From positions 23,831-87,830 of the forward strand of contig JALWYQ010000037.1 in NCBI GenBank assembly GCA_027078365.1: a stretch of 64,000 nucleotides of DNA, written 5' to 3'. Below are positions 1 through 64,000 of the stretch, in pieces. Positions within the stretch are counted from its first letter, which is position 1; each line of letters starts with the position of its first letter. The DNA is from Phycisphaerae bacterium. GTDB taxonomy: Bacteria > Planctomycetota > Phycisphaerae > Sedimentisphaerales > Sedimentisphaeraceae. The notes under the pieces are model-generated. The model ran no database searches. It saw nothing but the letters and a program-made list of their open reading frames with translations, and was not told the origin of the DNA. Both the position numbers and the translations under genes were made by a program.

Positions 1-918
1 AATCAAAGCCATGGTCTTATCAAGGATTTCTTGGCTACTAGCATTTTCGTCAAGGTCAATCCATTCAACGCCCTTGAAGCTCTTAAACCAAGTGCGCTGC
101 CCTTTGGCGAGTCTGCGTGTGTTTATCTTTACCTTTTCAATTGCCTTATCAAGAGTTATTTTCCCGTCAAAGTAATCTCTAAACTCCGCATATCCAATGG
201 CAACTTGAGCCTGCTTGCTCAGCGGTTTATCCATATTGAACAATTCACGTACCTCATCGACAAGTCCGGCTTCAACCATCTTTTTAACGCGAGCATTTAT
301 CCTACGCGATTCGACTGCTTTATCTCTGCGCAACCCGATTACACGCCAACGTGGGTCAGGTTCTGGGGCAGAGAACTGAGTCTGAAAACTTGATATTGGT
401 TTGCCAGTGAGCTTAAATACCTCTAGCGCCCTGATAACACGCCTAGTATCATTGGGATGTATTCTCTCGGCCGCGACTGGATCCACCTCGGCAAGCTCTT
501 GATGAAGCTTGCCGTGACCTTCAGTCTCAAGCCTTCTTTTTAGTTCTTCGCGCAGCTCTAAGTCACTACCAGGACCGTCAAAAAGCCCATAGAGCATATT
601 TTTTATGTACATTGCTGTCCCGCCTGCGCCTATTACAGGTTTTCCTTTTGCTAAAATCTCGCTAGCCGCCTGCTCTGATAGCTCTAGAAAATCGCTAACT
701 GAGAACGGCTGCCACGGCTCAACAACGTCGATTAAATGATATTTAACCTCTTTTCTGCGTTCTAACGGCGGTTTTGCGGTGCCTATATCCATCTTCTTGT
801 ACACCTTCATGGAATCGATGCTGATTATCTCGCCACCGAGAGTTTTTGCCAAATCGAAGGCAAGACGGCTCTTTCCGCTAGAGGTTACGCCTAGAATAAG
901 ATATCTAAGTTCATTCAT
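1..918 (-). CDS. miaA: tRNA dimethylallyltransferase (partial at window edge)
   Basis: MiaA transfers the dimethylallyl group of DMAPP to adenosine 37 of tRNAs reading UNN codons. The reverse strand reads from an ATG at 918 through 306 codons without a stop and leaves the window, so the C-terminus is missing. It opens with a P-loop (GVTSSGKS, family form GPTASGKT). DSMKVYKKMDIGTAKP follows as the substrate-binding segment, and RVIRALEVF lies near the middle. These three motifs in this order are diagnostic of MiaA. It is divergent from ispA and dxs, which feed the isoprenoid pool it draws on; that link is inferred from position. Identification is firm. Confidence 0.95.
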   Translation of the reverse strand, partial: MNELRYLILGVTSSGKSRLAFDLAKTLGGEIISIDSMKVYKKMDIGTAKPPLERRKEVKYHLIDVVEPWQPFSVSDFLELSEQAASEILAKGKPVIGAGGTAMYIKNMLYGLFDGPGSDLELREELKRRLETEGHGKLHQELAEVDPVAAERIHPNDTRRVIRALEVFKLTGKPISSFQTQFSAPEPDPRWRVIGLRRDKAVESRRINARVKKMVEAGLVDEVRELFNMDKPLSKQAQVAIGYAEFRDYFDGKITLDKAIEKVKINTRRLAKGQRTWFKSFKGVEWIDLDENASSQEILDKTMALI

Positions 919-1045
919 TTACTAACCATAAAAACTGGGATATAATTGCGATAATAGGTTTTTTCTGTGAATACACCCGAAAGCGTATATAATAGCGACT
1001 TTGTGCAATAATGCCAGTGCTCAAAGGTTAAAATGGAATAGAAGG

Positions 1046-1945
1046 ATGTCAAAAGATTTTGCTGTAGAATTTAAAAAAGATTTAATGCGTAAAGCCGATA
1101 TCGTAACAACGGCTCTAAGCACTATTATGCAGGAACAAAGCGAAATTCAGCCGCTACTTAGAGAAGCTATGAAGTACACACTGTTAAGTGGCGGCAAACG
1201 TATAAGGGGTGCAATTGTTCTGTGGATTTGCCAGATGCTCAAGGGAAAAATAACGCACGAGGCAAAAACGGCTGCCGCCGCTATCGAAATGGTACATACA
1301 TACTCCCTCGTACATGATGATTTACCGGCAATGGACGATGATGACTTGCGCAGAGGTAAGCCAACGCTACATAAGAAATACGATGAAGCCACTGCAATAC
1401 TAGCAGGAGATGGACTTTTGACTTTAGCTTTTGAGATGCTAGCAACCGAGATTCCAGATTCTCATCTAGCTATCAAACTAGTTGGGGTCTTAGCAACGGT
1501 AGCTGGCCCTAGCGGCATGGTCGCTGGTCAGATGGCAGACATATTAGCAGAAAAACAGCCACCAACTATTGAATCGCTCGAATATATTCACCAAAACAAA
1601 ACAGCAATGATGTTTAGCGGAGCGGCAACACTTGGAGCTATCTGCGGCGAGGCAAAACGCGAGCAATTGCACAATCTTGCCAATTATGGATTAAAGCTTG
1701 GACTCTGCTTCCAAATTGCAGATGACATCCTCGATGTATGCTCTACAAGCGAGGAAATGGGCAAAACCGTGGGCAAAGACCAAGCGCAAGATAAGACAAC
1801 ATATCCCGCATTGCTTGGGCTTGAAGAGTCTAAGCAAATAGCTCAAAAGCTGACAAATGAAGCACTTGAAGCCCTCAGTTGTTTCGACCATCAGGCAGAC
1901 ATGCTACGATACCTTGCAACCGAGATGCTAAACCGTAAGAACTAA
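1046..1945 (+). CDS. ispA: Farnesyl/geranyl diphosphate synthase (polyprenyl synthetase)
   Basis: This short-chain trans-prenyl diphosphate synthase condenses DMAPP/GPP with IPP to give farnesyl (or geranylgeranyl) diphosphate in the cytosol. The first Asp-rich motif is DDLPAMDDDDLRRGKPT, with the extra spacing residues typical of bacterial FPP synthases. The second is DDILD near residue 230, and GGKRIRG sits near residue 50. An upstream in-frame ATG at 1001 exists, but a TATAAT at 988-993 would place transcription start close to it. The ATG at 1046 has an AGAAGG ribosome site, so I chose 1046 (299 aa, normal family length). It is followed by dxs after 44 bases, giving a small isoprenoid operon. 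Product chain length cannot be read from sequence alone. Confidence 0.9.
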   Translation: MSKDFAVEFKKDLMRKADIVTTALSTIMQEQSEIQPLLREAMKYTLLSGGKRIRGAIVLWICQMLKGKITHEAKTAAAAIEMVHTYSLVHDDLPAMDDDDLRRGKPTLHKKYDEATAILAGDGLLTLAFEMLATEIPDSHLAIKLVGVLATVAGPSGMVAGQMADILAEKQPPTIESLEYIHQNKTAMMFSGAATLGAICGEAKREQLHNLANYGLKLGLCFQIADDILDVCSTSEEMGKTVGKDQAQDKTTYPALLGLEESKQIAQKLTNEALEALSCFDHQADMLRYLATEMLNRKN

Positions 1946-1989
1946 AAGGCTTGTAATAACTTTAATGGCGTTAATTTAAAGATATATAA

Positions 1990-3912
1990 ATGGCAAAATT
2001 ACTCGACCAAATAAATTCACCATCTGATATTAAAAATCTAAATATTGACGAGCTAAATGGATTAGCTCAAGAGATTAGAGAACACATCATTGATTCTGTC
2101 GCCAAATGCGGAGGCCATTTAGCAAGTAATCTCGGAATGGTTGAATTAACATTAGCCCTACATTATGTCTTTGATTTTGAGAAAGACCATCTAACTTGGG
2201 ATGTTGGGCATCAATGCTACTGTCATAAGATTATAACTGGTAGAAAGGATAAATTCGACAAGCTGCGCAAACGTGGTGGAGTTAGCGGTTTTCCTGACCA
2301 AAAAGAGAGTAAATATGACAGGTTTGAAGTTGGTCACGCAGGAACGTCAATTTCTACAGCTCTTGGAATTGGTCTTGCTGCAGAAAATCTCAATCTAGAT
2401 GATCGAATTGTCGCCTTGGTTGGAGATGCAAGCATTGTAAATGGCGTCTCTCTTGAAGCCCTCAACAACCTCCAGAGACTAAAAAGACAGTTCTTGGTTG
2501 TGTTAAACGACAACTCTATGGCAATAGACGTTACTCAAGGCGCAATTGCCAAACTATTCTCAAAAGTACGGCTTAGCCAGACATATGAAGAACTTGTAAA
2601 AACCACTCATAATGTACTTGAGCATGTTCCTCTGATTGGAAAAAAAGTAGATAATGCGATTGAACGCTTCAAAAAGACACTGATGATGTCGCTACCGGCA
2701 AGTCAACTTTTCGAGAGCTTTAACATACCTTACTTTGGACCAGTCGATGGTCATGACATTGCATCTCTTATCGATTTGTTTAAAGAACTAAAAGGACTAG
2801 ACCGCCCTGCGATCTTGCATGTATACACCAAAAAAGGCAAGGGATTTTCACCTGCCGATAGCGACCCTAGAAAATATCATTCAACCGGCCCGTTCGATAT
2901 CAACGGCAAATCTACGCCTCCAGAACAAAATATAACACCGAGCTATACTGCCACCTTTGGCGAGGCACTTGTCGATATTGCAAGAAAAGACGATAGAGTT
3001 GTTGCTATTACAGCAGCCATGGCAGGTGGAACTGGATTAAATAAGTTTCGACAAGAATTTCCAAAACGCTATCTCGATACAGGAATCGCCGAGAGCGTAG
3101 CAGTTGATATTGCAGCTGGTCAGGCCAAAATGGGGCTGCGCCCGCTGGTTTGTGTTTACTCAACATTCCTTCAAAGAAGTTTTGACCAGATTGCCCATGA
3201 GGTATCGCTACAGAATCTTCCTGTAATATTCTGCATTGATCGAGCCGGAGTTGTAGGCGATGATGGCCCTACCCACCACGGACTGCTGGATATAGGCTAC
3301 ACAAGGATGCTACCCAATATGATAGTTCTTGCGCCTGCTACAGGGGCAGAAGTTAAGCTTGCTCTTGAGTACGCATTAGCACAAGATTGCCCGGTAGCAA
3401 TCAGATATCCTAGAGATGTTGTACCTATAGAGTCTGACGATATACAGCTTTGCAATAGAGCCTTTGTAACGGGAAAATCTATTAAGGTTATCGATAACAA
3501 CTCAGACATTGTGATTGTGGCCTATGGTGCAATGCTGTCAAATGCGCTGGATGCAGCCGAGGTTCTTGAGACTGAAAATATCATGGTTGATGTTGTGAAT
3601 GCAAGGTTTGCAAAACCAATTGACCAAAGTATAATGGATATGGTTAGAAAAGGTAAATATGTAATAACAGTTGAAGAGCACAGTAAAAGTTGCGGCTTTG
3701 GAAGCGCTGTACTCGAGAATTTAACTCAAGATAACAACAATACCGATAAAGGAATATCACACTCAAACCCATTAGAAAGGCTCACGATACTCGCTGGAAG
3801 CGATAAGTATATCGAAAAAGGCTCGCGTGAAATGCAACTTAGAGAATTGGGCGTTGACTGCGATAGCATTATAGCTGCTGTAAAGAAGATTCAAAATCAA
3901 AAGCAACGATAA
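1990..3912 (+). CDS. dxs: 1-deoxy-D-xylulose-5-phosphate synthase
   Basis: Dxs makes DXP from pyruvate and glyceraldehyde-3-phosphate using thiamine diphosphate, the entry step of the MEP isoprenoid route. The 640 aa length fits the family. Visible landmarks are the N-terminal SNLGMVELTLALHYVFD and WDVGHQCYCHKIITGR segments. The thiamine-binding GDASIVNGVSLEALNN motif ends in NDN. The catalytic-Glu region is TGIAESVAVDIAAGQAKMG, followed by a transketolase pyrimidine domain and a C-terminal domain. No clear Shine-Dalgarno precedes the ATG. nadK starts 2 bases after the stop, so the two genes are almost certainly co-transcribed. Identification is firm. Confidence 0.97.
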   Translation: MAKLLDQINSPSDIKNLNIDELNGLAQEIREHIIDSVAKCGGHLASNLGMVELTLALHYVFDFEKDHLTWDVGHQCYCHKIITGRKDKFDKLRKRGGVSGFPDQKESKYDRFEVGHAGTSISTALGIGLAAENLNLDDRIVALVGDASIVNGVSLEALNNLQRLKRQFLVVLNDNSMAIDVTQGAIAKLFSKVRLSQTYEELVKTTHNVLEHVPLIGKKVDNAIERFKKTLMMSLPASQLFESFNIPYFGPVDGHDIASLIDLFKELKGLDRPAILHVYTKKGKGFSPADSDPRKYHSTGPFDINGKSTPPEQNITPSYTATFGEALVDIARKDDRVVAITAAMAGGTGLNKFRQEFPKRYLDTGIAESVAVDIAAGQAKMGLRPLVCVYSTFLQRSFDQIAHEVSLQNLPVIFCIDRAGVVGDDGPTHHGLLDIGYTRMLPNMIVLAPATGAEVKLALEYALAQDCPVAIRYPRDVVPIESDDIQLCNRAFVTGKSIKVIDNNSDIVIVAYGAMLSNALDAAEVLETENIMVDVVNARFAKPIDQSIMDMVRKGKYVITVEEHSKSCGFGSAVLENLTQDNNNTDKGISHSNPLERLTILAGSDKYIEKGSREMQLRELGVDCDSIIAAVKKIQNQKQR

Positions 3913-3914
3913 CC

Positions 3915-4793
3915 ATGGCTACTACAAACAAAAAAACAAAAGTTGTAATTTTTGGCGATCCTAACAGGATTAATGCCTCCGAATCTCTGCAAAGATTCAA
4001 AGAGTTTGCGCAGGACAAGGTGGATATAATTGCAAATTGCTTCGGCGCAAGTTGCAGTATAGATACCTTAGAAGAGGCTGACTACGCTGTGGTATTTGGC
4101 GGTGACGGTACTATTCTAGAAGCCGCAAGAATGCTTGCAAGCACTTCAGTTCCAGTAATTGGAGTCAATCTCGGACGATTAGGATTTTTAGCAGAGTTTA
4201 GCATTGATGAACTCGAAGAAATCTTTGAGAGAGTCATCAACGATGAGTCCTTAATAGAAAAGAGGATGCTATTAAGGATAAACCTATGCAAAGGCGAAGA
4301 AGTCCTTGATACCGCAGTTGCAGTTAACGATGTTGTCATTAATGCGGGTGAACCCTTTAGAATCATCGAAACTCAAATATCTGTTCAAGATCAAAAACTT
4401 GCAGGCTGTATGAGCGATGGCATCATTGTCTCAACACCTACAGGTTCGACTGCATACAGTCTCTCAGCTGGAGGTCCTATCCTTTGCAATTCTCTATCAG
4501 CTATGGTTATTACACCTGTTAGTCCTCATTCGTTGTCGTTTAGACCGATTGTGATAAATGCGACAAGTAACGTCAAAATATGTCCGATACGTATTAACGA
4601 AGGCACAAAAATTTCAATAGACGGAAGAGTGTGGAATAGTTTTTCTCTAGATCAATGTATAGAAATAAAGAGCGATAAGGGATGCTTTTCGGTAGTATCC
4701 AACCCATTGCTGAGCCAGTGGGATACTTTAGCTGGCAAACTCAATTGGGCTCAGAAACCAAGATATAAGGATATATCAAGTGATAAGAAGTAG
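3915..4793 (+). CDS. nadK: NAD kinase
   Basis: ATP-NAD kinase phosphorylates NAD+ to NADP+, supplying the NADPH used by the MEP pathway encoded upstream. The protein of 292 aa has the family GGDGT motif (VVFGGDGTILEAARML) at about residue 60. The NDVVI segment and the DGIIVSTPTGSTAYSLSAGGPI signature both contact NAD. It is packed directly behind dxs (2-base gap) and followed 10 bases later by a secreted TPR protein, so it sits inside the same transcription unit. Confidence 0.95.
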   Translation: MATTNKKTKVVIFGDPNRINASESLQRFKEFAQDKVDIIANCFGASCSIDTLEEADYAVVFGGDGTILEAARMLASTSVPVIGVNLGRLGFLAEFSIDELEEIFERVINDESLIEKRMLLRINLCKGEEVLDTAVAVNDVVINAGEPFRIIETQISVQDQKLAGCMSDGIIVSTPTGSTAYSLSAGGPILCNSLSAMVITPVSPHSLSFRPIVINATSNVKICPIRINEGTKISIDGRVWNSFSLDQCIEIKSDKGCFSVVSNPLLSQWDTLAGKLNWAQKPRYKDISSDKK

Positions 4794-4803
4794 GAGTACA
4801 AAA

Positions 4804-6210
4804 ATGAAGAATATAGTACTAACAACGATTGTCTTGCTATGCGCAGCAGAATTGTTAGCTGCAAACTCTGCAGTAACCCCTCCAAGTGCAGGTAGAGGCG
4901 GTGCCAAAATGTATCGCAAAGATGCTGGCTATCGACAAGGTAATAATGTAATGACTGGCAATGTTACTGGCGGCAAGGAATTTAGAGGATTCGTTCCGTA
5001 TAGATCTTCTAGCGATTTTCACGGCGTGCTAGGCACTAAGTCGATGGATAATTTCATTAGAGATTCTAGTGGAACAAACACATACAACCGCGGAAGTGTA
5101 GGTAAAAGTAGCGCATATTATTCTGCAACAAGTTCTGTTACATCTATGAGAAATAGGCATGTCTATGGGGCTAGGACCACCAGAAACTACAAGCTAAATG
5201 GCATTGTAGATAATCCTACAATGGGCTCTGTTGGCTACTCTAGTAGAAGATCACCAAGAGCAATTTCTCAAGTGCATTCTGGAGCAATCTCAAATGTACT
5301 GGTAAAACCTTTAGTCGGTGACACAAATGTAAAACCAGGCGTTTTCCAAAAAGACCTCTACAATATTGCAGTAGATAAAAATAGTAAAAAATCTATTTCA
5401 GAAGAAGAAATCAAAACCCCTAATAGGGTTAATGACCAAAAAGTCACACTTAAACCTCTAGAGCCAGAACAGGTCCAATCTCCTGACACACTAAATGACG
5501 CTGACCGACTAAAACAAATAGAAGCAGAATACAATGACGTATTCTCACAGATTGAATCGACCAAAACAAAATCTCAAGCTTCTAAGATAAATGAGAAAGA
5601 CGCTACTCAAGACAACCAAGACTCTGACGAAAATGACTTGGTAAGCTCGGCTCTTAAAGTTACTAAGATTGAAAAAGCTTCATCACAGCGAACCAAAGCT
5701 AAAAGTATCATAGGCGATCATAAAAACTTCGCAAGCTACGCAGACGATAAATTTAACGGCTATATGCGTCAAGCTCACACTTATATCAAAAAAGGACAAT
5801 ACTACAAAGCAGCCAATGCCTTTAGTCTTGCAAAAGTATTTCGCAGTGACGACCCACTGCCACTTGCAGGAAAAGCTCTGGCACTGTTAGGTGCAGGTGA
5901 ATACATGAACAGCTCTCTATACCTCCAAAAGGCTATATTGGCATATGACAAATTCCCTCAGATTGATATAAATCTAGAAGAGATGATAGGCGATAAGGAT
6001 GTTCTCCAGAGCAGGATTGTTGAAATTAAAGAATGGCAAAAGAAGAGTGAGTCTGCTCAGCTTGCACTACTGCTATCATATATATACTTACAAACAGGCC
6101 ATCTAGATTGGGCAAAAGAAGAAATTGAAAAGGCAGAGAATTCTGATAGTAGTATAAGCGCCATCGAATCAATTAAAGAAGCTATAGAAGAAAAGAGCCT
6201 AAAGAGATAA
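4804..6210 (+). CDS. Secreted protein with C-terminal TPR-like repeats, function unknown
   Basis: I do not recognise a named family. The ATG at 4804 has a GGAG site seven bases upstream and begins a clear signal peptide (MKNIVLTTIVLLCAAELLAANS); an earlier in-frame ATG at 4780 overlaps nadK and lacks these features. The middle (about residues 30-290) is Ser/Thr/Asn/Lys-rich and looks disordered. The C-terminal 150 residues are helical with TPR-like spacing (YMRQAHTYIKKGQYYKAANAFSLAKVF, then PLAGKALALLGAGEYMNSSLYLQKAI). The protein is predicted to be exported and to act as an adaptor in the envelope. It may be co-transcribed with nadK, but function cannot be inferred from that. Confidence 0.8.
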   Translation: MKNIVLTTIVLLCAAELLAANSAVTPPSAGRGGAKMYRKDAGYRQGNNVMTGNVTGGKEFRGFVPYRSSSDFHGVLGTKSMDNFIRDSSGTNTYNRGSVGKSSAYYSATSSVTSMRNRHVYGARTTRNYKLNGIVDNPTMGSVGYSSRRSPRAISQVHSGAISNVLVKPLVGDTNVKPGVFQKDLYNIAVDKNSKKSISEEEIKTPNRVNDQKVTLKPLEPEQVQSPDTLNDADRLKQIEAEYNDVFSQIESTKTKSQASKINEKDATQDNQDSDENDLVSSALKVTKIEKASSQRTKAKSIIGDHKNFASYADDKFNGYMRQAHTYIKKGQYYKAANAFSLAKVFRSDDPLPLAGKALALLGAGEYMNSSLYLQKAILAYDKFPQIDINLEEMIGDKDVLQSRIVEIKEWQKKSESAQLALLLSYIYLQTGHLDWAKEEIEKAENSDSSISAIESIKEAIEEKSLKR

Positions 6211-6232
6211 GCCCCTAATTAGCGAGAAGTAA

Positions 6233-8206
6233 TTGATTTCGTTTAGTTCTTCAAAACTAGATATTGATGCAATCTTTTCAAAAGAAGGTGTGCTGTCAAA
6301 ATCCTACGCCCATTATGAGTTGCGCAAAGAGCAGATTGAGATGGCAAAGGGCATACAGGCTGCTTTTGATCAGGGCAAGCATCTAGTGGTCGAAGCTGGA
6401 ACTGGAACTGGAAAAAGCTTTGCTTATCTTGTCTGCGCAATTGATAGAGCTCTAAGAACTAATACCAAAGCGATAATAAGCACACATACGATTAACCTCC
6501 AAGAACAGCTAATCAATCAAGATATCCCATTTTTAGCTAAAGCACTGGATTATGACTTTACTGCTGCTCTGGCAAAGGGGCGGTCAAATTATATCTGTTT
6601 GCGCAGACTTTCCTACGCAACAAAGATGGGGAAAAACTTATTCGATGATATCGTAAGTGAGATTTTCGAGATCAATCAATGGGCATCTGATACAAGTGAT
6701 GGCTCTCTAAGCGATATTGATTTTCCCGTCTCCGCTACCGCTTGGGATCAAGTCAAGAGTGAGCATGGCAATTGTCGAGGTCGCAAGTGTCCTATGTATA
6801 GAGATTGCCACTACTGGCGTGCTAGAAGACGGTTGGAGACATGTGATCTCATAGTTGTCAATCACGCCCTATTGTTTAGCGACTTAGCATTAAAAGAAAA
6901 ATCACTTGGAATACTTCCAGAATACAGCTATATCATCTTAGATGAAGCACACAATATAGAAAATGTTGCCCAAGATCACTTTGGAATAAACATCTCTAAT
7001 TTAACAATAAACTATCTTTTAAATGGTCTCTATAGAAAAGGTAATAAAGGACTTCTCGCCTATACCGATTGCAAAGAAGGAATTGAGCTAGTCAAGCAAT
7101 GTAGAGAATCAGCAGATATCTTCTTTACGCAGGTTCAATCGTGGTATGAAAGTTCGTACCGTGAGACTAACGGTCGATGCCAGAAATATTTTGTCGAAGA
7201 CAATCTTAGTGAGTCTTTGAGAAAACTTAGAATTTCCATAAAAAAATACGCCGACTCTCTTGACCAAGAAAACGATACCAAGCTAGAAGTAATGCGATCT
7301 GTGGATAGGCTAAAGAGCCTAGAACAAGACTTAAAGACTTTCATAACTCAATCCAACAACAATACTGAACACGTTTATTGGGTAGAATCTAGAAATGGCC
7401 GCATCACTAGAACATATCTGCGCAGCGCGCCAATTGATGTTGGAGAAGATATCAAAAAATGCTTATTCGATACCTTTACATCTGTAATAACAACTAGCGC
7501 AACTCTTAGCTGTGGTGCTGGAGCTAAGGAAGACTTCGATTTCTTTTCCAGCCGCATAGGTCTCAAAGACTTTAACGCCTTAATGTTAGGTTCTCCATTT
7601 GATTATGAAAAGCAAGTTACGCTCCATATCGAAGCATCACTACCAGAGCCAAACTCACCTGAATTTGCAACACAGGCAATAGAAGCAATAAAGCGGCATC
7701 TCACAGCGAGCCAAGGAAAGGCATTTGTTCTGTTTACTAGCTATTCAATGCTACATAAGTTTGCCGATGCTATACAAAATTGGTTCTTCGAAAACAATAT
7801 TCAGTTGCTCAAGCAAGGTGACAAACTCGATAGATCAAGTTTACTCGATGAGTTTAAACAGGATACCAATAGCGTTCTTTTTGGCACCGATAGCTTTTGG
7901 CAAGGAGTTGACGTTCCTGGCGAGTCGCTCTCTAATGTCATTATCGTCAGATTGCCGTTTGCCGTTCCAAGCCATCCGCTGATTCAGGGACGTATTGAAA
8001 AGTTGCGTGAAGCTGGAGAGAAGCCTTTTTTCAAGTATCAACTGCCAAATGCAATTATTAAATTCAAGCAGGGCTTTGGTCGTCTTGTGAGAAAGAAAGA
8101 CGACAAAGGTTGCGTAGTTATTCTAGATAGTCGTATTGTTACAAAATCATACGGAAGAAAGTTTATCGAAGCCATCCCTAAATGCAATATTGAGATTGTA
8201 AGATAA
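6233..8206 (+). CDS. DinG/Rad3-type ATP-dependent DNA helicase
   Basis: This is a superfamily 2 XPD/DinG-like 5'-3' helicase of 657 aa. Walker A is EAGTGTGKS at about residue 58, and the DEAH box is in ILDEAHN. Four cysteines between them (CLRRL, then CRGRKCPMYRDC) fit the iron-sulfur domain of this family. The C-terminal helicase motifs include FGTDSFWQGVDVPG and QGFGRLVRKKDDKG. The likely start is the TTG at 6233, 22 bases after the TPR gene. The family unwinds R-loops, G-quadruplexes and damaged DNA intermediates. It is chromosomal rather than part of the prophage. Confidence 0.9.
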   Translation: MISFSSSKLDIDAIFSKEGVLSKSYAHYELRKEQIEMAKGIQAAFDQGKHLVVEAGTGTGKSFAYLVCAIDRALRTNTKAIISTHTINLQEQLINQDIPFLAKALDYDFTAALAKGRSNYICLRRLSYATKMGKNLFDDIVSEIFEINQWASDTSDGSLSDIDFPVSATAWDQVKSEHGNCRGRKCPMYRDCHYWRARRRLETCDLIVVNHALLFSDLALKEKSLGILPEYSYIILDEAHNIENVAQDHFGINISNLTINYLLNGLYRKGNKGLLAYTDCKEGIELVKQCRESADIFFTQVQSWYESSYRETNGRCQKYFVEDNLSESLRKLRISIKKYADSLDQENDTKLEVMRSVDRLKSLEQDLKTFITQSNNNTEHVYWVESRNGRITRTYLRSAPIDVGEDIKKCLFDTFTSVITTSATLSCGAGAKEDFDFFSSRIGLKDFNALMLGSPFDYEKQVTLHIEASLPEPNSPEFATQAIEAIKRHLTASQGKAFVLFTSYSMLHKFADAIQNWFFENNIQLLKQGDKLDRSSLLDEFKQDTNSVLFGTDSFWQGVDVPGESLSNVIIVRLPFAVPSHPLIQGRIEKLREAGEKPFFKYQLPNAIIKFKQGFGRLVRKKDDKGCVVILDSRIVTKSYGRKFIEAIPKCNIEIVR

Positions 8207-8301
8207 GCTTATACACACATCTGGCTTTTCTAGAAAACTCTAGCCCATATCTTAATCTTGGATTATAATTACCGTCGGTTGTACGAATTATTAGAGTAGG
8301 T

Positions 8302-8739
8302 ATGGATATGAAAGAAAAAAACAGCAATAAAACCCAAGAAACAAAATCACCGTTTCAAATCAATTCAACTGCTATGGAACAAGAACTAGAAGACCTTAGA
8401 GTTGAACTTCAAAATTATGAGAAAGAAAAAGAAAACATAAGGTTGATGTTAGGTAAGGTTGGTGGAGTTCCATCGTTCCATTCTAAACTGATAAACATTC
8501 TTTTTATTATCGCACTCGTCGCGACATTAGTGGTTTCAATATTAGTTCACAACTCAAGCGTAAGGCTATTAATGCTTGAACTAGCATCGGCTGCGGTGTC
8601 AATAAAGATTATATATCTTATTCATTGTTTAACGAAGGTAAACCATTTCAAATTCTGGATGCTATCCTCTATTGAGTGGCGTCTCAATCAAATGATGAAA
8701 GAAATTCGAAAAATCTCAGACCACATCGAGAATGATTAG
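8302..8739 (+). CDS. Small membrane protein with N-terminal coiled coil, function unknown
   Basis: The product is 145 aa. Residues 20-50 form a highly charged predicted coiled coil (EQELEDLRVELQNYEKEKENIRLML). Two hydrophobic segments follow (about 60-80, LINILFIIALVATLVVSILV, and about 85-108), then a charged C-terminal helix. The arrangement suggests an inner-membrane protein with both ends in the cytoplasm. A TATAAT lies at 8264-8269, but no matching -35 is convincing. A convergent gene lies 34 bases downstream. No family recognised. Confidence 0.7.
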   Translation: MDMKEKNSNKTQETKSPFQINSTAMEQELEDLRVELQNYEKEKENIRLMLGKVGGVPSFHSKLINILFIIALVATLVVSILVHNSSVRLLMLELASAAVSIKIIYLIHCLTKVNHFKFWMLSSIEWRLNQMMKEIRKISDHIEND

Positions 8740-8772
8740 TTTGTTTCACATAAAACCAAGGATACAATGAAA

Positions 8773-9936
8773 TTAATTTCTAGAAAATCTCTTGGCCAAA
8801 CAGACCACAAATAGTGACGTCATTGAAGCTCCGCACATAGCCTCAATCATGGCCAAAAATTTTGTAAAAGTATTGTTAGCTGCCGGTGCAATATCACCAA
8901 AACCAAGCGTAGTAAACGTTGTTGTACTAAAATATATAGCATCAACAATATTTCGCGATGGAATTATGCCGCCTTCACGGTTAGTAAGTTCTCCCTTCCA
9001 CATATACAAAGCCGCGCAGAATAGAACGACTAGTATCGCAGAGAGTAAAACGCGCATAGGTCTTTCACCGTAACCAAATAGAAACTTACCAAAAATAAGC
9101 TCTGGAAGCATTCTCAGTCCAAAAATCCATCTCAACACCTTTTGCCCCAACGTAAGACTATCGTAATCTCGACCTCTAAATTTGCGATAAAACATTGCGC
9201 ATCGTTCTTTGTAAAAACAGTCACCACTTTGACTGTAATAACCAGAATCACGATTCGCTTGTTTTAGAAAACGCCAAAATGTCTCATCAACGCCATAATT
9301 GCTTTTGACAAAAACAATACCGTCACTAATTGGGACGGCCCTATTGCTACAGTATGCCCCTGTAAAATCGACAATGGAATGAAACTCCACATTACTGAAA
9401 TTTGCACCTTTAGAGAATGCTGTATTAACAAATCTTGCATCTTTATGGAAAACAGAGTTGCTAAATAAGCCGTAACCATTAAACTCAACCGTTCTAAACA
9501 GCGCAGACGAACGGAAATCAACCTCTGTAAATGATGCTACCCCATTGAATATACAACCATCAAAACCTGCCTGACCATTAAATCTAGCGCCGCTAAAACG
9601 AGTCTGACCATTAAAGATAGAAGAATTGAAAATAACTTCACGTTTAAAGACAACATCTAGAAAATCCTGTTCGTTCCACGGTGATGCAAAGAATACATTG
9701 TCGTGGAATTGACATCCATAGAGACGAATCTTTTGATCAAGAACTATAACCTCTTTGTGATCTTCTTGATGTATAGTCAACTCACTCAGATCATAGTTAG
9801 TTCGCTTATTGACAAGAGAACCCAAGTCAAGGGGTTCTACAATCTCACACCTAAATAAATCAATATCTTCACCATTTGCAATAGCTTGAAGAATCTCTGA
9901 TGCTACTACTTTTTGATTTTCTCTATGAAAAGCCAT
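8773..9936 (-). CDS. Pentapeptide-repeat protein fused to a two-TM potassium channel
   Basis: The 387 aa product joins two modules. The N-terminal half (about residues 75-195) is a pentapeptide-repeat beta helix of A(N/D)LXX-like type, for example SGARFNGQAGFDGCIFNGVASF. The C-terminal part has a membrane helix (VLLSAILVVLFCAALYMW), a pore loop and a second helix. The pore loop TTTFTTLGFGDIAP has the K+ selectivity filter TLGFGD. This matches Ion_trans_2 channels of the KcsA/MthK type with a cytoplasmic pentapeptide domain in place of RCK. It is transcribed alone, between convergent and divergent neighbours. The gating signal is unknown. Confidence 0.88.
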   Translation of the reverse strand: MAFHRENQKVVASEILQAIANGEDIDLFRCEIVEPLDLGSLVNKRTNYDLSELTIHQEDHKEVIVLDQKIRLYGCQFHDNVFFASPWNEQDFLDVVFKREVIFNSSIFNGQTRFSGARFNGQAGFDGCIFNGVASFTEVDFRSSALFRTVEFNGYGLFSNSVFHKDARFVNTAFSKGANFSNVEFHSIVDFTGAYCSNRAVPISDGIVFVKSNYGVDETFWRFLKQANRDSGYYSQSGDCFYKERCAMFYRKFRGRDYDSLTLGQKVLRWIFGLRMLPELIFGKFLFGYGERPMRVLLSAILVVLFCAALYMWKGELTNREGGIIPSRNIVDAIYFSTTTFTTLGFGDIAPAANNTFTKFLAMIEAMCGASMTSLFVVCLAKRFSRN

Positions 9937-10009
9937 TGTTAAAGTAGTTCCTAAACTAAATTAATTGAAAGATATTTTTAAGCTATCAACCTATAAACAC
10001 TAACAGACT

Positions 10010-10972
10010 CTAATCATTACGTTCGAGAAGTAATCTTAGAATCTCTTCTTTTGTCGGCAGAGATTCTTGAAAACCGTACCGAGATGCGGTTATAGCAAAG
10101 GCCGCATTGGCAAAAGATACCGCTCGCTCAATACTATCTCCAGAAGCAATACTTGCTGCTAGAGCGGCTGCGAAAGAGTCTTGCGAACATGAACGGTCCA
10201 CGATATCTAATTCATAGCTTTTAACACGGTTAACACCATCTCTGTTAAAGATACAGACATCTTTTCTACCTGTATTGACAACTACCGTTTCAAAACCTTG
10301 CGAAATGAGATTTGCCCCGATCTGATTTGCGAGTTGCATATTAGACGAAATTGCCTTATCCAAACTGCTGCAATCCTCAACCTCAACGATGAGAATATCG
10401 ACATACTTGTAATTAGTCGGCAGATTACCTATGCCTCTGAGGGTCTCGTCGGAATCTAATTTTACGGTCAAAATAGATTTAGTTCCACGCATTTCTGCCA
10501 TGTTAATTGCAGCGGAAATTACTCCACTAGGCAAAGCCGCATCAATAAGGCAGGCGTCGCAAGAGGCTATAAGTTGCTCAACAGGGATAGATTCTATAAG
10601 TTCTGGGTTAATAGCGAAGTTAGCTCCGGGCGAGAATACAGTGGCGTTCTCACCATCTGAATCAACAAAAGTCATGGAGGTGCCTGTATTTTTTGCGTCT
10701 GCTACATCTAAGAAGCTAATATCAATATTCTTCTCCTTCAGAGCACTACTAACCATATAGCTGAAACAATCAGAACCTATCTTACCAACCAAAGAAACAT
10801 CACAACCGCACTGGGCTGCAGCTATAGATTGATTAACTCCCCCACCGGCACAATTACATGAAAATCCACTACCTATGAAAGTCTCTCCTGGCGCAGGAAC
10901 CTGACTACACTTAACAGCCATATCCACGTAGCAGGTTCCTACAACAACAATTTTTGGCACTCTCTGAGTCAT
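10010..10972 (-). CDS. PfkB-family sugar or nucleoside kinase, divergent anion hole
   Basis: This is a ribokinase-fold protein of about 320 aa. The N-terminal signature is VVVGTCYVDMAVK...PAPGETF followed by GGGVNQSIAAAQCG, the equivalent of the PfkB GG-x-G-x-N substrate box. The C-terminal ATP/anion-hole motif, normally DTTGAGDAF, reads DRSCSQDSF: the catalytic Asp is kept but Gly-Ala-Gly is replaced. The ATG at 10972 has GGAGAG five bases upstream and is preferred over TTG codons further out. Activity on ribose, fructose or nucleosides cannot be decided, and the altered anion hole makes a changed or reduced phosphotransfer plausible. Confidence 0.8.
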   Translation of the reverse strand: MTQRVPKIVVVGTCYVDMAVKCSQVPAPGETFIGSGFSCNCAGGGVNQSIAAAQCGCDVSLVGKIGSDCFSYMVSSALKEKNIDISFLDVADAKNTGTSMTFVDSDGENATVFSPGANFAINPELIESIPVEQLIASCDACLIDAALPSGVISAAINMAEMRGTKSILTVKLDSDETLRGIGNLPTNYKYVDILIVEVEDCSSLDKAISSNMQLANQIGANLISQGFETVVVNTGRKDVCIFNRDGVNRVKSYELDIVDRSCSQDSFAAALAASIASGDSIERAVSFANAAFAITASRYGFQESLPTKEEILRLLLERND

Positions 10973-11072
10973 AACTCTCTCCAACAAAGCAACTTACGAG
11001 AAACTTTCGCTCAATATTGATAGCGTTTTTTTCTATTTTGACATACAAAATATTTATCGGCCTACTATCGCG

Positions 11073-11099
11073 TTGACTTAAATTCTCTAATTGTATAAA
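11073..11099 (+). promoter_or_regulatory. Candidate promoter of purF-purM
   Basis: TTGACT (11073-11078) and TATAAA (11094-11099, preceded by TTG) are separated by 15 bases, and purF starts 45 bases downstream. A second TTGACA lies at 11038-11043. No PurR-like operator was recognised. Confidence 0.4.
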
Positions 11100-11144
11100 C
11101 TACTGCATCGTCAGTGCATATTGTTAATATTAAGAACAGGAATC

Positions 11145-12590
11145 ATGGGACAACTAAAAGAAGAATGCGGTGTTTTTGGCATTTGGAATGATCCAGCCGC
11201 AGTCGAAAAGACATATTTCGGTATCCACAGTCTTCAGCATAGAGGTCAAGAGTCTGCTGGAATCGCATCAACGGGCGGTGAAACAATAAACTGCTTTACT
11301 GGCATGGGCACTGTTAGTCGCGTCTTTAGACCAACAAGGAATGTTCTTCCTCGTTTGGTCAATCGATGCGCAATAGGACATGTACGTTATTCAACAGCTG
11401 GCTCTAGCAATAGAGACAACGCCCAGCCTTTATTAGCTGAGTATTCTCAAGGGCAAGTTGCCGTAGCGCATAATGGTAACATAACCAATGCCAGTCTTTT
11501 GAGAGATGAATACGAGGCTTACGGTAGTATCTTTAAGTCCACCAATGACACGGAAATTATCGTACACCTGCTTGCAAAAAACTCACATATCAACAAGCGT
11601 GATACAATAGGTCATGTTCTTGGGCATTTAGACGGTGCTTTCTCTGTATTGTTTTTGTTTCCGAACCGAATTGAAGCTGCAAGAGACCCACACGGAATCC
11701 GTCCGTTGTGTATAGGCAAAACAGCAAATGGCGCTTATTGCGTGGCTAGTGAGACCTGCGCCTTAGAAGCGATCGAAGCTGAATATATCCGTGATGTCGA
11801 ACCAGGTGAGATTGTTACCTTAAGCGATAGAGGTCTTGAGAGCCGTTATTATGTTGAACCTGGCACTATCACCCCTGCCCATTGTATTTTTGAACATGTT
11901 TATTTTGCCAGACAAAACAGCCGTATTTTTGGCGAAAATGTTTATCTAGCCAGAAAAAACATGGGACGACAGCTAGCAAAAGAATGGCCTGTTGAGGCCG
12001 ATGTTGTTACGCCAATTCCGGATTCTGGAACTGCAGCTGCTATAGGGTATTCTCAAGAAAGTGGAATTCCTTTTGATATGTGCTTTGTGCGCAGCCACTA
12101 CGTTGGACGAACATTCCTATCTCCAACGCAAGAACTCAGAGATATGGCTGTTAAATTGAAATTGTCGATAATAAAGGAAGCGGTTGAAGGTAAGCGAGTT
12201 GTTGTTGTCGATGATTCGATAGTACGTGGAACAACAACGAAAGGTAAAATTCGCTCACTCAGAGAAGCTGGCGCAAAAGAGATACATATGCGCATCAGTT
12301 GCCCACCAATAAAATATCCATGCTTCTACGGTGTAGATTTTCCAACGAGAGAAGAATTAGTTGCAAATAAAATGACCTTAGAAGAACTAAGGGTTTTCCT
12401 AGATGCAGACAGTATTGGATATATTTCTCTTGAAGGTCTGTGCAATTGTGTTTCAAAACCGGCAGACCATTACTGCACTGCTTGCTGGAGCGGCGAATAT
12501 AAAGTACCTACCCATCAAGAAATGGGTAAGTTCTCAATGGAACGAAATCAAATGAACCTTTTCCAGGACTTAGAAATCGAAAATGGCTGA
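11145..12590 (+). CDS. purF: Amidophosphoribosyltransferase (glutamine PRPP amidotransferase)
   Basis: PurF makes 5-phosphoribosylamine from PRPP and glutamine, the first committed step of purine synthesis. The ATG at 11145 gives MGQLKEECGVFGIW: a short propeptide before the Cys nucleophile, as in the Bacillus-type enzyme. The N-terminal Ntn glutaminase domain carries HNGNITN and IGHVRYSTAG. The C-terminal PRTase domain has VVVVDDSIVRGTTT. Cysteines in CPPIKYPC and LCNC...HYCTAC fit the 4Fe-4S ligands of the iron-sulfur class. The 3' end overlaps purM by 8 bases, so translation is coupled. Confidence 0.97.
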   Translation: MGQLKEECGVFGIWNDPAAVEKTYFGIHSLQHRGQESAGIASTGGETINCFTGMGTVSRVFRPTRNVLPRLVNRCAIGHVRYSTAGSSNRDNAQPLLAEYSQGQVAVAHNGNITNASLLRDEYEAYGSIFKSTNDTEIIVHLLAKNSHINKRDTIGHVLGHLDGAFSVLFLFPNRIEAARDPHGIRPLCIGKTANGAYCVASETCALEAIEAEYIRDVEPGEIVTLSDRGLESRYYVEPGTITPAHCIFEHVYFARQNSRIFGENVYLARKNMGRQLAKEWPVEADVVTPIPDSGTAAAIGYSQESGIPFDMCFVRSHYVGRTFLSPTQELRDMAVKLKLSIIKEAVEGKRVVVVDDSIVRGTTTKGKIRSLREAGAKEIHMRISCPPIKYPCFYGVDFPTREELVANKMTLEELRVFLDADSIGYISLEGLCNCVSKPADHYCTACWSGEYKVPTHQEMGKFSMERNQMNLFQDLEIENG

Positions 12591-13647
12591 TTATCTAAAC
12601 TACGAAGAATCCGGCGTTAGCATAGACGCTAATGATGCTATGGTCGAGGAAATCAAAACAAGCGTCAAATCAACATTCAGTCCAAGAGTGATTGACCTTC
12701 ACGGGGGCTTTGCAGGTCTATTCCGCATGGACAACGATGCTTCATTCAAGAAGAACTACAAAAAACCCGTAATGGTTGCGTGTACCGATGGCGTCGGAAC
12801 AAAGGTTCTGTTGGCCAGAGATATGGAGAAATTTGATACTCTTGGGCAAGACCTTGTCGCAATGAGTGTTAATGATATGATTGTTATGGGAGCAGAGCCG
12901 CTATTTTTCCTTGATTATCTCGGTATCGATAAACTCATACCAGAAAAGATTGCTCAAATGGTTGGGGGTATTGCCAACGCTTGCAAGATGGCAAACTGCT
13001 CACTTATTGGTGGCGAAACCGCTGAAATGCCAGATGTCTACAAGAAAGACGACTTTGACATGGCAGGATTCGCAGTTGGTGTTGTAGAAAAAGATCAGAT
13101 TATAAATGGTGACGCTGTAAAGCCAGGGGATGTTATTCTCGGCATAGCATCCAATGGAATTCACTCAAACGGATTCTCCCTCGTTCGAAACATCTGTTTC
13201 AAAAAAGCAGGATTAAAGCTAAGTGATTCTATAGCCGAACTTGGTGGCAAAACTCTTGGAGAAGTTCTTCTTGAGCCAACAAGAATATATGTCCGTCCAG
13301 TTATTAAGGCTGTCGAAGATTTTAGAGACAAAAAAGCTATTCATGCAATGGCCCATATTACAGGCGGTGGTCTTGTTGGGAATATTCCAAGAGTATTGCC
13401 TAAAAATTGTGATGCTGTAATTGATAAAGCAAGCTGGCCAGTTTTGGAAATATTTAAATATCTCCAACAATTAGGTCCTGTTGAAGAACAAGAAATGTTT
13501 AGGGTTTTCAATATGGGAATTGGCTACATATTAGCCGTAGAAGCTGAATTTGCTGATGCTATTGCTGACAACCTTACTGACTCTGGTGAAAAGGTCTACA
13601 AAATTGGCGTCATTGAAGAGGGAAACGCTACCGTAAGACTAAAATAA
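12583..13647 (+). CDS. purM: Phosphoribosylformylglycinamidine cyclo-ligase (AIR synthetase)
   Basis: PurM closes the imidazole ring to form AIR, using ATP. The product is 354 aa. Visible are DGVGTKVLLA, GQDLVAMSVNDMIVMGAEPLFFLDYL, GGETAEMPD and the glycine-rich HITGGGLVGNIPR, all in family order. The ATG lies inside the last codons of purF, and a strong terminator 25 bases downstream ends the operon. Confidence 0.97.
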   Translation: MADYLNYEESGVSIDANDAMVEEIKTSVKSTFSPRVIDLHGGFAGLFRMDNDASFKKNYKKPVMVACTDGVGTKVLLARDMEKFDTLGQDLVAMSVNDMIVMGAEPLFFLDYLGIDKLIPEKIAQMVGGIANACKMANCSLIGGETAEMPDVYKKDDFDMAGFAVGVVEKDQIINGDAVKPGDVILGIASNGIHSNGFSLVRNICFKKAGLKLSDSIAELGGKTLGEVLLEPTRIYVRPVIKAVEDFRDKKAIHAMAHITGGGLVGNIPRVLPKNCDAVIDKASWPVLEIFKYLQQLGPVEEQEMFRVFNMGIGYILAVEAEFADAIADNLTDSGEKVYKIGVIEEGNATVRLK

Positions 13648-13671
13648 CTCATCATACAAAAACACTAACAG

Positions 13672-13703
13672 AGGCTACTTGTTAATTCAAGTGGCCTTTT
13701 TTT
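13672..13703 (+). terminator. Rho-independent terminator of purF-purM
   Basis: AGGCTACTTG (13672-13681) pairs with CAAGTGGCCT (13688-13697), with one G-U, around a 6-base loop. Seven T residues follow. The 204 bases between this and the tRNA gene hold no gene that I can see. Confidence 0.9.
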
Positions 13704-13907
13704 AGGTTCTTCTAAAAACCATCTAACTCTCAAGCAAAATCTTTACTGTAGAGCCTTGAGAAGCACACACTCTCCTTCCTAATGGGCTGATTTACCTCGA
13801 CTAGTAGCTCTCGCTCACCACTCAAAAGCAATTATAAAGCCACTCTCAAATTCACGATAAAATCGCTTGCCAACACCCTTATCATCTGCTAATATTCTGG
13901 AACTAAC

Positions 13908-13980
13908 GGGGCCGTAGCTCAGTTGGGAGAGCGCTACACTGGCAGTGTAGAAGTCGTGAGTTCGAGTCTCATCGGCTCCA
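13908..13980 (+). tRNA. tRNA-Ala (anticodon GGC)
   Basis: The 73-nt cloverleaf has acceptor GGGGCCG/CGGCTCC containing the G3-U70 wobble pair, the alanine identity element. The anticodon stem is CTACA/TGTAG with loop CTGGCAG, so the anticodon is GGC (Ala, GCC codons). The T-loop is TTCGAGT and the discriminator is A. CCA is not encoded. Its 3' 42 nt are part of the prophage attachment site, so the current 3' half was supplied by the phage. Confidence 0.97.
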
Positions 13981-13982
13981 TT
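13939..13982 (+). repeat. Prophage attachment site attL (44-bp direct repeat)
   Basis: These 44 bases, from the anticodon loop of tRNA-Ala to two bases past its end, recur without mismatch at 52729-52772. The flanking bases differ on both sides (A versus G upstream, C versus A downstream). Integration rebuilds a full tRNA here. Confidence 0.97.
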
Positions 13983-14053
13983 CATATAAAACCTTGTAAA
14001 TAAAGAAGTTGCAAGGGCTACGCCACAGCCCTTAGCATACGAAATCCTAAGTT

Positions 14054-14071
14054 GTGGACACTTTTGTGGAC
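14054..14071 (+). promoter_or_regulatory. Candidate integrase arm-type site, left
   Basis: GTGGACACTTTTGTGGAC contains TGGAC twice, 12 bp apart. A near copy (ATGGACACTTTCGATGGAC) lies at 52581-52599, inside the other prophage end. Paired sites flanking the core on both phage arms are expected of arm-type binding by tyrosine integrases. This is inferred; no footprint is known. Confidence 0.45.
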
Positions 14072-14108
14072 GCTTATGGGTTTCTTGTATTGTTAAGGAG
14101 CTTTTTTT

Positions 14109-15356
14109 ATGCGCAGAAATTACACTTTCAAAGGGTCCATCTTTTGCCAACGTGGACGGCATTACTGGAAGGTTAAAGACCCCCAAACTCGCAAGCGCAG
14201 AACCTTTGCGCTTAAGCCTGCCGGAAGTAGATTCGCAACCTCAGACAAACGGATGGCCAAAGAGATAGCACAACGCAAATGGGACTCCTGGCAAGCGACC
14301 GGAGGCGGCTCGAATACGATTGGCGAGTTAATTGAACTCTACCTTAAATATGTCAAGGAAACTAACGCTCAAGATTCAAATCAGCCATACAAAATCGAAC
14401 TGGCTCTTAGGTTGATCGATAATGTTTCGCTACCGCCCTGCGAATACAGCCCTCTTCTTTTCGATGATACGCGTCAAAAACTAATCAACAAAGGAATAAC
14501 AGCACACACAATCAATACCAAAATGCGGTTTATTATTAAGATGTTTAAGTGGGCAGCCAGCCGAGAGATAGTATCACCACTTACGCCTTATGCTCTGGAA
14601 AATGTTGAAAAGGTAAAAAATAACCATCCAAAATTACGTAGAACAAAGATAAGACAGCCAGCACCGCTGGAAGATGTTCGCAGGACGCTTGCATATTTGC
14701 ATCCGATCTTACGAGCAATGGTGATAACTCAGCTCTATACCGGGACTAGGCCAAGCGAAATGTTACGAATGAAACCATGTGAGATTGACACCAGCGATGA
14801 GATTTGGATATATACGCAAAATAAACATAAAACTGACTATAAAGACGGAGCAAGACCGAGAATTATTCCGCTCAATAAACAAGTCCAAAATGTTTTAATC
14901 CCATTGATCGCGGAGAAAAAGCAGAGCGAATACCTCTTCTCTCCTGCAGATGGCAGAGAGATTGCCACGCAGATTCGTAGCGAGTGTCGCCAAACACCAA
15001 AGAGCTGCGGTAATAGAAGAGGCAAGTCTAGCAGCTATAGACCAGGAGGATTGCAGCTGCGTGAATGTTACGACCACGGATCATATCGAACAGCAATAAG
15101 ACGAGCCATTATGCGGCTTAATCGCGACCTTAAAGCCAGAGACGGCGACAGCTATGCACCAATGCCAATATGGACACCATATCAGCTCAGACATGCAGCA
15201 GCGACCGCGATTAATGCAGTTGATAACGTTGATGCTCTTGGTTTTGCTCAAGCGCTGCTTGGCCATAAAAATAGATCAACCACCGAAATTTACGCAAAAA
15301 TGGGACTGGAAAAGGCTAAAAGAGCAGCAGAGATTTTGAATGATATTGAGATATAA
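14109..15356 (+). CDS. int: Prophage tyrosine integrase
   Basis: This 415 aa tyrosine recombinase is probably responsible for integration at the adjacent tRNA-Ala. The catalytic residues are visible: Arg in TGTRPSEMLRM, the HxxR box in YQLRHAAATA (His-Arg order LRH) with LGHKNRST, and the nucleophile Tyr in TTEIYAKMG. The N-terminal region looks like the AP2/SAM-like arm-binding domain, rich in Arg and Lys. AAGGAG sits eight bases before the ATG. It is the only gene on the left edge and is read away from attL, opposite to the late genes that follow. Confidence 0.95.
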   Translation: MRRNYTFKGSIFCQRGRHYWKVKDPQTRKRRTFALKPAGSRFATSDKRMAKEIAQRKWDSWQATGGGSNTIGELIELYLKYVKETNAQDSNQPYKIELALRLIDNVSLPPCEYSPLLFDDTRQKLINKGITAHTINTKMRFIIKMFKWAASREIVSPLTPYALENVEKVKNNHPKLRRTKIRQPAPLEDVRRTLAYLHPILRAMVITQLYTGTRPSEMLRMKPCEIDTSDEIWIYTQNKHKTDYKDGARPRIIPLNKQVQNVLIPLIAEKKQSEYLFSPADGREIATQIRSECRQTPKSCGNRRGKSSSYRPGGLQLRECYDHGSYRTAIRRAIMRLNRDLKARDGDSYAPMPIWTPYQLRHAAATAINAVDNVDALGFAQALLGHKNRSTTEIYAKMGLEKAKRAAEILNDIEI

Positions 15357-15411
15357 AAAATATGGCGAACGGAAGCGTCGAATATTTACTGCCTTTGCTG
15401 CAAGCAAGATT

Positions 15412-15436
15412 GCCTCGGCAGAATGCCTGCCGAGGC
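15412..15436. repeat. Stem-loop after integrase
   Basis: GCCTCGGCAG (15412-15421) pairs perfectly with CTGCCGAGGC (15427-15436) around a 5-base loop. There is no T tract on either side. The 13-mer TGCCTCGGCAGAA (15411-15423) recurs at 48417-48429 near the other prophage end. Confidence 0.6.
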
Positions 15437-15468
15437 TAGTTAGTTAATGACCTTTGGAGATCATTAGT

Positions 15469-15972
15469 TTAATTATCGTCTGATTTTAGCGAATAGTTAA
15501 CCATGTCGTCGTAAGTGATCGCTCGAATAACTTCCGCTTCGGAGCTGTCGATTATGTTTACCCAATCTCCTGGTTGAACTGGCAAATGAACATCTGGGTA
15601 GCTGTTTTGGATTAGCTCGATCAATTCATCCATTTCTGCTTTTTCGACAAAGCTCTGGTATTCGAAATCGTAAGCAATACCACCAACGCTGACGATTTTT
15701 GTTTCTTGCTCAAACTCGCTAGCCAAGTCTATTTCAAGGGCCTCAAAAATCTTTAAGACTTTTTGATAGCCCATATCTTGACCGGCAAAAAAGCGAAATA
15801 TAGTGTCTCGGTTGCATCCAACCTCTTTTGCTAGCCGCTCTTTGTTCCAGAATCTCTCGCCGAGTTTTTTTAGTATGATTTCTTGCAGGCTGTGAGCCTG
15901 ACCCTTTTCGTCTACCAGTACCGGTGAGCCGTAAGAGCTAGCCGCGTGGTCTGTTGTTATTTTATACTTCAT
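15469..15972 (-). CDS. XRE-like helix-turn-helix regulator
   Basis: The product is 167 aa. Residues 35-75 form an HTH (ERLAKEVGCNRDTIFRFFAGQDMGYQKVLKIFEAL) of the Cro/C1 fold. The C-terminal part is acidic and unrecognised. GGAGAGACAAA precedes the ATG. It is convergent with the integrase, at the end of the leftward strand. A regulator of lysogeny or integrase expression is plausible, but the repressor role is not proven because a second control region lies near 44.1 kb. Confidence 0.75.
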   Translation of the reverse strand: MKYKITTDHAASSYGSPVLVDEKGQAHSLQEIILKKLGERFWNKERLAKEVGCNRDTIFRFFAGQDMGYQKVLKIFEALEIDLASEFEQETKIVSVGGIAYDFEYQSFVEKAEMDELIELIQNSYPDVHLPVQPGDWVNIIDSSEAEVIRAITYDDMVNYSLKSDDN

Positions 15973-15997
15973 TTTGTCTCTCCATTCTATAAAGTAT

Positions 15998-16015
15998 GCC
16001 CCGCCGGAGCGGGGC
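15998..16015. repeat. Intergenic stem-loop
   Basis: GCCCCG (15998-16003) pairs with CGGGGC (16010-16015) around CCGGAG, between two small leftward genes. There is no U tract on the leftward transcript. It is one of several intergenic hairpins in this prophage. Confidence 0.5.
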
Positions 16016-16032
16016 TTAATATTAACATTGTA

Positions 16033-16293
16033 TCAAAAACAATCGCTGACGTTGAAGTCTACGCCTGCGTTTTCTAAGTCTCTATATTTTACATAAGCAT
16101 CTTGCCACAAATCAAATGTTTCTGATGCGACAGTCTCTTCGCACTCTTCGAGTTCAGACTTTGACATCATACAAAAATCGCGGTACTCGCCATAAAACTC
16201 TCCCCAAAGACAAGTTTCCGATCCATAGGCTAACTCTGACTCTTGGTCTTTAACAAACTCTACTAATTCACTGATTTTGATTACATTCTTCAT
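16033..16293 (-). CDS. Small acidic prophage protein, function unknown
   Basis: The 86 aa product is strongly acidic (many E and D) with two Trp in LWGEFYGEYRDF and FDLWQDAY. No family recognised. Its ribosome site and start (GGAGACACAAAATGAA) nearly repeat those of the adjacent XRE gene, suggesting paired expression. Small acidic phage proteins sometimes mimic DNA or inhibit host enzymes; that is only a possibility here. Confidence 0.65.
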   Translation of the reverse strand: MKNVIKISELVEFVKDQESELAYGSETCLWGEFYGEYRDFCMMSKSELEECEETVASETFDLWQDAYVKYRDLENAGVDFNVSDCF

Positions 16294-16644
16294 TTTGTGT
16301 CTCCTAAAAATAAATTAATCATTAACTAACTGCTTTTATTGTCGTAAATATTCGACTATTTGTAAAGTTAAAAATCGGAAATTTACGATTTTTTTTTGAG
16401 AGACGTACAAAATGTGCGTTTTTAGGGCTGTAAGGTGATTTTTGTGGGGGTAAAAAAACTAAGATTTAATGTGTGGGGCCGCAACGCACGACCCCTGTTT
16501 ACGTAGTTTATACTATCGTTAGCTGGTTAATATACCTATTTTTGCTTTGAGGTCAAGTGCTTGCTAGATGTTTTTTTGTTAGGTGACTCTGCCGGTGGTA
16601 AGCCGGCAGAGTATTTGGTGGAGGAAGATGAAGGTTTTTAGGGG
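16294..16644. promoter_or_regulatory. Intergenic region with two inverted repeats, 3' of the late operon
   Basis: There is no gene in these 351 bases. AAAAATCG (16370-16377) pairs with CGATTTTT (16386-16393) and runs into T on both strands, so it may be a bidirectional terminator separating the late operon from the 86 aa gene. ACTCTGCCGG (16586-16595) pairs with CCGGCAGAGT (16603-16612) just after the last tail gene. GTCG-N8-CGAC at 16341-16356 could be an operator. Confidence 0.5.
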
Positions 16645-19600
16645 TTATGTTGTTTGTTTTAGGCTTACCCAGTTGCCTACCCATCGATGATCTATGTCGT
16701 CGATGTAAGTTGTTTCTGTTTTTAATTTCCACCGCCAGTGCAAACGATATAGCTCTTCGCCAAATTTGTTGTCTAGCCAATCTTGTGCTGCTTGATATGT
16801 TGTTGCTGTATAGATGTTGATGTTGCACTTGACTCCACGCCTTGTTTCGTAAAGAAAATCAGTGTCTAATTGACTTGCACTTGTCCAGTCGTGGTAATCG
16901 TGTTGAATGGAATCATCGTCACATTCAATTTTAAATTCGAAATCGTAGTCGTCTGTCCATGTGTCTGACATGTTTGAAATTGATGTGTTTCGTAGCGATA
17001 CTGGCAAGCCGCCAAAAATGACAGACTGAACAACATTGTATTCTGTTGAAGAAGTAGAATTTATGTTGTTTGTAATTGGCGATGATTGTCTCGTTAACAA
17101 ATTAACGAATGCAGGTAGTGTTTCATTGCCTGCTGCATCCCTTGCAATTGTTTTTACTACCCACGCGCCACAGGAATAATACCAGTAGAGCCTGTTTTCT
17201 GAATATTCGTCAGCGTCAACATCAATGTCTGGAATGTTTATTAGGTCTGCTGGAGTTATCGAGAATTTGCGAGAGGTCTCCCAGTCGCCAACGAATTTTA
17301 ATTCTCCATATTGGTCTGTAATCTCGTGTTTAAAACTGATGTTTCTAGAGTCTCCACTTGGCCTATCTATCACCTGCATCAGTTCGCCTTCGATTTTGGT
17401 GATGTGGTAGTTTTTGCCACTATTGGCGTTGATTCCAACGGGGAATCTGTCAACCCATTTTGGTGGGTTTGGAATTGGACACAATGTGTCTGTGACGTCA
17501 AAGCTAGCAACTTTTTTGCGATTCCTGAAATCCTTAAACCACACAGAGTCTGCAACGCTATTCCAATCCCAACCCAGCAATACATCATCTGAAACTCTTT
17601 CGATTTTTGCAGGAGAAATCCCCTTACCATCTAATCGCTTATATCTACAATAATCACCATCGCCGCCAACACATGCCCATTCTGATCCATCAAGAGATTT
17701 TGTGCTATAGCTTTGGTTGTCCCAATCGTCGCCAGCATCTGGTTTTGATGGTTTTGTGGGGATTAGACAGCAAAACAGCGGATCATTGTCAGCCATATTT
17801 TCCAGCACCATCGAATGTATCACAGAAACGTTTGAACCTGTTCCAGATCCAGTCGAAATTGATCCTATCTCTAGCGAACCATCTACTGGAACGAGGGTTT
17901 GTTCTGAATATTCACTGTCGCTTGTGTCAACTTCATAAATTCTCAGTGCAAATTTTACAAAGGCATTTCTTGTCGCGGTCGCTGGAAAATCAGACTTATC
18001 TAATTTAACAAGTACCCCAGCGATATATGCTGGAGAATTCCAGTAGTAATCATTCCTAAACTCCCCACCCTTAATTATTCCTAGATCATATTCGCCTGTG
18101 TTATCGTTATATTTTTCAATCTGGTATTTACTTGCCCTACTCCAAACACCTCCAGTTGCGTAGCTGTAGAATGATCCTGCCTTTTCATCGTCTATTTTAT
18201 TAATAGAGGCTTTGTTACCTCTAGACAGTGCAATTCTTGCTGATTCATCTTCATCATATGCTGCATGAAATCTCCATTCTTCATCAACGTCGCTTTCGCA
18301 AAGCTCTCCTTTTTGAGATGAGCTAATACCTCTCATGCTAATTGACACGTTTTCTTTTGTGCCATAGTCGACGGATAGCACTCGCCAAACATGGTTTGTT
18401 ATGTTTGCCAGTAATTCGTAATCGAATTCTTGCAACGCTTCATTTTTTGGGTTATGTCGTAGCCTTGTCTCTTCGCAATCATAGACTATTTTGTTTGGAT
18501 CATAGTTTGCCGGGAAAGTTGTTGTGAAATTGTCAATAAAGCTCGCTATCCAATCATTAACATTGCTGTAGTTTTTAAGTTTGGCGTTTCCATAGCTCTG
18601 GCTGACAGGACAGCTCTCTTGAACTACCATCGTTCCTGGAGGCAAGCCTAAACTGTATTTCCAAATCTTTCTCCATGTGCCCTTGATGCTGGCAAAAAAA
18701 CTGTTAATTGCATCCATCTGAGCTTGATCGTTTTCTAAATTTTCTAGCTTGATAGATGCAAAAATATTTTCCGGGATGTATGGCAAATGTGTTACAAATG
18801 CCCAGTCGTACTCTCCAGACATCTCTAAGTATTTTTCAAATGTAGAGCCATTACAAGCAAACTCCATGTCGTTGTTGTTAGCGAAGAATACTCGGTTTGT
18901 AATGTCATTTATGTCGCCACCGTTGGCGATGTAGTTGTTTATCCAAACATCATTAATGTCGCTTGCTGTGCCACTGGAATCTATTGCTCGCATTGCACAG
19001 TTTTGTAGAGCTGCACAGTATTTTGCATCCTGAAAAGTGTATTCGTCGGCGTTTGGCTCCCAGTGATTATCGCTAGCTGGAACACCGATATTTAGGGCGT
19101 ATTGAGAGCTAACAAATGGCGGAACTGGATCATCGCCCATCCATCTCTGGTAGCCAAACCTGCTGCTTGGAAAAGCTACGCCCAGTGTTGAAGGGTTGGT
19201 TATTCCTAAGAGACCAAGTTCGTATGGTGTGTGTTGCCCTTTCAAATCGCCCGTGTCCATAGCAATTAAGTGCGGCAGGTACATCCTTGGGTCGTATTCT
19301 TGTGGTAAATATAAATAGCTCTTATGAAGCGAATGCTCTGAGCTATCGCTGTAGTCGTTGTAGCTGTTGAATTGTCTGAATCTTGCTGAGTTGTGGCTGA
19401 AGTGATAATACCTGTTTGGATTTGCAACTCTTATCCAGCCACCGGTAGTTAAGTTTCCCCAGCTGTTGTTGTTTTGTAATGACTCTTTTGCTTCTGCTGT
19501 GTCTAGCTGACATGGACAGCTGTTAATCAATGCTTCGTTGACGTCTTTTTGTTGCATTCCTGTTAGCGACCACGCATAGCATGGTTGCAAATAATACTCT

Positions 19601-19890
19601 TCGCCATCATAGTTTAAACATATAATTATGTCGTCAGGGATTTGAGCAGGATCTGTTCCTATGCTATTCCAATTATCATTAATCCAGTCGAGTAGTGTTT
19701 GGCCAGAGCCATCTTGGTTTGTTGCATCCATTCCTATGCCATCAAATTGAATCACATCATATGAGCCGGCTTTTGGAAATTGCAAAAGATAAATCATCTT
19801 GCGACAACTCTCTAAATACTTCCACCCGTTACCTTCAAGGAAGTCTGCCGCTGTGCATGGAAACTCTTCTGACCAGTAGTAATTCTTCAT
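16645..19890 (-). CDS. Large distal tail protein (probable tail fibre or tip)
   Basis: At 1081 aa this is the largest prophage protein and the last gene of the late operon, the usual place for receptor-binding or tail-tip proteins. It is rich in Asn, Asp, Ser, Trp and Tyr with few Lys, as in beta-rich fibre proteins. No coiled coil or collagen repeat was seen. Several cysteines (CLNYDGEEYYLQPCYAW, SCPCQL) are unusual for a fibre. The segment YYSCGAWVVKTIARDAAGNETLP near residue 910 looks like an Ig/FN3-type edge. It starts 2 bases after the preceding stop. Function is inferred from position and composition only. Confidence 0.6.
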   Translation of the reverse strand: MKNYYWSEEFPCTAADFLEGNGWKYLESCRKMIYLLQFPKAGSYDVIQFDGIGMDATNQDGSGQTLLDWINDNWNSIGTDPAQIPDDIIICLNYDGEEYYLQPCYAWSLTGMQQKDVNEALINSCPCQLDTAEAKESLQNNNSWGNLTTGGWIRVANPNRYYHFSHNSARFRQFNSYNDYSDSSEHSLHKSYLYLPQEYDPRMYLPHLIAMDTGDLKGQHTPYELGLLGITNPSTLGVAFPSSRFGYQRWMGDDPVPPFVSSQYALNIGVPASDNHWEPNADEYTFQDAKYCAALQNCAMRAIDSSGTASDINDVWINNYIANGGDINDITNRVFFANNNDMEFACNGSTFEKYLEMSGEYDWAFVTHLPYIPENIFASIKLENLENDQAQMDAINSFFASIKGTWRKIWKYSLGLPPGTMVVQESCPVSQSYGNAKLKNYSNVNDWIASFIDNFTTTFPANYDPNKIVYDCEETRLRHNPKNEALQEFDYELLANITNHVWRVLSVDYGTKENVSISMRGISSSQKGELCESDVDEEWRFHAAYDEDESARIALSRGNKASINKIDDEKAGSFYSYATGGVWSRASKYQIEKYNDNTGEYDLGIIKGGEFRNDYYWNSPAYIAGVLVKLDKSDFPATATRNAFVKFALRIYEVDTSDSEYSEQTLVPVDGSLEIGSISTGSGTGSNVSVIHSMVLENMADNDPLFCCLIPTKPSKPDAGDDWDNQSYSTKSLDGSEWACVGGDGDYCRYKRLDGKGISPAKIERVSDDVLLGWDWNSVADSVWFKDFRNRKKVASFDVTDTLCPIPNPPKWVDRFPVGINANSGKNYHITKIEGELMQVIDRPSGDSRNISFKHEITDQYGELKFVGDWETSRKFSITPADLINIPDIDVDADEYSENRLYWYYSCGAWVVKTIARDAAGNETLPAFVNLLTRQSSPITNNINSTSSTEYNVVQSVIFGGLPVSLRNTSISNMSDTWTDDYDFEFKIECDDDSIQHDYHDWTSASQLDTDFLYETRRGVKCNINIYTATTYQAAQDWLDNKFGEELYRLHWRWKLKTETTYIDDIDHRWVGNWVSLKQTT

Positions 19891-19892
19891 GT

Positions 19893-21026
19893 CTAGTACG
19901 CCCTTGTGTCGCTAATGACAGCTTTTATTCTTCTATCTTCTTCGTCCCAGCCAATAGATCTATGCTCTAGATCGCCTGTAAATGTTAGTGTTGGAGTTAG
20001 CCAATAGCGACCTTGTGAATCTTTCCTCGCAGAAACAACTGCGCCTTCTAAAAACCAAGGAATGTACGGCCTAAAATCTGCAACAATGCCTTCTTCTCCG
20101 GCCGCTGAACCAGCTGCAATAGCACCTTCCACTCGCAAAATAACATCTGTTTCAACCTCTGACCACAAATCATCGCTCGCAGTTGACGGTGAAATATCGA
20201 CTGCATATCCTTCGCCTGCTACATAGTCAGCGATGCATTCATACAGTACTGAGCCAACCAACACTTTCTGACCAGCTGTATAGTTTGTTCGTTCGTTTGC
20301 TCCTCCTTCATCTAAGATTGTGCCTGTTCCGCCGTCTGGCCATGTTGGATAACTGTTTTCTGCTGGAACGAATAAATATTGACTACGACCAGCTATTGTG
20401 TCGCCTTCAGGAACATCTCCACTACCATCAGAAATTGTGTCGTATGATAAGCTTTGTTGTACTGTGAAAAAGTAAGTGTCATTTTCTCCGCCGCCACTGC
20501 TGCTTCCGCCACCACCAAATCTAATAACCGCCCATTTCTCGCCGGTTCCATCTTCTTTGTATAAGATCTGCGCAGTTCCACTTTCTCCGCTCTCCAAAAT
20601 ATTTTCGCCGCTTTTAAGGTCTGCAAAGCTGTGAGCTTCGTCTATTATGTTAACCTTAACATTGCAAGTTCCGCTCGCCCACGCATGGCCTATCTTTCCA
20701 GCCGGTATTGACTCTGCTAAAACTGCAAATTTACCCGCCGCCGTTGCGCTAGTGGGCGTGATGCAATTCAATACAGGGTTTTCCCTGAATTGTTTTGCTG
20801 CCGTAGCTGGGTCAAAGACAACGCCATCGATGGCAACTACTGCGAATGTTTGTAAATCTGCTCCTGTACTGTTTTTGACTAGGATTATGTTGTCGTTTAG
20901 AGACTCGCCTTTGATGCCAGTCTTGCCTTTCGATAGCTGCCAATCGTGTAGCATTTCGACTAACGCATTATATGTGCTTGCTGAGATCCGTAACTTGTCA
21001 CCGGCTGTAACCTTGGCGTTGTTCAT
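19893..21026 (-). CDS. Late tail-region structural protein, unknown
   Basis: This 377 aa protein lies between the tape-measure region and the large tail protein. The N-terminus (KVTAGDKLRISASTYNALVEMLHDWQ) is helical. Residues 55-160 look like beta-rich decoration modules (LQTFAVVAIDGVVFDP, AVLAESIPAGKIGHAWASG), followed by a Gly/Ser linker (GGGGSSSGGG) and a second globular part. The linker suggests two independently folded domains. No named family is recognised; a tail-tip or baseplate component is likely from position. Confidence 0.6.
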   Translation of the reverse strand: MNNAKVTAGDKLRISASTYNALVEMLHDWQLSKGKTGIKGESLNDNIILVKNSTGADLQTFAVVAIDGVVFDPATAAKQFRENPVLNCITPTSATAAGKFAVLAESIPAGKIGHAWASGTCNVKVNIIDEAHSFADLKSGENILESGESGTAQILYKEDGTGEKWAVIRFGGGGSSSGGGENDTYFFTVQQSLSYDTISDGSGDVPEGDTIAGRSQYLFVPAENSYPTWPDGGTGTILDEGGANERTNYTAGQKVLVGSVLYECIADYVAGEGYAVDISPSTASDDLWSEVETDVILRVEGAIAAGSAAGEEGIVADFRPYIPWFLEGAVVSARKDSQGRYWLTPTLTFTGDLEHRSIGWDEEDRRIKAVISDTRAY

Positions 21027-21029
21027 CTT

Positions 21030-21875
21030 TTAGATTCCTAAATTGTTAAGATCGCCAGTTGGTAAAACCTGTTCGACATAAACAGCCATAGGTATCTTTT
21101 TAATCCTCTTAGCTGTCGCATCCTCTGCGTTCTCGTATTGGACCCAGAGGTAATCCCAGCCTTTTTTTTCGATTCCAGTAATATTGCCTACAGATAGACC
21201 TGTCGCGTTTGGCTTGCGAGAGAACTTAAATGTAATCTCCCAATCTGCGGCGTTGCCCCTTTTAGTTCCAGATGCGCCCTGAAACAACACCTCTCCCGCT
21301 GGAAAGCCCGCGAAGGTTGAGGAATTAACGCTACCAGTTAAGTCTGCCCATGTCGATTTTAGAGAATTGACTGTGGTGTCATCCATATAGTGTACTTCGC
21401 TAAAATTGTAGCTTGGTTTGGGCACATCAACCCCTTGAATATTATCGCCAGAAACTCCTATCGCTCGGTTGTGGTCCGGCGCTGTCTCGCCAGTTGGGGC
21501 ATACTTGTTTACAGTAGCAATACTTTGATTCACATGCTCGGTATGTCCGCCAGTATCAAACTGGTAAACACTGTTCCCTGCCGTTCTTTGTGTTTGGAAG
21601 CTGTATGTTACCGTTCCTTCCCAGATTGCCCGTGTTCCATTCTCATCCACAAAAACATCTTCTATCTGTCGAGACTGTCTTGGTACGTCAGAACCGCCAA
21701 TAGGCCATGTTTCAGGGCTGGTTGCAAGCAATGCAGCGTGCGCAGCGTCTTCTAGGTCTTGAAATGTGTCGGATTCGCCCTTAATACCCTGCAAAATATA
21801 GCTAATGGTGGCACTTTTGCTCACGCCATCGATGATATTGCGACCATTTATCTTTTCTGTGCATGTAACTGACAT
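21030..21875 (-). CDS. Late tail-region structural protein, unknown
   Basis: The 281 aa product is encoded directly after the tape measure, where lambda-like phages place minor tail or distal tail proteins. The sequence alternates short beta strands and loops (TVTYSFQTQRTAGNSVYQFDTGGHTEH; ADWEITFKFSRKP). No signal or membrane segment. The next gene starts 4 bases after its stop. The distal-tail assignment rests on position. Confidence 0.6.
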   Translation of the reverse strand: MSVTCTEKINGRNIIDGVSKSATISYILQGIKGESDTFQDLEDAAHAALLATSPETWPIGGSDVPRQSRQIEDVFVDENGTRAIWEGTVTYSFQTQRTAGNSVYQFDTGGHTEHVNQSIATVNKYAPTGETAPDHNRAIGVSGDNIQGVDVPKPSYNFSEVHYMDDTTVNSLKSTWADLTGSVNSSTFAGFPAGEVLFQGASGTKRGNAADWEITFKFSRKPNATGLSVGNITGIEKKGWDYLWVQYENAEDATAKRIKKIPMAVYVEQVLPTGDLNNLGI

Positions 21876-21890
21876 CTATTAACCTCTTTC

Positions 21891-23816
21891 TTACGCAGTA
21901 AATGTCATACCGCTCTGATCACCCCAACTGGTCTGCAGCCCTTTAATAATTCGCCTTGTATTGTCTGCGGTTTCTCTTGTTGCCTGGGCTATTTTATTGA
22001 CTACATTGCCAGTCCCTAAACCTGAGACAGCGTATGCAGAGAATGTTCCAGACGTTGATGTACTCTGTTGCAATGCTTTTATGCCTTTCAAGGCGTTTGC
22101 GATAGCGTCTGCAACACTAGCAGTAGCATTGCCGCCTGCGCCGAGATCGGCATTGACATTTACGCCAGTCTTTTTCGTGTCCTTTGACTTCTTAATGAGC
22201 TCTGCGTATTCCTTTTTTGCCTTTTCGACATCTTTTTGGGCATTATCAATTGCTTCTGTGCTAACGTTAACCATCTTGTCTATAAGCTTTTTGTTCGCCT
22301 CCGTTAGCTCATCTATGCTCTCTTGTTTGTTGATTTTAGAGTCCGTTCCCATGTCGACTCTGTGTTTTGCTTTCCGATCTTCGATTTCAATCTTTTTGTA
22401 TGCCAGCCTTTTTTCTTTATCGCTCATAAGAGAATGACTGACTGCAAACCTTTTTCTCTCCGACTCATTATCGATGTCTATTTTCTTCTGAATGCCTGCT
22501 GTTATCGCCGCCGTTGCCTTGAACTTATTCTTAATCACGTCAATCATGGTTAGCGTGGTAATCATTCCTTCTTTAAATCGATCTACGAAATCAAGGATTG
22601 CGGTATTGAACGTTTTCACAATTGCCGCAGATCCCTTTGCCCATTCCAATTTCATGACCGCCCAGAACACCTTTGCTGCACCAAGAACATCGCCGCCTGT
22701 CAACAACACTTTAATCGCATCCATAGCATCTTTCACATCACTGCTGATGCCTGAAAACGTATCACCTATAATCTTTGATGCCTTTGCAGCAATGTTTGTT
22801 GTTGCACCAAATGCAACACCTAGTGCTGCCACCAGACCAATCGCAATACCTATTGGAGAGGCTATCGCCGCAAATGCTGCCGTAAATGCCGCACCAACCC
22901 CAGAAACAACTGTGACTAGCGCACCAAGGGTAGCTCCAACACCCGAAATAATACCTCCAAGAACCACGAGTGATGCACCTGCCGCAACAACCCCCACGGC
23001 AATTTTAGCAAAAGACACCACTAAGCCCCTGTTTTTCTTTATCCACTTGTCAAATAAGACCAGAACGCTCGTTGTCTTGTCTACGATTTTTTCAATCGCT
23101 GGTGCCAAGACTGCACCAACGTTGAACCCAACGACCTTGCTTACTCTAGACAACCTGCCAAAGGCGTCCGTCAGGTTTTCTGCTGCCCTTGCGTCTGTAG
23201 CACTGATGATCAAGTCTAAAGCTTTCGCTTCTTCTTTTAATTTCTTGATGCCGCTGGCACCGTTCATCATCATTGGCAGCAATGCCGTTCCAGACCTGCC
23301 CAATAGAGTCATCGCTATCGCTGCCCTTTTGGTTGGGTCTTCTATTTTTGAGATTTTATCAGCAATTAGCATAAATTGCTTCTCTGGACTTAAACCGTTG
23401 AGATCTTTAAAGGTTAGTCCAAGATCTTTAAATGCGTCTACCTGTGTGCTTAATCCCCTGCCAGCATCATAGATGCTTCGTTGCATCTTCTTGAACCCGT
23501 TTTCAAATGCCGAAAATTCAACGCCACTTTGTTGTGCAGCGAACTTCAACGCAGATAACGATTCAACCGACACACCCGTTCTCTTTGACATCTTCGCCAG
23601 TGAATCGCCCATCTTAGAAAATGACCTTACTGCCAAGGCGAATGGGGCTGACATCGCTGCACCAACGGCGGTCATCTTCATCCCAATCTGTGTAACGTTC
23701 GCCCCAAATCTTCTCAGCTTACGCTCCGCAATCTTCATGCCGCGGACTAATGGGCTTGAGTCTGCGTAGATTGACACATACGCCTTGCCTGCCTTTATAC
23801 CACCACTTTTTGACAT
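21891..23816 (-). CDS. Tail tape measure protein
   Basis: The product is about 641 aa, with a long helical N-terminal region of TP901/lambda-H type (RGMKIAERKLRRFGANVTQIGMKMTAVGAAMSAP, MGDSLAKMSKRTGVSVESLSALKFAAQ). A hydrophobic middle (about residues 270-350, Gly/Ala/Val-rich) is typical of tape measures that insert into the host membrane. A charged coiled-coil C-terminal half follows. The ATG at 23816 overlaps the stop of the frameshifted chaperone (TAATATG) and has GAGGG upstream. By the usual scaling the tail would be roughly 95-100 nm long. Confidence 0.92.
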   Translation of the reverse strand: MSKSGGIKAGKAYVSIYADSSPLVRGMKIAERKLRRFGANVTQIGMKMTAVGAAMSAPFALAVRSFSKMGDSLAKMSKRTGVSVESLSALKFAAQQSGVEFSAFENGFKKMQRSIYDAGRGLSTQVDAFKDLGLTFKDLNGLSPEKQFMLIADKISKIEDPTKRAAIAMTLLGRSGTALLPMMMNGASGIKKLKEEAKALDLIISATDARAAENLTDAFGRLSRVSKVVGFNVGAVLAPAIEKIVDKTTSVLVLFDKWIKKNRGLVVSFAKIAVGVVAAGASLVVLGGIISGVGATLGALVTVVSGVGAAFTAAFAAIASPIGIAIGLVAALGVAFGATTNIAAKASKIIGDTFSGISSDVKDAMDAIKVLLTGGDVLGAAKVFWAVMKLEWAKGSAAIVKTFNTAILDFVDRFKEGMITTLTMIDVIKNKFKATAAITAGIQKKIDIDNESERKRFAVSHSLMSDKEKRLAYKKIEIEDRKAKHRVDMGTDSKINKQESIDELTEANKKLIDKMVNVSTEAIDNAQKDVEKAKKEYAELIKKSKDTKKTGVNVNADLGAGGNATASVADAIANALKGIKALQQSTSTSGTFSAYAVSGLGTGNVVNKIAQATRETADNTRRIIKGLQTSWGDQSGMTFTA

Positions 23817-23817
23817 A

Positions 23818-24216
23818 TTAAAAACCCTCAAACGCTTTCTTTAAATCGCTAACATTCTCGCTTGTAATAAGAATCGCATCGCTTTTCTTTTCCATGTATG
23901 GATTAAAATCGCTAGGCTGTTTTGCTTTATCAGACTTATCAAAACAAGTGCGATTGTAAAGCAACGCCATTAACGTTGACGATCTCGACCAAGCATCCTC
24001 TCGGACGCCATCAGCCATCCAAACTAATTCGCTTAGTTTGAATGGTGATGGGTCAATTCCGACTATACCTGCGAGCTTGTAAATTAGCTCCCAAAGGCTT
24101 GGTTGACGACTTTTTGACCGTCCAGGGCGTTCGCCTCTTCTTCCGCCCTCTTCACTGCCAGCGTGATCACTTCTGCACTCTTCTCGATGATCTTGGCGCG
24201 ATCCATCCGACCGCAC
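23818..24216 (-). CDS. Tail assembly chaperone, -1 frameshift extension (gpT-like)
   Basis: This frame has no convincing start of its own: its first 40 residues are a shadow of the zero frame, rich in Arg, Ser and Gly. Protein-like sequence begins just after the slip site (SRQPSLWELIYKLAGIVGIDPSPF). The predicted fusion reads DGQK then SRQPSLWELIYK and runs to FEGF. It is translated only by ribosomes that shift -1, giving a minor gpGT product, as in lambda. Its stop overlaps the tape measure start. Confidence 0.85.
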   Translation of the reverse strand: MRSDGSRQDHREECRSDHAGSEEGGRRGERPGRSKSRQPSLWELIYKLAGIVGIDPSPFKLSELVWMADGVREDAWSRSSTLMALLYNRTCFDKSDKAKQPSDFNPYMEKKSDAILITSENVSDLKKAFEGF

Positions 24217-24518
24217 CCTCGGAAAAAATCCAGTAGCTCCTCGACAAAGGCGGTCTGCATGTCCATTATCGCAGAACCACCCAAAGCCTCGCCAAACTGC
24301 GCATCTGTAATGTTTGCTTTGTCTGCTTGATCTTTAACCAAGCAATAAACAACGTCGCATAACAACACAACATCTGTCGCCAGTCTAGTGGCGAGTGGAG
24401 GGTCTCCCGACTCTATGTCTAGGAGATCGATGCCAAGCAAAGACTTAACCCTCTTTACTGCGCCAATGTTAATACTGATGTTCCATTGATTGCCTTTAAA
24501 GTCTGCAAATCTCTTCAT
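24084..24518 (-). CDS. Tail assembly chaperone, zero-frame product (gpG-like)
   Basis: The 144 aa helical protein lies between tail tube and tape measure, the invariant location of gpG/gpGT chaperones. It ends DGQKVVNQAFGS. A second open frame (-1) overlaps its last 133 bases and continues to the tape measure gene. The chaperone binds the tape measure and recruits tail tube subunits, and is absent from virions. No sequence motif defines the family, so the call rests on synteny and the frameshift. Confidence 0.85.
   Translation of the reverse strand: MKRFADFKGNQWNISINIGAVKRVKSLLGIDLLDIESGDPPLATRLATDVVLLCDVVYCLVKDQADKANITDAQFGEALGGSAIMDMQTAFVEELLDFFRGCGRMDRAKIIEKSAEVITLAVKRAEEEANALDGQKVVNQAFGS
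24110..24116 (-). promoter_or_regulatory. Probable -1 programmed frameshift site
   Basis: On the coding strand the zero frame reads GGT CAA AAA GTC. Slipping back one base on the A5 run gives AAA AGT CGT CAA, the frame of the downstream extension. It is not a canonical X-XXY-YYZ heptamer, so efficiency may be low. No downstream pseudoknot was worked out. Confidence 0.7.
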
Positions 24519-24549
24519 CTCAATCTCTTTCGGTGTTAATTATGTTCGC

Positions 24550-24984
24550 TTACTCTGACACTGATACCCACTCTGTAAAGCTTGATAGCTTAACAGATAC
24601 AGACACCTTGATTGCTTCTGTTAATGATTCGTTTCTTGAGAAGTTTGTAACTGCCCAGTCGCCGCTTGGACCTTCCGAACCAGCAACACCAGTAGCACCT
24701 GTGAGGAAAGACATTGCAATATCTTCGTTCGCCAAGAATGCGTTCTTGATCGTTGTAAAGTTTGCATCGTTTTCTTTCCAAACCATCTCAAATTCTGCCG
24801 AGGCAGATTTTAGTGTTGGAGCGGTTGCTGCCCAACCAGAATTGCCTCTTGTTGTGATGTCTGCCTCGCCAGTCTCTAGCGTTAATGTAACGTCTCTAAT
24901 GTTTGTTAGCTCAGTTGATGGTGTTGAGCCGGCTGTTCCGATGTATGCTTTGGCGTTCATACCTAACTTGAAGTTTGCTGACAT
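24550..24984 (-). CDS. Major tail (tube) protein
   Basis: The 144 aa beta-rich protein begins MSANFKLGMNAKAYIG. The segment VTLTLETGEADITTRGNSGWAATAPTLKSASAEFEMVWKE matches the strand pattern of TP901-1/gp17-like tube proteins (DVTL...GEADVTTRG). It is located immediately before the chaperone genes, as expected. It forms the hexameric rings of the non-contractile tail. Confidence 0.88.
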   Translation of the reverse strand: MSANFKLGMNAKAYIGTAGSTPSTELTNIRDVTLTLETGEADITTRGNSGWAATAPTLKSASAEFEMVWKENDANFTTIKNAFLANEDIAMSFLTGATGVAGSEGPSGDWAVTNFSRNESLTEAIKVSVSVKLSSFTEWVSVSE

Positions 24985-24999
24985 GTTTATGTCTCCTAT

Positions 25000-25452
25000 T
25001 TATCGAATGCTATTTTTCCACATTGCCGGCAATTGCGGCAGGTTCTTTTTTAATGCCGGAGCCATGTAGGGCCGCGCGGCAACGTTGATTCTTTTCTTAA
25101 CGCTTTTTCGTTTTGATCTATCCCAGAAATGTGCGGTTGTGTTTCCGCCATATTCTAAGACCGATGGAATGTCGTCTCCCGACTTTCCGTTTAACTTCAT
25201 TGGCCCAACAACAATCAATCTTTCACTGGGGTCATAGCCAAATAAGATAAACTTCTTTAAGAACCCAGTTCTATTGGTTGGTGGGCTTCCCGGCTTGCTG
25301 CCTTTCTTGCGCCGCCTGATGCTAGATTTAGCTGACGTTCTGACGTATGCACCGAACCGGCTTAATACTCGCCTTGTCGCCTTGTCGGCTGCGCTAACAA
25401 CTCGCAGCTGATCAAAAAACATTGCATCAAATCTAAACATGCCCTTTGCCAT
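25000..25452 (-). CDS. HK97 gp10-like head-tail/minor tail protein
   Basis: The 150 aa product carries VRTSAKSSIRRRK, a Lys/Arg-rich loop with PGSPP, then SVLEYGGNTTAHFWDRS and ARPYMAPALKK. The E-Y-G plus R-P-x-M pattern is typical of the HK97-gp10 family at the head-tail interface. It overlaps the preceding gene by one base, within a neck-to-tail gene run. Confidence 0.82.
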   Translation of the reverse strand: MAKGMFRFDAMFFDQLRVVSAADKATRRVLSRFGAYVRTSAKSSIRRRKKGSKPGSPPTNRTGFLKKFILFGYDPSERLIVVGPMKLNGKSGDDIPSVLEYGGNTTAHFWDRSKRKSVKKRINVAARPYMAPALKKNLPQLPAMWKNSIR

Positions 25453-25868
25453 TATTCAATCGCCGTATAAGTGACGGTTAACAGGGAAGTAAACACTAGC
25501 TGGCTAGCCAAATGATCCCGGTCATAAACCGGATTACGCTCAGTTTTTACCCAGATCGCAGAGCCAAGAACCCGATTACTCCTGATTAAGTCTGATATTT
25601 CAGTAACCAGCTGAATCAATGGCTCAACTTCAGAGTCCACCGCACTAGACACCTTTTTCTGGATGCCGACCTCAATGGAGTACGACGTCTCAACCTCAGA
25701 GCGGTTTGCTAGCTCCTGCTCCATCGATGCCGGCACAACCGCAATCTTGACGCCTGATAGATCCTCTAGCGAAAACTTAGGCATCACCGACCTCTGGGCG
25801 ACTATCTCCTGAGATAATGTCGCCGAGTTTATGAGGTCTGTTAGGTTGTCTGCTATTGTTAGGATCAT
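25452..25868 (-). CDS. Probable tail terminator protein
   Basis: The 138 aa product has an N-terminal amphipathic helix (LTIADNLTDLINSATLS) followed by alternating strands (TSYSIEVGIQKKV; QLVFTSLLTVTYTAIE). The size, fold pattern and place just upstream of the gp10-like and tail tube genes fit the gpU/tail-completion group. There is no unique motif, so this is a positional inference. Confidence 0.65.
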   Translation of the reverse strand: MILTIADNLTDLINSATLSQEIVAQRSVMPKFSLEDLSGVKIAVVPASMEQELANRSEVETSYSIEVGIQKKVSSAVDSEVEPLIQLVTEISDLIRSNRVLGSAIWVKTERNPVYDRDHLASQLVFTSLLTVTYTAIE

Positions 25869-25869
25869 G

Positions 25870-27777
25870 TTATGCCATTCTCCCTGCTGGTATGCCTGAG
25901 AAGTTATTGCCGAAATTGTCTAATGGGTCTCCGCCAATATAATTGTTCTCGTAAGCTGTTGCTATTTTATTAGCAATCCAATTATCTCCATCAGGCGTTG
26001 ATGGATGTGTCCAGTCTGATTGATACAATGATATTGGAAAATCCCAACAATCAACAAAAGGAATCTTATGTATAGTTGACAATTCAGCTAAAGAATAGTT
26101 CAACTTCGTAAGTGCCTCTTCTTGCAAATTAAACCTATCAATGTCTTGATCGACACCTTCTATGCTGTATTTTGGGTATGGTATTGTTCCACACAACACA
26201 ACATCATTACTGTGCTTCATAGCATCGCTTTGCCCGACAACTTTGGTAAACATAGCCTTGCCAGCCATCATTGATATTGCCCCAAATACTCTTGATGCCA
26301 ATTCTTCTGGTCTTGGACTTAAATCATTGTCTAGTATCGCAGCTATATCGTTAAGTCCAGGACCGTTTACGAATACTATAATACAGTCTTGGTACAACCA
26401 AATGAAGCCATGATCAGAATCGTATCTATCCTTTATCGACGTACATGCACCAGTAGAATCTATCAAAACCGCAGACCCTGTTCTTCCGCCGTTAACAACA
26501 TACCTGCGTTCTGTAAACGCATTGCCAATTGCATGCCCAACATGATTCAATTTGGCTCCAGAATCAGGACTTGTTGTTCTAAACGTAGATGTGAAACTGT
26601 CTCCTACAACTACAACAGGTTTTTTTGCAACCACTAGTTTGTCTATTGATGCAGTAGCAGCTGATGAATTATTTATTTCTACTAATTTTCCAACTGATGT
26701 TAAATTAGAATATTTTATTGTTAGGTTTGTCTCGTCGCCAAGCAGTATATGTTTAGGGTCGGTTATTCCTTGAGGCCCCTGACACTCATGGTAATTTACA
26801 TACATACAAGAGAAGCCACGTGTACCAGAATCTCCATCTGCGTGCTTAAACAAATCTATATCTAATATCTCGTTGTCTGCAATGCTTTGGACGTGAGTTG
26901 CTGGTGGGCTTGCAGTTAAACCTCTATAACTTGACAATGTTCCTGTCCCTGCACCTCCGCTATAATCTATGACGTATTTAACAAGGTGTCCATCCCCATA
27001 TGCGCTGTCACCACCAGGTAGGCTCTTGATTGAAATTTCTAGTTTTTCACCTAAAGGAACAGTTACTCCCTCTAGGAATATATGGTAAGATTCATCGTAA
27101 TCAAGCGTAGGAATAAAATTTAAACCAGACATATTGACTGAATCTAATTCATACAATATCTTGTCGGTAGTCTGTATTTTAGCGCCTATAAAAAATATTT
27201 TATCGTCTATGTCAGAATTTACTGTCCCGGTGTATATATAATCATCAACGGTTGTGCCTAAATCTCCATCATAAGAATTTCCAGCAATTAAACCAGTCCC
27301 ACCTCCAGTAGTAGAATAGTCGCACACTAAGTAACAAGGTGCTGCTTCTGGGTCAGTTGCAGTGTCTGTATCCGTCTCTATACAACAACCCAAAACATCC
27401 CCTTCTTGAATTTCTATACCTAACGACGATACATCAATCGAGAAATTAATTCTTTTACTTGCTGGCACTACATCTATCACGGCATCATGTACGAGGTTGG
27501 TTATATCAGTATCACTTCTAAGTTTTAATTTATCATAAGTTGTTCCTGTGCCATCAAAATACCCAATCTTCAACTTAGCTTTTGTTACATTAGCACCAGC
27601 AGTAGTCCTGTTCACAAGTATTGATGCCGAAAACTCAGTCAATGTTCCTGCATGTTTACAACTCAGTCTTTTGTCAAACCACGTTGTATTACATGCCACC
27701 AAACCTCCGCCTGAGCCAGACGGCATTCTGCCTATCCCTGCTACATTTAAATTTAAAGGTGTATTATCATAAGCCAT
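25870..27777 (-). CDS. Virion-region protein with SGNH/GDSL hydrolase domain
   Basis: The 635 aa product has about 390 N-terminal residues that look like beta-rich virion or adhesin modules. They are followed by an SGNH hydrolase. Block I is VVVVGDSFTSTF (nucleophile Ser in GDS), block III has VNGPGLND (Asn of GxND), and block V is DWTHPSTPDGDNW (Asp-x-x-His). SGNH enzymes cleave ester bonds such as acetyl groups on polysaccharides. In phages this points to a capsule or O-antigen deacetylase carried on the particle. It is encoded between head-tail genes rather than at the fibre end. GAGG precedes the ATG, which overlaps the previous stop. Confidence 0.8.
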   Translation of the reverse strand: MAYDNTPLNLNVAGIGRMPSGSGGGLVACNTTWFDKRLSCKHAGTLTEFSASILVNRTTAGANVTKAKLKIGYFDGTGTTYDKLKLRSDTDITNLVHDAVIDVVPASKRINFSIDVSSLGIEIQEGDVLGCCIETDTDTATDPEAAPCYLVCDYSTTGGGTGLIAGNSYDGDLGTTVDDYIYTGTVNSDIDDKIFFIGAKIQTTDKILYELDSVNMSGLNFIPTLDYDESYHIFLEGVTVPLGEKLEISIKSLPGGDSAYGDGHLVKYVIDYSGGAGTGTLSSYRGLTASPPATHVQSIADNEILDIDLFKHADGDSGTRGFSCMYVNYHECQGPQGITDPKHILLGDETNLTIKYSNLTSVGKLVEINNSSAATASIDKLVVAKKPVVVVGDSFTSTFRTTSPDSGAKLNHVGHAIGNAFTERRYVVNGGRTGSAVLIDSTGACTSIKDRYDSDHGFIWLYQDCIIVFVNGPGLNDIAAILDNDLSPRPEELASRVFGAISMMAGKAMFTKVVGQSDAMKHSNDVVLCGTIPYPKYSIEGVDQDIDRFNLQEEALTKLNYSLAELSTIHKIPFVDCWDFPISLYQSDWTHPSTPDGDNWIANKIATAYENNYIGGDPLDNFGNNFSGIPAGRMA

Positions 27778-28256
27778 TATATGTACCTCAACATTACTGT
27801 AGTGTTAGTTCCACCTGCTGTTATGTAAGCAACGAGAAATTGTAGCCCTATCACATCGAACGCTGCAGTGCCTAGCACGCCATCCGTCCGAATCATCACG
27901 CCACTTTTGCCCACATTCGCTATCTCGCTAACGTCTACGGCGTCGCACCAATATTCACTTCCGTTTTCTTCGGTCTTGTAAGAAACGCTTTTGGAAAACG
28001 CTAGCTTACATATCTTTTGTAACGGTCCACCAAGCGAACCTCCATATAATTCAACTATTGGATTCGCTGAGGACGATGTTTTACACGCTACCATCACTTC
28101 ATTAACAGTGGTGCTACCTCCCGCACCACCAATAACAAAAGCGTCCTCTGGAATTTCTTTAAGCTCGTAGAAATTCTGTGGAAGGTCGTCTGGGGCTGTA
28201 GTTTTCTTGATGGATATAAAATCTACTGATCTTGTCGCCATGACATTATCGCTCAT
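27777..28256 (-). CDS. Late-operon structural protein, unknown
   Basis: The 159 aa product is a mix of helix and strand, with Gly-rich turns (VIGGAGGSTTVNEVMV; ELYGGSLGGPLQK) and a hydrophobic C-terminus (IGLQFLVAYITAGGTNTTVMLRYI). AAAGG lies eight bases before the ATG. It overlaps the SGNH gene start and may form a complex with that protein. No family recognised. Confidence 0.6.
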   Translation of the reverse strand: MSDNVMATRSVDFISIKKTTAPDDLPQNFYELKEIPEDAFVIGGAGGSTTVNEVMVACKTSSSANPIVELYGGSLGGPLQKICKLAFSKSVSYKTEENGSEYWCDAVDVSEIANVGKSGVMIRTDGVLGTAAFDVIGLQFLVAYITAGGTNTTVMLRYI

Positions 28257-28279
28257 ATTAAAAACCTTTCTGTTTGAGC

Positions 28280-28474
28280 CTATTTTCTAAGTAAAACCAT
28301 TATTAGCCCAACAATAAGAGAACTCATGAAAGCCAATAGAAACGTTACGATCCATGTTGGACGACCAAGTAATGTTTCGCGAATACCTTCAATGGCAAGC
28401 TTTATCTCGCTAATCTCACCCTCAATATTTTTTATCCTTGCTTTATTCGATGCTCCCTGTGCACAATCGTCCAT
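28280..28474 (-). CDS. XhlA-like small membrane protein (possible holin component)
   Basis: The 64 aa product has an N-terminal coiled coil (ARIKNIEGEISEIKLAIEGI) followed by one transmembrane helix (WIVTFLLAFMSSLIVGLIMVLL) and a short basic tail (RK). This layout is that of XhlA/hemolysin-like phage proteins that work with holins. GAGG lies seven bases before the ATG. It sits among head-tail genes, so a structural membrane role is also possible. No partner endolysin is apparent. Confidence 0.6.
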   Translation of the reverse strand: MDDCAQGASNKARIKNIEGEISEIKLAIEGIRETLLGRPTWIVTFLLAFMSSLIVGLIMVLLRK

Positions 28475-28483
28475 ACAATGCCT

Positions 28484-28858
28484 CTAGTTGTTAATTAATT
28501 TTGTGTGAATTCTTAAGCCTATTCCATACGAATCGCTAAACCTATAGCATCCGTCGCCAGCCAAATCCAAGACCTCATAGGTGGTTGTTTTTGAGCCGTC
28601 TGTAAGCTCGATCTTATCGCCAACCTCCGGCTTAATCTCTTTGCCGTCCAGAACTAGGCTTGCTGCCGCAACAATCAAATCAACAACTTTGCCGGCAATG
28701 CTTGAGCCGTAATCATCTGCTATGCTCAGGTCTGTTGACCCGAAAGTTGCGTTAATGATTACGCTATCATTACCACGGCTGTAAGTGACCGTTTGTGATG
28801 CAAAAGCTGACATCTGATTTGCTAGCCAGTCAACGCCTGTTTTGATCATATCACTCAT
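28484..28858 (-). CDS. Head-tail joining/stopper-like protein
   Basis: The 124 aa product contains IKPEVGDKIELTDGSKTTTYEVLDLAGDGCYRFSDSYGIGLRIHTKLI, a small beta barrel typical of gpFII/head-tail joining proteins. It lies after capsid and decoration genes and before tail completion genes, the expected place. AAGG precedes the ATG. Confidence 0.68.
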   Translation of the reverse strand: MSDMIKTGVDWLANQMSAFASQTVTYSRGNDSVIINATFGSTDLSIADDYGSSIAGKVVDLIVAAASLVLDGKEIKPEVGDKIELTDGSKTTTYEVLDLAGDGCYRFSDSYGIGLRIHTKLINN

Positions 28859-28874
28859 GAGGGCCTTCTAAAAT

Positions 28875-28899
28875 GGTCGGGCTGTTGCGCAGCCCGACC
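28875..28899. repeat. Intergenic stem-loop after decoration gene
   Basis: GGTCGGGCTG (28875-28884) pairs perfectly with CAGCCCGACC (28890-28899) around a 5-base loop. On the leftward transcript it is followed by AUUUUAG. It may attenuate or protect the abundant capsid transcript. Confidence 0.6.
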
Positions 28900-28916
28900 G
28901 GTCTGCTTTTCGTTTG

Positions 28917-29237
28917 TTACTGGTCTAGCTTGACGTTGATGGTTGCCGCGGCTGTAAGAGCCCCTGCTACCGCCTTACCAACGTAAGTATTATCTGTTGA
29001 CGTTGCGGTTACGTTTGACTCGCTTTCGTCCCAATAGACCTTTACGCCAGCAGCAATGTCTTCTGCTGCTTTAGCGAATGAGAATACCCCGCTTGTCGCG
29101 AGAGAACCGAGAGACCCTGATGCAATGTCTCTTTTTGCTACGCCGACCAAATCGCCTTGCACAATTACGTCACCAGCGGCAACGTCTGAGCTTGGTGTGT
29201 AGTCAATCGCGTTTCCTTCTTGAATATAAGTAGCCAT
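28917..29237 (-). CDS. DUF2190-like capsid decoration/cement protein
   Basis: The 106 aa product begins MATYIQEGNAIDYTPSSDVAAGDVIVQGDLVGVAKRDIASG and ends TAAATINVKLDQ. This is the pattern of small beta-barrel decoration proteins found beside capsid genes (DUF2190). The ATG at 29237 has GGAG six bases upstream and is chosen over the ATG at 29249. Stem-loops flank the gene on both sides, which may set its high, independent expression. Confidence 0.82.
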   Translation of the reverse strand: MATYIQEGNAIDYTPSSDVAAGDVIVQGDLVGVAKRDIASGSLGSLATSGVFSFAKAAEDIAAGVKVYWDESESNVTATSTDNTYVGKAVAGALTAAATINVKLDQ

Positions 29238-29277
29238 TATGTACTCCATAAATTGAATTTATTGATTGTTGGGTTAA

Positions 29278-29303
29278 GGGGTAGGCCGTGAATATCCTAC
29301 CCC
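29278..29303. repeat. Intergenic stem-loop between capsid and decoration genes
   Basis: GGGGTAGG (29278-29285) pairs with CCTACCCC (29296-29303) around a 10-base loop. On the leftward transcript it is followed by UUAACCC, not a U tract. Confidence 0.55.
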
Positions 29304-29316
29304 ACTAAGGTTAAGA

Positions 29317-31404
29317 TTACGCTTCACCCTTCATTTTAACGCCGCCGCGATACTCTTGTTTGTTCACGCCGAAGTCGTAGAAGCCTCTCATCTGAATACC
29401 AAGCACATTGAAATCTGCATCGGCAGACTCAACAGTTGGAGATTGGTTGCCGTTTAGGAAGGCGACCTCGATGACAGGGATGCTTCTTGGGTCTGCTAAC
29501 AGATACCAAGCCTTTGTGCTGTTGCCAGTAAGAGCGGCGTTGCTGAGGTAAGAACTTCTTGCAACCTCGAACTTGCCAGCGTGAGGGTTGGTTGTTCCTG
29601 TCTTCTTGCTGGTGGTTGTGTCTCTTAGCTCGGAAGACTTCATGATTTGAGAAGCGGTTACTTGAAGTGCGTTAGGCACAAGCAAGATTGCAGGCTCTAC
29701 TGCAAGAGGGTCGCCGTTTGGAACTGTTTGATTGTAGAACAACAGTTCTGCGGCTGTTAAGGCATCAATGCTCAACGCGGTAGTGATGCCACCTGCGTAG
29801 TTTTTGTTGCCTGAAGTAAAGAATGAAGAGTTGTCTAAGAAGCTAGCCCAGAACACCTCGTTGAGCTTCAACGCACCACCACGACCAATCTGACTTGGTA
29901 TTGCGACAAGAGCGTCAAGATCATCGTTGATGATGTCTTGTCTTGTGATGGTGAACATCTTTCCGTGTGTCTTTGCTTGGTTTGTGTAGCTCTCTTCGCC
30001 AAGCTCGCCGTGCTTGAGCTCGCCGTCTGGGCCAACCTCATCGAATTTAGCACCGGCGACAAGTCTGTGGCTTGTAGCTTGCTTGAAGTCTTTAACGTTG
30101 CGAATCTTGGCAATCTTTCTCCAAGTTGACTCTACAGCGTCAAACCCGTCAAGCAAGAACTTGTTGGCTGTGTTGCTGAGGATGCCTGGGAGGCTTACTG
30201 TACTAAATGCCGCCTGCAAGACCTCTCTAACGTCAGCCATAGAACGAATAAATCTAACGTTGCTTCCGTTTTGCCAAGCCGCTTGAAGGAGTAGCTGTTG
30301 TAGTGAGATTCCACCTTTGAAGTGGTCTGCTGCACATTCGACTGCTTTGGCTCCGTGTGTGTCGATTACTTTGTCTGGGTTAATTCCGCCAGCCATCATC
30401 GCGGCGGCTTCGAGAACTTTTGAGTCGCCTGCTGCAAGAGAGCCTTTGCCGGTATTGATGTTGAATGTGTCGCCGCTTGGTCTTGCGGCTCTTAAAACCT
30501 CAAGCTCTGTTTTCTCGACTGACCAGCCTTCTTTAACAGCTTTCGCTTGGATTTCAAGATTGCTACTGCCGCAAATCTCGGCAATCTTAGCTTGACGGCT
30601 AAGCTCTGCGGCGGCTTTTTCTTGCATCGCACTAATGTGATCTGCTGGGTCGCTCTCTGTTTTTTGAGTTTTTGCAGGGGTTGTTGAATCTTCCGCCGAT
30701 GCTTTCATTTCGGTGTCAAATTCGTTTTGATATTTTTCGAGATCGCCAACTGCCAATCCGTCAACATCGACACCCTTTGCCTCTAACCATTGTTTGAAGT
30801 TCATACTTATTGCTCCTAAATTTGTTGATACGTTATTATTTTTTGCGGCAATCTTCGCCGATGTTCTTTCATCTGCTCCGCAGTCTACAAAGCTAATCTC
30901 TTTGAGTGTTGATTCGCTAATTAAGTAAAATGGGCCTGTGTAGTTTTTGCCGTTGACTATCGCAGACTCTTTCTCCGGAATAAACGTGACTTTGTCTATT
31001 GATGCACCAATAGATACTTGCCAAGGAAAGCCGTTCTTTCCCGATTGAGCAACGTCTTTCGCCCAGGCTGTGTCGCGGCTAATGACCCCTTCGGCGGAAA
31101 TTCCATTGGTATCGATGGTGACGCTTTCGGTGTGGCCAACACCCTTAGACGCGTCATGGTCTAGCCTAGCAGGAATCTTCTTTCTTGGAACCCTAACGCC
31201 TTTAAGGCTAACGATGACTGGATGATAAAAACCCATTGGGGTCATCTTGCCGCCTGTGTAGGCTTTCATTTTGAATTTTGGAAGGCCCTCTTTGTCGCCG
31301 TCTTCGCCGCTTTGAGCTTGAATATCTATCTGGGCCTCGAAGTTGAGACCGGCGGGAAGATTAAGGTCTTTGTCGTTTGCTTTTAAAAACTTGGGAAATT
31401 TCAT
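29317..31404 (-). CDS. Prohead protease - major capsid protein fusion
   Basis: One frame of 695 aa joins two head functions. Residues about 25-190 look like a phage prohead protease (VIVSLKGVRVPRKKIPARLDHDASKGVGHTESV with His near the core, then WQVSIGASIDK and the conserved LKEISFVDCGADERTSA). From residue 201 (MNFKQWLEAKGVDVDGLAVGDLEKYQNEFDTEM) a helical scaffold-like delta region begins. The capsid domain follows (about 330-695; Mu gpT or HK97-like, ending RGFYDFGVNKQEYRGGVKMKGEA). The ATG at 31404 overlaps the portal stop and has GAGGAA. An internal ribosome site before residue 201 suggests that capsid is also made alone. Confidence 0.82.
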   Translation of the reverse strand: MKFPKFLKANDKDLNLPAGLNFEAQIDIQAQSGEDGDKEGLPKFKMKAYTGGKMTPMGFYHPVIVSLKGVRVPRKKIPARLDHDASKGVGHTESVTIDTNGISAEGVISRDTAWAKDVAQSGKNGFPWQVSIGASIDKVTFIPEKESAIVNGKNYTGPFYLISESTLKEISFVDCGADERTSAKIAAKNNNVSTNLGAISMNFKQWLEAKGVDVDGLAVGDLEKYQNEFDTEMKASAEDSTTPAKTQKTESDPADHISAMQEKAAAELSRQAKIAEICGSSNLEIQAKAVKEGWSVEKTELEVLRAARPSGDTFNINTGKGSLAAGDSKVLEAAAMMAGGINPDKVIDTHGAKAVECAADHFKGGISLQQLLLQAAWQNGSNVRFIRSMADVREVLQAAFSTVSLPGILSNTANKFLLDGFDAVESTWRKIAKIRNVKDFKQATSHRLVAGAKFDEVGPDGELKHGELGEESYTNQAKTHGKMFTITRQDIINDDLDALVAIPSQIGRGGALKLNEVFWASFLDNSSFFTSGNKNYAGGITTALSIDALTAAELLFYNQTVPNGDPLAVEPAILLVPNALQVTASQIMKSSELRDTTTSKKTGTTNPHAGKFEVARSSYLSNAALTGNSTKAWYLLADPRSIPVIEVAFLNGNQSPTVESADADFNVLGIQMRGFYDFGVNKQEYRGGVKMKGEA
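30802..30817 (-). promoter_or_regulatory. Internal ribosome binding site and start for capsid protein
   Basis: Inside the fusion gene, AGGAG (30813-30817 on the reverse strand) lies eight bases before an in-frame ATG (30804-30802) that begins MNFKQWLEAKGV, the style of an independent capsid or scaffold start. This would make a 495 aa capsid protein in excess over the 695 aa fusion, as with lambda C/Nu3. Confidence 0.7.
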
Positions 31405-31405
31405 A

Positions 31406-32878
31406 TTATTCCTCGTCTTCGTCTGTGTTATCATTTTCGTTAGTAACGCCTGCTTCTTGCAGGGATAAGCCTAAGTCTTTCATGAGCTGCTTCTCTTTGG
31501 CAATCTGCCTTAGTTCCGCTTCCCAGTCCTTGCCCTTCTTTGCGTATTCGGTTGCAAGGTTTGTGGTCAATGACACAAGCTGTTGGTTCTGCGCTTTTGC
31601 TTCTTTGGCAGGGTCAACGTGCTCGATGCCGTCCCAGAACCAACTAACTCTTGGTCTGGAATTTCGCCAGTTGACTGGGATTAAGTCGCTTACTAAGATT
31701 GCTTCTGAGAACCATTCTTCCCAGATTGGGCGCAAGCATATAAGCTCGCAATCGTTCTGCTCAACTCGCAGGCTCTTGTAATACGTCTGATGATCCATTC
31801 TGCCAGATGCGTAGTTGTAGCCGCTTGAGTTTCCAAACGCTATGTTGAACGGCATCTTCATACAACGAGCAATTTCGTTAAGAATGCTCTTAACAAATTC
31901 TCCGTAAGTTGTTACTGGTTGCTCCGCTTTGATTTGCGAGAGTTGCCAACCTTCCGGCAGAACTGTTGCCATTCTTCTCTCAAGTTCAACGATGTCCATT
32001 GGCTCTGCTTGTGCGGCTACGCCGTCTGCTGGGGCGAGTGTTTGCAAGACTGCAGCAAAGTCTGCTGCCGTCTCTGCTGCCGCAACAACTGCTAGCGTGT
32101 ATCGTCTTAATTCCCCGAACAACTGCAAGGCTGGTGTTATCTCAGGGATTCCGCGAGCTTGCCCTGCTCGATCTTGTTTAAACCAGTGAATCATATATTG
32201 AGCAGGCACGCTTTGAGAACCACCGCCAATAGAGCCTTCGCTTGGATGATCGTTGAGAAGCGTGTATTGCTCTGGGCGGCCATATTTATCGAAGATGATT
32301 CCATCTACATTGTTATTGCTTTGAGATGCGCCGAATGGCGCAGCTATTTGTTCTGCCTCGAATAATCGCAAATCAAGCTTAACGTCTGATCGCAGGGTTG
32401 GGTTTTGTGTCATCATCATAAACGACTCGCCGTCAACAACGCGAGCTTTGCGCATTGTCCTCAACGCTTTTGCCAGCTCAACGCTTGCTGCCCATTCGTT
32501 AAATGCGGTCTCAACCCTTCTTGCATCGCTACTATTGTTGTCTGTGATTATTTGTAGCCTTGGGCCTGTTCCAATCGTGTCGTCTGCTAAGGTGTCTACC
32601 ATCCCCTTTGCGTAGGAGTTGTTTGCAACTTCGTATCTAGCGCGACTTCTAAGCGTCTGACGAACTGATGGAGAGTTTGCCATGTTTGGGCTGAGTGTGT
32701 CAGAGTTCGCCCAGTGTTTGGCATTATCGGTTGATGTTTGAGCCGCGTCATACTTCGCTAGCATAACCTTTCGTGGTTTACGACCAGCGGCTCCCTTTAC
32801 TGATTCAGGCATCCTTGCCTGAACAGTAGCAGTGCGACTTGCCTTTCGCTTCTTTGATTTTCGTTTTGGCTTGCTCAT
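31406..32878 (-). CDS. Portal protein, lambda family
   Basis: The product is about 490 aa. After a basic N-terminus come AKYDAAQTSTDNAKHWANSDTLSPNMANSPSVRQTLRSRARYEVANNSYAKGMVDTLADDTIGTGPRLQ and RVVDGESFMMMTQNP, a hallmark run of the lambda gpB portal family (PF05136). The conserved IHWFKQDRAGQARGIPEITPAL is also present. The ATG at 32878 with AGGGA upstream fits better than the ORF limit. It forms the dodecameric DNA entry ring and interacts with the terminase encoded upstream. Confidence 0.93.
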   Translation of the reverse strand: MSKPKRKSKKRKASRTATVQARMPESVKGAAGRKPRKVMLAKYDAAQTSTDNAKHWANSDTLSPNMANSPSVRQTLRSRARYEVANNSYAKGMVDTLADDTIGTGPRLQIITDNNSSDARRVETAFNEWAASVELAKALRTMRKARVVDGESFMMMTQNPTLRSDVKLDLRLFEAEQIAAPFGASQSNNNVDGIIFDKYGRPEQYTLLNDHPSEGSIGGGSQSVPAQYMIHWFKQDRAGQARGIPEITPALQLFGELRRYTLAVVAAAETAADFAAVLQTLAPADGVAAQAEPMDIVELERRMATVLPEGWQLSQIKAEQPVTTYGEFVKSILNEIARCMKMPFNIAFGNSSGYNYASGRMDHQTYYKSLRVEQNDCELICLRPIWEEWFSEAILVSDLIPVNWRNSRPRVSWFWDGIEHVDPAKEAKAQNQQLVSLTTNLATEYAKKGKDWEAELRQIAKEKQLMKDLGLSLQEAGVTNENDNTDEDEE

Positions 32879-32879
32879 T

Positions 32880-33071
32880 TTATATCGTCCCTGATGGTTT
32901 GAGCTTCTTGAAAATCGCACCTAGGTTGCCAGTGCCTACGGCAGATTTACTATTAACATACTTGTCTGCCTCGATCTGATCTTTGATGGAATGCTGTTCG
33001 ACAGTAGCGCCGTCAGAGACCACTTTCTTCGGTCCTTGCGCGTTTTGTATGATGGCTTCTTCTGTTGACAT
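32880..33071 (-). CDS. gpW-like small head protein
   Basis: The 63 aa product (MSTEEAIIQNAQGPKKVVSDGATVEQHSIKDQIEADKYVNSK) lies between terminase and portal, the location of lambda gpW, and matches the DG-x-x-V-x-x-HS-x-x-D-x-IEADKY pattern seen in that group. GGAG precedes the ATG at 33071. It is expected to act at the portal/neck. Confidence 0.7.
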   Translation of the reverse strand: MSTEEAIIQNAQGPKKVVSDGATVEQHSIKDQIEADKYVNSKSAVGTGNLGAIFKKLKPSGTI

Positions 33072-33185
33072 TTGATGCACTCCATTGCAATTATTTATAT
33101 ACACAAATGACAAAATGACGCTTTTTAGTCAAGCGGATTGTCGTTGTTAATTTGAAAAAAGAAAGATAGTTGCTATATGTAGCAA

Positions 33186-33338
33186 TTATTTCGCAGGGCT
33201 CTCAATTGTCGTGAGCCTTTTTCCGCAATTTCTGCACACCCTATAGCGTATGATTTTCTGATTTGTTTTTCGTGTTGACGTGACATAAAAGTGACGACAC
33301 CCGCACTTTCTGCACTCAAGACCTGCGTTGCTAGACAC
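33186..33338 (-). CDS. Small zinc-ribbon protein (50 aa)
   Basis: This gene was found by reading the gap after the terminase gene. A GTG start at 33338 has AAAGGAG eight bases upstream and lies 4 bases after the terminase stop. The product contains LECRKCGCRHFYVTSTRK and YRVCRNCGKRLTTIE: two CxxC pairs about 22 residues apart, resembling the NrdR-type zinc ribbon. It is likely a DNA- or protein-binding adaptor for packaging or late transcription. The coding frame is supported by the zinc pattern and the ribosome site. Confidence 0.75.
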   Translation of the reverse strand: MSSNAGLECRKCGCRHFYVTSTRKTNQKIIRYRVCRNCGKRLTTIESPAK

Positions 33339-33342
33339 TTGG

Positions 33343-35736
33343 CTATCTCCTTTGTCTTTGTAGCTCGGACAGTTTAAGCCGCTTACGATTCTTCATGATT
33401 ACACTTGTATGACCTTCTTGGCGACACCCGCACATAGACGCCGCAACATAGTTGCCAACCAAACAGTCGAACCAGTGGTTGTCTGGTTTGCCAGCCATCT
33501 CTTTCCACTCGTGCACCGTTCTGCCGCCACTGGTAACCTCTTGCCAAAACTCCGCAGAGGCTATATGTTCAGCGAGAAGTTTGTGTTGGTTTGGGCTGTT
33601 TCCAAAGATGCTCAAGCAGCCATTGTCACCGATGTTTGTTTTGATCGCTGCGTGAGCAAATGACTTCCAGTAATTCACATCAATCTTAACGTGTGGAAAC
33701 TCCCGCACCTTGCTCACGTTGGGAATCACCCAGTGATGACCAAATCTTTCGCCGGGCTTCTTTGGCCAGCCCGCCATTGGCTTGTTTACCGCCTTGATCG
33801 GAACACCACGAGATGCCATCATTACAGAGCCAACCTCATGCCTTGCGTTTTCAATCGCTTCTGGCTTGTAGCCACTATCAACTAGAAGCCGGTCTATTTG
33901 CGCTAATCCGGCGTTGTTCATGCGTGGAAACTCGCGTTTTACGAGACTTCCGCCAAGATCTTTTAGTCCTTGGATTAGTGCTGCATCTTTGCTTATGCCC
34001 TTACCGTAGAATTTCTGCAAGCTCCGTTTGGATGCTTCCCTCAGCGTGAAATATAAACGCTTCTGATCTGGGAAAGTTCCATAGTCAACAATGTAGCCAG
34101 TGAAGTCTTCTTCCCAAGCACAGACCATCCAGTAGAGAACAGCATCGTGACAATCGATAAAAGCGGTGAGGTGATGCGTTCCGAGGGGTAAGACTCCACG
34201 CTCTCTGTTGTTGACCTTGGCCATAACCTCATCTGGGGAAAGCTTGTCTCTGCTAACCTGATCTGGCAGAGGTTCGTTTTGGTATTCTGCAAAGAAGCTC
34301 TCTTTATCCTTGTAGAAGAGGTTCATCGCGTTCTGTAATGCAGAAACTTCGTCTTTGTTAAAGCGATCTTTCCACGCAACAACCGCACCCTTCTCCATCG
34401 CCTTTCGATTCTTCTTGTAAAACTTGGTCGCCTTAATTGGGTCTTCATCGCGAATTAAACAGTCGGACCTAATCGCTGCGTATTCGTCCCAAAGCTTCAT
34501 TTCTGCGGGGAATTCATAAAGCATCTTCATCTTAACGCCACGCCATTCGGGGCTTTTTTGTCGGTCTAGCACTTGATCGGCAAGGTCGCCATCGCATATC
34601 TTCGTGATCATCAATAGCCCAGCTATCTTTTTCGCAGGACCTGCCAAACCCAAAACCGCACCATTGATTGTTTTTAATCGCCTTGCTGTTTGCTCGCCGC
34701 TTCTGGCAGACTCATCGGTTTGTGGGTCATCGATCAGCGCCATGTCTGGTCGCAAGATTTTTCCCTCAATCGTTGTGTGGATCTGGCCGCGAATGTTACC
34801 ATCCAGCGAATCGACCGTTAAGATTGATCCTGATGAAACGCTTCCTGGGATTGTTGGCATAACAACCTTGTGAGTTCCCCAAATTGGAAAGGTTAATTCG
34901 CCTTTGTATCTTTGCCCTCTTTGTTTGTGGGCGTTGTTTTCAAGACATCTGATTGGGTAGATCGCTTCGGGAAAGTCTTCAAGCAAACGCGAGTTGCCAA
35001 GTAGTGCTGCTTGAATCGATTGCATAATGTTTAGACTTTGTTTCGCTACCGATCCGATTAGACACACATACCTGCGATGGCCATATAGAATCGCCCAGAT
35101 CGCAGCGATTGTAGCCAGCGAAGTTTTACCTGATCCACGCGGCATTGCATAGCCGAATGTACCACCTTCGAGCGTTGTGTATTGGAGCTGTTTGACCGTG
35201 ACTATATGGTCACTACTCCAACCAAGGTAGAAAACTTCTTTGAAATACGTTTCGCAGAACTTCTTGAAGTTACGCCGGCAGGCAGCCCGCCGCTTAGGGT
35301 CAACAATAACTGGAAGATCTCCAATGTCTTGCGACTCTTTTCTTCGTTGATTTTTCCGCTCCAAATCAAGTGCGCGGGCATCGTCTTCCGTCCGAGTTCT
35401 AAGGCGGTTTCTAGTCTTAACAACCCGCCTCTTTACTGCTGTTTTTTTGGTAGTCTTCTTGACCGCCTTCTTCTTGGTAGTCTTCTTTTTGGCAGGCTTT
35501 TTCTTTACCGTGCTTTTCTTAACCGTCTTCTTTGTAGCAGTCTTAGTCACTTTCTTTTTGGACGACTTTGTAGTCTTCTTCTTGACCACTTTAGTCACCC
35601 TCTTCTTGACCTTTTTAACGGGCTTCTTCTTGGTTGTTTCGGTGGTTTTAGAAATGACAACTCCTTGGTTTTTCTTGGTGGTTTCGCTTATCGAAAGAAT
35701 TTTTGCAACAATGCGACTGTTCCCAATGGGGTTCAC
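33343..35736 (-). CDS. Terminase large subunit (gpA-like) with Lys-rich N-terminal tail
   Basis: The packaging ATPase/nuclease is 797 aa. Walker A is AMPRGSGKTSLA and Walker B is MALIDDPQTDESA. The C-terminal nuclease region has LTAFIDCHDAVLYWMV and KPDNHWFDCLVGNYVAASM. The first about 110 residues are extraordinary: repeated KKTTKK, KKPVKK and KKKAVKK units like a histone H1 or AlgP tail. The real terminase begins near ARALDLERKNQRRKESQDIGDLPVI. The start is a GTG at 35736 with only a modest ribosome site, so part of the tail might not be translated, but no better start exists within it. Confidence 0.9.
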   Translation of the reverse strand: MNPIGNSRIVAKILSISETTKKNQGVVISKTTETTKKKPVKKVKKRVTKVVKKKTTKSSKKKVTKTATKKTVKKSTVKKKPAKKKTTKKKAVKKTTKKTAVKRRVVKTRNRLRTRTEDDARALDLERKNQRRKESQDIGDLPVIVDPKRRAACRRNFKKFCETYFKEVFYLGWSSDHIVTVKQLQYTTLEGGTFGYAMPRGSGKTSLATIAAIWAILYGHRRYVCLIGSVAKQSLNIMQSIQAALLGNSRLLEDFPEAIYPIRCLENNAHKQRGQRYKGELTFPIWGTHKVVMPTIPGSVSSGSILTVDSLDGNIRGQIHTTIEGKILRPDMALIDDPQTDESARSGEQTARRLKTINGAVLGLAGPAKKIAGLLMITKICDGDLADQVLDRQKSPEWRGVKMKMLYEFPAEMKLWDEYAAIRSDCLIRDEDPIKATKFYKKNRKAMEKGAVVAWKDRFNKDEVSALQNAMNLFYKDKESFFAEYQNEPLPDQVSRDKLSPDEVMAKVNNRERGVLPLGTHHLTAFIDCHDAVLYWMVCAWEEDFTGYIVDYGTFPDQKRLYFTLREASKRSLQKFYGKGISKDAALIQGLKDLGGSLVKREFPRMNNAGLAQIDRLLVDSGYKPEAIENARHEVGSVMMASRGVPIKAVNKPMAGWPKKPGERFGHHWVIPNVSKVREFPHVKIDVNYWKSFAHAAIKTNIGDNGCLSIFGNSPNQHKLLAEHIASAEFWQEVTSGGRTVHEWKEMAGKPDNHWFDCLVGNYVAASMCGCRQEGHTSVIMKNRKRLKLSELQRQRR

Positions 35737-35842
35737 GTGTTCATATCTCTAGGTAGTACCTAAACTTATGACAATCGTTCTATCGATGTTGCATTTTATC
35801 AACACTGTTACTCAATAGATGTTTCAGGTAGTTTCTCTGTTT

Positions 35843-36004
35843 CTAGCTCGAATTCTCTTGGCTCTCGTCCATCTCTTGCAGTGTTTTGTTTATCTCTGTA
35901 ACTGTGTGGTAGAGAGATATTGATACAGAGTCATTTCCATTGCCCCACAATGCCTTAGCTACCCACAAAAGAATTCTAATCGCCAGTTTCCGCCTTGCAT
36001 TCAT
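35843..36004 (-). CDS. Small amphipathic prophage protein (53 aa)
   Basis: Too short to be obvious, this frame has an ATG at 36004 with AGGA about 10 bases upstream. It follows the terminase small subunit gene, whose stop is 3 bases away. Product: MNARRKLAIRILLWVAKALWG then a polar helix (TEITEINKTLQEMDE-like) and SS end. The hydrophobic, basic N-terminus could sit on the membrane. No family recognised. Confidence 0.5.
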   Translation of the reverse strand: MNARRKLAIRILLWVAKALWGNGNDSVSISLYHTVTEINKTLQEMDESQENSS

Positions 36005-36006
36005 GC

Positions 36007-36336
36007 TTATATCCTTTCAGTTTTTCCAATAGTCTTGTGTTTTCCGTTATAATGCCGGTCGTTTGCGTTCCAACCGTTAACAATCGCCTTGTCGAATCTA
36101 GGATGTTTCCGCCGCCAGTCTGCGATAGATCCCTCGGTTACGCCAAATACCAACGCTAACATTCTGGTAGAGGCTCGCCAGCGAGAACATAGCTCATATG
36201 CGACCGCATCTAATCGCTCGTGATACATGCTTGGTCGGCCACCGCTCTCTTTCCGAGGCTTCCGCTCTGGATCTGGGCGAAATCCTCGATACAACCTCGC
36301 CGGCTGACCAACGCTATTGTGTCGCTGATTGCTCAT
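36007..36336 (-). CDS. Terminase small subunit-like DNA-binding protein
   Basis: The 109 aa product has a basic, Pro/Arg-rich N-terminus followed by an HTH (RMLALVFGVTEGSIADWRRKHPRFDKAIVNGW). This resembles the DNA-recognition domain of phage small terminases, where the HTH is followed by W-x-x-x-HP-x-F. AAAGGAG lies nine bases before the ATG. It is the first gene of the late block, upstream of the large subunit. Confidence 0.75.
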   Translation of the reverse strand: MSNQRHNSVGQPARLYRGFRPDPERKPRKESGGRPSMYHERLDAVAYELCSRWRASTRMLALVFGVTEGSIADWRRKHPRFDKAIVNGWNANDRHYNGKHKTIGKTERI

Positions 36337-36423
36337 TTCAAGTAGCTCCTTTCACTAAAAACACGCTTTAAAGCCCCAAAAACGGGCATAATTCAAGAGT
36401 TAAAAAATCCAAAGTTAATATTT

Positions 36424-37335
36424 CTATTTTTTATCGTTTTTTTCTGCTTGTAAGTCATTGTCCTGTAAGTCTTTATCTAACACCCCAAGAGTTGTACTAG
36501 TCGTTACGTTAATTATGTCCAGTTCATTTACCTTGTTAAAAGTAGAACCATCATCGATGTGTGAATAAATCGCCGTAGTGTTGATGCTTGAGTGTCCAAG
36601 TTGAGCCTGAACAAGCTGTAAATCTTTCGTTTGCCAGTTCGTGTGAGTCCCCAGTGTGTGCCTAAACTTGTGAGGGTACAATCCTTTCAATAACCCTGCC
36701 CTCCTGCCAATTGTCATCACTCTAAACCACAGCCCCTTGCGTGTGTATGGCTTGTGTCTCCTGTTATAAAGCAGCGGTTTCCTATAATTAGTCTCTCCAA
36801 CCCCCTTGGGTAACAATTTAGGGCGGACGTTTTCAACATAATAGGCGATCAATTCAGCCACTTTATTGGGAATCATCACAGTTCTAAGCTTATTCCTCTT
36901 TCCCCGAACCCAAACATAGGGTCTTTTGCAGTCTGGCTCTACAAAAGATGTCTGGTCCACTCTCAAGTTGCAAAGTTCACTATTGCGCAGTCCAGTAGCT
37001 AGTAGCATATTACAAATGAAAAGATCCATGAACCGAGTAGTGCTGGGCGAATGCTCGTACTCGGATGCAAGAAACACAATCAGCTTGCTAAGCTCCGATT
37101 TGGAAAGAAACTTGTCTGGCGTGATGATCCAGTTACTAACCGACTTCGCACCGCCCACCGAGATCCGCTCGATCTCAGCCGCCATCCTGCGAGTGTAGTC
37201 ATATCCCTTGCTGTATCGCTCAAGCATTTTCTCAAGGAAGCGAACATCACTCTTATAAAGCTCAAGCCTATCGGCATTCTGCAAAGCCTTGGCAACCTTC
37301 CTGCTCAAAGCCAAGCTTGGAACATACTCAGCCAT
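36424..37335 (-). CDS. Second tyrosine recombinase (XerC/D-like)
   Basis: The product is 303 aa. The catalytic set is visible: Arg in TGLRNSELCNLR, HxxR in PHKFRHTLGTH, LGHSSINTT, and Tyr in TAIYSHID. It begins with a SAM-like N-domain. GGGAGG lies seven bases before the ATG. It is placed between early genes and terminase, far from the att sites. It is distinct from the tRNA-linked integrase and could resolve dimers, invert DNA or be a remnant integrase. Confidence 0.9.
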   Translation of the reverse strand: MAEYVPSLALSRKVAKALQNADRLELYKSDVRFLEKMLERYSKGYDYTRRMAAEIERISVGGAKSVSNWIITPDKFLSKSELSKLIVFLASEYEHSPSTTRFMDLFICNMLLATGLRNSELCNLRVDQTSFVEPDCKRPYVWVRGKRNKLRTVMIPNKVAELIAYYVENVRPKLLPKGVGETNYRKPLLYNRRHKPYTRKGLWFRVMTIGRRAGLLKGLYPHKFRHTLGTHTNWQTKDLQLVQAQLGHSSINTTAIYSHIDDGSTFNKVNELDIINVTTSTTLGVLDKDLQDNDLQAEKNDKK

Positions 37336-37380
37336 TGCCAGCCTCCCTGCATCTATCGCATCGATCCATCGATACCCCTT

Positions 37381-37614
37381 CTATTGGTCCTGCATGAAAC
37401 TAATAACATCAGGTCGCGACAGCACCTCTTCTGCTGCACGAATCTTGAACGGCTTAACCGCCTTATTGTAAGCATGCTTGCCGTGCAGTCCCTGCGACAC
37501 ATACCGCATAGTGCTCTCGTTAATCTCTGCCGCAACCTCCGGAGCCTCCATCAAAATCGCAAACCGCTCAAGAATCTCATCCTCAAAAATCTCAATCGCC
37601 TTTTTGCTATCCAT
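37381..37614 (-). CDS. Small early prophage protein, unknown
   Basis: The 77 aa helical, acidic product (MDSKKAIEIFEDEILERFAILMEAPEVAAEINESTMRYV) is not a recognised family. It lies 3 bases after the MazG stop and 45 bases before the recombinase gene, in the same leftward transcript. An excisionase or recombinase accessory role could be tested, since it immediately precedes the second recombinase. Confidence 0.6.
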   Translation of the reverse strand: MDSKKAIEIFEDEILERFAILMEAPEVAAEINESTMRYVSQGLHGKHAYNKAVKPFKIRAAEEVLSRPDVISFMQDQ

Positions 37615-37617
37615 CGC

Positions 37618-38187
37618 CTAGCAATCCCCAGTCGTATTCTCAAGCACCTTACGCTCAACATCCAGCCTACGATTCTCTGCCGCCTCTTGCGTAAATTTTG
37701 ACGGATACCGAACCATCAGCTTGTTAATATTCGCCGCAAGCACATCGTGATAGTCAATCCTTAGCACCATGCAAAAACTAACCAGCATCGCAACAATCCT
37801 CTTAAGTCTGCGAAGCAAAAGAACAGACTCCTGAAACGTATCAACGTCTCGCAAAAAGTCTCCAGCCTCAACAGCCAACACTCTCGCCAAATAGTCATCA
37901 GAGATTAGACTATCAAGCTCGTATTCTTTGATGTCGCGGTCTAGCGTCTCGCAGGCCAGAGCCACATACCAGAAGCAATCACCAATCTCCTCTTTCACAT
38001 TAACCATATCAAGTTTAGATCCATAGAACATGTGCTTCTTGTAAGCGTCAAGCAATTCCGCAGACTCCGTCACCAGCCCAATCGCCGCGTGTAAAAGCAT
38101 ATAGTGATAATTAAACTCCTCGCCATTGTGCGGGTCGATTTTAGAACTAGTTCTTTTCGCCAACCTTTGATATTCTTTAAAATCCAT
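37618..38187 (-). CDS. MazG-like nucleotide pyrophosphohydrolase
   Basis: The product is about 189 aa from an ATG at 38187 with AGGGG upstream (the open frame extends further but is out of phase with a real protein). The metal-binding pattern is GLVTESAELLDAYKKH followed by MVNVKEEIGDCFWYVALACE, the ExxE...ExxD signature of all-alpha NTP pyrophosphatases. Phage MazG proteins hydrolyse dNTPs or alter nucleotide pools during infection. A second helical half (about 100-189) is unassigned. Confidence 0.82.
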   Translation of the reverse strand: MDFKEYQRLAKRTSSKIDPHNGEEFNYHYMLLHAAIGLVTESAELLDAYKKHMFYGSKLDMVNVKEEIGDCFWYVALACETLDRDIKEYELDSLISDDYLARVLAVEAGDFLRDVDTFQESVLLLRRLKRIVAMLVSFCMVLRIDYHDVLAANINKLMVRYPSKFTQEAAENRRLDVERKVLENTTGDC

Positions 38188-38188
38188 G

Positions 38189-38572
38189 CTAACCCCTTTT
38201 AATTTCCCAATTCTTACCATCACAAACAATCGCACGACCATTCTTAACAAGCACCGCCTCGCCGGCTTCAAACTCCAAACACAAATCGTGCTTGATACAC
38301 AAGCAACCATGCTCATCGTGAACACTCCCCTTACATCTCTTGCAGGTGTACTGCTGCGTCTTAACAAACGCTTTGCGTTTCTTTCGTTTCTCGCCAACAT
38401 CAAATAGTTTTTTACAAGCCATCTTAATCCTTTCCACAATAGCGACAAAACGCCAGTCAAAGCGGCAAAGCCAATACAACGCTAAGGCCTCTATGTACAG
38501 AATCATAAGGCTTAACGAGAAAGACATTACTATAGTCCTTACAGTCCTAGCTCCAGCATCTGGATCAATCAT
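38189..38572 (-). CDS. Membrane-anchored zinc-ribbon-like protein, unknown
   Basis: The 127 aa product has a hydrophobic N-terminal segment (IVMSFSLSLMILYIEALALYWLC) and a C-terminal part with cysteine pairs (YTCKRCKGSVHDEHGCLCIKHDLCLEF). Two starts are possible. ATG 38572 has GGAG and AAAGGGA upstream; ATG 38422 also has AAAGGA and would give only the 77 aa zinc domain (MACKKLFDVGEKRKKRK). Either or both may be used. No family recognised. Confidence 0.6.
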   Translation of the reverse strand: MIDPDAGARTVRTIVMSFSLSLMILYIEALALYWLCRFDWRFVAIVERIKMACKKLFDVGEKRKKRKAFVKTQQYTCKRCKGSVHDEHGCLCIKHDLCLEFEAGEAVLVKNGRAIVCDGKNWEIKRG

Positions 38573-38585
38573 TCCCTTTAGCTCC

Positions 38586-38873
38586 TTAAACAGTTATTGT
38601 TATGCTGTCTATTTCCACGTCTGTTAATGATTGTAGAAGCTCGTCTGCATCGTCAATCAAAAAGCTCTTAATCCCTTTGCTATAATATTTTTTATTCAGG
38701 AATTCATAAAAAGAAATTGGCATCGGTATATCCTTTTTCATATCTCTTGCGACCGACATTATCCTGCTGACTTCGTTGAGGTTTGCACAAACTATATAGC
38801 CACCACCCCTAGCCGATTCTTTGATTAAGTCGGTGGTCTTTCCTGATCTTCTACCAGACCTATATACTTTCAC
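38586..38873 (-). CDS. Mini P-loop NTPase (95 aa)
   Basis: The product contains YRSGRRSGKTTDLIKES (Walker A) near its start and KSFLIDDADELLQ (Walker B, hhhDD) near residue 75, with no room for further domains. The GTG at 38873 with AAGGAG six bases upstream is preferred to the TTG codons before it. It is much smaller than known phage ATPases. It could be a packaging, recombination or helicase-loader-like accessory, or a regulator that only binds nucleotide. Confidence 0.65.
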   Translation of the reverse strand: MKVYRSGRRSGKTTDLIKESARGGGYIVCANLNEVSRIMSVARDMKKDIPMPISFYEFLNKKYYSKGIKSFLIDDADELLQSLTDVEIDSITITV

Positions 38874-38995
38874 GATCAACTCCTTAACTGTGATTTAAGT
38901 TCTCTTAATTGTTCTCATGCCGTGAGCTTGCGTGAAAGTCTCGTTACCAAGAAACATGCCCAACATTCCAACACCTCACATCAAAACAAAAAAAC

Positions 38996-39122
38996 GGCTC
39001 TGGCAGGAATCGAACCTGCACGTGGCATCACTCGGCTTCTACGCCACCGGCTTCGCGTGATTGCTGCCGATACGCATCACGTCTACTCTACTTCACCGCC
39101 TGCAATCCAATGCTACAGAGCC
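38996..39122 (-). ncRNA. tRNA-like RNA, 127 nt, oversized
   Basis: On the reverse strand, GGCUCUG pairs perfectly with CAGAGCC (7 bp acceptor). Directly stacked on it is a 5-bp T-arm (GCAGG/CCUGC) with canonical T-loop UUCGAUU. The interior (92 nt) does not fold as a normal cloverleaf. I see a weak D-like arm (GCA/UGC), a long arm (CGUGAU/AUCACG with GGC/GCC below it) and a 5-bp hairpin (GUGGC/GCCAC). The 3' end is followed by G and seven U, as in a terminator; CCA is not encoded. No clear anticodon. It could be a degenerate tRNA with a huge variable region or a tmRNA-derived structure. Confidence 0.6.
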
Positions 39123-39304
39123 AACCCTTTTCTTATGGCCGCCTTTGCCTCGCCAGTCAGCATCTTTAATTCTAAAGACGCATGGACCAGCCTAGCCCTA
39201 ACCTTCTTAATCATCTCTTTGCCCTCTAAATGAGTTAACGCCCCAACACACAAGTTTATGTCACAGCATACCTCATCAATCTTTTCAATCTGTTCTTTTG
39301 TCAT
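39113..39304 (-). CDS. Small early prophage protein, unknown
   Basis: The product is 63 aa (MTKEQIEKIDEVCCDINLCVGALTHLEGKEMIKKVRARLVHASLEL), predicted all-helical. GGAG lies eight bases before the ATG. Its stop codon (UAG) falls at nucleotides 8-10 of the downstream tRNA-like RNA, so processing of that RNA would truncate this mRNA. No family recognised. Confidence 0.6.
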   Translation of the reverse strand: MTKEQIEKIDEVCCDINLCVGALTHLEGKEMIKKVRARLVHASLELKMLTGEAKAAIRKGLAL

Positions 39305-39393
39305 AGCTATACTCCAATAAAATCATCAAAATAAACCCTCTCACCCAACCGCCCAAGCCATAAGGCTCAGACGGTGGTTCGTGGGAGGTTAAT

Positions 39394-40041
39394 TTATGCC
39401 AATTTAGACTGAGCAACCATCGCCTTAGTATCACTGCTCTGCTGGGCATTTAGTGCTGCCTTAAGCATCGCCCAGTTCTCCGGCGTCGCCACAGTCTTAA
39501 ACTTCTCAATCGCAGCGACCGTCTCATCGAAAGCCCTGCTGCTCACTATGCCAGCCTCATCAAGCTCATCTCTAATCTTAGCGACATCCTCAGGCGTAAA
39601 GTCTTGAGGTCTCTTGCGAAGCAAACCAACCAGCCCCGCCAACGGAGCAACGCCCATAGCAGTCAGCCCGATCGAGACAAGCCCAGTCTCGCCAAATAGT
39701 TGCTCTTCAAGCTTCCGCGACTGCTCAACGTTAAACATCGCAACATCTTTCGCAATGCCATAGTCAAGATTGTCAGTCTCAATCAGTTGCTGGTAAGCGT
39801 TCTGGTTAATCGTGTGCGCAATCTCAACCTTGCGAGCGAGATCTTCCGCCATCGCAAGATTTGGATACAACGCCGGCTTGAAATCGTTAGCATCAGCGAT
39901 GCCAGACGAAACAACATAATCCACAGCCATCGGATCAAGCTTAGAAAGTGTAGCCACCTTGCTAACAGCCACACACCCAACCGCCGAGATCAACATCACC
40001 AGCGAAAAACACACAGTTAAAATTTTCGTTCTCTTTTTCAT
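39394..40041 (-). CDS. Prophage lipoprotein
   Basis: The 215 aa product has a type II signal peptide (MKKRTKILTVCFSLVMLISAVGC, lipobox SAVGC) and then a mostly helical, Ala-rich domain. A short hydrophobic stretch (LVSIGLTAMGVAPLAGLVGLLRKR) lies near residue 130. AAAGGA precedes the ATG. Lipoproteins made from prophages often block superinfection or assist lysis (Rz1-like), but this one is too long for Rz1. It is located in the early block, so expression soon after infection is likely. Confidence 0.75.
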   Translation of the reverse strand: MKKRTKILTVCFSLVMLISAVGCVAVSKVATLSKLDPMAVDYVVSSGIADANDFKPALYPNLAMAEDLARKVEIAHTINQNAYQQLIETDNLDYGIAKDVAMFNVEQSRKLEEQLFGETGLVSIGLTAMGVAPLAGLVGLLRKRPQDFTPEDVAKIRDELDEAGIVSSRAFDETVAAIEKFKTVATPENWAMLKAALNAQQSSDTKAMVAQSKLA

Positions 40042-40052
40042 TTAGAATCCTT

Positions 40053-40232
40053 TCAAGATTTAGTTTCAAACTTCTCACAAGCCTTGCCCTTAGCCGCAAC
40101 CGTCGAAAAGCACCCTGGCTTAAACTCCTGCAGCAGACACCTGTATTTTTTAACCACAGTAACCTTACCCCCAAGCGTCATAGTGTGCGGGTCCAGATAG
40201 GCATGGCAACAATCCTTACAGTCCTTACTCAT
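40053..40232 (-). CDS. Small Cys-rich prophage protein
   Basis: The product is about 59 aa (MSKDCKDCCHAYLDPHTMTLGGKVTVVKKYRCLLQEFKPGC then ACEKFETKS). It contains six cysteines in CxxCC, C and C-x9-C spacing, suggesting a zinc knuckle. The ATG at 40232 has GAGG upstream. It overlaps the next membrane protein gene. No family recognised. Confidence 0.6.
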   Translation of the reverse strand: MSKDCKDCCHAYLDPHTMTLGGKVTVVKKYRCLLQEFKPGCFSTVAAKGKACEKFETKS

Positions 40233-40410
40233 TTTGCACCTCAATCCCCTTAGCGTTTAAATTATGCAGAGGCTTGATCATAACGCGATTGTCAACGCCA
40301 TCGCCAAGCTTGCAGCTAAGCACGAAAAGCCCAATCAAAAGAGCAATCGCAATCGCCAGAAAAGAATAATAAACCAAGTTAAAAATCCGATCTGCTTCTT
40401 GATGTTTCAT
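40225..40410 (-). CDS. Small single-TM prophage protein
   Basis: The 61 aa product has one membrane helix (LVYYSFLAIAIALLIGLFVLSC) and a polar C-terminus. GAGGAAA precedes the ATG. It overlaps its neighbours on both sides in a chain of tiny genes, so translation is probably coupled. It could be an antiholin-like or host-takeover membrane peptide. Confidence 0.6.
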   Translation of the reverse strand: MKHQEADRIFNLVYYSFLAIAIALLIGLFVLSCKLGDGVDNRVMIKPLHNLNAKGIEVQNE

Positions 40411-40553
40411 TTGTCCGTTTCCTCTGAATAAAAGTTCTCACCAAACCGCTCAACAAACACCTCTCTGCCAAGATAACACTCCCAGCAAAGTTGCTCACCG
40501 TTTCGTTCAACTTGCCCAATTCTAAGCGGATGATTAGCACAACAGTTCTCCAT
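40407..40553 (-). CDS. Small zinc-finger-like protein (48 aa)
   Basis: Found by reading between larger genes. The ATG shares its A with the preceding stop (TGATG) and the stop overlaps the next start. The product is MENCCANHPLRIGQVERNGEQLCWECYLGREVF..., with CC-x2-NH and CWEC as a probable metal site. The coupled overlaps on both sides are strong support that it is translated. Confidence 0.65.
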   Translation of the reverse strand: MENCCANHPLRIGQVERNGEQLCWECYLGREVFVERFGENFYSEETDK

Positions 40554-41011
40554 CACCAAGGCAGCTCATCAACGCAAATCTGTGCCTCTTGCTCTGGTTG
40601 TTTAACCTGCGACTCATCAATCTCGCCGCGAATAAGCTGGCCAATCTCTGGATCTAACTCGCGATAAGCCGCAGAAACACTCCAAGCATTCTTGCGATCC
40701 TCAACGCTACCATTCTCAACCAGCCAAGAGTAATAATCCTTGCAAGTGATTTCCCTGCCAGTTGTCACTGGCTCTTTGTATCCACCAAAGTTATCCATCG
40801 ATTTGCGAAGTATCGCACGCACGCTGGTAATCTTTGGCCGGCTTGGGTCCTCCTTGATGCGGTGGGCCTGAACTGCCGCCACAAAAGCGTCAGGCTTCTC
40901 GCTCCCAAACGCAACAAACCAATCGTCAATATCGAGCTTTGAAAAATTGCACTTGCTCCACCTTGCTGCAACCTCCTCCTCAAAGATTTTTGCAAACTCA
41001 ATTTGCAACAT
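40553..41011 (-). CDS. Early prophage protein following the initiator, unknown
   Basis: The 152 aa product starts MLQIEFAKIFEEEVAARWSKCNFSKLDIDDWFVAFGSEKPDAF and is mainly helical. It is encoded directly downstream of, and overlapping, the replication initiator-like gene, where lambda-type phages place a helicase loader (gpP). It has no Walker motifs, so a gpP-like or DnaC-inhibitor role is only a positional guess. Confidence 0.6.
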   Translation of the reverse strand: MLQIEFAKIFEEEVAARWSKCNFSKLDIDDWFVAFGSEKPDAFVAAVQAHRIKEDPSRPKITSVRAILRKSMDNFGGYKEPVTTGREITCKDYYSWLVENGSVEDRKNAWSVSAAYRELDPEIGQLIRGEIDESQVKQPEQEAQICVDELPW

Positions 41012-41612
41012 GACTACCCCCCTGATCTGCTAGAAATTCAGCAATAGAATTCTTAGTAAATGCCGCCGCCGCTTCACGGTCAATTTGGTCAAACGATTTA
41101 GCACGTGGTTTAGAAGAAAAATCAGAAGAAAAATGGTGGGTTCCCTTTCCCTTATATTTTTCCTTTATATTTTTCTCCTTATATGAATTAACATTTTTGT
41201 TAATACCCCTTAACATTTTTGTTAATACCCTCTTATCATTTTTGTTAACACCCTTAACATTTTTGTTAATAGGGGCTTCTACTTGTTTTTCCATAGGATT
41301 GCACCCCGAAAAGGCCGTTGGAAGCATGTGAATCTCACGGTAATTTGCCCTCTCTCGAAACTGCTTAATCTCTATAAATCCAGCGTCCGAGAGCTGTTTT
41401 AAAAGGCGTGAAACTTGAATCTTTGTAACCCCAAAAAGCCTCGCAAAATACCCATTGCTAGCCCAGCAAAAACCCTCAGCCAAACACAGCGCAGACACCT
41501 CCGCAAACAAAAGCTTAGCAGTGCTACTAAGCTCATTACAATACCTCACAGCAGGAGGCAATTGAGCCGTAAACGCCGGTCTATTTTCTCTATCATTCTC
41601 AAGAGCACTCAC
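40998..41612 (-). CDS. Replication initiator-like HTH protein (lambda O-like position)
   Basis: The product is about 204 aa. The N-terminal winged helix of HTH_36/replication-initiator type reads LPPAVRYCNELSSTAKLLFAEVSALCLAEGFCWASNGYFARLFGVTKIQVSRLLKQLSDAGFIEI. The GTG at 41612 with GAGGAGG seven bases upstream overlaps the stop of a tiny upstream gene (GTGA). The linker region (residues about 115-150) is encoded by four iteron-like repeats, so the origin is probably inside the gene, as in lambda O. The C-terminal part is short and Lys-rich. Confidence 0.75.
   Translation of the reverse strand: MSALENDRENRPAFTAQLPPAVRYCNELSSTAKLLFAEVSALCLAEGFCWASNGYFARLFGVTKIQVSRLLKQLSDAGFIEIKQFRERANYREIHMLPTAFSGCNPMEKQVEAPINKNVKGVNKNDKRVLTKMLRGINKNVNSYKEKNIKEKYKGKGTHHFSSDFSSKPRAKSFDQIDREAAAAFTKNSIAEFLADQGGSHVAN
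41188..41269. repeat. Four palindromic iterons, candidate phage replication origin
   Basis: TTAACATTTTTGTTAA occurs at 41188-41203, 41210-41225, 41233-41248 (one T/A change) and 41254-41269, joined by TACCCC-like spacers at a 21-23 bp period. Each unit is itself a TTAACA/TGTTAA inverted repeat. An AT-rich tract lies beside it at about 41140-41187. The repeat period is not a multiple of 3, so it is selected as DNA rather than as protein. Confidence 0.8.
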
Positions 41613-41758
41613 CGCCCAGACCTCCTCATACGAAACGAATAAAGACAAACCACAGAGACCAATCTTTTAAGTCTGCCAAAACGGTCGCGTTCCCACTCCT
41701 TTGTCTCGAAGCACCTCTTCTCCATCATGTCTTTTTTAACTCTTCTTAGATGTCCCAC
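41609..41758 (-). CDS. Small basic protein before the initiator (49 aa)
   Basis: A GTG at 41758 with GGGAG upstream begins a short basic protein: MGHLRRVKKDMMEKRCFETK then EWERDRFGRLKR. Its stop overlaps the initiator start (GTGA), so it probably couples translation of that gene. No family recognised. Confidence 0.55.
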   Translation of the reverse strand: MGHLRRVKKDMMEKRCFETKEWERDRFGRLKRLVSVVCLYSFRMRRSGR

Positions 41759-41771
41759 AGCAACTCCCTTT

Positions 41772-42212
41772 CTAAAACAACATCTCCTGTTTGTTTGCGA
41801 TCTGGCGGTTTCGTTTGTTATACCTATGAGCCGCCAACGCCCTACCAGCCTCGCTCACAGAGCTAACCCGCTGCCGCTTCTCGTGAGCCTTCCTAGCCGC
41901 ATCGACACCAGCCCTAGCCAGCCGTCTTTGCTCCTCAAACTCCCGCCACTCCTGCCTCGTAGCCATTCTCCAGTAACAAACCAACCTGCCCGCAGGTCCA
42001 GTAGCTTTCTTAGCAAGCACAACCACGCCAGCCTCGCGCAGCTCCTTAACTCGCGGCGTCACTTTATTGATTTCCATCTTAAGCAGCGAAGCAATCTCGA
42101 CATTACAACACTCACCCAGCTCGTAAATTGCAGACACAACCTCAAACCGTCTGCCGCCAAGATTATCTAGAATGCTCTGATAAGCCCTGATGCTTGTATC
42201 TGCTACGCCCAC
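41772..42212 (-). CDS. Winged-HTH early regulator
   Basis: The 146 aa product has a MarR/ArsR-like winged helix (RRFEVVSAIYELGECCNVEIASLLKMEINKVTPRVKELREAGVVVLAKKATGPAGRLVCYW) followed by a long charged helix (RQEWREFEEQRRLARAGVDAARKAHEKRQR). The GTG at 42212 follows AGGGGG by eight bases. The family is usually a DNA-binding regulator, but in phages such proteins can also act in replication. It is located directly upstream of the initiator genes. Confidence 0.72.
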   Translation of the reverse strand: MGVADTSIRAYQSILDNLGGRRFEVVSAIYELGECCNVEIASLLKMEINKVTPRVKELREAGVVVLAKKATGPAGRLVCYWRMATRQEWREFEEQRRLARAGVDAARKAHEKRQRVSSVSEAGRALAAHRYNKRNRQIANKQEMLF

Positions 42213-42223
42213 AACCAAACCCC

Positions 42224-42388
42224 CTACCAAGTAACAACAGAAGTCAACGTTGCCGCAGCAAGCCAGTAAACAACCTTGCGCCAATCTCCGTGCGACACAT
42301 AAACAAGTGCAGCACAAACATCTAGCACAATCAAAATCGTAGGAAAAACACGACCATCCACAGCCAAGACCTCAACAACAAAACACAT
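42224..42388 (-). CDS. Small membrane protein, unknown
   Basis: The 54 aa form begins at the ATG at 42388 (MCFVVEVLAVDGRVFPTILIVLDVCAALVYV) and has two hydrophobic helices. A longer frame from a TTG at 42445 would read through the shared-loop hairpin. Because the hairpin ends 4 bases before the ATG, I favour the short form, though the ribosome site is poor. No family recognised. Confidence 0.5.
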   Translation of the reverse strand: MCFVVEVLAVDGRVFPTILIVLDVCAALVYVSHGDWRKVVYWLAAATLTSVVTW

Positions 42389-42392
42389 AAAA

Positions 42393-42423
42393 CGTGCTGT
42401 GCTACTACGCTTCACACAGCACG
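42393..42423 (-). promoter_or_regulatory. Leader hairpin A with shared loop
   Basis: CGTGCTGTG (42393-42401) pairs perfectly with CACAGCACG (42415-42423). The 13-base loop (CTACTACGCTTCA on the given strand) is identical to that of hairpin B at 43307-43333, whose stem is a different sequence. On the leftward transcript it is followed by UUUU and then the AUG at 42388. Confidence 0.75.
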
Positions 42424-42514
42424 CCGAGTTATTCGCGGCAGACAACCACTCTCGTGGCAGTACATGAGGCTTCCCTTTCTTGGAAAAACGTCTGCCGCTT
42501 CTGCTATCTCAAAA

Positions 42515-42913
42515 TCAACCACCACTACTCACCTGCTCAGCCACAACCCGAATAGCCGCTGCCTCAACAGCGTCCTCCGCCGAAGTCCGAGATGTAAACC
42601 CGCAAAGCTCAATCTCTCGCCCACAAAACTCAGCCCGAACCCGCCAACCACTCTTAAGCTTGCGATAAGAAGCTCTATAGCGAATGCCAAGGAACTGCGA
42701 GAATTGATCCAACGCCTTTGGATTGCGAGCAAGAAGCTCGTCAACAACAGCATCACTAGAACAAACAATCGCCCTACAAAACGCCTCAACACTCGACCTA
42801 CCGCCAAGCCTACCAGACCTGTAAAACGCTCGAAATGCCTGCACCTGAAACCGCCCACGCTTACGAATGCGGTCCCACTGGTCAGGTGTTGTTGTGATGC
42901 TCGCCCCACCCAT
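42515..42913 (-). CDS. Early prophage protein, unknown
   Basis: The 132 aa basic product (MGGASITTTPDQWDRIRKRGRFQVQAFRAFYRSGR...) ends in GFTSRTSAEDAVEAAAIRVVAEQ. GAGGTGAT lies upstream of the ATG. An overlapping hydrophobic frame (42529-42945) looks like a shadow. The Arg-rich N-terminus suggests nucleic acid binding, but no fold is recognised. Confidence 0.6.
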   Translation of the reverse strand: MGGASITTTPDQWDRIRKRGRFQVQAFRAFYRSGRLGGRSSVEAFCRAIVCSSDAVVDELLARNPKALDQFSQFLGIRYRASYRKLKSGWRVRAEFCGREIELCGFTSRTSAEDAVEAAAIRVVAEQVSSGG

Positions 42914-42917
42914 CTGA

Positions 42918-43277
42918 TCACCTCGCTGTCGCTAAGATTGCGCAACCAATCGCCCAGAAAAAGCGGACGATTCTGTTTTTTGGAGCTTTCGGCGTAACCT
43001 TTGAATCGATCTCTCTCGAAGGTCTATTTGATCTCGCAACCATCGTACATCGACGCAAGACGTTGACTCTCGCAATTTCTTTTCCAACGCCGTCTTCACA
43101 GACAGCGATAATCTTATAGCAGCCAATACGATTTCCAGCTCTTTGTCCATATCGCCCCCGTGAAATTCTAGATACTCGAATCTTGCTCGCCACCTCTGGG
43201 CTAAGCAAACTCTCAAGCCCAACCTCATCAACCAACTCTTGAGTAGCTTCTCTAATCAAATCTTCCGTGACCTGCAT
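42918..43277 (-). CDS. Early prophage protein, unknown
   Basis: The 119 aa product has a helical acidic N-terminus (MQVTEDLIREATQELVDEVGLESLLSPEVASKIRV), a basic middle (SRGRYGQRAGNRIGCYKIIAVCEDGVGKEIARV), and a hydrophobic end (IVRFFWAIGCAILATA) that could anchor it in the membrane. The middle and end overlap another plausible gene. Hairpin B sits 30 bases upstream of its ATG. Confidence 0.6.
   Translation of the reverse strand: MQVTEDLIREATQELVDEVGLESLLSPEVASKIRVSRISRGRYGQRAGNRIGCYKIIAVCEDGVGKEIARVNVLRRCTMVARSNRPSREIDSKVTPKAPKNRIVRFFWAIGCAILATAR
42932..43150 (-). CDS. Overlapping-frame coiled-coil protein (72 aa)
   Basis: Nested out of phase in the 42918-43277 gene, an ATG at 43150 with GGGGGCGAT upstream reads MDKELEIVLAAIRLSLSVKTALEKKLRES then VRWLRDQIDLRERSIQRLRRKL. 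This is a regular heptad-like charged helix, unlike a random shadow. One or both frames may be expressed. Confidence 0.45.
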   Translation of the reverse strand: MDKELEIVLAAIRLSLSVKTALEKKLRESTSCVDVRWLRDQIDLRERSIQRLRRKLQKTESSAFSGRLVAQS

Positions 43278-43306
43278 AACTTCGCCTCCCTGCTAAGTTT
43301 TTAAAT

Positions 43307-43333
43307 GGTGGGGCTACTACGCTTCACCCCACC
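43307..43333 (-). promoter_or_regulatory. Leader hairpin B with shared loop
   Basis: GGTGGGG (43307-43313) pairs with CCCCACC (43327-43333) around the same 13-base loop as hairpin A, 30 bases upstream of the ATG at 43277. The stems of A and B have no sequence in common, but both remain fully paired. Confidence 0.75.
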
Positions 43334-43394
43334 CGCAACCATGAACAAGCCAGATTGTCGCATCCGGCTTAACCGACATAACCCCTCTCTTCTC

Positions 43395-43454
43395 CACTCA
43401 CTGGCGGGAACAATTAATCCGTAACTGTCCATGGCCTAACGCCGCCAGCGAGTG
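43395..43454. repeat. Imperfect inverted repeat between early genes
   Basis: CACTCACTGGCGG (43395-43407) and CCGCCAGCGAGTG (43442-43454) pair over 13 positions with one mismatch, separated by 34 bases. It lies in the 245-base gap (43278-43522) that also holds hairpin B. I see no gene there. Confidence 0.6.
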
Positions 43455-43522
43455 CCTTTGGAGGAGGAAGAGAATCGTTTGTGCGGGTCGCCACAACCCA
43501 CAACAAAACAAACCTTGTATTG

Positions 43523-43789
43523 TTATCCGCTTTGGCGTCTGCGGCGTTTGATTTCTCCGATTGGCCTGCCTGTAATGGCTGATTTGCGCATGATCTCCGC
43601 GACCGAACTGGCAAGAAACCGCTCTTGCCCTGCAACGGTAAAGCTTTGCAGACCGTCCGCCTTGAGCTTTGCAAGAATGTGATGCTTGTATAGGGTTGAC
43701 TTCGAAAACCCCATCATCGCACCAACCTCTTGAATTGTGAGACCAAGCTCAAACGTCTGGTTACGAATTTTAAACTTATTTTTCTGCAT
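43523..43789 (-). CDS. Excisionase/MerR-like HTH protein
   Basis: The 88 aa product (MQKNKFKIRNQTFELGLTIQEVGAMMGFSKSTLYKHHILAKLKADG) has an HTH of the MerR/Xis-fold type and a basic C-terminus (RPIGEIKRRRRQSG). GGAGG lies nine bases before the ATG at 43789. An early regulator or excisionase is plausible. It is the second gene of the leftward early operon. Confidence 0.65.
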   Translation of the reverse strand: MQKNKFKIRNQTFELGLTIQEVGAMMGFSKSTLYKHHILAKLKADGLQSFTVAGQERFLASSVAEIMRKSAITGRPIGEIKRRRRQSG

Positions 43790-43825
43790 ACTAACTGCCT
43801 CCAATCCAATAGGGGTTAATGCTCT

Positions 43826-44020
43826 TTAACTCACCAACACCTGTTTTTCTTGCTTTTCCGCCCGTAATTCTGCTATCTTATAGTTGCACGCTTCAAGGAG
43901 GAGACGGGCCGCGGCGTCATGAGGCTTGCGATCCATTAACCCCGCGACCTCATTAACTGCTGTTAGGAGGTCGGGGTTGTTCTTTTCGTGAAAAGCTAAA
44001 TATTTTATGTTTGTTTTCAT
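43826..44020 (-). CDS. Ribbon-helix-helix (Arc-like) repressor candidate
   Basis: The 64 aa product shows a beta strand (NIKYLAFHE), helix A (NPDLLTAVNEVAGLMDRKP) and helix B (HDAAARLLLEACNYKIAELRA), lengths and spacing as in phage Arc/Mnt. It is the first gene of the leftward early operon and sits next to TTGAG arrays at 10-bp period on both sides of the divergent promoter region, the type of tandem site RHH dimers bind. Family membership is inferred from the secondary-structure pattern only. Confidence 0.65.
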   Translation of the reverse strand: MKTNIKYLAFHEKNNPDLLTAVNEVAGLMDRKPHDAAARLLLEACNYKIAELRAEKQEKQVLVS

Positions 44021-44023
44021 GTC

Positions 44024-44182
44024 TCAAGACCTCTCAATTATTCTCAATAGTGCAATTTTAGTCAGCCTCAAAACTATTACAAGCTAATAATTGAGGATAA
44101 TTGAGAATTTTTGAGTGTATAATGCGTAACAGTATGAGTTATAAAGAGATACGGGAATTGAGAATTTTTGAGAAATTTCGAG
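44024..44182. promoter_or_regulatory. Phased TTGAG operator arrays in divergent control region
   Basis: TTGAG occurs at 44091, 44101 and 44111 (exact 10-bp period), again at 44158 and 44168 with TCGAG at 44178, and as its complement CTCAA at 44024, 44034 and 44043. A TATAAT (44118-44123) abuts the middle triplet. The sites flank the starts of the leftward early operon and the rightward gene at 44198. Sites on one DNA face every helical turn suggest cooperative binding by a small dimeric repressor. Confidence 0.72.
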
Positions 44183-44197
44183 AAATGCAGGCGAAAC

Positions 44198-44560
44198 ATG
44201 GCTAGATCAGACACAGAAGCAATGTTGGGAGCTAATTTGCCCAGAGATTTCGTTGATATATTCTGGACAAAAGCTATGCCAGGTAGCTCCAAAGCGAGTA
44301 AGGCTCAAGTAGTATTGGCGATGGCTAACGCTTGGGTAGATATGCCAAATGAAGTCAAAAAACATTACCTCTTTCCCGAAGATGAAAGCGATGGGTTTGA
44401 TGACGTCATAGACGCTAAAGTCCGATCCGCAATAAAAAAAATGCTCCCAGAGCTAACCAAGAGCATTTTAAGTGAGATTAAAGGCTACAACCTCATGGAC
44501 GAAGCTCTAAAAGACGCCGAAGAAGACCGCGCAGACAATGTTCGTCACAGTGCCGGATAA
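44198..44560 (+). CDS. First rightward prophage gene, unknown (immunity-region protein)
   Basis: The product is 120 aa (MARSDTEAMLGANLPRDFVDIFWTKAMPGSSKASKAQVVLAMANAWVDMP...), with an acidic middle and a helical C-terminus (KVRSAIKKMLPELTKSILSEIKGYN). It is controlled by the divergent operator region, so it may be the lysogenic regulator. No HTH is clear. Its 3' end resembles a second fragment at 48149-48301, marking the edges of a cargo block. Confidence 0.65.
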   Translation: MARSDTEAMLGANLPRDFVDIFWTKAMPGSSKASKAQVVLAMANAWVDMPNEVKKHYLFPEDESDGFDDVIDAKVRSAIKKMLPELTKSILSEIKGYNLMDEALKDAEEDRADNVRHSAG

Positions 44561-44794
44561 GAATCTTAGTGATAATCTTCACGGCTCTATGCCTGTAATG
44601 GTGCTTACAAAACTGAATAGGCTGACTTTTCTTAACTGACATGTAACTCTCCGTAAAACAAGGTGCAAACTAAAACGGGACAAGCATAACCATTAATTAA
44701 GTATAACTATGAACTAGGTATAACCACTCAATATCAGCACCCGTCAGATTAACCAAATAACCCAAAAAGCAATATTTAAAAGAGGGTAATTAGT
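44561..44794. other. Gap before ParB-like gene
   Basis: No gene is seen in these 234 bases. AGTATAACT and GGTATAACC occur about 17 bases apart near 44700-44725 in an AT-rich stretch and could be promoter elements of the ParB-Dam pair. No strong terminator follows the 44198 gene. Confidence 0.3.
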
Positions 44795-46261
44795 ATGCAA
44801 AATTTTCATGATTGGAAAGAAAGAAAACTGTCAATTAACAAGCTCTTCCTAGATAACAAAAACCCTAGACTCCCCATATCGTCTAGGAACCTAACTCAAA
44901 CCGATCTCCTCTCTGAATTAGTAGCAAAAGACGATGTCTATGAGCTTGCCAAAACAATTACAGACAAAGGCTATATGCCTATTGAAAGTTTAATTGTTAT
45001 AGAAGAAAGCGGCAAAAAGGTTGTAGTGGAGGGCAATCGTAGACTCTCCAGCCTAAAATTGCTCCTAGATCCAAATAAAATAAGCGGGACAATATCAAGA
45101 AAGTTCAGAGCTTTATCACAGAAAATTGATGCCGAAAACATCAAGAAGGTGAAAGTAACAATTGCCCCTTCTCGCGAGGCCGCCAACGTCTACATTGCTA
45201 TGAAGCACACTAAAGGCGGCGGCACAAACAGGTGGAACCATATTGAACAAGCAAGATTCTACAAGGCAATATACAGCGAAGGAAAGACTACATCTCAAAT
45301 AGCAAAAGATTTCTCTATTTCAAACAGCGAAGTAATTAAAGAATTAAGACTACTAACCATGTACGAATTGGCTTGCGAACTAGACCTGCCAGAAGATATT
45401 GCTGCCAAAGTCAGAGACTCTCGCCACTTTCCATCTACCACTCTCGAAAGAATATATGAAAACCAAGACTATAGGGATTGGCTCAGCCTTGACTTCAAAG
45501 GCGAATCTATGGAATGTAAAACAAGTCGGGCTGAATTTAATAAAGGTTACTCTAGGATAGTAACAGATATTGCTTTAGGAAAAATAACATCTCGATCCCA
45601 CAACGACAGAGCTGCTGCCCAAGAATATCTTAAAGAGAATAAGGACTATAAGCCTAGCCCAAGCAAAAAAGAGAAATTCACTTACTCTTGTTTTGCCGGC
45701 TTTAAACTGCTGTCTGATAAAAAAACAGAGAAAGCATCAGCCCCCAAAAAGAAATCAGCTCCCCAAAAAAACCAGAGGCTGGTACCTAGCAAATTCACTT
45801 GCAATACCAGCTGTAACAGGCTTAACGACGTTTTCGCTGAATTCAAGAAAATGAAGATTAACGAAAGCCCTAACACGATAGCTATAATGCTTAGGTGTAT
45901 CCTTGAAATGTCACTTAATCATTACGTTGAAAAAATGGGCTACAGCAAAAAAATCGCCGAATTCTATAGAAGAAAACAGAAAAAAAAGAACGACTGGAGT
46001 CCGTCCCTTAATCAAGTCGTCAATTATCTTTTAGAGCAAGATACTATTGTTTGCGGTAAAATAGAACCTGAAGTAATAAAATCAATAAAAAATATGGCCA
46101 AAGACAATTCTACCTTCTATAATACTGACATGTTAAATGCATTCGTCCACAATAGATTTGTTATTGCTGACGAAAGAGTGCTAAGAGGTTTCTGGGAGCA
46201 ACTCGAACCTCTATTTAAAATCGTGTTGAATAAAGAATATTACGAAAACGAAGAAGGATAG
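44795..46261 (+). CDS. ParB/Srx-domain protein, cargo
   Basis: The product is 488 aa. The N-terminal ParB/sulfiredoxin-like fold reads NKLFLDNKNPRLPISSRN...DVYELAKTITDKGYMPIESLIVIEESGKKVVVEGNRRLSSLKLL. The GNRRL motif marks the nucleotide/DNA-processing site of this superfamily. An HTH-like helix pair follows (TTSQIAKDFSISNSEVIKELR), then a Lys-rich linker and a helical C-terminal domain with LNAFVHNRF. The family includes defence-associated nucleases as well as segregation proteins. GAGGG precedes the ATG. The dam gene starts 3 bases after the stop, so they form an operon. Confidence 0.78.
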   Translation: MQNFHDWKERKLSINKLFLDNKNPRLPISSRNLTQTDLLSELVAKDDVYELAKTITDKGYMPIESLIVIEESGKKVVVEGNRRLSSLKLLLDPNKISGTISRKFRALSQKIDAENIKKVKVTIAPSREAANVYIAMKHTKGGGTNRWNHIEQARFYKAIYSEGKTTSQIAKDFSISNSEVIKELRLLTMYELACELDLPEDIAAKVRDSRHFPSTTLERIYENQDYRDWLSLDFKGESMECKTSRAEFNKGYSRIVTDIALGKITSRSHNDRAAAQEYLKENKDYKPSPSKKEKFTYSCFAGFKLLSDKKTEKASAPKKKSAPQKNQRLVPSKFTCNTSCNRLNDVFAEFKKMKINESPNTIAIMLRCILEMSLNHYVEKMGYSKKIAEFYRRKQKKKNDWSPSLNQVVNYLLEQDTIVCGKIEPEVIKSIKNMAKDNSTFYNTDMLNAFVHNRFVIADERVLRGFWEQLEPLFKIVLNKEYYENEEG

Positions 46262-46264
46262 AGC

Positions 46265-47131
46265 ATGGCAAAAACCTATAGCCCACTTAGGTACCCAGGC
46301 GGTAAAAGTGCACTGATGCCCTTTTTGATGGAAACGATCTACTTGAATCAGCTTCAAGGGTGTACGTATATAGAACCTTTCGCCGGAGGTGCTGGCGCGG
46401 CTTTAGGACTGTTGTTCGGCGAGCATGTAGACAAGATTGTAATAAACGATGTTGATTTTTGTATATACGCCTTTTGGCATTCAATTATGAATAATACGGA
46501 TAAATTCCTTGCCCTCGTAAACGATACAGATGTCAATATTGAAGAATGGCACAAACAACGAGAAATATACAATAAGTGCGACAAGAGATCGTTATTGAAG
46601 GTGGGTTTTGCAACCTTCTTTCTCAATCGCTGCAATAGATCTGGAATTCTCAAAAAGGCAGGGCCAATAGGCGGTAAGGGCCAGAGTGGTAACTGGAAAA
46701 TAGATGCAAGATTCAACAAAAAAAATCTCATAGAACGCTTAGAGCGCGTCGCTTCCTACGGCGAGAGAATAGCTGTGTCCAATTTGAACGCAAACGACTT
46801 ATTGATAAACATCAACTCACAAAAGTCAAATGAGAATATATTAGTTTATCTAGACCCACCTTACTATAACAAGGGAGCAGAGCTATATATAAACCATTTC
46901 CTGCACGACGATCACGCCAACCTGTCCACCCAAATGTGCAAATACGAAAGCTTCAAATGGTTAATTTCTTATGACAATGTAACTCAAATAAAAGACATGT
47001 ATCAAGAAATGAACATAATTGAATTTTCACTAAACTACCACACCAGCAACCCTCGCAAGGGTAGCGAAATCTTGATCTTTAACGACACCATTAAAGTCCC
47101 TAGTACCCTTCTGGGTTCAAAGACAGCGTAA
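46265..47131 (+). CDS. dam: DNA adenine methylase (D12 class)
   Basis: This N6-adenine methyltransferase is 288 aa. It opens YSPLRYPGGKSALMPFL, has EPFAGGAGAALGLLF (SAM motif I), and YLDPPYYNKGAELY (catalytic DPPY motif IV). It is likely to methylate a short site such as GATC. AAGGA precedes the ATG within the end of the ParB-like gene. Encoded in a ParB-like/methylase operon within the prophage, it may protect phage DNA or form part of a restriction-type cassette. Confidence 0.92.
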   Translation: MAKTYSPLRYPGGKSALMPFLMETIYLNQLQGCTYIEPFAGGAGAALGLLFGEHVDKIVINDVDFCIYAFWHSIMNNTDKFLALVNDTDVNIEEWHKQREIYNKCDKRSLLKVGFATFFLNRCNRSGILKKAGPIGGKGQSGNWKIDARFNKKNLIERLERVASYGERIAVSNLNANDLLININSQKSNENILVYLDPPYYNKGAELYINHFLHDDHANLSTQMCKYESFKWLISYDNVTQIKDMYQEMNIIEFSLNYHTSNPRKGSEILIFNDTIKVPSTLLGSKTA

Positions 47132-47245
47132 GATGTCCACTTTCTCGTCATTTCTTGCCATAACTTAGCACAGAGAAACACGACACAACCAATTACAACC
47201 AAACAATTTACGAAACAAACAATCAAGACTCTTAGAAACACAGTA

Positions 47246-47869
47246 TTGCCCTACCATGAATTCGCAAAAGATCTTGTTAGAAACTGGCTAGTTGAACATA
47301 AATTTAAAGGTTGGAACAAAACGGAAACCACTGGCAGGCCCGTGACACAAGAAATGAAAGCAAAACAAGCCGCATTCATTGCGAAAGAGCTCGCAGACCA
47401 TTCAAAATGGCGGTCGCATGGAAGATCTTTGAAAATAAAAAATCTGAAAGAAATAGGATTGCGAATAACAAAGGTGGATGAAACCCCAGATTTTGCCGAT
47501 GTAGTGCATAGAATCCAAACGGTATGCGGGTTACTGTTTGACAACACCAGCATTTTTAAGGTTTTTGCAACCAAAGATCGCAAGATATTTAGGCAAGAGA
47601 TGCAAGGTGGCAGCAGGCATCAAGTTCCGCAGTTTCACAATAGCCCGTCTGCCGCATCAGTTGTGAAGTATTGCCCAAACTGCCGTACCAGACATAGTTA
47701 TTACGCCAAGTTCATTAATAATCCACAGATAGACGCTGATTTTGCAAGAAAAGGAGTGAAACCGCTCCCTAAAAATGCTAAAATAAAGTGTGCTTGTGGT
47801 GTTGAGATTGATTTATCTGAATGGAAAAAAAAAGTAGAAATGGATTTTGGAAGGAAGTTGATTTTTTAA
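47246..47869 (+). CDS. Possible 5'-truncated Clp-fold serine protease remnant with zinc ribbon
   Basis: The 207 aa product begins at a TTG. It has a helical segment (HEFAKDLVRNWLVEHKFKGW), then KELADHSKWRSHGRSLKIKNLKEIGLRITKV, and a C-terminal zinc ribbon (YCPNCRTRHSYY...IKCACGVEIDL). The SHGRxL plus LGL-x-(V/I) pattern resembles the C-terminal part of SDH/SppA-like Clp-fold proteases, but the half that would carry the catalytic Ser is absent. The frame stays open for about 80 bases upstream. Either a truncated remnant or an unrelated small protein. Confidence 0.4.
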   Translation: MPYHEFAKDLVRNWLVEHKFKGWNKTETTGRPVTQEMKAKQAAFIAKELADHSKWRSHGRSLKIKNLKEIGLRITKVDETPDFADVVHRIQTVCGLLFDNTSIFKVFATKDRKIFRQEMQGGSRHQVPQFHNSPSAASVVKYCPNCRTRHSYYAKFINNPQIDADFARKGVKPLPKNAKIKCACGVEIDLSEWKKKVEMDFGRKLIF

Positions 47870-47890
47870 TTTATATTGTGGGGCATAGAA

Positions 47891-48061
47891 ATGGAATTGG
47901 AAGGAACAACATTTATTGACGACACAGTGACAACTTTTCTAGTGGAGACAAAAGACGGCAAATTTGCCGAAGTAACAGCCTGTCCTCCGGATGTTATTAG
48001 GATGAAAGCAGAAAGAATAATGGTAGAAGATGAGTATTATAGATATAAAACCACAACTTGA
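47891..48061 (+). CDS. Small acidic protein, unknown
   Basis: The 56 aa product (MELEGTTFIDDTVTTFLVETKDGKFAEVTACPPDVIRMKAERIMV) is encoded 21 bases after the truncated protease-like gene and just before a strong terminator. The start at 47891 has a weak GGGGC site. It could be a partner or antidote of the cargo genes. No family recognised. Confidence 0.5.
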   Translation: MELEGTTFIDDTVTTFLVETKDGKFAEVTACPPDVIRMKAERIMVEDEYYRYKTTT

Positions 48062-48083
48062 TCATCTACAAACTTAGACACTT

Positions 48084-48112
48084 AAGACCCCATCTAATTG
48101 GGGTCTTTTTTT
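48084..48112 (+). terminator. Rho-independent terminator of the ParB-Dam cargo operon
   Basis: AAGACCCCA (48084-48092) pairs with TGGGGTCTT (48099-48107) around a 6-base loop, followed by a run of T to 48112. Confidence 0.9.
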
Positions 48113-48148
48113 ATGCGATAAGCGAATTAGCAAGCATCTAAACAATTA

Positions 48149-48301
48149 GCAATCAAAGACATGCTCCCAAAACTAACCAAAACGCTCAAGGATGAAATTT
48201 TCCGCAGCAAAGCCAAATCTATTGTAGATAAATCTTCTCAAGCTGCTCAAGCAGCCCAGCAGCAAACTCTGGACAAGAGTGGCTCAACAGGAGCCGCTTA
48301 A
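48149..48301 (+). pseudogene. 3' fragment of a paralogue of the gene at 44198
   Basis: In frame from 48149 the sequence reads AIKDMLPKLTKTLKDEIFRS then KAKSIVDKSSQAAQAAQQQTL and ends at a TAA at 48301. The first part matches AIKKMLPELTKSILSEIKGY of the 44198 gene, with about three quarters of the first 36 bases identical. A TAG lies just upstream in frame. It is a fragment left behind when the ParB-Dam block was inserted or duplicated, although a 46 aa start at 48161 cannot be ruled out. Confidence 0.65.
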
Positions 48302-48550
48302 TCTTTTCGGCTAGTAAATGTAGTTCAAAGTTGCGGTTTTCCATAACAATATATCAAAGAATCACAAAGCCAGATTAACCAAGCGACAAAAGAACAAAAC
48401 GGTCTTGCAAAAAGAATGCCTCGGCAGAACGAGGTCCACACCTATTTTAGCAGCCGCCTTTCTTTGTATTTGATTAAACCAACATCTCAGGGTAAAATGT
48501 GCGTCCATTAGAAACATTTACTTTATTGAACTTAGAGACCAAGAAATAAA
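48302..48550. other. Gap before the methyltransferase cassette
   Basis: No gene is seen. The 13-mer TGCCTCGGCAGAA (48417-48429) repeats that at 15411-15423. Upstream of the next ATG there is only AGAGACCAAGAA, a weak ribosome site, which may keep expression low. Confidence 0.35.
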
Positions 48551-51500
48551 ATGTCTTTTGCAAGTCGGCAATTAATTGAGAAATTTGATCTGACAAGAGT
48601 ATCTGCGCCCCTTTTTTTCCGTTCTGCGGATGATATAGAGAGATTTGCGGGCAAGCACCCTTATTCCCACCTAATGAGACGAGCATGGGAAACAATGCAT
48701 CTCAATGGCATACTATGCGTCGATGGCCGCCCTACAGTCTACTTCAAAGAAGTTAAACGCTTGGATTCTATTAGGCAACATAATCGTTATCGCAAATTCT
48801 GGAACCAGGGCCTGGCAACGCTTCTTGTTGTAAGCAGTCCTGACCAGGTTCAGGTTTTTTCGAGCTTGGCAAAGCCGGTCAAAGAAGATTCGCAAGTAGA
48901 CAATGAGGGTCGACTTGTAGAAATACTTGATTCTACCACTAAAGTACTCAACTTTGTCAAAAGGGTTCAGAGCGGACAGATATACAGAGACAAACCTCAG
49001 TGTTTCGACTCAAACCAGACGGTCGACAAGTTCCTTCTCCGGAATTTAAGCGAAGCACGAGATCAATTACACCAACATAACAATTTGAGTTATAAAGTTG
49101 TACACGCACTTCTTGGCCGTGTCATCTTCGCTTGCTACCTTATTGAACGCGGCATTATCGATGAAAGCCTTTTTGCTGAAGCAAATGCAAAGGGAATCAA
49201 AAGCCTTCACGAGCTTCTAACGCAATACGATAACACCAAAGCAAAAAAAATCCTCTACGACCTTTTCGCAGTATTACAGCGGCATTTCAATGGAAGCATG
49301 TTTGATGATACCGTCGAAAAAGAAAGGCCGCAAATTGACGACAAGCACATTTCGATTCTTCGTCGTTTTTTAATTGGTGAAGAATTAAAAAGCAAACAGT
49401 CTACTTTTGATTTCTGGGCCTATGATTTCAGCGTAATCCCAATAGAAACTATAAGCTCTATTTACGAAGAATTCCTTGGTGCTGAGGATAAAGCCGGAAA
49501 GAGAAAAAGCGGGGCATACTATACACCTAAACACCTTGCTGAAATGGTAGTCGATGTTGCTACCTCTGAATGGAACAGCCTTCTCGATAAGAGAATTTTG
49601 GATCCTGCCTGCGGGTCAGGAATATTCCTTGTGATAATTTTTAACCGGATAGCAGAGCAATGGCGATATAAAAACCCAGGAGTTCACAATATAACTCGTG
49701 CAGAGGCTCTATTAGAAATCATCAGAGAAAAGATATGCGGTATAGATGTCAACGAAACCGCTTGTCGTATTGCCTGCTTTAGCCTCTACCTTGCCTTCCT
49801 TGATCAATTGAAGCCAAGAGAAATTTATGAACTGGAAGCGAAACGTGGCAAGATACTTGACAATTTCCTCGCCCTGAAAGACAGTGCTTATTCCAACAAT
49901 GAATCCCCCGTCATTTTCGAAGGCGATTTCTTCGAAAATACTATACCAGCTGCAAAAAACTTTGACTTGGTTATCGGCAACCCCCCATGGGTAAGCAGGG
50001 GCAGGGCTTCAGACGCTAAGGCGTTAGACTGGTGCTTGAGCGAAGACAATAACCCGTATTTAGACGATGCCCCAAGGGCAAAGGCTGATCGTAAAAAATA
50101 TTTTCTTCCAGCCAGACAAATTGCTCATGCTTTTATGTGGAAATCTTCGGTTCATTTAAACGATAACGGTAAGGCATGCTTGGTTTTATCAACAAAGGTA
50201 CTTTTCAACAATTCTACAGATAAATTCCAGGCTGGCTGGTTCTCAAACGTTACTGTAGAGAAAGTTGTACAACTGTCCGACTGGCGACATATTCTTTTTG
50301 AAAACGCTGTCAGCCCATCTGTAATAGTTAAGTACAACGCCCGTAAGCCCAAAGACGATTATTCTATTGACTACGAAGTACCAAAGGTCAGTAGTTGTGA
50401 TCCGAGAAGAGGGGTCATTCATATATCACCTGAGGACCAAAAAACTATCCGACTATTCGACATACAGCAATATGCCAAGAAAAACAAAATCTCTATAGCG
50501 TGGAAAGAAAAGTTCTGGGGAACAAGGCGTGATAATCTCCTGCTGGATAGATTGCTTGAGATGCCCTGCCTCGGAGAACTGGTTAGTAAACCAAAGGAAA
50601 AAACAAACCTCTTCATAGCAAGCCAAGGCTTCCAGCCATTTAATGAGGAACGGTATTCGGAAGGCAAAAAAGCTTATGGTGAACCACAACCTGCTTGGTG
50701 GACACCAGAACAACTATATATTGATGCCAAGAAAATCGGGCCAAACTTAATCATAACCAAAAAAAATTGCGAAAAAGTAGGACCCAGATTTAAGAAATTA
50801 CACAGAATCCGGGACAAAAGAATATACACGCGTCCAAAGGTTCTAGTGAATAAGGGCTTCACGAAAGCTGTTTATTGCGACTTTGAAGCAATTTTCCAAG
50901 ACGCCATATATTCTATTTCTGGTTCACCATCTAATTATAGATTGTTAATGTTTATTGCAGCAGTTTTAAATTCAAAACTTGCTAAGTACTTTCAATTTCA
51001 CACCTCCGCTAATTTAGGTATAGAGAGGGAACAAATTTTTCCTACTGAATATAAACGGATTCCATTCCCTCTTCCTAAAGACACTGAAAACCCGGAAGAA
51101 TCAGATAGGATAATAAATGAAATAGCCATGCATATGAGTGATCTTAAAGCATTGATCGAGAAAGACTTTATGCTTCAAGAGGAAAAGGTAGCTTTGGCTG
51201 CTGAAAAAATAGAGGTTTTGCTATATAAATATTATGGAATATCTCAACATGAGCAGTTGCTCATTGATGATACTGTGAATATTTTCAAAAGTAGCATGAT
51301 GCCAACCTCCATCAATAGCAGAGTCAAAACCATCGGATGCCCTACCCCTAACGAAAGAAAAGGTTATGCAGAGTTGCTCTGCTCAATATTAAATACATGG
51401 GCCAAACGAAGCGATTTTCATGTGAATGGCAGGGTTGAATACTCAGAGATTTTAGGCACATCAATAGTAACACTTGTGAAATCTCATAAAACTGAGCGGT

Positions 51501-51730
51501 ACAGTGAGACGAAAACATCCGACGATCTGCATGCAGCTTTAAAGAACATTCAAAATGCCCTACCCAAAAAGATGGGTAAATTTGTTTATCACCGTCACCT
51601 GAAAGTCTTTGATGGGAATCAGCTTTATATTCTTAAACCACTTTCACGAAGGTACTGGACAAAAACAGCGGCTATAAATGATGCTGATGAAATTGCTGTA
51701 GCAATACTCTCTTCAGAAGGGAGTCGTTGA
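48551..51730 (+). CDS. Type IIG/Eco57I-like adenine DNA methyltransferase
   Basis: The product is 1059 aa. An N-terminal domain of about 300 aa (LCVDGRPTVYFKEVKRLD, WNQGLATLLVVSSPDQVQVFS) precedes the methyltransferase. The SAM motif is ILDPACGSGIFLVIIFNRIAE, and the catalytic NPPW is in FDLVIGNPPWVSRGRA. A target-recognition region follows (about 680-900), then a helical C-terminus. The N-terminal D-x10-15-ExK-like DGRPTVYFKEVK may be a relic nuclease site but lacks a clear ExK. The next gene overlaps it (TGATG) and encodes a PD-(D/E)xK fold, so the pair is probably one restriction-modification-like system. Confidence 0.85.
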   Translation: MSFASRQLIEKFDLTRVSAPLFFRSADDIERFAGKHPYSHLMRRAWETMHLNGILCVDGRPTVYFKEVKRLDSIRQHNRYRKFWNQGLATLLVVSSPDQVQVFSSLAKPVKEDSQVDNEGRLVEILDSTTKVLNFVKRVQSGQIYRDKPQCFDSNQTVDKFLLRNLSEARDQLHQHNNLSYKVVHALLGRVIFACYLIERGIIDESLFAEANAKGIKSLHELLTQYDNTKAKKILYDLFAVLQRHFNGSMFDDTVEKERPQIDDKHISILRRFLIGEELKSKQSTFDFWAYDFSVIPIETISSIYEEFLGAEDKAGKRKSGAYYTPKHLAEMVVDVATSEWNSLLDKRILDPACGSGIFLVIIFNRIAEQWRYKNPGVHNITRAEALLEIIREKICGIDVNETACRIACFSLYLAFLDQLKPREIYELEAKRGKILDNFLALKDSAYSNNESPVIFEGDFFENTIPAAKNFDLVIGNPPWVSRGRASDAKALDWCLSEDNNPYLDDAPRAKADRKKYFLPARQIAHAFMWKSSVHLNDNGKACLVLSTKVLFNNSTDKFQAGWFSNVTVEKVVQLSDWRHILFENAVSPSVIVKYNARKPKDDYSIDYEVPKVSSCDPRRGVIHISPEDQKTIRLFDIQQYAKKNKISIAWKEKFWGTRRDNLLLDRLLEMPCLGELVSKPKEKTNLFIASQGFQPFNEERYSEGKKAYGEPQPAWWTPEQLYIDAKKIGPNLIITKKNCEKVGPRFKKLHRIRDKRIYTRPKVLVNKGFTKAVYCDFEAIFQDAIYSISGSPSNYRLLMFIAAVLNSKLAKYFQFHTSANLGIEREQIFPTEYKRIPFPLPKDTENPEESDRIINEIAMHMSDLKALIEKDFMLQEEKVALAAEKIEVLLYKYYGISQHEQLLIDDTVNIFKSSMMPTSINSRVKTIGCPTPNERKGYAELLCSILNTWAKRSDFHVNGRVEYSEILGTSIVTLVKSHKTERYSETKTSDDLHAALKNIQNALPKKMGKFVYHRHLKVFDGNQLYILKPLSRRYWTKTAAINDADEIAVAILSSEGSR

Positions 51731-52389
51731 TGTCAGTAGCTATAGTTGGAGAGGCTGGAGGCTGGAAGAAGGATCTGTTTCCAGACGAGCTAATCCCTGA
51801 TATATTGGAATTTGTCGTGGAAACTTGGAAGGCTTTCAACAAACCCTGCCGCCTTGACCATGAAGTTCTGATTTCTAAGGCCTTTACAAAAAAACTTCAG
51901 CAAGAAAAAAACATACAGAACAAGTTGCCATTCCAGATACGACCTGAAATTGAAACTTCCGATTCTCCAATGGGAAAGGATGGCCGAATAGACATCTGTT
52001 TTATCTTTATGGGTACTACAAGGGAAAATATTTACTTCGCTTTTGAGTGCAAAAGATTGCGTATTCCCCAACAAGCACCCAAAAAGCCTGTGACTAACAA
52101 TAGTGACTATGTTGGGGAGCAAGGCATGATGTGTTTTGTTACAGGAAAATATAGCAGTAACGTAAAACATGGAGGAATGATCGGATATATTATGGATGGC
52201 AAAACCACCTCTGCTATCACCTCTGTCACAAAACTTATAAATAAAAAACGGTCAGACCTTAAGCTATCCCTCGGATCAAGCCTTGACGCTTCCTCAATCA
52301 TGGCAAAACATCCAAATATAAAGGAAACCAGACACAACCTCCTCAACAGAAAGGAATTTACAATCCATCATGTTTTCCTCCCTGTATAA
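51730..52389 (+). CDS. PD-(D/E)xK nuclease-like partner of the methyltransferase
   Basis: The 219 aa product carries GKDGRIDICFIFMGTTRENIYFAFECKRL: Asp followed about 15 residues later by Glu-Cys-Lys on the next strand, as expected of a PD-(D/E)xK nuclease core. GEQGMMCFVTGKYSSNVKHGGMIGYIMDG follows. The ATG shares bases with the upstream stop, implying coupled synthesis. It is probably the cleavage subunit. An alternative is a catalytically inactive scaffold. Confidence 0.7.
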   Translation: MSVAIVGEAGGWKKDLFPDELIPDILEFVVETWKAFNKPCRLDHEVLISKAFTKKLQQEKNIQNKLPFQIRPEIETSDSPMGKDGRIDICFIFMGTTRENIYFAFECKRLRIPQQAPKKPVTNNSDYVGEQGMMCFVTGKYSSNVKHGGMIGYIMDGKTTSAITSVTKLINKKRSDLKLSLGSSLDASSIMAKHPNIKETRHNLLNRKEFTIHHVFLPV

Positions 52390-52728
52390 TGGAGAATTTT
52401 CATATAAACCCATTCGTACAGTCTCTGACATGGTTATAAGAAAAGTTCCGTATGCCAAACACTTGCAAGGAAATGATTCAAAAGTTGGTGTCCTAGGCAA
52501 CGGGCAATAGTTAAAAAAACACTAACCCACGAACGCATTTTAAACTGAGTTTTAGCAGCCAATTTTTGCCCCTCAAATTAATGGACACTTTCGATGGACT
52601 CATAGCACTTTTAAGGACAAAACGCAAAAACTTTAAAAGACTTGCAAAAACTCCCAACCTTTTTTACAATAGAACCTTAGATCCATAACCCCAGAGCTTA
52701 CAAGGGTTTATGAATGGCAAAAATCTCG
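52390..52728. other. attR-proximal phage arm
   Basis: No convincing gene in these 339 bases. The candidate right arm-type site ATGGACACTTTCGATGGAC lies at 52581-52599, 130 bases from the core. A putative ribosome site and ATG at 52710-52713 lead nowhere. It probably holds the second integrase and accessory-factor binding region. Confidence 0.45.
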
Positions 52729-52772
52729 CTGGCAGTGTAGAAGTCGTGAGTTCGAGTCTCATCGGCTCCATT
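52729..52772 (+). repeat. Prophage attachment site attR
   Basis: Perfect copy of the 44-bp attL repeat. Only the 3' part of a tRNA is present (no acceptor 5' strand or D arm), so it is not a functional tRNA. It is the displaced host 3' end. Confidence 0.97.
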
Positions 52773-52807
52773 AAAAAAGGCTGGAACAGTTTGTTCCAGC
52801 CTTTTTT
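52773..52807. terminator. Bidirectional terminator beyond attR
   Basis: AAAAAAGGCTGGAACA (52773-52788) is perfectly complementary to 52792-52807, with a 3-base loop. It begins one base after the att core. It was probably the terminator of tRNA-Ala before integration, and it also ends the leftward lipoprotein operon. Confidence 0.92.
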
Positions 52808-52836
52808 AATTATCGATACTAGAAGAAAGGATTGCC

Positions 52837-54108
52837 CTATTTATCAAAAGGTAGAACAACTCCCCCGTTAGCTTTCCTCTTTATCTTGCTCTTTGCTCCA
52901 ACAACTTCTTTTTTATCATTATTTACCCTACAAACATCACCAATGTTTGATTTGTTAATCTTTCCAGAGACCCTTTTAGCAAAACAGTACTTAGGATAAA
53001 TCTCCGATATCTCAAGCTTAGCAACTCTGCGCTGCGCAGCCCCTAAGCTCTCTTTAGTTTCTGGGTCTATCACATCTTTTCCTAAATGATAAATATCGAA
53101 ATACATTCCAGCAGCAACCTCACCTTTACCTTTGTTCAAGATAATAGTTCCATCATCCCAAACATCGGCAATTCTCATCGGTGAGATGCGCTCACTTAGC
53201 TGCAAAGCAATCCTAGAAGCTACCATGTTTAGCAAACCATTCTTGAGTTCACCGGCATCTAGATCATTATAATCCCAGTCTTTAACAAGTTTTTTGACCT
53301 GATCTTCATCAAGATGGATTTCTATTCTATCAGACAATACCAACTCTCTAGTCGGAGCAACCAAGAGAGAATATCTAACATCGAAATAAGCTTCATACTC
53401 AACATAATCTTGACCTGTTGCATTAGAATGTTTAGGCTTAGCAGTTATATATGCACGTTCAATAACTCCCGTTAATAGATAATCGGCCCCTAAGACTTTA
53501 CCGAGCCTTCCCTTCTCAGCGATGGAGGAATCTTTAGATTCTACTATATTTCTTTCTTGACCAAACTCGCTATTGTACTCTCTATCAACAACACGATAGT
53601 TACCCTGTTCTGAAATAATATTGATAAGCCTACTAGCTAGTTCTTTTCCAACTTGTAAGCCAGAGCGTGGATTAGAAAAACTCGTAATCGAGAGCCTATC
53701 TTTCTCATCTTTTATAGGGGAAGTGTATTCTGATATAGAAACTTCTAGATGAGCAAAATATCTTCCATCTTCATCTCTGCCCTCGTCAAGAACCTTGTAG
53801 CCCTTCACAAAGCCTTTTATCTTATTCTTTAAGACGGTTCCTTCTGCCAAAAAGGCAACGTCGTCTCTAGAATACTTGTTCCCATCTTCTGAAAATGCTG
53901 CGCCGCTGTTAGACGAGCGGTGGCCATAGACAACATCACCGCTATCCACTGAAACCCCAACCGCCATTGCAACCGAACGGTACAAGGCATTATCTATAGC
54001 TTCCTTCGGTGTATCACCAAATCCCTTGACATCTACAGTCTTAATGCTAGTAGCTGCAAAAGACTGCGCAAGTACTAAGAGAACTATTATTGCTATTAGA
54101 TTTTTCAT
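52837..54108 (-). CDS. FlgT/CsgG-like envelope protein
   Basis: This 423 aa secreted protein has the signal peptide MKNLIAIIVLLVLAQSFAAT. The N-terminal VKGFGDTPKEAIDNALYRSVAMAVG module resembles the FlgT N-domain. A CsgG/LpoB-like middle (VGKELASRLINIISEQGNYRVVDREY) and a small beta-barrel C-terminal part follow. AAGGAAGG precedes the ATG. It is last in an operon with LpoB- and YcfL-like lipoproteins. Related modules assemble flagellar or outer-membrane complexes; which machine it serves here is unknown. Confidence 0.75.
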   Translation of the reverse strand: MKNLIAIIVLLVLAQSFAATSIKTVDVKGFGDTPKEAIDNALYRSVAMAVGVSVDSGDVVYGHRSSNSGAAFSEDGNKYSRDDVAFLAEGTVLKNKIKGFVKGYKVLDEGRDEDGRYFAHLEVSISEYTSPIKDEKDRLSITSFSNPRSGLQVGKELASRLINIISEQGNYRVVDREYNSEFGQERNIVESKDSSIAEKGRLGKVLGADYLLTGVIERAYITAKPKHSNATGQDYVEYEAYFDVRYSLLVAPTRELVLSDRIEIHLDEDQVKKLVKDWDYNDLDAGELKNGLLNMVASRIALQLSERISPMRIADVWDDGTIILNKGKGEVAAGMYFDIYHLGKDVIDPETKESLGAAQRRVAKLEISEIYPKYCFAKRVSGKINKSNIGDVCRVNNDKKEVVGAKSKIKRKANGGVVLPFDK

Positions 54109-54139
54109 GGTACCTTCCTTTCAAGGCAAGAAGTTTTCT

Positions 54140-54757
54140 CTACCAGGAGACACTCTTATTGCTCCCTCGTTTACCTATGAGAGTTTCATTCTGCCAAAAT
54201 CTAAGGCCACTGGTCAAATCAGTTAATCTCAACTGAAAATAATATTCAACCTGCTGCTCTTTAGATCCATATTTAACATTACGTTGAATAATTTTACCGC
54301 TGAGACTAAGTTCTGGTGCAACTAGTTGCCCCTTTGCGGCAACAGTTTTTTGATCAAATTCTTCACCGGCCTTACCATCACGCAGTTCCCTGACGTCGTA
54401 AATCATGTCATCTGAGGCTCCTTTACCACCAACTGCGCTAGTTATCACAACCTTACCACTATTCATCATCTCCTGTTCAACCTTGGCCATCAGTTGATCT
54501 GTGTCGATACGTTGCATTGTGTCATTAATAATTTTACCAGTAGCCACAACATACCTACCACCATCCTTTTTGGTTAAAACTCCAGAAGCCATTAATGATT
54601 GAACCATTTGGCTTGCAGCTTTGTCAAAGTCGCGATAATCAAGCCCCATAACAGCTTTACCATCATCATTGTTGACGTCAATGTTTGTCGTCTCAGTTGC
54701 GCATCCAGTTAGGAAAAGACCTGTAAGAATCATTAATACAACAGATATCCGTTTCAT
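54140..54757 (-). CDS. LpoB-like penicillin-binding protein activator
   Basis: This 205 aa lipoprotein has the signal MKRISVVLMILTGLFLTGC (lipobox LTGC). The LpoB fold is indicated by GLDYRDFDKAASQMVQSLMASGVL, YVVATGKIINDTMQRIDTDQLMAKVEQEMMNSGKVVI and the final RFWQNETLIGKRGS. LpoB activates PBP1b in enterobacteria. Its target in this host is uncertain. It sits between YcfL- and FlgT-like genes, the order seen in other bacteria. Confidence 0.85.
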   Translation of the reverse strand: MKRISVVLMILTGLFLTGCATETTNIDVNNDDGKAVMGLDYRDFDKAASQMVQSLMASGVLTKKDGGRYVVATGKIINDTMQRIDTDQLMAKVEQEMMNSGKVVITSAVGGKGASDDMIYDVRELRDGKAGEEFDQKTVAAKGQLVAPELSLSGKIIQRNVKYGSKEQQVEYYFQLRLTDLTSGLRFWQNETLIGKRGSNKSVSW

Positions 54758-54768
54758 ATTTAATCTCC

Positions 54769-55203
54769 CTATTTTCTAGTATCAATCTTAAAATTCACAG
54801 CTCTAGCGTTAGGTGCCACAGAAGTTATTGTATCGCTACTCTTAGCGGCAACTGAATAATCAAGCCAGACAGATGTTTTTGTGTTTACAGTAAAACCATC
54901 TGCATCAAACCAAGTTACTTTATATTGAAAACGACGTGTCTTAGTTGACTTGTTATAGACTGCTATTTGAGCTACCATTATCCCATCATTATTGCGTTTA
55001 GTTTTTACTGTCTCAACTTCAAGACCTTCACCAATTAGGGCGCTTATAAAATCACCTATTGGACGCACAATAATATTATCACCAAGTGAATCACTACCAA
55101 CCCCTCGGCTTAAATTCACTCTTGAATCTTTATCGTTATTGGCGCAACCAACAATCAATAGGAAGCTAAAAAGCAATGCTCCTAATAAAAATCTCCTATC
55201 CAT
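54769..55203 (-). CDS. YcfL-family lipoprotein (DUF1425-like)
   Basis: This 144 aa lipoprotein has signal MDRRFLLGALLFSFLLIVGC. The domain matches the YcfL pattern: GEGLEVETVKTKRN then STKTRRFQYKVTWFDADGFTVNTKTSVWLDYSVAAKSSDTITSVAPNARAVNFKI. AAAGGAG precedes the ATG. It is the usual neighbour of LpoB. Confidence 0.85.
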   Translation of the reverse strand: MDRRFLLGALLFSFLLIVGCANNDKDSRVNLSRGVGSDSLGDNIIVRPIGDFISALIGEGLEVETVKTKRNNDGIMVAQIAVYNKSTKTRRFQYKVTWFDADGFTVNTKTSVWLDYSVAAKSSDTITSVAPNARAVNFKIDTRK

Positions 55204-55214
55204 AACTAACTCCT

Positions 55215-56579
55215 TTAATCGCGTTTTATCACATTAATAATAGGTTCACATGAAGACGTTGGCATCTTAATATAAACAATAGCATTCTTACAATCACCAA
55301 TATTAACATCAACTTCTCGATTTGCCAGTATAATAGAAAGATGTTTGTTTTTTGGCATTGGCACTCTAGCAATCTGAAAATCACTAGGTAGCGTTGTCCA
55401 GACTCTAACATCAGCTGTTGTTGTCGCCAAGGTGTATATGGATGCTACAGCCGCAGCAATAGTGGATTGTCTCCCAAGTTCATGCTGTACGATAGCTTTT
55501 GTTGTTGCCGATATGATTGAGCGAACAAGAATTCCGTCAAATTCCCTATCAAACTCTGTCTTAACAACACGATTCATATCAGAGACCGTCTCTGTTGCAA
55601 AAACTTCATTATTGCATCTAATATTTAAATGTTCAAACGCCTTAGACCGTATCTTGAGCATTGGCAGGGCTATACCAGCATAGTATATATCATTATTGCC
55701 CAAAACTAGTGGCAAATCGATTCGAATCTCTTCCTTTATTGGAGCCAATCCATTCTCGAATATAACCCAAACATTACTAGAATTAGCCAAACCTGTATCA
55801 GCAATTTCTAAATCTTTAGCAAGATACTTGTTGTCAGGTGCCATACCGTAGGTTTCTTTAAAGAGATCAACCGCTTTAGAATTATCACCATCAAGGAGAG
55901 AAAATAGAGCTGCCATATAAGTAGCAAATGGATTTACAAAATCTGGATAAGCTTCAAATTCAAATACATTTGAATATTTCTCTTCTATTTCTTTACGAAT
56001 TGCAGAATTATTCGCATTCTTCTTAGCCTCAGTAGGTAAAGACTTATCCTTCTCAAGCTCTTCCCTGCGTTTAGCTATTTGCTCATTATATCTTTCCTTT
56101 GCCCTTCTCTGACGATCGAGGGCTCGATTAAATTCCACGCGAGCCAGATCGTTTTTGCCTAAACTCATGAAATTGATGCCCTTGTAAACATTTACCATTA
56201 TCGCATCGTAACTGGTCCCTCTATACGGCAATGCATTGTCGTTAATCGCTGTTGTTGCAACAACATCTGCCCCCTTGAACTCTAGATCATAATACTTAAT
56301 CATCTCTTCGGCGGCATCAAACTCTAGATTACTTTGAGTAAAGTTAGAAACTATTCTTTGAATTGATGCATCATGCAAACGCCACAGGAGATCATCTCCG
56401 CTAGGTTTGTCTCTAACAATTTCTTTAGACTTGGCAAATTCGATACAACCACTGTAGTCACATGACGTATAGAGCTTTGTAAACTTCTGCAAATTATCCC
56501 TTGAACTGTTACACCCAACAGAAAACAATATCAAAAAGCAAAGGACTAGTGGACGTATAATGGCAACAATTTTAACCAA
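55215..56579 (-). CDS. COG3014-like TPR lipoprotein
   Basis: The 454 aa product begins at a TTG with GAGAGG upstream. The signal peptide is IRPLVLCFLILFSVGC (lipobox FSVGC). TPR-like helices around residues 30-260 (YDAIMVNVYKGINFMSLGKNDLARVEFNRALDRQRRA) are followed by a beta-rich C-terminus. This is the COG3014 partner of YcfL/LpoB operons. It is the first gene of the operon and is transcribed alone from the gap after the TrpR-like gene. Confidence 0.78.
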   Translation of the reverse strand: MVKIVAIIRPLVLCFLILFSVGCNSSRDNLQKFTKLYTSCDYSGCIEFAKSKEIVRDKPSGDDLLWRLHDASIQRIVSNFTQSNLEFDAAEEMIKYYDLEFKGADVVATTAINDNALPYRGTSYDAIMVNVYKGINFMSLGKNDLARVEFNRALDRQRRAKERYNEQIAKRREELEKDKSLPTEAKKNANNSAIRKEIEEKYSNVFEFEAYPDFVNPFATYMAALFSLLDGDNSKAVDLFKETYGMAPDNKYLAKDLEIADTGLANSSNVWVIFENGLAPIKEEIRIDLPLVLGNNDIYYAGIALPMLKIRSKAFEHLNIRCNNEVFATETVSDMNRVVKTEFDREFDGILVRSIISATTKAIVQHELGRQSTIAAAVASIYTLATTTADVRVWTTLPSDFQIARVPMPKNKHLSIILANREVDVNIGDCKNAIVYIKMPTSSCEPIINVIKRD

Positions 56580-56662
56580 AGCATCTACCTCTCAAATGCA
56601 CAACAATGTAAATCAGCCAATCAGTTAGAACAAAAGTTTAGCTAGTGATGAGAATGTAATTA

Positions 56663-56923
56663 CTAACCATTGAGAATTCTGTTAGTTACAGAATCTTTAT
56701 CTTTTAGAATCTTTGAACCACGAGTAATCTTGCATAAGCTAATATGAAGTCTAGACGCAATCTCACGTTGTGGTAAGCCATAATTTACCATCTTAATCAA
56801 CTCCCACCTGAGTTTTATATCCTTAATTTCTTTGGGAGTTAATATTTCCGAGAAGAATTTTTCCATTACAACAGGATCACTTATCTTGGAAAAAACTTCA
56901 ATAATCTCGTTATCTTGTGCCAT
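56663..56923 (-). CDS. TrpR-family regulator
   Basis: The 86 aa all-helical product is alignable with Trp repressor: ILTPKEIKDIKLRWELIKMVNYGLPQREIASRLHISLCKITRGSKILK, where the recognition helix ends ITRGSKILK (ITRGSNSLK in E. coli TrpR). GGAGA precedes the ATG. The ligand may be tryptophan or another small molecule, and the regulated genes are unknown. It lies between the lipoprotein operon and a divergent aminotransferase, either of which could be its target. Confidence 0.8.
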   Translation of the reverse strand: MAQDNEIIEVFSKISDPVVMEKFFSEILTPKEIKDIKLRWELIKMVNYGLPQREIASRLHISLCKITRGSKILKDKDSVTNRILNG

Positions 56924-57018
56924 TTTCTAGTCTCCATTTAACACAATACTTCCGATTTTACCAAAAGCTAGCTGTATTGCAAATTAATAGAATAACCTTT
57001 TAGAGCAAGTATTTAAAG

Positions 57019-57048
57019 TTGGACTCGTTCAATACAAAATGTTAGAAT
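57019..57048 (+). promoter_or_regulatory. Candidate promoter of the aminotransferase gene
   Basis: TTGGAC (57019-57024) and TAGAAT (57043-57048) with an 18-base spacer, 58 bases before the ATG. It may be the site of TrpR-like control. Confidence 0.45.
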
Positions 57049-57105
57049 TATTGGTTTAAATTAAATCTCGGTCAGCCCGAGTAAAATATTAAAGGAGCAA
57101 TTAGA

Positions 57106-58224
57106 ATGAGAGTGAATTTATCAAGTCCTGATATTACAGAAAAAGAGATAAATGCGGTTGTAGAAGTCATGAAGACGCCAAACCTTGCACTCGGACCTAA
57201 AATGTTCGAATTTGAGAAGGCTATGGCTCAATACTCTGGAAAGAAACACGCCATCAGCGTCAATAGCGGAACAAGTGGACTCTTTCTTTGTATGAACGCA
57301 TTGGGGATAGGTCCTGGCGATGAAGTAATAACGACACCTTTTACTTTCATTGCAACAGTTAACTGCATTCTTCAGGTTGGAGCAAAACCTGTCTTTGTTG
57401 ACATAGATCCTGAAAGCATGAATATTGATCCTGCCAAAATTGAAGAAAAGATAACAGATAAAACCAAAGCTATTGAACCGGTTATAGTATTTGGTAATCC
57501 ATGGGGAATTGATCAGGTCTGTGATATTGCAAAAAAACACAACTTAGCAGTAGTAGAAGATAGCTGTGAAGGACTTGGAAGTGTTTACAAAAACCGTAAA
57601 GTCGGTAGCTTCGGTGATTTTGGACTCTACGCATTTTATCCAAACAAACAAATCACTACTGGTGAAGGTGGGATGATTGTAACCGACAGTGATGAGCTAG
57701 CAGAAATTTGTATTTCCCTAAGAAATCAAGGCAGAGGAGCAGGAGGTGGCTGGCTGGCGCACGAAAGAATGGGATACAATTTCCGCATGTCTGATATTAA
57801 CGCCACAATTGGCATTGTTCAGCTAAGTAGACTCGAAGAGTTTAAAGAAAAGAGGAAAAATGTAGCACAAACATACATGGAGCTCTTAAAAGATGAAGAC
57901 AGGATCATACTACCAACAGTTCCTCAGGACACTGACATGTCTTGGTTTGTCTTTGTCATTAGACTCAAAGAAGGTTACACACAAGAGCAGAGAAACAAAC
58001 TTCTCGAATTATTAAGAGAAGCAGGCATTGGATGTAGCAATTATTTCCCTCCTGTACATCTTCAACCTTTCATGGTTAAAGAGTTTGGCTATAAAAAAGG
58101 TGATTTCCCAATCACTGAGTCAACCTGTGATAGAACCGCTGCTCTACCATTCTATAATAATTTAACTAGAGAGGATATCGAACTTGTCTGCAAAGAGCTC
58201 AAAGTAGCCCTTGACAAGATTTAA
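57106..58224 (+). CDS. DegT/DnrJ/EryC1 sugar aminotransferase
   Basis: This PLP enzyme of 372 aa transaminates nucleotide-linked keto-sugars for surface glycan synthesis. The Schiff-base Lys is in GLYAFYPNKQITTGEGGMIV, and the cofactor pocket is in SGTSGLFLCMNALGIGPGDEVITTPFTF. AAGGAG lies nine bases before the ATG. The three glycosyltransferase genes 1-5 kb downstream suggest one glycan pathway. The exact sugar is unknown. Confidence 0.9.
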   Translation: MRVNLSSPDITEKEINAVVEVMKTPNLALGPKMFEFEKAMAQYSGKKHAISVNSGTSGLFLCMNALGIGPGDEVITTPFTFIATVNCILQVGAKPVFVDIDPESMNIDPAKIEEKITDKTKAIEPVIVFGNPWGIDQVCDIAKKHNLAVVEDSCEGLGSVYKNRKVGSFGDFGLYAFYPNKQITTGEGGMIVTDSDELAEICISLRNQGRGAGGGWLAHERMGYNFRMSDINATIGIVQLSRLEEFKEKRKNVAQTYMELLKDEDRIILPTVPQDTDMSWFVFVIRLKEGYTQEQRNKLLELLREAGIGCSNYFPPVHLQPFMVKEFGYKKGDFPITESTCDRTAALPFYNNLTREDIELVCKELKVALDKI

Positions 58225-58242
58225 AATTTCTCACTATAAAAA

Positions 58243-58280
58243 AATAGGACTAACCTCTCTCAAGGCTAGTCCTATTTTTA
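58243..58280. terminator. Bidirectional terminator between convergent genes
   Basis: AATAGGACTA (58243-58252) pairs with TAGTCCTATT (58266-58275) with A and T runs outside, ending both the aminotransferase and the PEP-CTERM transcripts. Confidence 0.88.
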
Positions 58281-58305
58281 TTGGTAAGTCAAGATATAAA
58301 ACTAT

Positions 58306-58977
58306 CTATTGCAATTGATTTCTGCGTCTTCTGGAGACTATCACTAAGCCGCCAATTGTCAGAAGTGCCATTGTTGCTGGCTCTGGCACAGGCAACACAC
58401 TGTCAACTTGAGTTACGAGTCTTTGATACGACGAATTACCTGAATTTAGGATTCGAAGCTCTACTCCATCTGCAAAGGCTGTATCTAGAGCCGCCAAACT
58501 ATTATTGGCAAAGTCAGCTGCTTCCCTTGATATATGCTTAGCGCGAAAACCACGGCCGCGAGTGACATCCCAATTTCCGCTGTCTTCATAGATAATCTCC
58601 CATACTGCAAGTGCAAAACCCTGAGATTTAATAGGATCGCCTGAAATTAAATCATGATACTGACCAAATAAAGCCTTAAGGTTGGTATTTTTACATTCTT
58701 CGACACTAAACTCAACACTACCTGATGCCATATCCCTATGTGGGTCTATACAAAAAACATCTATTACACTAGGTGAGTTAAAATGCTGCCTATCGATTCC
58801 TGTTACATCTTGAACATCCATGTGATATTCACCAACCAAACCATGGCCACGACCAAATGAGCCCCTTAAATTAACACTGCGATTAGGCATTGTTCCACCT
58901 TGGTACTCCAATATCAATGAAGCATCTGCTATGCTAACAAGACACATTGTAACGATTACTAATAAGATTCTTTTCAT
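58306..58977 (-). CDS. PEP-CTERM secreted protein
   Basis: This 223 aa protein has signal peptide MKRILLVIVTMCLVSIADA and C-terminal sorting region VPVPEPATMALLTIGGLVIV followed by SRRRRNQLQ: the PEP motif, a membrane helix and an Arg cluster. Such proteins are processed by exosortase and linked to extracellular matrix; no exosortase is in the window. The mature domain, with DPHRDMASG and GDWDVTRGRGFRAKHI-like segments, is not recognised. GGGAGAG precedes the ATG. Confidence 0.92.
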   Translation of the reverse strand: MKRILLVIVTMCLVSIADASLILEYQGGTMPNRSVNLRGSFGRGHGLVGEYHMDVQDVTGIDRQHFNSPSVIDVFCIDPHRDMASGSVEFSVEECKNTNLKALFGQYHDLISGDPIKSQGFALAVWEIIYEDSGNWDVTRGRGFRAKHISREAADFANNSLAALDTAFADGVELRILNSGNSSYQRLVTQVDSVLPVPEPATMALLTIGGLVIVSRRRRNQLQ

Positions 58978-59372
58978 TCTGATACTCTCCCTTGTCTTTT
59001 TGTAATTTTTGGCTTTAATTTGTTACGAAAACGAAAATTGGCACAATTTGTGCATTAACCTAACCCTACAAAACGAATTGCTACGTAGCCAAGTAACATT
59101 TCTTTAGATAATTGCGAATTCAGCTCCTAATAAGACAAGAAAGAACTCTCTAATCGTTACAACCGCTACATTTCCAGTAATATCCGATTGCAACAACATC
59201 ATTAACATCAAACATAAATGATTATCATAGATAGCAGAGAAAATCATCTATAAGCAATGTGAGAATTAGAATTTGACGATACAGGGAATGTAGGATATTT
59301 TATGTAAACTAGTAACAGTCAATGACTGCTCCTTAAACCCTGAAATTGCAAATATTTAGAGTCTTATCTAGT
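58978..59372. other. Gap before glycan genes
   Basis: No gene or RNA is recognised in these 395 bases. They are AT-rich and hold the divergent promoters of the PEP-CTERM gene and the glycosyltransferase gene. No clear -10/-35 pair stands out. Confidence 0.4.
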
Positions 59373-60344
59373 ATGAAAAATAAACAACTGGAACTTAGCG
59401 TAGTTGTGCCTCTCTTAGACGAAGAAGGTAATTTGGCTGTACTGTATGAAGAGATTACTCAGGTCCTTAATGGCAAGTTCGATTACGAAATAATCTTTGT
59501 AGATGACGGTAGTCGTGATTCCAGCTTGGATATACTCGAAGATATTGCAAGAAATGATCCAAGGGTTCAAGTCTTAGTCTTTAGACGTAATTTCGGCCAA
59601 ACAGCCGCTCTAAGTGCGGGCTTTCACCATGCAAATGGCAAACTTATCGCCGCATTGGATGCCGATCTCCAGAACGACCCAAAAGACATACCAGCAATGA
59701 TAGATAAGCTTAATCAGGGCTACGACATAGTAAGTGGTTGGCGTAAAGACAGGAAAGATAATCATCTGCGCAGGAACTTACCATCACGACTTGCAAATTG
59801 GCTGATAAAGAAAATAACAAACGTACCTATTCACGATTCTGGATGCACCTTAAAGGTGTATAAAGCTGAGGTTCTAAGGGAAACAAGACTGTATGGAGAG
59901 ATGCACCGATTTATTCCCGCTCTAGCCCAATGGAGCGGTGCTAATGTTGGCGAGATGGTCGTTAACCACAGAAAAAGAATGAGTGGCAAGGCTAAATACG
60001 GCCTTAATAGAACATTTAAGGTATTACTAGATTTAATAACCGTTAAATTTCTAAACTCGTTCTCAACAAAGCCGCTTTACATATTTGGTTTGCTTGGTGG
60101 AGTTAGTCTAATTGGCTCTGGAATATCATTCATAGCCCTTCTTTATCACAAATTTGTAATGGGCTTATCTATGAATAGAAACCCTCTACTTATCATATCT
60201 GCCATGCTTTTTATGGCGACTATTCAATTCATAATGATGGGTTTACTCGCAGAGCTACAGGTAAGGACATACCACGAATCGCAAAACAGACCTACTTATG
60301 TTTTGCGTAAAACAATTCACTACAAAAAAGACGACAAAGATTAA
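59373..60344 (+). CDS. Family 2 glycosyltransferase (DPM1/ArnC-like)
   Basis: The product is 323 aa from the ATG at 59373 (an in-frame TTG lies 27 bases earlier). It begins LELSVVVPLLDEEGNLAVLYEEI, with IIFVDDGSRDSSLDIL and ALDADLQNDPKDIP (DxD-type). Two C-terminal membrane helices follow (YIFGLLGGVSLIGSGISFIALL and LIISAMLFMATIQFIMMGLLAEL). This layout transfers a sugar to undecaprenyl phosphate. It is the donor-making partner of the downstream membrane transferase. Confidence 0.9.
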   Translation: MKNKQLELSVVVPLLDEEGNLAVLYEEITQVLNGKFDYEIIFVDDGSRDSSLDILEDIARNDPRVQVLVFRRNFGQTAALSAGFHHANGKLIAALDADLQNDPKDIPAMIDKLNQGYDIVSGWRKDRKDNHLRRNLPSRLANWLIKKITNVPIHDSGCTLKVYKAEVLRETRLYGEMHRFIPALAQWSGANVGEMVVNHRKRMSGKAKYGLNRTFKVLLDLITVKFLNSFSTKPLYIFGLLGGVSLIGSGISFIALLYHKFVMGLSMNRNPLLIISAMLFMATIQFIMMGLLAELQVRTYHESQNRPTYVLRKTIHYKKDDKD

Positions 60345-60359
60345 AAGCACACAAAATCT

Positions 60360-62294
60360 ATGACAAAGAAAATACAGACACAAAAAAACACGGATCTTTC
60401 TAGAGGAAAAAAACACTTCAAGATTTCTTCAATTGTGATATTTATAGCGATTGCAATTCCATTTTGCATGGGAAAGTATTGCGAACTCAACATTCCAGGT
60501 CCTTTCGATAGCAGTTCATACGTTTACTCTGCGCAGCACATTTTACACGGAGCGGCTATTGGCACAGAAGAATTGCCAAGTGCACAAAGTGGTACACTTT
60601 TGATGAACATTTTGGGAGTGTGGATATTTGGCCTATTCGGTATGGGCTTTAGCGATATCGGGCCAAAAGTTATACAGGCTCTACTTCAGGCATCCGCACT
60701 TGGATTAATTTACTATGCCCTTAAGCAATTATACAGCCGTAGCGCCGCATTTGTAGCAACCCTAAGCGCCTGTTTCTATCTCAGTGCCCCAGTTATAGCA
60801 AAATTCGGCAATGTCAAAGAACAGTTTATGATAGCCTTTATGATGTTGGGGATTGGTTGCTTTATCTTGAGATTGAAAAAGGAGCATTGGCTATGGGGAC
60901 TCCTAGCTGGAATGTTTCTCTCCTGGGGACCATTGTTTAAACAAACTGGAATATCGGCTATAGGAGCAGTTGTAATATTTTTCATAATCGCTGCGATACT
61001 AAAGCTGCGCACTATCAAAATCATTATGAATGACATTGCCCTACTACTACTCGGGGCAGCAATAGCAATTGGGCCGATTTACGCTTGGATAGTTATTGGA
61101 AATCTCTCCCTAACAATGCCATACGGTTTTATCTGGGACATCTTCGCCAATCTATTTGCCAAACTATTTTCTGCAAAAGAAGCCACAAAATCAGGTGGAG
61201 GCGTATTGCCAAGTGGCTACGTTGAGCAAAGTAGAAGTGGTATAGACTTAGCCACACAAGCTAGATTCGTATTTGGCTATTATCGTCTGCTTAGCCTACC
61301 AATTGCAATGGCAATAGCATCTATATTAATTGTTAAATTTCGCATTCTTTCTGGCTGGCTTCGCAGAGGAGTTAAGCCCACTATAAACATCACTGATGGC
61401 GTAGTATTTCTTTTAGCGACCTGGTGGCTACTTGACATGGCCTTTGTATGGATTAGTCCAAGGCCATATGAACAATATTATTTACCACTCTGCGCTTCAG
61501 GTTCGATTGCAGGTGCATATAGTATATGGATACTTGGGAAAAGGACCTGTGAATCACTACCTGTCAATAAAATGCTCTGGCGTAGTCTTTATGCAATTGT
61601 AATTTCAACAATGATTGTGTTGGCTTGGCCAATCATGTTTGGCCTAACTAAGAGTCCTTATAGTGGGAAAGAATACAAAGACAGCAAAGGGAACATTCAC
61701 AGAAAAAGAGGATACTTACAGAAAATAAAAGAAGCCAATAGCCATCGTAGAGGGAATTTGTCGCAATGGGAAAACGTCGGCGAATACATTAATAAACACA
61801 CGTCTAAAGAAGACTCTATCTATGTTTGGGGGTGGGTCCCTGGCATATATGTTAAAGCACAACGTTTTGCGCCAGTACCGAAAGCATTTGAGAGTAACAT
61901 GCACGTGATGCAACCAGAAGAACTTAAACGCAAAATCAAAAAGATGGTCAATGAGTTCAAGAAAAATCCCCCTAAATATATCGTTGATAGTCGAAAGATT
62001 CATTTCCCCAACAATAGACCCCCTTTAGAGCTATGGCCAAGCTTGTCAAAGGGATTTTTGCCAAACGACGATAAAACTGTAGCCTATTACAATAAGGTAT
62101 ACGAAAAAAGCCTCAAGAAAAATATTGGTAAAGGCGAAGACCTCAGATTCAGAGCAATGCAACCTCTAAGGGATTTCATTCGCGAGAATTACTCAATCGT
62201 TGATGCCGATAAGTACTACTTCTCACGCAACTTCATATACAACAAAACTTTTGGCATACAAGTAATCTTTAAGCTCAAGAAAAATACCGATTAG
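60360..62294 (+). CDS. Multi-TM GT-C glycosyltransferase (ArnT/PMT-like)
   Basis: This 644 aa protein has about 10-12 hydrophobic helices and a periplasmic-type acidic loop near the start (GPFDSSSYVYSAQHILHG, with Asp as the GT-C catalytic candidate). A soluble C-terminal region of about 200 aa follows (GEYINKHTSKEDSIYVWGWVPGIYVKAQRF). It fits GT39/GT83 enzymes that use polyprenyl-phosphate sugars, made by the GT2 gene 16 bases upstream. Acceptor unknown. Confidence 0.82.
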   Translation: MTKKIQTQKNTDLSRGKKHFKISSIVIFIAIAIPFCMGKYCELNIPGPFDSSSYVYSAQHILHGAAIGTEELPSAQSGTLLMNILGVWIFGLFGMGFSDIGPKVIQALLQASALGLIYYALKQLYSRSAAFVATLSACFYLSAPVIAKFGNVKEQFMIAFMMLGIGCFILRLKKEHWLWGLLAGMFLSWGPLFKQTGISAIGAVVIFFIIAAILKLRTIKIIMNDIALLLLGAAIAIGPIYAWIVIGNLSLTMPYGFIWDIFANLFAKLFSAKEATKSGGGVLPSGYVEQSRSGIDLATQARFVFGYYRLLSLPIAMAIASILIVKFRILSGWLRRGVKPTINITDGVVFLLATWWLLDMAFVWISPRPYEQYYLPLCASGSIAGAYSIWILGKRTCESLPVNKMLWRSLYAIVISTMIVLAWPIMFGLTKSPYSGKEYKDSKGNIHRKRGYLQKIKEANSHRRGNLSQWENVGEYINKHTSKEDSIYVWGWVPGIYVKAQRFAPVPKAFESNMHVMQPEELKRKIKKMVNEFKKNPPKYIVDSRKIHFPNNRPPLELWPSLSKGFLPNDDKTVAYYNKVYEKSLKKNIGKGEDLRFRAMQPLRDFIRENYSIVDADKYYFSRNFIYNKTFGIQVIFKLKKNTD

Positions 62295-62336
62295 TTGGAC
62301 ATTAGAAGCAAACAAAGTCTAATTTGAATTACACTT

Positions 62337-63461
62337 ATGAATAAAAGAATAAAAATATTGATGGTTAATTTTGAGTTTCCTCCAATTGGAGGTGGCGGTG
62401 GGAAAACACACTTGCGACTACTCGAACAATTCTCGCACAATGAAAACATCGAAATTGACGTCTTAACAAGCTCTCCAAAACCTGGGCTTTTTGAAGAAAG
62501 TTTTTCTAACAACATTCGTATCATAAAAGTGGGCATCCATAAAAAAGACCTCCACAGATGGACCAAAATAGAAACAATAGAATGGCTATGGCGAGCGGGT
62601 AAGATTTATAAGTTAATGATAAATAGAATTAACTACGATCTTGCGCATGCCTTCTTTGGCTTCCCAACTGGTTGGCTTTGCTGGAGAAATGGAAAGAAAT
62701 TATCCTACATTATTTCACTCTTAGGTTCTGATGTGCCTGGAGATAACCCAAGATTTCAACTTGATTACAAAATCCTTGCACCACTTTTCAAATCAATCTG
62801 GAAAAATGCATCTATCCTTACAGCCTGTAGTAATGGGCTCAAAGACCGCGCTAAACGATTCTTCCCAAACTCTGATATAAAGGTAATTACAAACGGAATC
62901 GACTTAACAAAATTCTATCCTACCGACACTAACGGTAGCGAAAATGTAAGACTAATAACAACTGGCAGGCTATCGGAGAGTAAGCGTATTGAACTTTTAA
63001 TAGAAGCTCTTTCTAAAATGAACTCCCTAGCAACTCTAAAGATAGTAGGCAGTGGAAGTGAAGAAGCTAGGCTTCGCAACCTTGCAGAAAAGCTGGAAGT
63101 TACAGAAAGAATTGAATTTATATCCAGAGTAGAAGCGGACCAGATGCCAGAATTTTATCGCAATTCAGATATCTATGTTTCAGCAACTTCAACAGAAGGC
63201 ATGAGCAACTCAATGCTAGAAGCCATGGCAAGCGGTTTACCTATCGTTACAACTGAATATGAGGGAGCTAGTGAACTAGTTAAAGAAAATGGCATCATAA
63301 CTAAAGCAAACAGTGAATCAATTGCAAAAAGCATTGATAGCCTAATAGATAATCCCTCACGTATTCAATCCATGTCGCAAGTAGCTCTTAAACTTGCAAA
63401 ACAATTCACTTGGCAAGGCGTAGCCGAAAGTTACCTCAAAATTTACAAAGAGTTCATCTAA
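62337..63461 (+). CDS. Family 4 glycosyltransferase
   Basis: The product is 374 aa. The N-terminal MVNFEFPPIGGGGGKTHLRLLEQFS is the donor-binding loop of GT-B enzymes. The C-terminal TTGRLSESKRIELLIEAL and SATSTEGMSNSMLEAMASGLPIVTTEYEGASELV contain the E-x7-E motif typical of GT4. It acts in the cytosol on nucleotide sugars, 42 bases downstream of the GT-C gene. Confidence 0.92.
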   Translation: MNKRIKILMVNFEFPPIGGGGGKTHLRLLEQFSHNENIEIDVLTSSPKPGLFEESFSNNIRIIKVGIHKKDLHRWTKIETIEWLWRAGKIYKLMINRINYDLAHAFFGFPTGWLCWRNGKKLSYIISLLGSDVPGDNPRFQLDYKILAPLFKSIWKNASILTACSNGLKDRAKRFFPNSDIKVITNGIDLTKFYPTDTNGSENVRLITTGRLSESKRIELLIEALSKMNSLATLKIVGSGSEEARLRNLAEKLEVTERIEFISRVEADQMPEFYRNSDIYVSATSTEGMSNSMLEAMASGLPIVTTEYEGASELVKENGIITKANSESIAKSIDSLIDNPSRIQSMSQVALKLAKQFTWQGVAESYLKIYKEFI

Positions 63462-63586
63462 CAATAATCAGTAAATACCTGTTTTTTGTTGTATTTCCTA
63501 GTTAAATTAAGTTATTATAGGTCTGTGAGGGTGGTATTGTACCGCAATCACAACCTATTTAATCAATGTTTTTGAGGAGTTTGATG

Positions 63587-64000
63587 ATGAGAAGTACTTT
63601 ACTAGGGATGTTCTGCCTGCTTATGATAGCAGCACCAGCAATGGCATTGGAGATATTTGATACTTCATATCAAGTTGAAGTTTATGCTAGTTACACCAAT
63701 GCTGCTTCTTCCAATAATATGTGCGTAGATTCAGATGGCAATCTTTACATACTTCACTACGACAACGGCAATATAATGAAGGTCGATACCAATGGTAGTT
63801 CTAGCCTTTTTGCTACGGCACAACACCCATACGATATTACTTGGGGCGGCGGCACTGCTTTCGGCAATTCACTCTACATAACAAATAGGGGTAATAGTAG
63901 TATCTCTAAAGTTAATTCTAACGGTCAGATAGCATATCTAGGCCACCTTACATATGGAACATTCTTAACGATAGATTCTGTTGGAAATTATGGAGGTGAA
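63587..64000 (+). CDS. Secreted beta-propeller-like protein (partial)
   Basis: The frame runs off the window (at least 138 codons). GAGGAG precedes paired ATG codons at 63584 and 63587. A signal peptide (MRSTLLGMFCLLMIAAPAMA) is followed by repeats of a strand-loop type: NNMCVDSDGNLYILHYDNGNIMKVDTNGS, then NSLYITNRGNSSISKVNSNG. This resembles NHL/SMP-30 propellers of extracellular proteins, many of which are PEP-CTERM, but the C-terminus is not visible. Confidence 0.75.
   Translation, partial: MRSTLLGMFCLLMIAAPAMALEIFDTSYQVEVYASYTNAASSNNMCVDSDGNLYILHYDNGNIMKVDTNGSSSLFATAQHPYDITWGGGTAFGNSLYITNRGNSSISKVNSNGQIAYLGHLTYGTFLTIDSVGNYGGE

Follow-up and report, generated by a model that had tools for sequence, protein, structure and literature searches.

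Bacteriophage T4 encodes two stable RNAs, C and D, which have been described as 'of yet unknown functions' (PMC9697503). RNA C, also called species 1 RNA and encoded by rnaC, is a late transcript that is visible on northern blots (PMC9697503; see also PMC12685909). The literature searchable here gave us no account of the structure of RNA C. The rnaC gene is 139 nt long (NC_000866 70908-71046; 1409-1547 of locus L314 in our collection). Its two ends pair as an acceptor stem (CGAUUCG/CGUUUCG), which is joined to a T-arm (CCGGG-UUCGAAU-CCCGG). A variable arm of 10 bp with the loop CGUCAA lies one base ahead of the T-arm. A long arm ends in a hairpin with the loop UUGACG, this is the exact complement of CGUCAA and the two loops can form a kissing helix of 6 bp.

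BLAST finds relatives of rnaC in 720 phage records. Diverse relatives were collected from these, and 12 distinct sequences were aligned for covariation. Across the 12 sequences 91.9% of the pairs in the proposed structure form, and 18 of its 33 pairs have changed on both sides. Covariation scores 0.396 for this structure; shuffled alignments give 0.160, with none of 500 reaching the observed value, and slid partners give 0.112 at most. The covariation covers the acceptor, both arms, the T-arm and the kissing helix. The latter is fully paired in all 12 sequences and includes two doubly changed pairs: most relatives carry UUGACG/CGUCAA, Yersinia phage fHe-Yen9-01 has UUGAUG/CAUCAA, and the Klebsiella phages BM7 and Potts1 have UUGGCG/CGCCAA.

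Two further features of the rnaC family were seen in passing. The two central U.U pairs of the acceptor are kept in all aligned relatives except that of the Yersinia phage, where these positions are paired. In Salmonella phage Melville and Enterobacter phage EnC15 (L319 and L321) much of the inner long arm has been swapped for unrelated sequence; both RNAs keep the acceptor, the variable arm and the kissing letters. This suggests that the long arm is modular. T4 rnaD was considered as a further RNA of the plan and was rejected, it has no T-arm.

An RNA of similar plan is predicted in a prophage of a Phycisphaerae bacterium. The window, by which we mean the whole stretch of 64,000 nucleotides that was analysed, contains this prophage complete with both of its ends. 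The features of the RNA and its setting are as follows.

13939-52772, no strand: prophage holding the RNA, 38.8 kb, with a 44-bp direct repeat at its ends.
14109-15356: integrase, beside tRNA-Ala.
39113-39304, minus strand: 63-aa open reading frame with a plausible ribosome-binding site; its 3' end with the UAG stop shares 10 nt with the 5' end of the RNA.
38996-39122, minus strand: tRNA-shaped putative non-decoding RNA of 127 nt with its 5' end at 39122, from sequence and descriptor scans.
39116-39122, minus strand: 5' strand of the acceptor stem, GGCUCUG, seven Watson-Crick pairs with 38996-39002.
39115-39114, minus strand: U8-A9, directly 5' of the D-arm-like hairpin.
39102-39113, minus strand: D-arm-like hairpin GCA[UUGGAU]UGC, from sequence and constrained fold.
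39048-39098, minus strand: long arm at the anticodon position, from the constrained fold.
39098-39095 and 39051-39048, minus strand: base of the long arm, CGGU/GCCG, from the constrained fold.
39081-39076 and 39061-39056, minus strand: hairpin of the long arm, CGUGAU/AUCACG, with a 14-nt loop at 39075-39062.
39066-39070, minus strand: predicted kissing sequence UCGGC in the long-arm loop, complementary to 39036-39032.
39022-39047, minus strand: long variable arm GUGGCGU/AUGCCAC (39047-39041 and 39028-39022) with the loop AGAAGCCGAGUG, from the constrained fold.
39032-39036, minus strand: predicted kissing sequence GCCGA in the variable-arm loop; the same plan is seen in T4 rnaC and in a second prophage RNA described below.
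39003-39019, minus strand: T-arm GCAGG-UUCGAUU-CCUGC, five Watson-Crick pairs, adjoining the 3' strand of the acceptor.
38996-39002, minus strand: 3' strand of the acceptor stem, CAGAGCC, pairing with GGCUCUG.
38988-38995, minus strand: G at the discriminator position, then U7 (38994-38988).

On the minus strand from 39122 the letters read GGCUCUG-UA-GCAUUGGAUUGC-A-GGCGGUGAAG...GAUGCCACGU-GCAGGUUCGAUUCCUGC-CAGAGCC-G-UUUUUUU. They confirm what an earlier note on this DNA had described, a perfect stack of acceptor and T-arm with the loop UUCGAUU followed by U7. CCA is not encoded, and the same is true of the host tRNA genes. The D-arm has 3 bp and places GG at the position of G18-G19, and the variable arm has 7 bp and lies 2 nt ahead of the T-arm. 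Judged by its letters the RNA thus contains an acceptor stem, a T-arm, a D-arm-like hairpin and the bases of the tRNA elbow (U8, the G18-G19-like GG, the T-loop UUCGA and G53-C61). A scan for 5-bp T-arms with a TTCRA loop on a 7-bp acceptor returned only two sites in the window, the tRNA-Ala and 39122-38996. The lenient search with the Rfam tRNA model (RF00005) gave 14.2 bits at the site, half of the gathering cut-off of 29. The description in the earlier note is therefore correct, since the site is unique beside tRNA-Ala and gives this weak match to the tRNA model.

The same note found no readable anticodon arm in the 92-nt interior and proposed that long arms form instead. The interior indeed holds no recognisable anticodon arm (5-bp stem, 7-nt loop and U33), and two long arms were found when the RNA was folded with the acceptor, D-arm and T-arm held fixed. 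This constrained fold contains the long arm, the variable arm and the loops with UCGGC and GCCGA. ARAGORN at default settings reports no tRNA at the site; ARAGORN and Rfam list only tRNA-Ala in the window. ARAGORN's intron mode yields a forced tRNA-Ser(CGA), whose intron would be 38 nt long. An intron-bearing tRNA was rejected because this model has a poor anticodon stem and a canonical arm results from no single excision; protein-spliced tRNA introns are not known in bacteria. The RNA shares the acceptor, D-arm, variable arm, T-arm and elbow bases with class II tRNAs (Leu and Ser), but it differs from them in having no anticodon arm and in falling below the Rfam tRNA cut-off. Modelling of single sequences supports a structure in which a longer arm takes the place of the anticodon arm and its loop kisses that of the variable arm. 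It likewise supports a compact tRNA-like body that would be unable to read codons.

The energetics of the window RNA are less distinctive. Its overall stability is ordinary (z -1.07), and the unconstrained minimum-energy fold differs from the tRNA-like fold and prefers other pairings. Without constraints the T-arm has a pair probability of 0.08, and holding the RNA to the tRNA-like fold costs 1.6-1.7 kcal/mol relative to the unconstrained minimum. Compared with shuffled sequences, the variable arm reaches p of about 0.04-0.05 both here and in the second prophage RNA, the arm of the window RNA having been chosen post hoc. The kissing helix UCGGC/GCCGA of 5 bp, also chosen post hoc, taken alone reaches p 0.02-0.05 against shuffles. 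A descriptor of the whole plan, covering acceptor, T-arm, variable arm and loop-loop complementarity, gave 31 loose and 4 strict matches in 1500 random 64-kb windows, or 0.0027 strict matches per window. The thresholds of this descriptor were set with the window RNA in view, its rarity is therefore supporting rather than conclusive.

The T4 RNA and its relatives, found in Straboviridae and Marfavirus, resemble the window RNA in several respects. Both are encoded by phages, are similar in length and carry an acceptor of seven positions on a canonical T-arm. In both, 1-2 nt separate a long variable arm from the T-arm, a long arm takes the place of the anticodon arm, and the loops of these two arms are complementary. 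With its acceptor, T-arm, variable arm and long arm the window RNA fits the rnaC plan, for which the lengths range from 124 to 139 nt. There are also differences: rnaC has no D-arm and two conserved U.U pairs in its acceptor, whereas the window RNA has a D-arm and a perfect acceptor, and in T4 rnaC adjoins tRNA genes whereas the window RNA stands alone in its prophage. The likeness is one of architecture, a covariance model built from the 12 rnaC relatives detects no sequence similarity. That model did not match the window RNA in a search of 582 kb; when confined to the site it gave 10.8 bits and aligned exactly to 38996-39122.

The second prophage RNA was found by a blind structural scan of prophages that share the terminase of the window prophage. 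It is 124 nt long (G016:C8:27224-27347, 17725-17848 of locus L176) and comes from a genome (G016) of the same bacterial order as the window's host, in a prophage with related terminase and portal. It lies in the early region of that prophage, which includes a helicase and an integrase next to tRNA-Pro. The acceptor is AGCUCCG/CGGGGCU, and this is followed by a tRNA-Leu-like D-arm, a 10-bp arm at the place of the anticodon arm, a 9-bp variable arm and a T-arm. The minimum-energy fold is essentially this plan (z -2.78). The loops of its two arms, GCUAAC in the long arm and GUUAGC in the variable arm, are perfect complements (p 0.01 against shuffles). No single inner excision would make this RNA a normal tRNA. 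It shares the acceptor, D-arm, long arm, variable arm, T-arm and predicted kissing loops with the window RNA, but the two are unrelated in sequence outside the tRNA-like body, have other flanking genes and differ in the tRNA-Leu-like nature of its D-arm. In a search of 1.12 Mb with a model of this RNA, the window RNA comes third (23.8 bits, E 0.007); the match arises mainly through the tRNA-like body, and an ordinary tRNA-Leu exceeds it.

The descriptor run on the random windows above was fitted to rnaC and has five helices, the kissing run among them; it was also applied to both strands of 2.75 Mb of sequence. It returned the rnaC loci, the G016 RNA and the window RNA, together with two weak chance matches.

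These comparisons bear on whether the window RNA is a phage tRNA gene that has decayed or been interrupted by an insertion in its anticodon arm, which would be functionless and would keep its ends intact because the decay is recent. We regard this as unlikely, while giving it appreciable weight. Ordinary tRNA-Met genes are frequent in related prophages, and tRNAs broken up by a short repeat do exist, at locus L124. The window RNA has no close relatives and its unconstrained fold is not tRNA-like, which also speaks for this reading. Against it stand the perfect acceptor and T-arm, the G016 RNA, which repeats the plan in a different sequence with an unusually stable fold, and T4 rnaC, which shows that the plan is under selection. 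The RNA is not a simple insertion, since removal of any single inner segment fails to restore a canonical anticodon arm.

A Lachnospiraceae metagenome-assembled genome (JAFXJR010000099.1, L124 6553-6750) contains two tRNA-like genes split by the same hairpin repeat of about 33 nt (ATGAGTCTTGAAAAAGACT...ACAGCAATTTT), which suggests a tiny mobile element that inserts into tRNA genes. In terminase-related phages a tRNA-Met(CAT) recurs near the terminase and head-joining genes (L052 11497-11570, L051 7682-7755, L056, L059, L236, L242, L244 and L246), it is absent from this place in the window prophage.

The prophage contains portal and terminase genes. The two copies of its terminal repeat (13939-13982 and 52729-52772) are the 3' part of tRNA-Ala(GGC). 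The RNA sits between the 63-aa open reading frame, for which family searches gave no match, and a 97-aa phage protein (phrog_1828). We looked for a promoter or local terminator hairpin for the RNA and found none. Related prophages have the late genes in common but do not conserve the early region in which the RNA lies. No recognised tRNA nuclease is found among the prophage genes. The cargo beside the right att site (44795-52389) matches PD-Lambda-5 A and B and also includes a type IIG restriction-modification protein of 1059 aa. A second tyrosine recombinase of 303 aa is encoded at 36424-37335, between a MazG-like gene and the terminase and away from the att sites; searches of viral contigs gave no relatives.

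The 3' ends of tRNA genes serve integrases, and the 303-aa recombinase lies 1.7 kb from the RNA. The half formed by the T-arm and acceptor could in principle derive from a tRNA 3' end at a former att site, or be a chance likeness, with the 5' strand pairing by coincidence. This reading is improbable: it leaves the 5' strand, U8-A9 and the D-arm-like part without explanation, the acceptor GGCUCUG is absent from all 29 host tRNAs that were compared, out of 42 located, and strict descriptor matches are rare by chance, as given above. The prophage's own att repeat is elsewhere, at the tRNA-Ala (13939/52729), and the RNA is not the att site of this prophage.

The earlier note had also raised a shrunken tmRNA-like RNA, and had proposed a check against tRNA and tmRNA models. 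The tRNA model stays below its cut-off, as described; for tmRNA there is no Rfam match at E<=10 and none in ARAGORN at relaxed settings. A reduced tmRNA would likewise have a large inner domain enclosed by tRNA-like ends, and the segment UUGGAUUGCAGGCGG loosely recalls the tmRNA D-domain, as the note had pointed out. The failure of both tools and a total of only 127 nt, which leaves 92 nt inside the acceptor and T-arm, leave this reading almost no credit. In architecture the RNA comes nearer to T4 rnaC and to a prophage RNA than to tmRNA.

Bacterial Y RNAs of the YrlA type combine a tRNA-like module with a Ro60-binding stem. The exact 24-mer of T-arm and acceptor in the window RNA occurs in two GTDB genomes. 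One of them is a Pontibacter, where the 24-mer belongs to a YrlA-like RNA whose acceptor, GGCUCUG/CAGAGCC, is identical. One inner match of 11 nt, in one species, has p 0.02. YrlA and the window RNA have in common tRNA mimicry and, in Pontibacter, identical acceptor and T-arm letters, but YrlA is a circular permutation of the tRNA order and partners with Ro60, and the window RNA is not permuted. Searched at E<=10, the Rfam model RF02553 does not match here, the family-consensus Y strands do not match the RNA, and a Ro60/TROVE gene is found in none of 161 genomes of the order nor in its own genome, which is 86% complete. This lead was rejected on topology, the absence of Ro60 and weak Y-strand similarity, and we consider a YrlA-type RNA very improbable. 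The weak RF02553 matches in the order all fall under the cut-off, and the one that was inspected, in the RNA's own genome, spans two adjacent tRNA genes. In Pontibacter mangrovi (NZ_VFRQ01000007.1, L125 6600-7084) there are two tandem YrlA-like RNAs, which score 42-52 bits against an Rfam cut-off of 69.

Relatives of the window RNA were sought widely. None that are close were found at the DNA level, in viral contigs by DNA patterns or in phages and plasmids by BLAST, and viral contigs reached through neighbouring proteins contained no prophage relative. Covariance models of the window and G016 RNAs found no further prophage relatives in the 161 genomes of the order, and a pattern for expanded tRNA-Leu-like bodies returned only G016 itself from 397 genomes. 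A scan of 80 more terminase-related viral loci (1.03 Mb) added no convincing member. Long candidates from a model termed R2 were rejected, they resemble tRNA 3' halves as found at att sites, or noise. Covariation support for the kissing plan thus comes from the relatives of T4 rnaC, the window RNA itself having no close relatives.

The window element is probably a tRNA-derived, non-decoding phage RNA with the architecture of T4 species 1 RNA. Stated in full, we give a probability of roughly 0.55 to the reading that the prophage encodes a non-coding RNA unable to decode, which descends from a tRNA with a long variable arm or closely imitates one, and which has kissing arms and the rnaC architecture. 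Of the three ideas in the earlier note the tRNA mimic is the best supported, the elbow invariants are kept and the anticodon arm is replaced; its function as a tRNA mimic or decoy is what we infer from this form, and it may act as a nuclease decoy, as also raised there.

Host tRNA enzymes would cut the RNA from phage mRNA, with RNase P acting at 39122/39123 and a 3' nuclease trimming near G38995, and CCA may then be added. The product would be a stable tRNA mimic during infection, engaging tRNA-handling proteins or tRNA-directed nucleases instead of decoding. Most likely tRNA enzymes would recognise the features they bind in its elbow and acceptor, and the kissing structure would exclude decoding. 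As bait the RNA might target nucleases, modification enzymes or synthetases.

We also entertain, at somewhat less than even odds, that a single widespread and unrecognised class of phage RNA includes T4 species 1 RNA together with the two prophage RNAs; in this class the anticodon arm would have become a long arm that kisses the variable arm. The prophage RNAs suggest that phages outside the T4-like group also have the kissing-arm design. If the class is real, the window and G016 versions, which have kept the D-arm, would tie the T4 RNA to tRNA. Covariation gives T4 RNA C a testable architecture, with tRNA-like ends and kissing of two arms, and an RNA that has been an orphan for decades is now open to direct structural and genetic tests. 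If these RNAs are tRNA mimics, their targets, such as phage-defence tRNA nucleases, modification enzymes and synthetases, would become searchable.

Follow-up and report, generated by a model that had tools for sequence, protein, structure and literature searches.

Two prophage hairpins with one loop and unrelated stems belong to an apparently new hairpin family of otherwise unrelated phages

Phage RNA hairpins that are read through their loops, such as boxB and put, opened the way to understanding transcription control. The putL and putR sites of HK022 are ~70 nt long, comprise two stem-loops, resemble each other in sequence and need no phage protein (PMC9378689). The LoaP-dfn UNCG hairpin lies in the leaders of Bacillus polyketide operons, where it is read by a NusG paralogue and alters termination (PMC12691694).

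Examination of a 64,000-nucleotide stretch of DNA from a Phycisphaerae bacterium (hereafter the window) revealed a pair of hairpins. Exact counts and stem pairing bear out the initial annotation, which had described identical 13-nt loops on unrelated perfect stems. On the plus strand, CTACTACGCTTCA occurs exactly twice within the window, at 42402-42414 and 43314-43326, between perfect stems of 9 bp (CGTGCTGTG/CACAGCACG) and 7 bp (GGTGGGG/CCCCACC). The RNA (mRNA) side of both hairpins is the minus strand, on which the loop reads UGAAGCGUAGUAG; upon folding, its first U pairs with its last G and an 11-nt loop, GAAGCGUAGUA, is left unpaired. Hairpin 1 (42393..42423, minus strand) combines the stem CGUGCUGUG/CACAGCACG and the U-G pair with this loop, is followed on its 3' side by UUUUAUGUGUUUUG and scores 37.1 bits with covariance model R1. 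Hairpin 2 (43307..43333, minus strand) carries the same loop and U-G pair on GGUGGGG/CCCCACC, is followed by AUUUAAAAA and scores 38.6 bits. The 13-nt segments concerned (42402..42414 and 43314..43326, both minus strand and both UGAAGCGUAGUAG) correspond to UGAAGYDUAGUAR, which is conserved in other phages. Larger structures are predicted 5' of each hairpin, namely GCGGCAGAC/GUCUGCCGC around two small hairpins at 42433..42499 (minus strand; fold of 42360-42515, z -2.1) and a long stem, CACUCGCUGGCGG/CCGCCAGUGAGUG, at 43390..43475 (minus strand; fold of 43278-43522, z -3.3); they are unlike each other and neither is conserved elsewhere. Among all perfect hairpins of the prophage with a stem of at least 6 bp and a loop of 8-20 nt, this is the sole pair with a common 13-nt loop, the runner-up reaching 10. 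Across the 20 prophage regions used for comparison, the longest common loop had 12 nt and belonged to a palindromic repeat; otherwise it was at most 10. Chance is not a credible source of the pair.

The 38.8-kb prophage that harbours the hairpins (13939..52772) has at either end a 44-bp direct repeat from the 3' end of tRNA-Ala (13939-13982 and 52729-52772). Its integrase (14109-15356) adjoins the tRNA, and its minus-strand genes include those for portal, terminase, capsid protease and tape measure. The same prophage (13939-52772) also carries genes for a D12-class adenine methylase and an Eco57I-type restriction-modification system, and four iteron-like repeats of ~22 bp lie within its replication-initiator gene (window 41185-41290), as in lambda O. 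Both hairpins are located in one leftward (minus-strand) early operon, in gaps between minus-strand early ORFs, with a plausible Shine-Dalgarno (SD) sequence ~15-20 nt downstream of each. Hairpin 2 is followed by a 119-aa early ORF of no family (42918..43277, minus strand, SD GGGAGG), and hairpin 1 by an ORF with a GTG start that was read from the sequence as encoding a 45-aa predicted membrane peptide, of no Pfam family (42224..42361, minus strand). The initial claim that an early gene follows each of the two hairpins is correct here. Copies in other phages are not specific to early-gene leaders and are also found 3' of ORFs, tRNA genes and tmRNA genes. On the minus strand at window 43314-43379, a leader ORF of 20 codons is preceded by a strong SD and terminates within the hairpin 2 loop at two successive UAG codons (MSVKPDATIWLVHGCGWGEA, stop, stop); it is not conserved and was set aside.

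A search for the loop in relatives and in the host had been proposed with the initial annotation, and its outcome is divided: the host has no further copy and the loop is absent from host-order relatives, including prophages whose portals are up to 62% identical, but it is present in unrelated phages. With up to two mismatches, the host genome (2.29 Mb) has beyond the window pair only three sites, each with two mismatches and lacking a 6-bp stem. Prophages with a related portal (identity up to 62%) were detected in 24 of 161 genomes of the host order, and in the prophages and genomes of this order (~160) the hairpin is absent both by loop pattern and by covariance model. Neither a phylum sample of 392 genomes nor, with a broader model, a class sample of 293 genomes yielded the hairpin, and IMG/VR holds no homologue of the replication protein or of the 119-aa protein. 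The genome samples examined (order, class, phylum, Flavobacteriaceae type and Bacteroidales type) showed no chromosomal use of the loop by hosts. Several candidates were rejected: a one-mismatch match with a 6-bp stem upstream of AGAGGAAAAATG (L126) is antisense inside a sulfatase ORF, and matches in Flavobacteriaceae genomes (L248-L250) and in Bacteroidales (L464, L465) are AT-rich or antisense to coding sequence and were taken as chance.

Several otherwise unrelated phages (Flavobacteriaceae-like siphophages, crAss-like phages and others; composition and neighbours alone serve to assign a host to most IMG/VR carriers) carry hairpins with the loop GAAG(Y)(D)UAGUA on stems of 4-12 bp that differ in sequence. 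Both window hairpins show the features that define this family, namely the loop GAAGNNUAGUA, a U-R closure and a stem of 4 bp or more, whatever its sequence. One exact 15-mer match was obtained in IMG/VR (L012), on an 8-bp stem whose sequence is that of neither window hairpin, and the window pair has exactly its 13-nt loop. In relatives of L012, found via a neighbouring RuvC-like gene, the hairpin is kept at the same site, 3' of a phage tRNA, with the stems AAAGCCAG, AGATCAG and AAAGACTGA and the loops TGAAGCGTAGTAG, TGAAGTTTAGTAG and TGAAGTTTAGTAA, the last of which has a U-A closing pair instead of U-G. A bulged variant is present in L200. In a comparison of seven sequences, 7 of 8 pairs were changed on both sides with pairing complete, the complete (100%) pairing of stem-bearing sets being partly due to the choice of stem-bearing sites. 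Two more IMG/VR scans with one free loop position added at least ~20 further phage contigs with stems of 6-12 bp. G942 and G943 have a second copy outside the search patterns, in which GAAGTATAGTA is kept and C-A replaces the U-R pair; the invariance of the loop outside NN is partly imposed by these patterns and is not to be over-read. Copies are mostly one per phage. As for the crAss-like carriers, L306 has DNA similarity to named crAss-like genomes, and L286 has a tRNA/tmRNA block and proteins in common with them; no convincing copy was found in crAss relatives or in Cellulophaga phage Nekkels_1.

A CRISPR spacer provides independent evidence that phages carry the element. In the Bacteroidales genome sample the best match (29.9 bits, E 3e-4; L463, 1496-1532, loop TGAAGAATAGTAG) falls on a 37-nt spacer, the repeats of its array being 37 nt long as well. 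The spacer folds into an 8-bp stem with a U-G pair around GAAGAAUAGUA, and its NN is AA, outside the search patterns. A match of Acinetobacter phage Ab9 to this spacer was rejected, as it lies inside a coding gene with an E value of 0.5.

An unbiased stem test was based on IMG/VR contigs collected by the loop and a closing G-C only, any further stem being disregarded, which gave 100 non-redundant sites among the matches listed. At least five further Watson-Crick pairs were present at 15 of these 100 sites. Shuffling of the 3' arms among sites gave a mean of 0.27 stem sites and a maximum of 3 in 2000, and shifting of the arms by 1-2 nt gave 0-1. Only 1 of the 15 stem sites falls within an ORF of 80 aa or more, versus 60 of 79 stemless sites, and NN at stem sites is restricted to TA, TT, CG and TG (7, 6, 1 and 1 sites), while all seven variants scanned are represented among the stemless sites. 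Because of the shuffled- and shifted-arm controls, the ORF contrast and the NN restriction, loop, pairing and placement are taken to be under joint selection. For representative copies, the strand bearing the loop is the coding strand of the nearest genes 50 times versus 4, and two of these four opposite-strand cases are spurious antisense ORFs in the window. With unrelated stems kept paired in many unrelated phages and the loop on the sense strand, the earlier proposal of selection on RNA structure around a constant loop is sustained. Judged by this sequence comparison, the hairpins form an RNA-level family with selection on both loop and pairing.

The genomic context of the copies is diverse. 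Neighbouring tRNAs or permuted tmRNAs were found in the L012 group, L306, L321, L286, L320, L295 and L328: a tRNA lies just 5' of the hairpin in the L012 group and L320 and just 3' in L306, L321 and L286, and a permuted tmRNA lies beside it in L286, L306, L328 (37.5 bits) and L295 (24.3 bits). The tmRNA call in L295 is backed by a 5' tRNA-like motif and by a ...LAA-stop tag just before the hairpin. The phage permuted tmRNAs of L295 (5400-5990) and L328 (minus strand) have sub-gathering Rfam scores and tags ending in ...LAA-stop, with the hairpin directly 3'. The hairpin was rejected as tmRNA helix 5, as the tag ORFs of both stop earlier and the last tag codons start 29-39 nt before the loop; the window holds no tmRNA (tRNA-like domain, tag ORF). 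Other copies are located between ORFs with differing products, such as SSB, DNA polymerase, portal or terminase, or with no assigned product. The next gene codes for a replication protein in L309, L269 (single-strand DNA-binding protein) and L311 (DNA polymerase). At the stem end, 13 of 18 copies have at least five T per 7-nt window, modestly above the AT-rich flanks; in this window hairpin 1 has five T and hairpin 2 only three, and the copies preceding tRNAs, like hairpin 2, lack a U-tract. A terminator scan with a loop limit of 8 reported neither window hairpin and detected no terminator between them and their next gene, and in the L012 group a strong terminator lies ~60 nt downstream of the hairpin, with a gene start just beyond. 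Other hairpins were noted near phage tRNA genes. The crAss-like L419 (NC_055904.1) has two tRNA-adjacent hairpins (~6233-6272 and 6402-6435) with different stems and the common loop TTCGTTGTGAAAYGCG, perhaps another loop-conserved family, and L306 and L286 have repeated short hairpins, ACGTCGTGAGACG(T), between tRNA genes.

An all-against-all BLASTP of the proteins of 15 carrier genomes or fragments revealed no common family, the widest clusters joining 5. Of the partners that the initial annotation had suggested for the loop (a protein, a small RNA or an antitermination factor), one encoded by phages gains no support from sequence, because no phage protein is common to the carriers. The reading that we tentatively prefer, at somewhat less than an even chance, is a phage RNA module whose loop offers a docking site to a host-conserved trans factor and which sets the fate of RNA at a transcript boundary. 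Such a module would consist of any stem of ~4-12 bp, a U-R closing pair and an 11-nt GAAG(Y)(D)UAGUA cap within a sense transcript. The loop may fold compactly, its GAA facing AGUA in an arrangement resembling a loop-E or bulged-G motif. The docking partner would be the host-conserved factor rather than a phage protein, and the hairpin, bound or free, would set the balance of termination and read-through as well as the 3'-end fate of the upstream RNA. In the present prophage it would govern the share of early-operon transcription that enters two downstream gene blocks. Comparison of the copies agrees with such a module in that the loop is constant, the stem is free yet paired, and copies are intergenic or beside tRNA and tmRNA genes. 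Against it, a simple terminator role cannot cover all copies, since hairpin 2 and the pre-tRNA copies have no U-tract, and each U-tract case is just modestly above its AT-rich flanks. The lack of host chromosomal use of the loop in the sampled genomes is also awkward for a host partner, unless the factor is exploited by phages only. A broader version is conceivable and rather less than probable: a phage-wide RNA tag, whose loop unrelated phages of several bacterial groups converged on or kept because it docks onto host machinery of deep conservation, such as RNA polymerase, the ribosome or an RNase.

Of the alternatives, the one that survives best, although we consider it unlikely, involves no reading partner at all: the loop would be an exceptionally stable or fast-folding cap, like the UUCG and GNRA tetraloops, that convergently tops terminators or protective 3' hairpins. 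The U-rich tail in 13 of 18 copies, the free stems, the lack of a common protein and the position of copies 3' of stable RNAs (tmRNA in L295 and L328, tRNA in the L012 group) all fit such a cap. However, an 11-nt loop is costly when 4-nt caps exist, sampled host genomes also need terminators and are without the loop, and phages mostly have one copy rather than many.

T4 DNA polymerase and R17 coat protein act on translational operator hairpins, and the window hairpins, 15-20 nt upstream of an SD, could similarly bind a protein and so put the following gene under its control. The replication protein genes that come next in L309, L269 and L311 are in line with this. It is nevertheless improbable, as downstream genes vary across phages, tRNAs included, the hairpin ends the tmRNA transcript in L295 and L328, and no protein is common to the carriers. 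We likewise see little likelihood in a processive antitermination site (nut/put-like), at which the nascent hairpin would modify RNA polymerase and thereby let it read through the operon. One or two sense-strand copies per phage, here between early genes, and the strong terminator ~60 nt downstream in the L012 group with a gene just after are what such a site predicts, but no boxA lies near either hairpin, many copies are themselves terminator-like, and no terminator separates the window hairpins from the next gene.

A DNA-level element (an extruded hairpin, a recombination or nick site, or a protein-binding site) is strongly disfavoured. The inverted repeats are perfect, and rolling-circle and phage origins can have conserved loops on variable stems, but the orientation of the loop tracks neighbouring transcription 50 versus 4, copies lie beside tRNA and tmRNA genes, and the theta-type initiator of the prophage, with its iterons, lies elsewhere. 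Finally, the idea that the window pair arose by chance and has no relation to the copies in other phages has almost no probability left, for although GCTACTACGCTTCAC has many chance database matches, most of them stemless, stems at loop sites are far above the shuffled and shifted controls, which refutes chance for the family, and the window loop is the exact 13-nt loop of L012.

If the RNA tag reading is true, the hairpin would be a portable, stem-independent handle on transcript ends and read-through that is not used by host genes. Because the carriers have no detectable common protein, the partner may be a conserved host factor exploited by phages, perhaps one whose binding to RNA hairpins is not yet known. 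The family, which also marks phage tRNA and tmRNA transcripts, is spread over unrelated phages, is apparently unannotated and is small enough for quick testing.

GAA and AGUA, on facing strands in the hairpins, recall the sarcin-ricin or bulged-G loop motif, a resemblance in sequence only. Like tmRNA helix 5, with its stop codons in a hairpin loop, the hairpins have UAG-UAR in the loop, and some copies adjoin permuted tmRNAs, but in L295 and L328 the hairpin is outside the tag. As in intrinsic terminators, most copies have a stem followed by a U-rich tract; in contrast, the 11-nt loop is conserved here, and hairpin 2 and the tRNA-proximal copies lack the tract. The LoaP hairpin has a UNCG tetraloop (PMC12691694), whereas the window loop, GAAGCGUAGUA, contains no UNCG, and the RfaH ops element (GGCGGTAGCGT-like) was not matched at either hairpin with up to two mismatches. 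No carrier has a gathering-score match to Rfam 15 at the hairpin, the only overlaps being sub-threshold and at chance level, and no paper with the loop strings in a phage context was found in the literature searched, which excluded subscription journals. The HK022 put sites are alike in being present once or twice per phage, in early transcripts, and in needing no phage protein (PMC9378689), but here it is a single hairpin loop that recurs, on free stems, and the 5' structures of the copies differ. Lambdoid boxB is likewise a short phage RNA hairpin of early leaders with a conserved loop and a tolerant stem. Its loop, however, is of 5 nt with boxA as partner, whereas the present one has 11 unpaired nt and no common N-like protein was found, and boxA (CGCTCTTTA-like) has no match with up to one mismatch on the minus strand near the hairpins, which sets them apart from lambda nut. 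A loop-recognised phage hairpin is a known kind of element, of which the present family appears to be a new member.

Follow-up and report, generated by a model that had tools for sequence, protein, structure and literature searches.

A probable prophage defense hotspot with two truncated gene relics in a Phycisphaerae bacterium

Introduction

Prophage defense hotspots of the P2/P4 type are phage-borne loci of high turnover, in which diverse anti-phage systems occupy a set position on the phage map (PMC9122126). They measure 1 to 5 kb and lie between two conserved phage genes, directly by cos, and recombination between co-infecting or co-resident phages has been proposed to account for their turnover (2022, PMC9122126). 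One of the systems described as prophage-borne is PD-lambda-5, which was found by functional selection in the Escherichia coli pangenome (Vassallo et al. 2022, PMC9519451).

Here we describe the right end of a prophage contained in a 64,000-nucleotide stretch of Phycisphaerae DNA (the window, to which all coordinates refer). The region is best read as a prophage defense hotspot, a locus of a known kind in which the record of turnover is unusually legible, and it adds a case from the prophages of a little-studied Planctomycetota class. Two apparently intact defense modules flank two 5'-truncated relics, and these scars suggest that the defense cargo has been replaced more than once.

Bounds of the Prophage

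An exact 44-nt direct repeat (attL and attR) encloses a prophage of ~38.8 kb, whose ends are defined by the following features.

13908-13980: tRNA-Ala, detected by ARAGORN
13939..13982, no strand: attL, the left copy of the 44-bp repeat, which covers the 3' end of tRNA-Ala
14109..15356, + strand: tyrosine integrase of the prophage, at its left end (PHROG 1 integrase, 2e-42; Pfam Phage_integrase)
52729..52772, no strand: attR, the exact 44-bp repeat of attL

Its genes include those for the tape measure, the portal, a protease-fused head protein, and the large terminase subunit. Relatives of the portal protein, with up to 59 to 62% identity, are present in 21 other genomes (relatives sample, n = 148). 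The early region also encodes a second tyrosine recombinase of 303 aa (36424-37335), and a gene for a MazG-like pyrophosphatase is found in the prophage at 37618-38460. The block studied here is the right end of the prophage, from the divergent control region onward, and its cargo reaches attR.

44023..44172, no strand: array of TTGAG/CTCAA boxes resembling operators, spaced mostly at 10 bp, in the interval that separates the divergent control genes, with inverted repeats I2 and I3
44198..44560, + strand: 44198 gene of the control region (120 aa), bearing tail copy 1 (44429-44460)
44795..46261, + strand: PD-Lambda-5 protein A, ParB-like, 488 aa (PADLOC PD-Lambda-5_A, 5.8e-71 over residues 9-478)
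46265..47131, + strand: PD-Lambda-5 protein B, D12-class N6-adenine methyltransferase, 288 aa (PADLOC PD-Lambda-5_B, 1.2e-116)
47237/47246-47869, + strand: 5'-truncated relic of an SDH/ClpP-like peptidase, ~210 C-terminal residues, recognized by alignment to a Leptospira plasmid peptidase
47876/47891-48061, + strand: small gene, partner of the peptidase, with a counterpart behind the Leptospira peptidase gene
48084..48107, + strand: intrinsic terminator (9-bp stem, T run) that closes the unit of peptidase and small gene
48149..48301, + strand: tail copy 2, the last 50 codons of a second gene of the 44198 type, a relic with an intact stop that lacks the 5' part
48551..51730, + strand: type IIG-like restriction-modification protein/Eco57I-type N6-methyltransferase, 1059 aa (PADLOC REase_MTase_IIG, 1.6e-84)
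51727..52389, + strand: partner of 220 aa with a predicted PD-(D/E)XK nuclease motif, its gene starting within the last 4 bp of the methyltransferase gene

Control Region

The product of the 44198 gene is predicted to be a small DNA-binding regulator, an assignment that we regard as probable. Twelve other genomes of the order contain homologs (13 of 161, with the genome of the window included), and several of the homologous genes are divergent from HTH or 64-aa genes, as here. Outside G115 these relatives are distant, with 14 to 21% identity over the alignment, and several lie on broken MAG contigs. Conservation within the family stops at about residue 80, exactly where the tail repeat starts, and the C-termini differ among all relatives. 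A ribbon-helix-helix fold considered for the protein was dropped, the two-sequence AlphaFold model being too poor (pLDDT 63), and a PDB sequence search with the protein returned noise matches only.

Nine TTGAG/CTCAA boxes occur within 220 bp; of 580 windows of equal size, just one contains as many. Helically phased in 10-bp steps, they are likely to be operators, and their density fits a DNA-binding regulator, possibly the 44198 product. The minus strand also contains a 13-bp hairpin with a T run (44438-44469), which lies at tail copy 1 within the 44198 gene and is terminator-like toward the leftward genes. This hairpin was rejected as the cause of the tail repeat, copy 2 being devoid of the right arm.

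Cargo Genes

The ParB-like and D12 methylase genes lie 3 bp apart, and almost the whole of either product aligns with its PADLOC model; protein B is also recognized by Pfam MethyltransfD12 (8e-22) and contains DPPY. Judged by its sequence, the pair is a PD-lambda-5 defense system and apparently intact. Marinobacter phage AS1 and Vibrio phage ValB1MD-2 encode distant relatives, which are also located near the integrase.

The peptidase relic aligns with ~41% identity to residues 183-399 of the 404-aa Leptospira plasmid peptidase, in which the SDH/ClpP-like (SDH_protease) domain occupies residues 67-139. The counterpart of residues 1-183, the catalytic half that contains this domain, was not found in the window. 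Leptospira keeps the full peptidase gene and, behind it, a gene for 61 aa at the same place and of the same size as the small gene here, the similarity between the two small products being weak (score 40; shuffles ≤34). No phage relatives of the peptidase relic were found.

In the second module, the 48551 protein contains an N6-methyltransferase domain (Pfam N6_Mtase, 5e-19; Eco57I, 1e-16). The 220-aa partner has no match in Pfam, NCBIfam, PHROG, or PADLOC; its motif, G-R/Q-x-D ... E-x-K, is conserved in 10 of 10 homologs, and its gene is found directly behind the methyltransferase gene in G147, G111, G146, and G075. This conservation of a separate partner suggests that the restriction module may act as a two-gene system, and the two proteins together appear to form a second, intact defense module. 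The closest two standalone pairs are 63 to 67% identical in the methyltransferase and 54 to 58% in the partner. Since the module thus occurs alone elsewhere, and no shared flanks were found around it in other genomes, it is a separate unit. The pair is widespread in the order (loci L077, L078, L081, and L082), and the two closest examples lie among host genes.

Tail Repeat

A direct repeat connects the 3' part of the 44198 gene (44429-44460, GCAATAAAAAAAATGCTCCCAGAGCTAACCAA) with a stretch behind the terminator (48149-48180, GCAATCAAAGACATGCTCCCAAAACTAACCAA). The copies, identical at 27 of 32 nt (84%), share one reading frame and translate to AIKKMLPELTK and AIKDMLPKLTK, respectively. When the 44198 gene was compared with the rest of the right end, the best ungapped score was 22, while the maximum was 18 in 271 trials (150 codon shuffles and 121 other pieces of the window) and 20 in a further set of 500 codon shuffles (Gumbel p ~3e-4 for a score of 22). 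The similarity sets in abruptly at GCA and fades past ~32 nt, and the sequences beyond are unlike. Downstream of both tails, the only match is the 12-mer CAGATTAACCAA (44745 and 48371), which is reached by 22 of 500 shuffles; a common downstream region after both tails was rejected because this 12-mer is at the chance level. An in-frame TAG (48128-48130) precedes the 48149 copy, from which 50 codons lead to its own stop, and the copy is therefore a 5'-truncated gene end and not a second full gene. The 50-aa tail has no convincing homolog in related genomes or viral contigs, and no relative with such a tail was found.

A first-pass annotation of this DNA had reported both the reappearance of the gene end and the order of what lies between its copies (a ParB-like gene, a D12 methylase gene 3 bp behind it, a truncated protease-like gene, a tiny gene, and a terminator). 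Our data agree with it on these points: the alignment places the homology of the two tails above every null set, and the protease-like gene proves to be the C-terminal part of an SDH peptidase.

Relatives

The position behind the 44198-type gene is occupied by different cargo, or by none, in related phages. In G053:C210, whose prophage has a portal protein 56% identical to the one described here, the uninterrupted 44198-type gene ends 22 bp from the integrase gene, and in G115 the corresponding distance is 57 bp. In G044, a type I-C CRISPR-Cas locus starts ~270 bp behind the 44198-type gene on the same strand. It is complete, with Cas3, 5, 8c, 7, 4, and 1 and an array of ~26 repeats in two repeat variants (L083, G044:C48, 6029-15904); the right edge of this prophage was not found, and a search for att-like repeats around the CRISPR locus gave none. 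Small membrane or zinc-ribbon proteins are encoded behind the gene in G020, G091, and G096.

Prophages related by their portal proteins but equipped with other control genes were also compared. The distance from control region to recombinase is within ~1 kb in G042:C100, G016, and G029:C171. In G042:C71 (L040, 5-8130), Cas9 (1196 aa), Cas1, Cas2, and an array of 31 repeats are located between the control region and an integrase at the contig edge, probably as a prophage-borne type II CRISPR-Cas system; no att-like repeats were found on this contig.

No relatives emerged from viral contigs when these were searched with the 44198 protein, its alignment, PD-lambda-5 protein A, the peptidase relic, or the 50-aa tail, and the search of genome contigs found only PWDX01000117, the G115 contig, from a Phycisphaerae bacterium of the same order. 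Among the relatives, none was found with both tails, with an intermediate state, or with an intact gene that ends in the 48149 tail.

Discussion

The interval between the 44198 gene and attR is, in our reading, rather probably a variable cargo region that arose by layered replacement, in which recombination between related phages left scars. A phage with the restriction module behind its own 44198-type gene would have recombined, at non-matching points, with relatives bearing other cargo. These relatives would have had their cargo behind their own 44198-type genes, and the peptidase pair would have come first and PD-lambda-5 later. Each exchange would have swapped the side of the control gene and cut the 5' side of the older cargo, and the 48149 tail would be the scar of an older control gene. 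Since two relics of different genes, both without their 5' ends, lie between complete modules, repeated exchange on the control side is the simplest explanation. The base composition agrees with such a history, as both 44198-type segments (44 to 45% GC) are near the phage core (45%), while the cargo genes are lower (37 to 41%). We infer this layering from the arrangement itself, and its order of events is observed in no relative. Against it stands the shortness of the homologous stretch, 32 nt, as one event with later decay would lead to the same arrangement.

The first-pass annotation had favored the insertion of one cassette. In this model, PD-lambda-5, the peptidase remnant, and the small gene came in together where the 44198 gene ends, by recombination that was either site-specific or guided by short homology. 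The cassette would have brought a new end for the gene and displaced the old tail to 48149, in the manner of islands that occupy the tail of a tRNA or housekeeping gene. The order and frame fit: the gene to the left is intact, the tail to the right would be a displaced one that kept its stop, and the repeat is found at both edges. We nevertheless regard one cassette as unlikely, given that the core is only 84% identical, that no recombinase is found among the genes at 44561-48148, that conservation in the 44198 family is lowest in the gene tail, and that the truncated peptidase demands a further event. The near-identical core repeat and internal recombinase of an integrase-driven island are thus both lacking at 44561-48148. 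Two copies of one gene end in a single prophage, together with the 12-mer common to their 3' sides, might also point to a local duplication of the 44198 region within one prophage lineage, one copy of which lost its 5' part upon insertion or exchange of cargo. The unlike sequences past the 32-nt core imply separate histories, however, and with the 12-mer at the chance level we consider duplication improbable. Least credible of all is that the 48149 reading frame is an unrelated small gene or noncoding DNA that resembles the 44198 gene by accident: the absence of a convincing homolog of its 50 aa would fit, but a score above all null maxima, in the same frame, makes this very hard to accept.

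The earlier annotation is partly supported. Foreign cargo in a prophage, with one tail as a fragment of a 44198 relative, is upheld, and uninterrupted 44198-type genes with different cargo or none, which it had proposed to look for, do exist (G053:C210, G115, and G044). The hotspot that it envisaged is supported in part, by the variable region behind 44198-type genes; its conserved gene tail as the insertion point is not supported, given that all relatives differ beyond residue ~80 and the copies match over 32 nt only. Nor is the single cassette, as two 5'-truncated relics of different genes point to more than one event. The unit was also drawn too short: it does not end at 48301, for the second defense module runs on to 52389 and the prophage to attR.

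Judged by the families to which its proteins belong, this cargo is likely to defend the lysogen from other phages. A broader reading is that this Phycisphaerae prophage lineage may stack whole defense systems, up to complete CRISPR-Cas loci, behind its control gene, each layer cutting the 5' side of the previous one so that scars record past cargo. We put this forward tentatively and as a doubtful extension; if it were true, the order of cargo turnover in prophages would be directly readable from such scars.

Compared with known systems, the ParB-like/D12 pair resembles the PD-lambda-5 of Vassallo et al. (2022, PMC9519451) as a two-gene, prophage-borne system with near full-length matches in both components, but it is distant, its best relative in the phage collection being 24% identical over the full length. 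The second module shares with type IIG/Eco57I-like restriction-modification enzymes an N6-methyltransferase fold and a near full-length match to the PADLOC type IIG models, and it differs from them in the separate, conserved 220-aa protein of PD-(D/E)XK type alongside. As in the P2/P4-type hotspots (PMC9122126), varied anti-phage cargo is found at one place in the phage map. The placement is not P2-like: the cargo lies between the control gene and attR, the capsid is a protease-fused head protein, and the portal gene (PF05136) is 11 kb away. Unlike those hotspots, the one described here holds 8.2 kb of cargo, belongs to another prophage family, from the Phycisphaerae, and displays visible gene-end scars.

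Follow-up and report, generated by a model that had tools for sequence, protein, structure and literature searches.

Our comparative analysis suggests that two overlapping genes at the edge of a prophage, carried by a window of 64,000 nucleotides (the whole stretch of DNA analysed) from a Phycisphaerae bacterium, encode a two-subunit restriction-modification system, a “split type IIG” enzyme whose nuclease acts in trans. We assign this reading a probability of about three in four. We infer a physical complex in which the large subunit would use its own target-recognition domain (TRD, about aa 676-835) to recognise a DNA sequence and would methylate an adenine there, its N-terminal domain being a putative former nuclease domain devoid of the catalytic Glu. 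The small subunit, made by coupled translation from the overlapping gene, would be a minimal PD-(D/E)xK nuclease without target recognition of its own that docks on the large one, probably via the dead N-terminal domain and the helical region, and the complex would cut DNA near unmethylated sites. Host DNA would therefore escape cleavage, unlike phage or plasmid DNA entering the cell, and the cassette, as prophage cargo, would defend the lysogen. Comparison of homologues reveals obligate pairing and co-evolution of the two genes, conservation of the catalytic residues in both proteins, absence of the N-terminal Glu from the large one, and a variation in specificity confined to that subunit.

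The sequence-only reading had proposed a prophage-borne defence cassette, and the locus supports this view, with defence as its presumed function. The cassette does lie beside attR, ending 339 bp inside that of a tRNA-Ala prophage (Table 1), whose integrase is presumably encoded by a 415-aa ORF at 14109-15356. It also runs against the late genes, as described: almost every long ORF at ~15.5-42.3 kb reads from the minus strand, opposite to the plus-strand cassette. The reported TGATG overlap of the two genes is likewise present and amounts to one base, and no strong Shine-Dalgarno sequence was found upstream of the methyltransferase ATG at 48551 (AGAGACCAAGAAATAAAATG), in keeping with the weak ribosome site noticed before. 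An alternative TTG start three bases upstream of the ATG of the small gene would yield a protein of 220 aa. Directly upstream of the cassette lies a PD-Lambda-5 defence system, absent from the sequence-only reading; homologous pairs elsewhere adjoin toxin-antitoxin or restriction genes.

Table 1. Coordinates of the gene pair, its predicted functional elements and the prophage attachment sites in the window.
Feature	Position	Strand	Basis
attL side, 44-bp repeat within and just past tRNA-Ala gene 13908-13980	13939..13982	+	exact repeat
N6-adenine DNA methyltransferase / specificity subunit, 1059 aa	48551..51730	+	intact ORF
Degenerate PD-(D/E)xK-like N-terminal domain, aa 39-104; proposed docking site	48665..48862	+	predicted topology, register with IIG relatives
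Gamma-class adenine methyltransferase core, aa 299-600; DPACGSG 351-357, NPPW 477-480	49445..50350	+	
Target-recognition domain (TRD), aa 676-835, hypervariable swapped segment	50576..51055	+	weak TaqI_C match aa 748-832
TTGATG junction, stop TGA 51728-51730 and ATG 51730-51732	51727..51732	+	sequence
Small PD-(D/E)xK nuclease subunit (predicted), 219 aa	51730..52389	+	intact ORF from ATG
Codon E45, helix-1 glutamate of predicted active site	51862..51864	+	105/105 residues aligned
Codon D88, predicted active-site Asp, start of second strand	51991..51993	+	106/107
Codons E106-C107-K108, ExK motif in third strand	52045..52053	+	E 107/107, K 107/107
attR, 44-bp copy of tRNA-Ala 3' end	52729..52772	+	exact repeat

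The large protein is indeed an Eco57I-like methyltransferase with DPACGSG and NPPW motifs. Pfam N6_Mtase (E 5.4e-19) and Eco57I (E 1.3e-16) match it, PADLOC REase_MTase_IIG covers it almost in full (aa 53-1059, E 1.6e-84), its AF2 model reaches a pLDDT of 87.0 and a pTM of 0.89, and the residues D351, G355, N477 and P479 are each invariant (87/87 homologues). It has the gamma-class methyltransferase (DPxxGSG, NPPW) and the fused C-terminal TRD of type IIG enzymes, the borders of the TRD being marked by a sharp fall in identity within otherwise near-identical methyltransferase pairs, and the PD-(D/E)xK nuclease site that those enzymes carry in the chain is missing from it, as from the 87 homologues. 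The N-terminal domain, already singled out as unusual, is nuclease-like, with a predicted alpha-beta-beta-alpha-beta-beta topology that lines up with the PDY...EAKK...QLRRYAW domain found in classical IIG relatives. The column of the catalytic Glu (Y64 here) never holds Asp or Glu in the 87 homologues, and holds Lys in only 32; seven classical IIG relatives retain PDY...EAKK and are without the small partner gene. Judged from alignment and model, the domain looks like a former nuclease domain minus its catalytic Glu. This reading rests on hand-aligned strands and predicted topology, because a profile alignment of this domain, taken alone, with the nuclease domain of classical IIG enzymes keeps the register but scores poorly (E 0.09, probability 0.6%); the full-length profile match to classical IIG (E 4.3e-40) begins only after the PD...ExK strands.

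The small protein carries a predicted PD-(D/E)xK site in essentially every copy. The residue set E...D...(D/E)xK is present among its 107 homologues, with E45 in the first helix, D88 in GRIDI and E106-x-K108 in FECK, and the predicted elements (H45-63, E68-72, E89-93, E103-110, H124-128/H134-137, E147-154) follow the PD-(D/E)xK order; the AF2 model has a pLDDT of 87.8 and a pTM of 0.85. Its sole Pfam match, PDDEXK_9, falls below cut-off (E 0.12), the same model matching 6/26 relatives (best E 0.001), and Foldseek searches of PDB and BFVD returned no match below 1e-3, McrC ranking second with an E of 0.048. The nuclease core proposed from the sequence thus holds as regards conserved residues and element order and finds no significant structural match, which is why the fold call rests on the motif and the order of strands and helices. 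The protein consists of little beyond this core, without a large variable segment that tracks the TRD. The idea that it is the detached N-terminal nuclease of a classical IIG was rejected, as profile comparison found no relation, and one apparent homologue, L075, was set aside as a coincidental hit.

Pairing of the two genes is essentially obligate in both directions. A methyltransferase gene lies directly upstream, on the same strand, in 105/107 non-identical near-full-length small-protein loci, the two exceptions (L133 and L138) both being at contig ends; all 105 evaluable small-protein homologues therefore sit directly 3' of a methyltransferase homologue. Reciprocally, the small gene lies downstream of 11/11 plasmid methyltransferases and of 15/15 evaluable genome methyltransferases (E <= 1e-40, 392 genomes), so that the co-occurrence expected of a two-gene cassette is borne out. 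Found again at over 100 non-identical loci, the association is not due to chance. Most small genes that lack a neighbouring methyltransferase are decayed or truncated pieces (L087, L122, L142, L163). Two supposed natural fusions of both genes, L143 and L159, turned out to be ORFs extended at the 5' end, which overlap the methyltransferase in a different frame. Counted from the methyltransferase stop, the nearest start of the small gene falls at -4 (50 loci), -1 (11), -14 (10) or 0 (9), making an overlap of -4 or -1 the commonest junction geometry, and gene pairs overlapping in this way often encode heteromeric complexes (PMC10666635). The tree distances of the two proteins correlate with r = 0.91, against a permutation maximum of 0.28 (2000 permutations), and the two subunit trees share 50/83 bipartitions. 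Copies of the pair span 13 phyla, mainly on plasmids and chromosomes, and cultured carriers include Singulisphaera acidiphila DSM 18658 and Cylindrospermum sp. NIES-4074. A tblastn search with the small protein found nothing among 50,697 phage records; of 2.9 million viral contigs, an alignment scan picked out two loci and a single-protein scan none. In L125, L151 and L190, the methyltransferase frame is broken and the nuclease reading frame is kept, a situation that makes more sense for a nuclease dependent on its partner; the breaks might reflect sequencing errors or have arisen very recently.

Several pairs of close relatives indicate where specificity resides. The identities of core, TRD and nuclease are 93%, 55% and 83% between L117 (Cylindrospermum) and L112 (Anabaena), and 69, 32 and 77 between L079 and L080; L092/L096 is a further pair with a replaced TRD and a nuclease unchanged relative to the rest. 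Across 37 independent pairs, the partial correlation between nuclease and TRD identity is -0.26. Because these sharply bounded swaps leave the small nuclease unchanged, specificity would lie in the methyltransferase, and the nuclease seems to be aimed by this partner and not by itself.

The same swaps weigh on the idea that the pair is an orthodox type II system, in which the 219-aa protein would be an autonomous sequence-specific endonuclease and the large one merely a protecting methyltransferase. Autonomous restriction enzymes as small as 219 aa exist, and pairing and co-evolution would be expected there too. Nevertheless, we consider this arrangement unlikely: the specificity of an autonomous endonuclease would have to switch at the same moment as the TRD, the nuclease frame survives where the methyltransferase is broken, and the small protein, almost entirely nuclease core, has no large segment varying along with the TRD. 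A BREX/Pgl-like function, with methylation marking self and exclusion not being simple cleavage by the partner, would agree with the end-to-end alignment of the large-protein model with BrxX/PglX structures and with weak sequence matches to BREX PglX and MAD2 models. We regard it as very improbable, since these matches reach only 48.5 bits for BREX-2 PglX (cut-off 400) and 48.7 for MAD2 (cut-off 720), no PglZ, BrxC or other BREX gene occurs among the plasmid neighbourhoods listed, and the constant partner is nuclease-like and not a BREX gene. On the same MAD2 score we rejected an assignment to MADS. Type I restriction-modification was also rejected, neither protein having a motor domain, the TRD being in the methyltransferase chain and the partner having only 219 aa.

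The PADLOC label of the large protein is REase_MTase_IIG, and the N-terminal strand of this copy happens to read YFKEVK, so that the large protein might cleave alone as a single-chain type IIG enzyme, the small one regulating, nicking or repairing. The absence of Asp/Glu from the catalytic column, with its infrequent Lys, the lack of the small gene beside classical PDY...EAKK relatives and the location of the complete catalytic set in the small protein make this less plausible still. At the far end of the scale, we give almost no credence to an epigenetic module of phage or host, without restriction, whose small protein would serve replication or recombination. Orphan adenine methyltransferases are common and the copy studied lies in a prophage, but the predominance of plasmids and chromosomes as carriers of the pair speaks against such a module, as do the PD-Lambda-5 system adjoining the pair here and the toxin-antitoxin or restriction genes adjoining it elsewhere. 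Beyond the two-subunit enzyme that we favour, we propose more tentatively, at somewhat less than even odds, an unnamed architecture, spread across 13 phyla, in which the former nuclease domain of a type IIG-like methyltransferase is catalytically dead and serves for docking or hetero-pairing; a small nuclease without a TRD would be obligatorily recruited in trans, and the two might make up an active/dead pair.

A published evolutionary model has to invoke hypothetical intermediates on the way from fused enzymes to separate ones (PMC6158711); a stable pair of genes, with one chain keeping specificity and methylation and a separate non-specific nuclease, would be such an arrangement in nature. 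The split is testable and perhaps usable (one small nuclease, many specificities), because natural TRD swaps exist in which the nuclease hardly differs. At present the annotation of the large subunit is that of a single-chain type IIG; if our reading is true, large proteins filed as complete IIG would not cleave without an unannotated neighbour gene, a correction that would matter to defence surveys counting single genes.

By definition, type IIG enzymes hold nuclease, methylase and specificity in one chain. The large protein resembles the single-chain references (PADLOC PDLC03623/PDLC03603; structures BpuSI 3s1s, MmeI 5hr4, DrdV 7lo5) in its near full-length profile match, its overall fold match and its layout, in which a helical connector joins the N-terminal domain to a gamma-class N6-adenine methyltransferase and the TRD comes last. 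It departs from them in that no homologue has the in-chain nuclease site and that a separate overlapping gene encodes an intact one. Among its best fold matches are the gamma-class adenine methyltransferases CamA and M.BseCI, proteins of about 550-585 aa without the N-terminal domain, whose definition, to our knowledge, includes no nuclease partner gene. With BREX PglX/BrxX it shares the end-to-end structural alignment and differs in profile score, in neighbouring genes and in its nuclease-like partner. The absence of a named system, as suspected beforehand, holds for the small protein, which no model of the family libraries covers as a family; the methyltransferase alone is covered by PADLOC REase_MTase_IIG. 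The two-part system is widespread and apparently undescribed, unnamed in the family libraries or literature searched. As in type I systems (HsdR/HsdM/HsdS), whose evolutionary link is discussed in PMC6158711, specificity would lie within the modification complex, with the nuclease a separate subunit following it; unlike them, the pair has no helicase/translocase, fuses methyltransferase and specificity, and comprises two genes. Literature searches turned up no account of a split or two-subunit type IIG, only one hypothesis coming close: in Haloferax volcanii (HVO_A0006/HVO_A0237), a 219-aa PD-(D/E)xK protein was hypothesised to form a split enzyme by complementing an IIG-like methyltransferase that lacks a nuclease (PMC4389544). 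That small protein is a rare, transposon-flanked, detached classical IIG N-terminus located apart from the methyltransferase (PMC4389544). By contrast, the small protein studied here has no detectable similarity to the IIG N-terminal domain, the large one keeps its N-terminal domain, and the two form a stable operon present in 13 phyla.

Our comparison of homologous loci shows that the methyltransferase (large protein) and the small protein encoded just behind it form a real pair. We drew small-protein homologues from related genomes, from plasmids and viral contigs, and by scanning 84,980 species genomes. For 105 of the 107 non-identical near-full-length ones, the gene just before on the same strand encodes a homologue of the large protein; the remaining two lie at contig ends. 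Measured from the methyltransferase stop, the nearest start of the small gene falls at -4 in 50 cases and at -1 in 11, a geometry often found for subunits of heteromeric complexes (PMC10666635). Small genes without an adjoining methyltransferase are mostly decayed or cut fragments (loci L087, L122, L142, L163). With the large protein as query, the small gene was found directly downstream of all 11 plasmid methyltransferases examined and, across 392 genomes, behind every methyltransferase with E <= 1e-40 and downstream sequence: coordinates show this for 12, to which G171:C649, G097:C376 (truncated at the contig end) and G359:C56 (frame-broken; labels are genome:contig) are added, whereas the G171:C269 methyltransferase, which runs off its contig, falls outside this count. 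Across 86 loci the trees of the two proteins correlate with r 0.91, against 0.28 for the best of 2000 permutations, and have 50 of 83 bipartitions in common. Named records place the pair in 13 phyla; a fourteenth, Omnitrophota, has a small-gene fragment only.

Both ORFs occupy the positions assigned to them by the sequence-only reading, with one base in common at a TTGATG junction, and its placement of the pair at the attR edge also holds: a prophage, marked by an exact 44-bp repeat, has integrated in tRNA-Ala, and the genes end 339 bp short of its right attachment site. Nearly all long prophage ORFs at about 15.5–42.3 kb run on the minus strand; the long ORFs at 44795–52389 run on the plus strand. 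PADLOC recognizes a PD-Lambda-5 system directly upstream of the pair, so that two consecutive defence systems would stand at this edge. The 207-aa ORF between them, which has no credible Pfam, NCBIfam or PADLOC match, might be part of the PD-Lambda-5 unit. Positions 48163–48300 read MLPKLTKTLKDEI... and, by eye, resemble the C-terminal part of the ORF at 44168–44560 (MLPELTKSILSEI...), as if they were a decayed duplicate of that part.

Features of the prophage and its attR edge (window positions)
Feature	Position	Strand	Length	PADLOC E
44-bp repeat, first copy	13939–13982		44 bp	
ORF, presumably integrase	14109–15356		415 aa	
PD-Lambda-5 system	44795–47131	+		
PD-Lambda-5 A			488 aa	5.8e-71
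PD-Lambda-5 B			288 aa	1.2e-116
ORF between PD-Lambda-5 and pair	47246–47869		207 aa	
Large ORF (methyltransferase)	48551–51730	+	1059 aa	
Small ORF (putative nuclease)	51730–52389	+	219 aa	
44-bp repeat, attR copy	52729–52772		44 bp	

Pfam places an N6-adenine methyltransferase core in the large protein (N6_Mtase, E 5.4e-19; Eco57I, E 1.3e-16), with D351, G355, N477 and P479 unchanged in all 87 homologues, and gives a weak TaqI_C specificity match at residues 748–832. The PADLOC profile REase_MTase_IIG (PDLC03623) aligns over almost its full length (E 1.6e-84), and its AlphaFold2 model (pLDDT 87.0, pTM 0.89) matches CamA, BrxX/PglX, BpuSI and MmeI in the PDB. The small protein has no counterpart in NCBIfam, PADLOC or PHROGs, and its sole Pfam lead, PDDEXK_9, is below cut-off. 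Its confident model (pLDDT 87.8, pTM 0.85) comprises a helix (45–63), three strands (68–72, 89–93, 103–110), short helices within 124–137 and a further strand (147–154), the order expected for a PD-(D/E)xK core. The first helix contains E45, D88 lies at the second strand, and the third strand holds E106-x-K108. Motif and topology thus argue strongly for this fold, short of proof by comparison, since none of the Foldseek matches was significant (best E 0.029; McrC came second at 0.048). At position 45 all 105 aligned residues are Glu; D88 is kept in 106 of 107 proteins, and E106 and K108 in all 107; Y127, H202 and H214 are equally constant.

The fused nuclease site of classical type IIG enzymes is absent from the large protein. 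Its residues 39–104 are predicted to form a helix, two strands, a helix and two strands. Distant relatives from the same bacterial order (L177–L183) are classical type IIG enzymes whose N-termini keep an intact PD-(D/E)xK site (PDY...EAKK...QLRRYAW) and which have no small gene next door. From the QLRRYAW/HRxFWNQG segment onward the family stays in register with these enzymes, which puts the catalytic Glu column at Y64, the two short strands being aligned by motif and register with a score of their own that is not significant. Among the residues listed, this column holds Asp or Glu in none of 87 homologues and Tyr in 57, and the Lys that follows is kept in only 32 of 87. L100 and L101 still read PDAV...YLK, as if a nuclease site had eroded. 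The pattern is complementary: where the N-terminal site is intact there is no partner, and where it is missing the partner is present.

Specificity varies in the large protein. In closely related pairs the segment at about 676–835, the target-recognition domain (TRD), is replaced between flanks that remain similar: L117 and L112 are 78–100% identical along the chain except at 681–800 (46–50%), their nucleases being 83% identical, and a comparable drop occurs in L079/L080 and L092/L096. If the small nuclease recognized DNA on its own, TRD changes would have to be matched in it. Across 37 independent closest pairs nuclease identity tracks the N-terminal and C-terminal parts of the large protein (r 0.89 for each), and no positive dependence on the TRD is left over (partial r -0.26). 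Most likely the large subunit would bind and methylate its DNA site and carry the small nuclease, possibly docked on the dead N-terminal domain or the helical connector, and the nuclease would cut unmodified DNA near that site. The comparison shows pairing, co-evolution, conserved active sites, loss of the fused site and the place of specificity variation; a complex of the two proteins, cleavage, methylation and defence are inferred. The earlier observation holds, and its main interpretation of the locus as putative defence cargo emerges stronger. In L125, L151 and L190 the large gene is frame-broken and the nuclease frame kept, which fits a nuclease harmless without its partner, sequencing errors being the other possibility. 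Loci with the large gene in two frames and the nuclease frame remaining also include L186 and L195, whose annotated halves overlap by 4 bases and might represent genuine M/S-type splits, not mutations.

In proteobacterial plasmid copies (L185, L187, L192; also L008, L009, L191, L193), the methyltransferase is often directly preceded by a small MerR- or XRE-like regulator or an unnamed protein of ~155 aa with a 4-base overlap, perhaps a controller protein. On Bradyrhizobium elkanii plasmid pBel61 (L009, 6731–10861), a 1376-aa Eco57I/MmeI-like enzyme with a weak HSDR_N match adjoins the pair; on Paracoccus plasmid p2 (L188) and IncP plasmid pRSB223 (L186), antibiotic-resistance genes lie nearby (sul2; OXA-1, aadA1, qac).

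The earlier view that the pair matches no named system appears to hold. BREX and MADS score far below cut-off, and none of the open-licence papers searched describes a type IIG system that is split or made of two subunits; REBASE, subscription papers or unpublished work may contain such a description. The nearest published idea comes from Haloferax, where the 219-aa HVO_A0006 was proposed to complete the nuclease-less HVO_A0237, HVO_A0006 being a rare detached fragment (PMC4389544); our small protein has no detectable similarity to the classical type IIG N-terminal domain. Type I systems have their logic in common with the pair but possess a motor subunit. Type IIG enzymes by definition combine nuclease and methylase in a single chain (PMC4081073), which excludes the pair, although this widespread and apparently unnamed system probably works like a type IIG enzyme.
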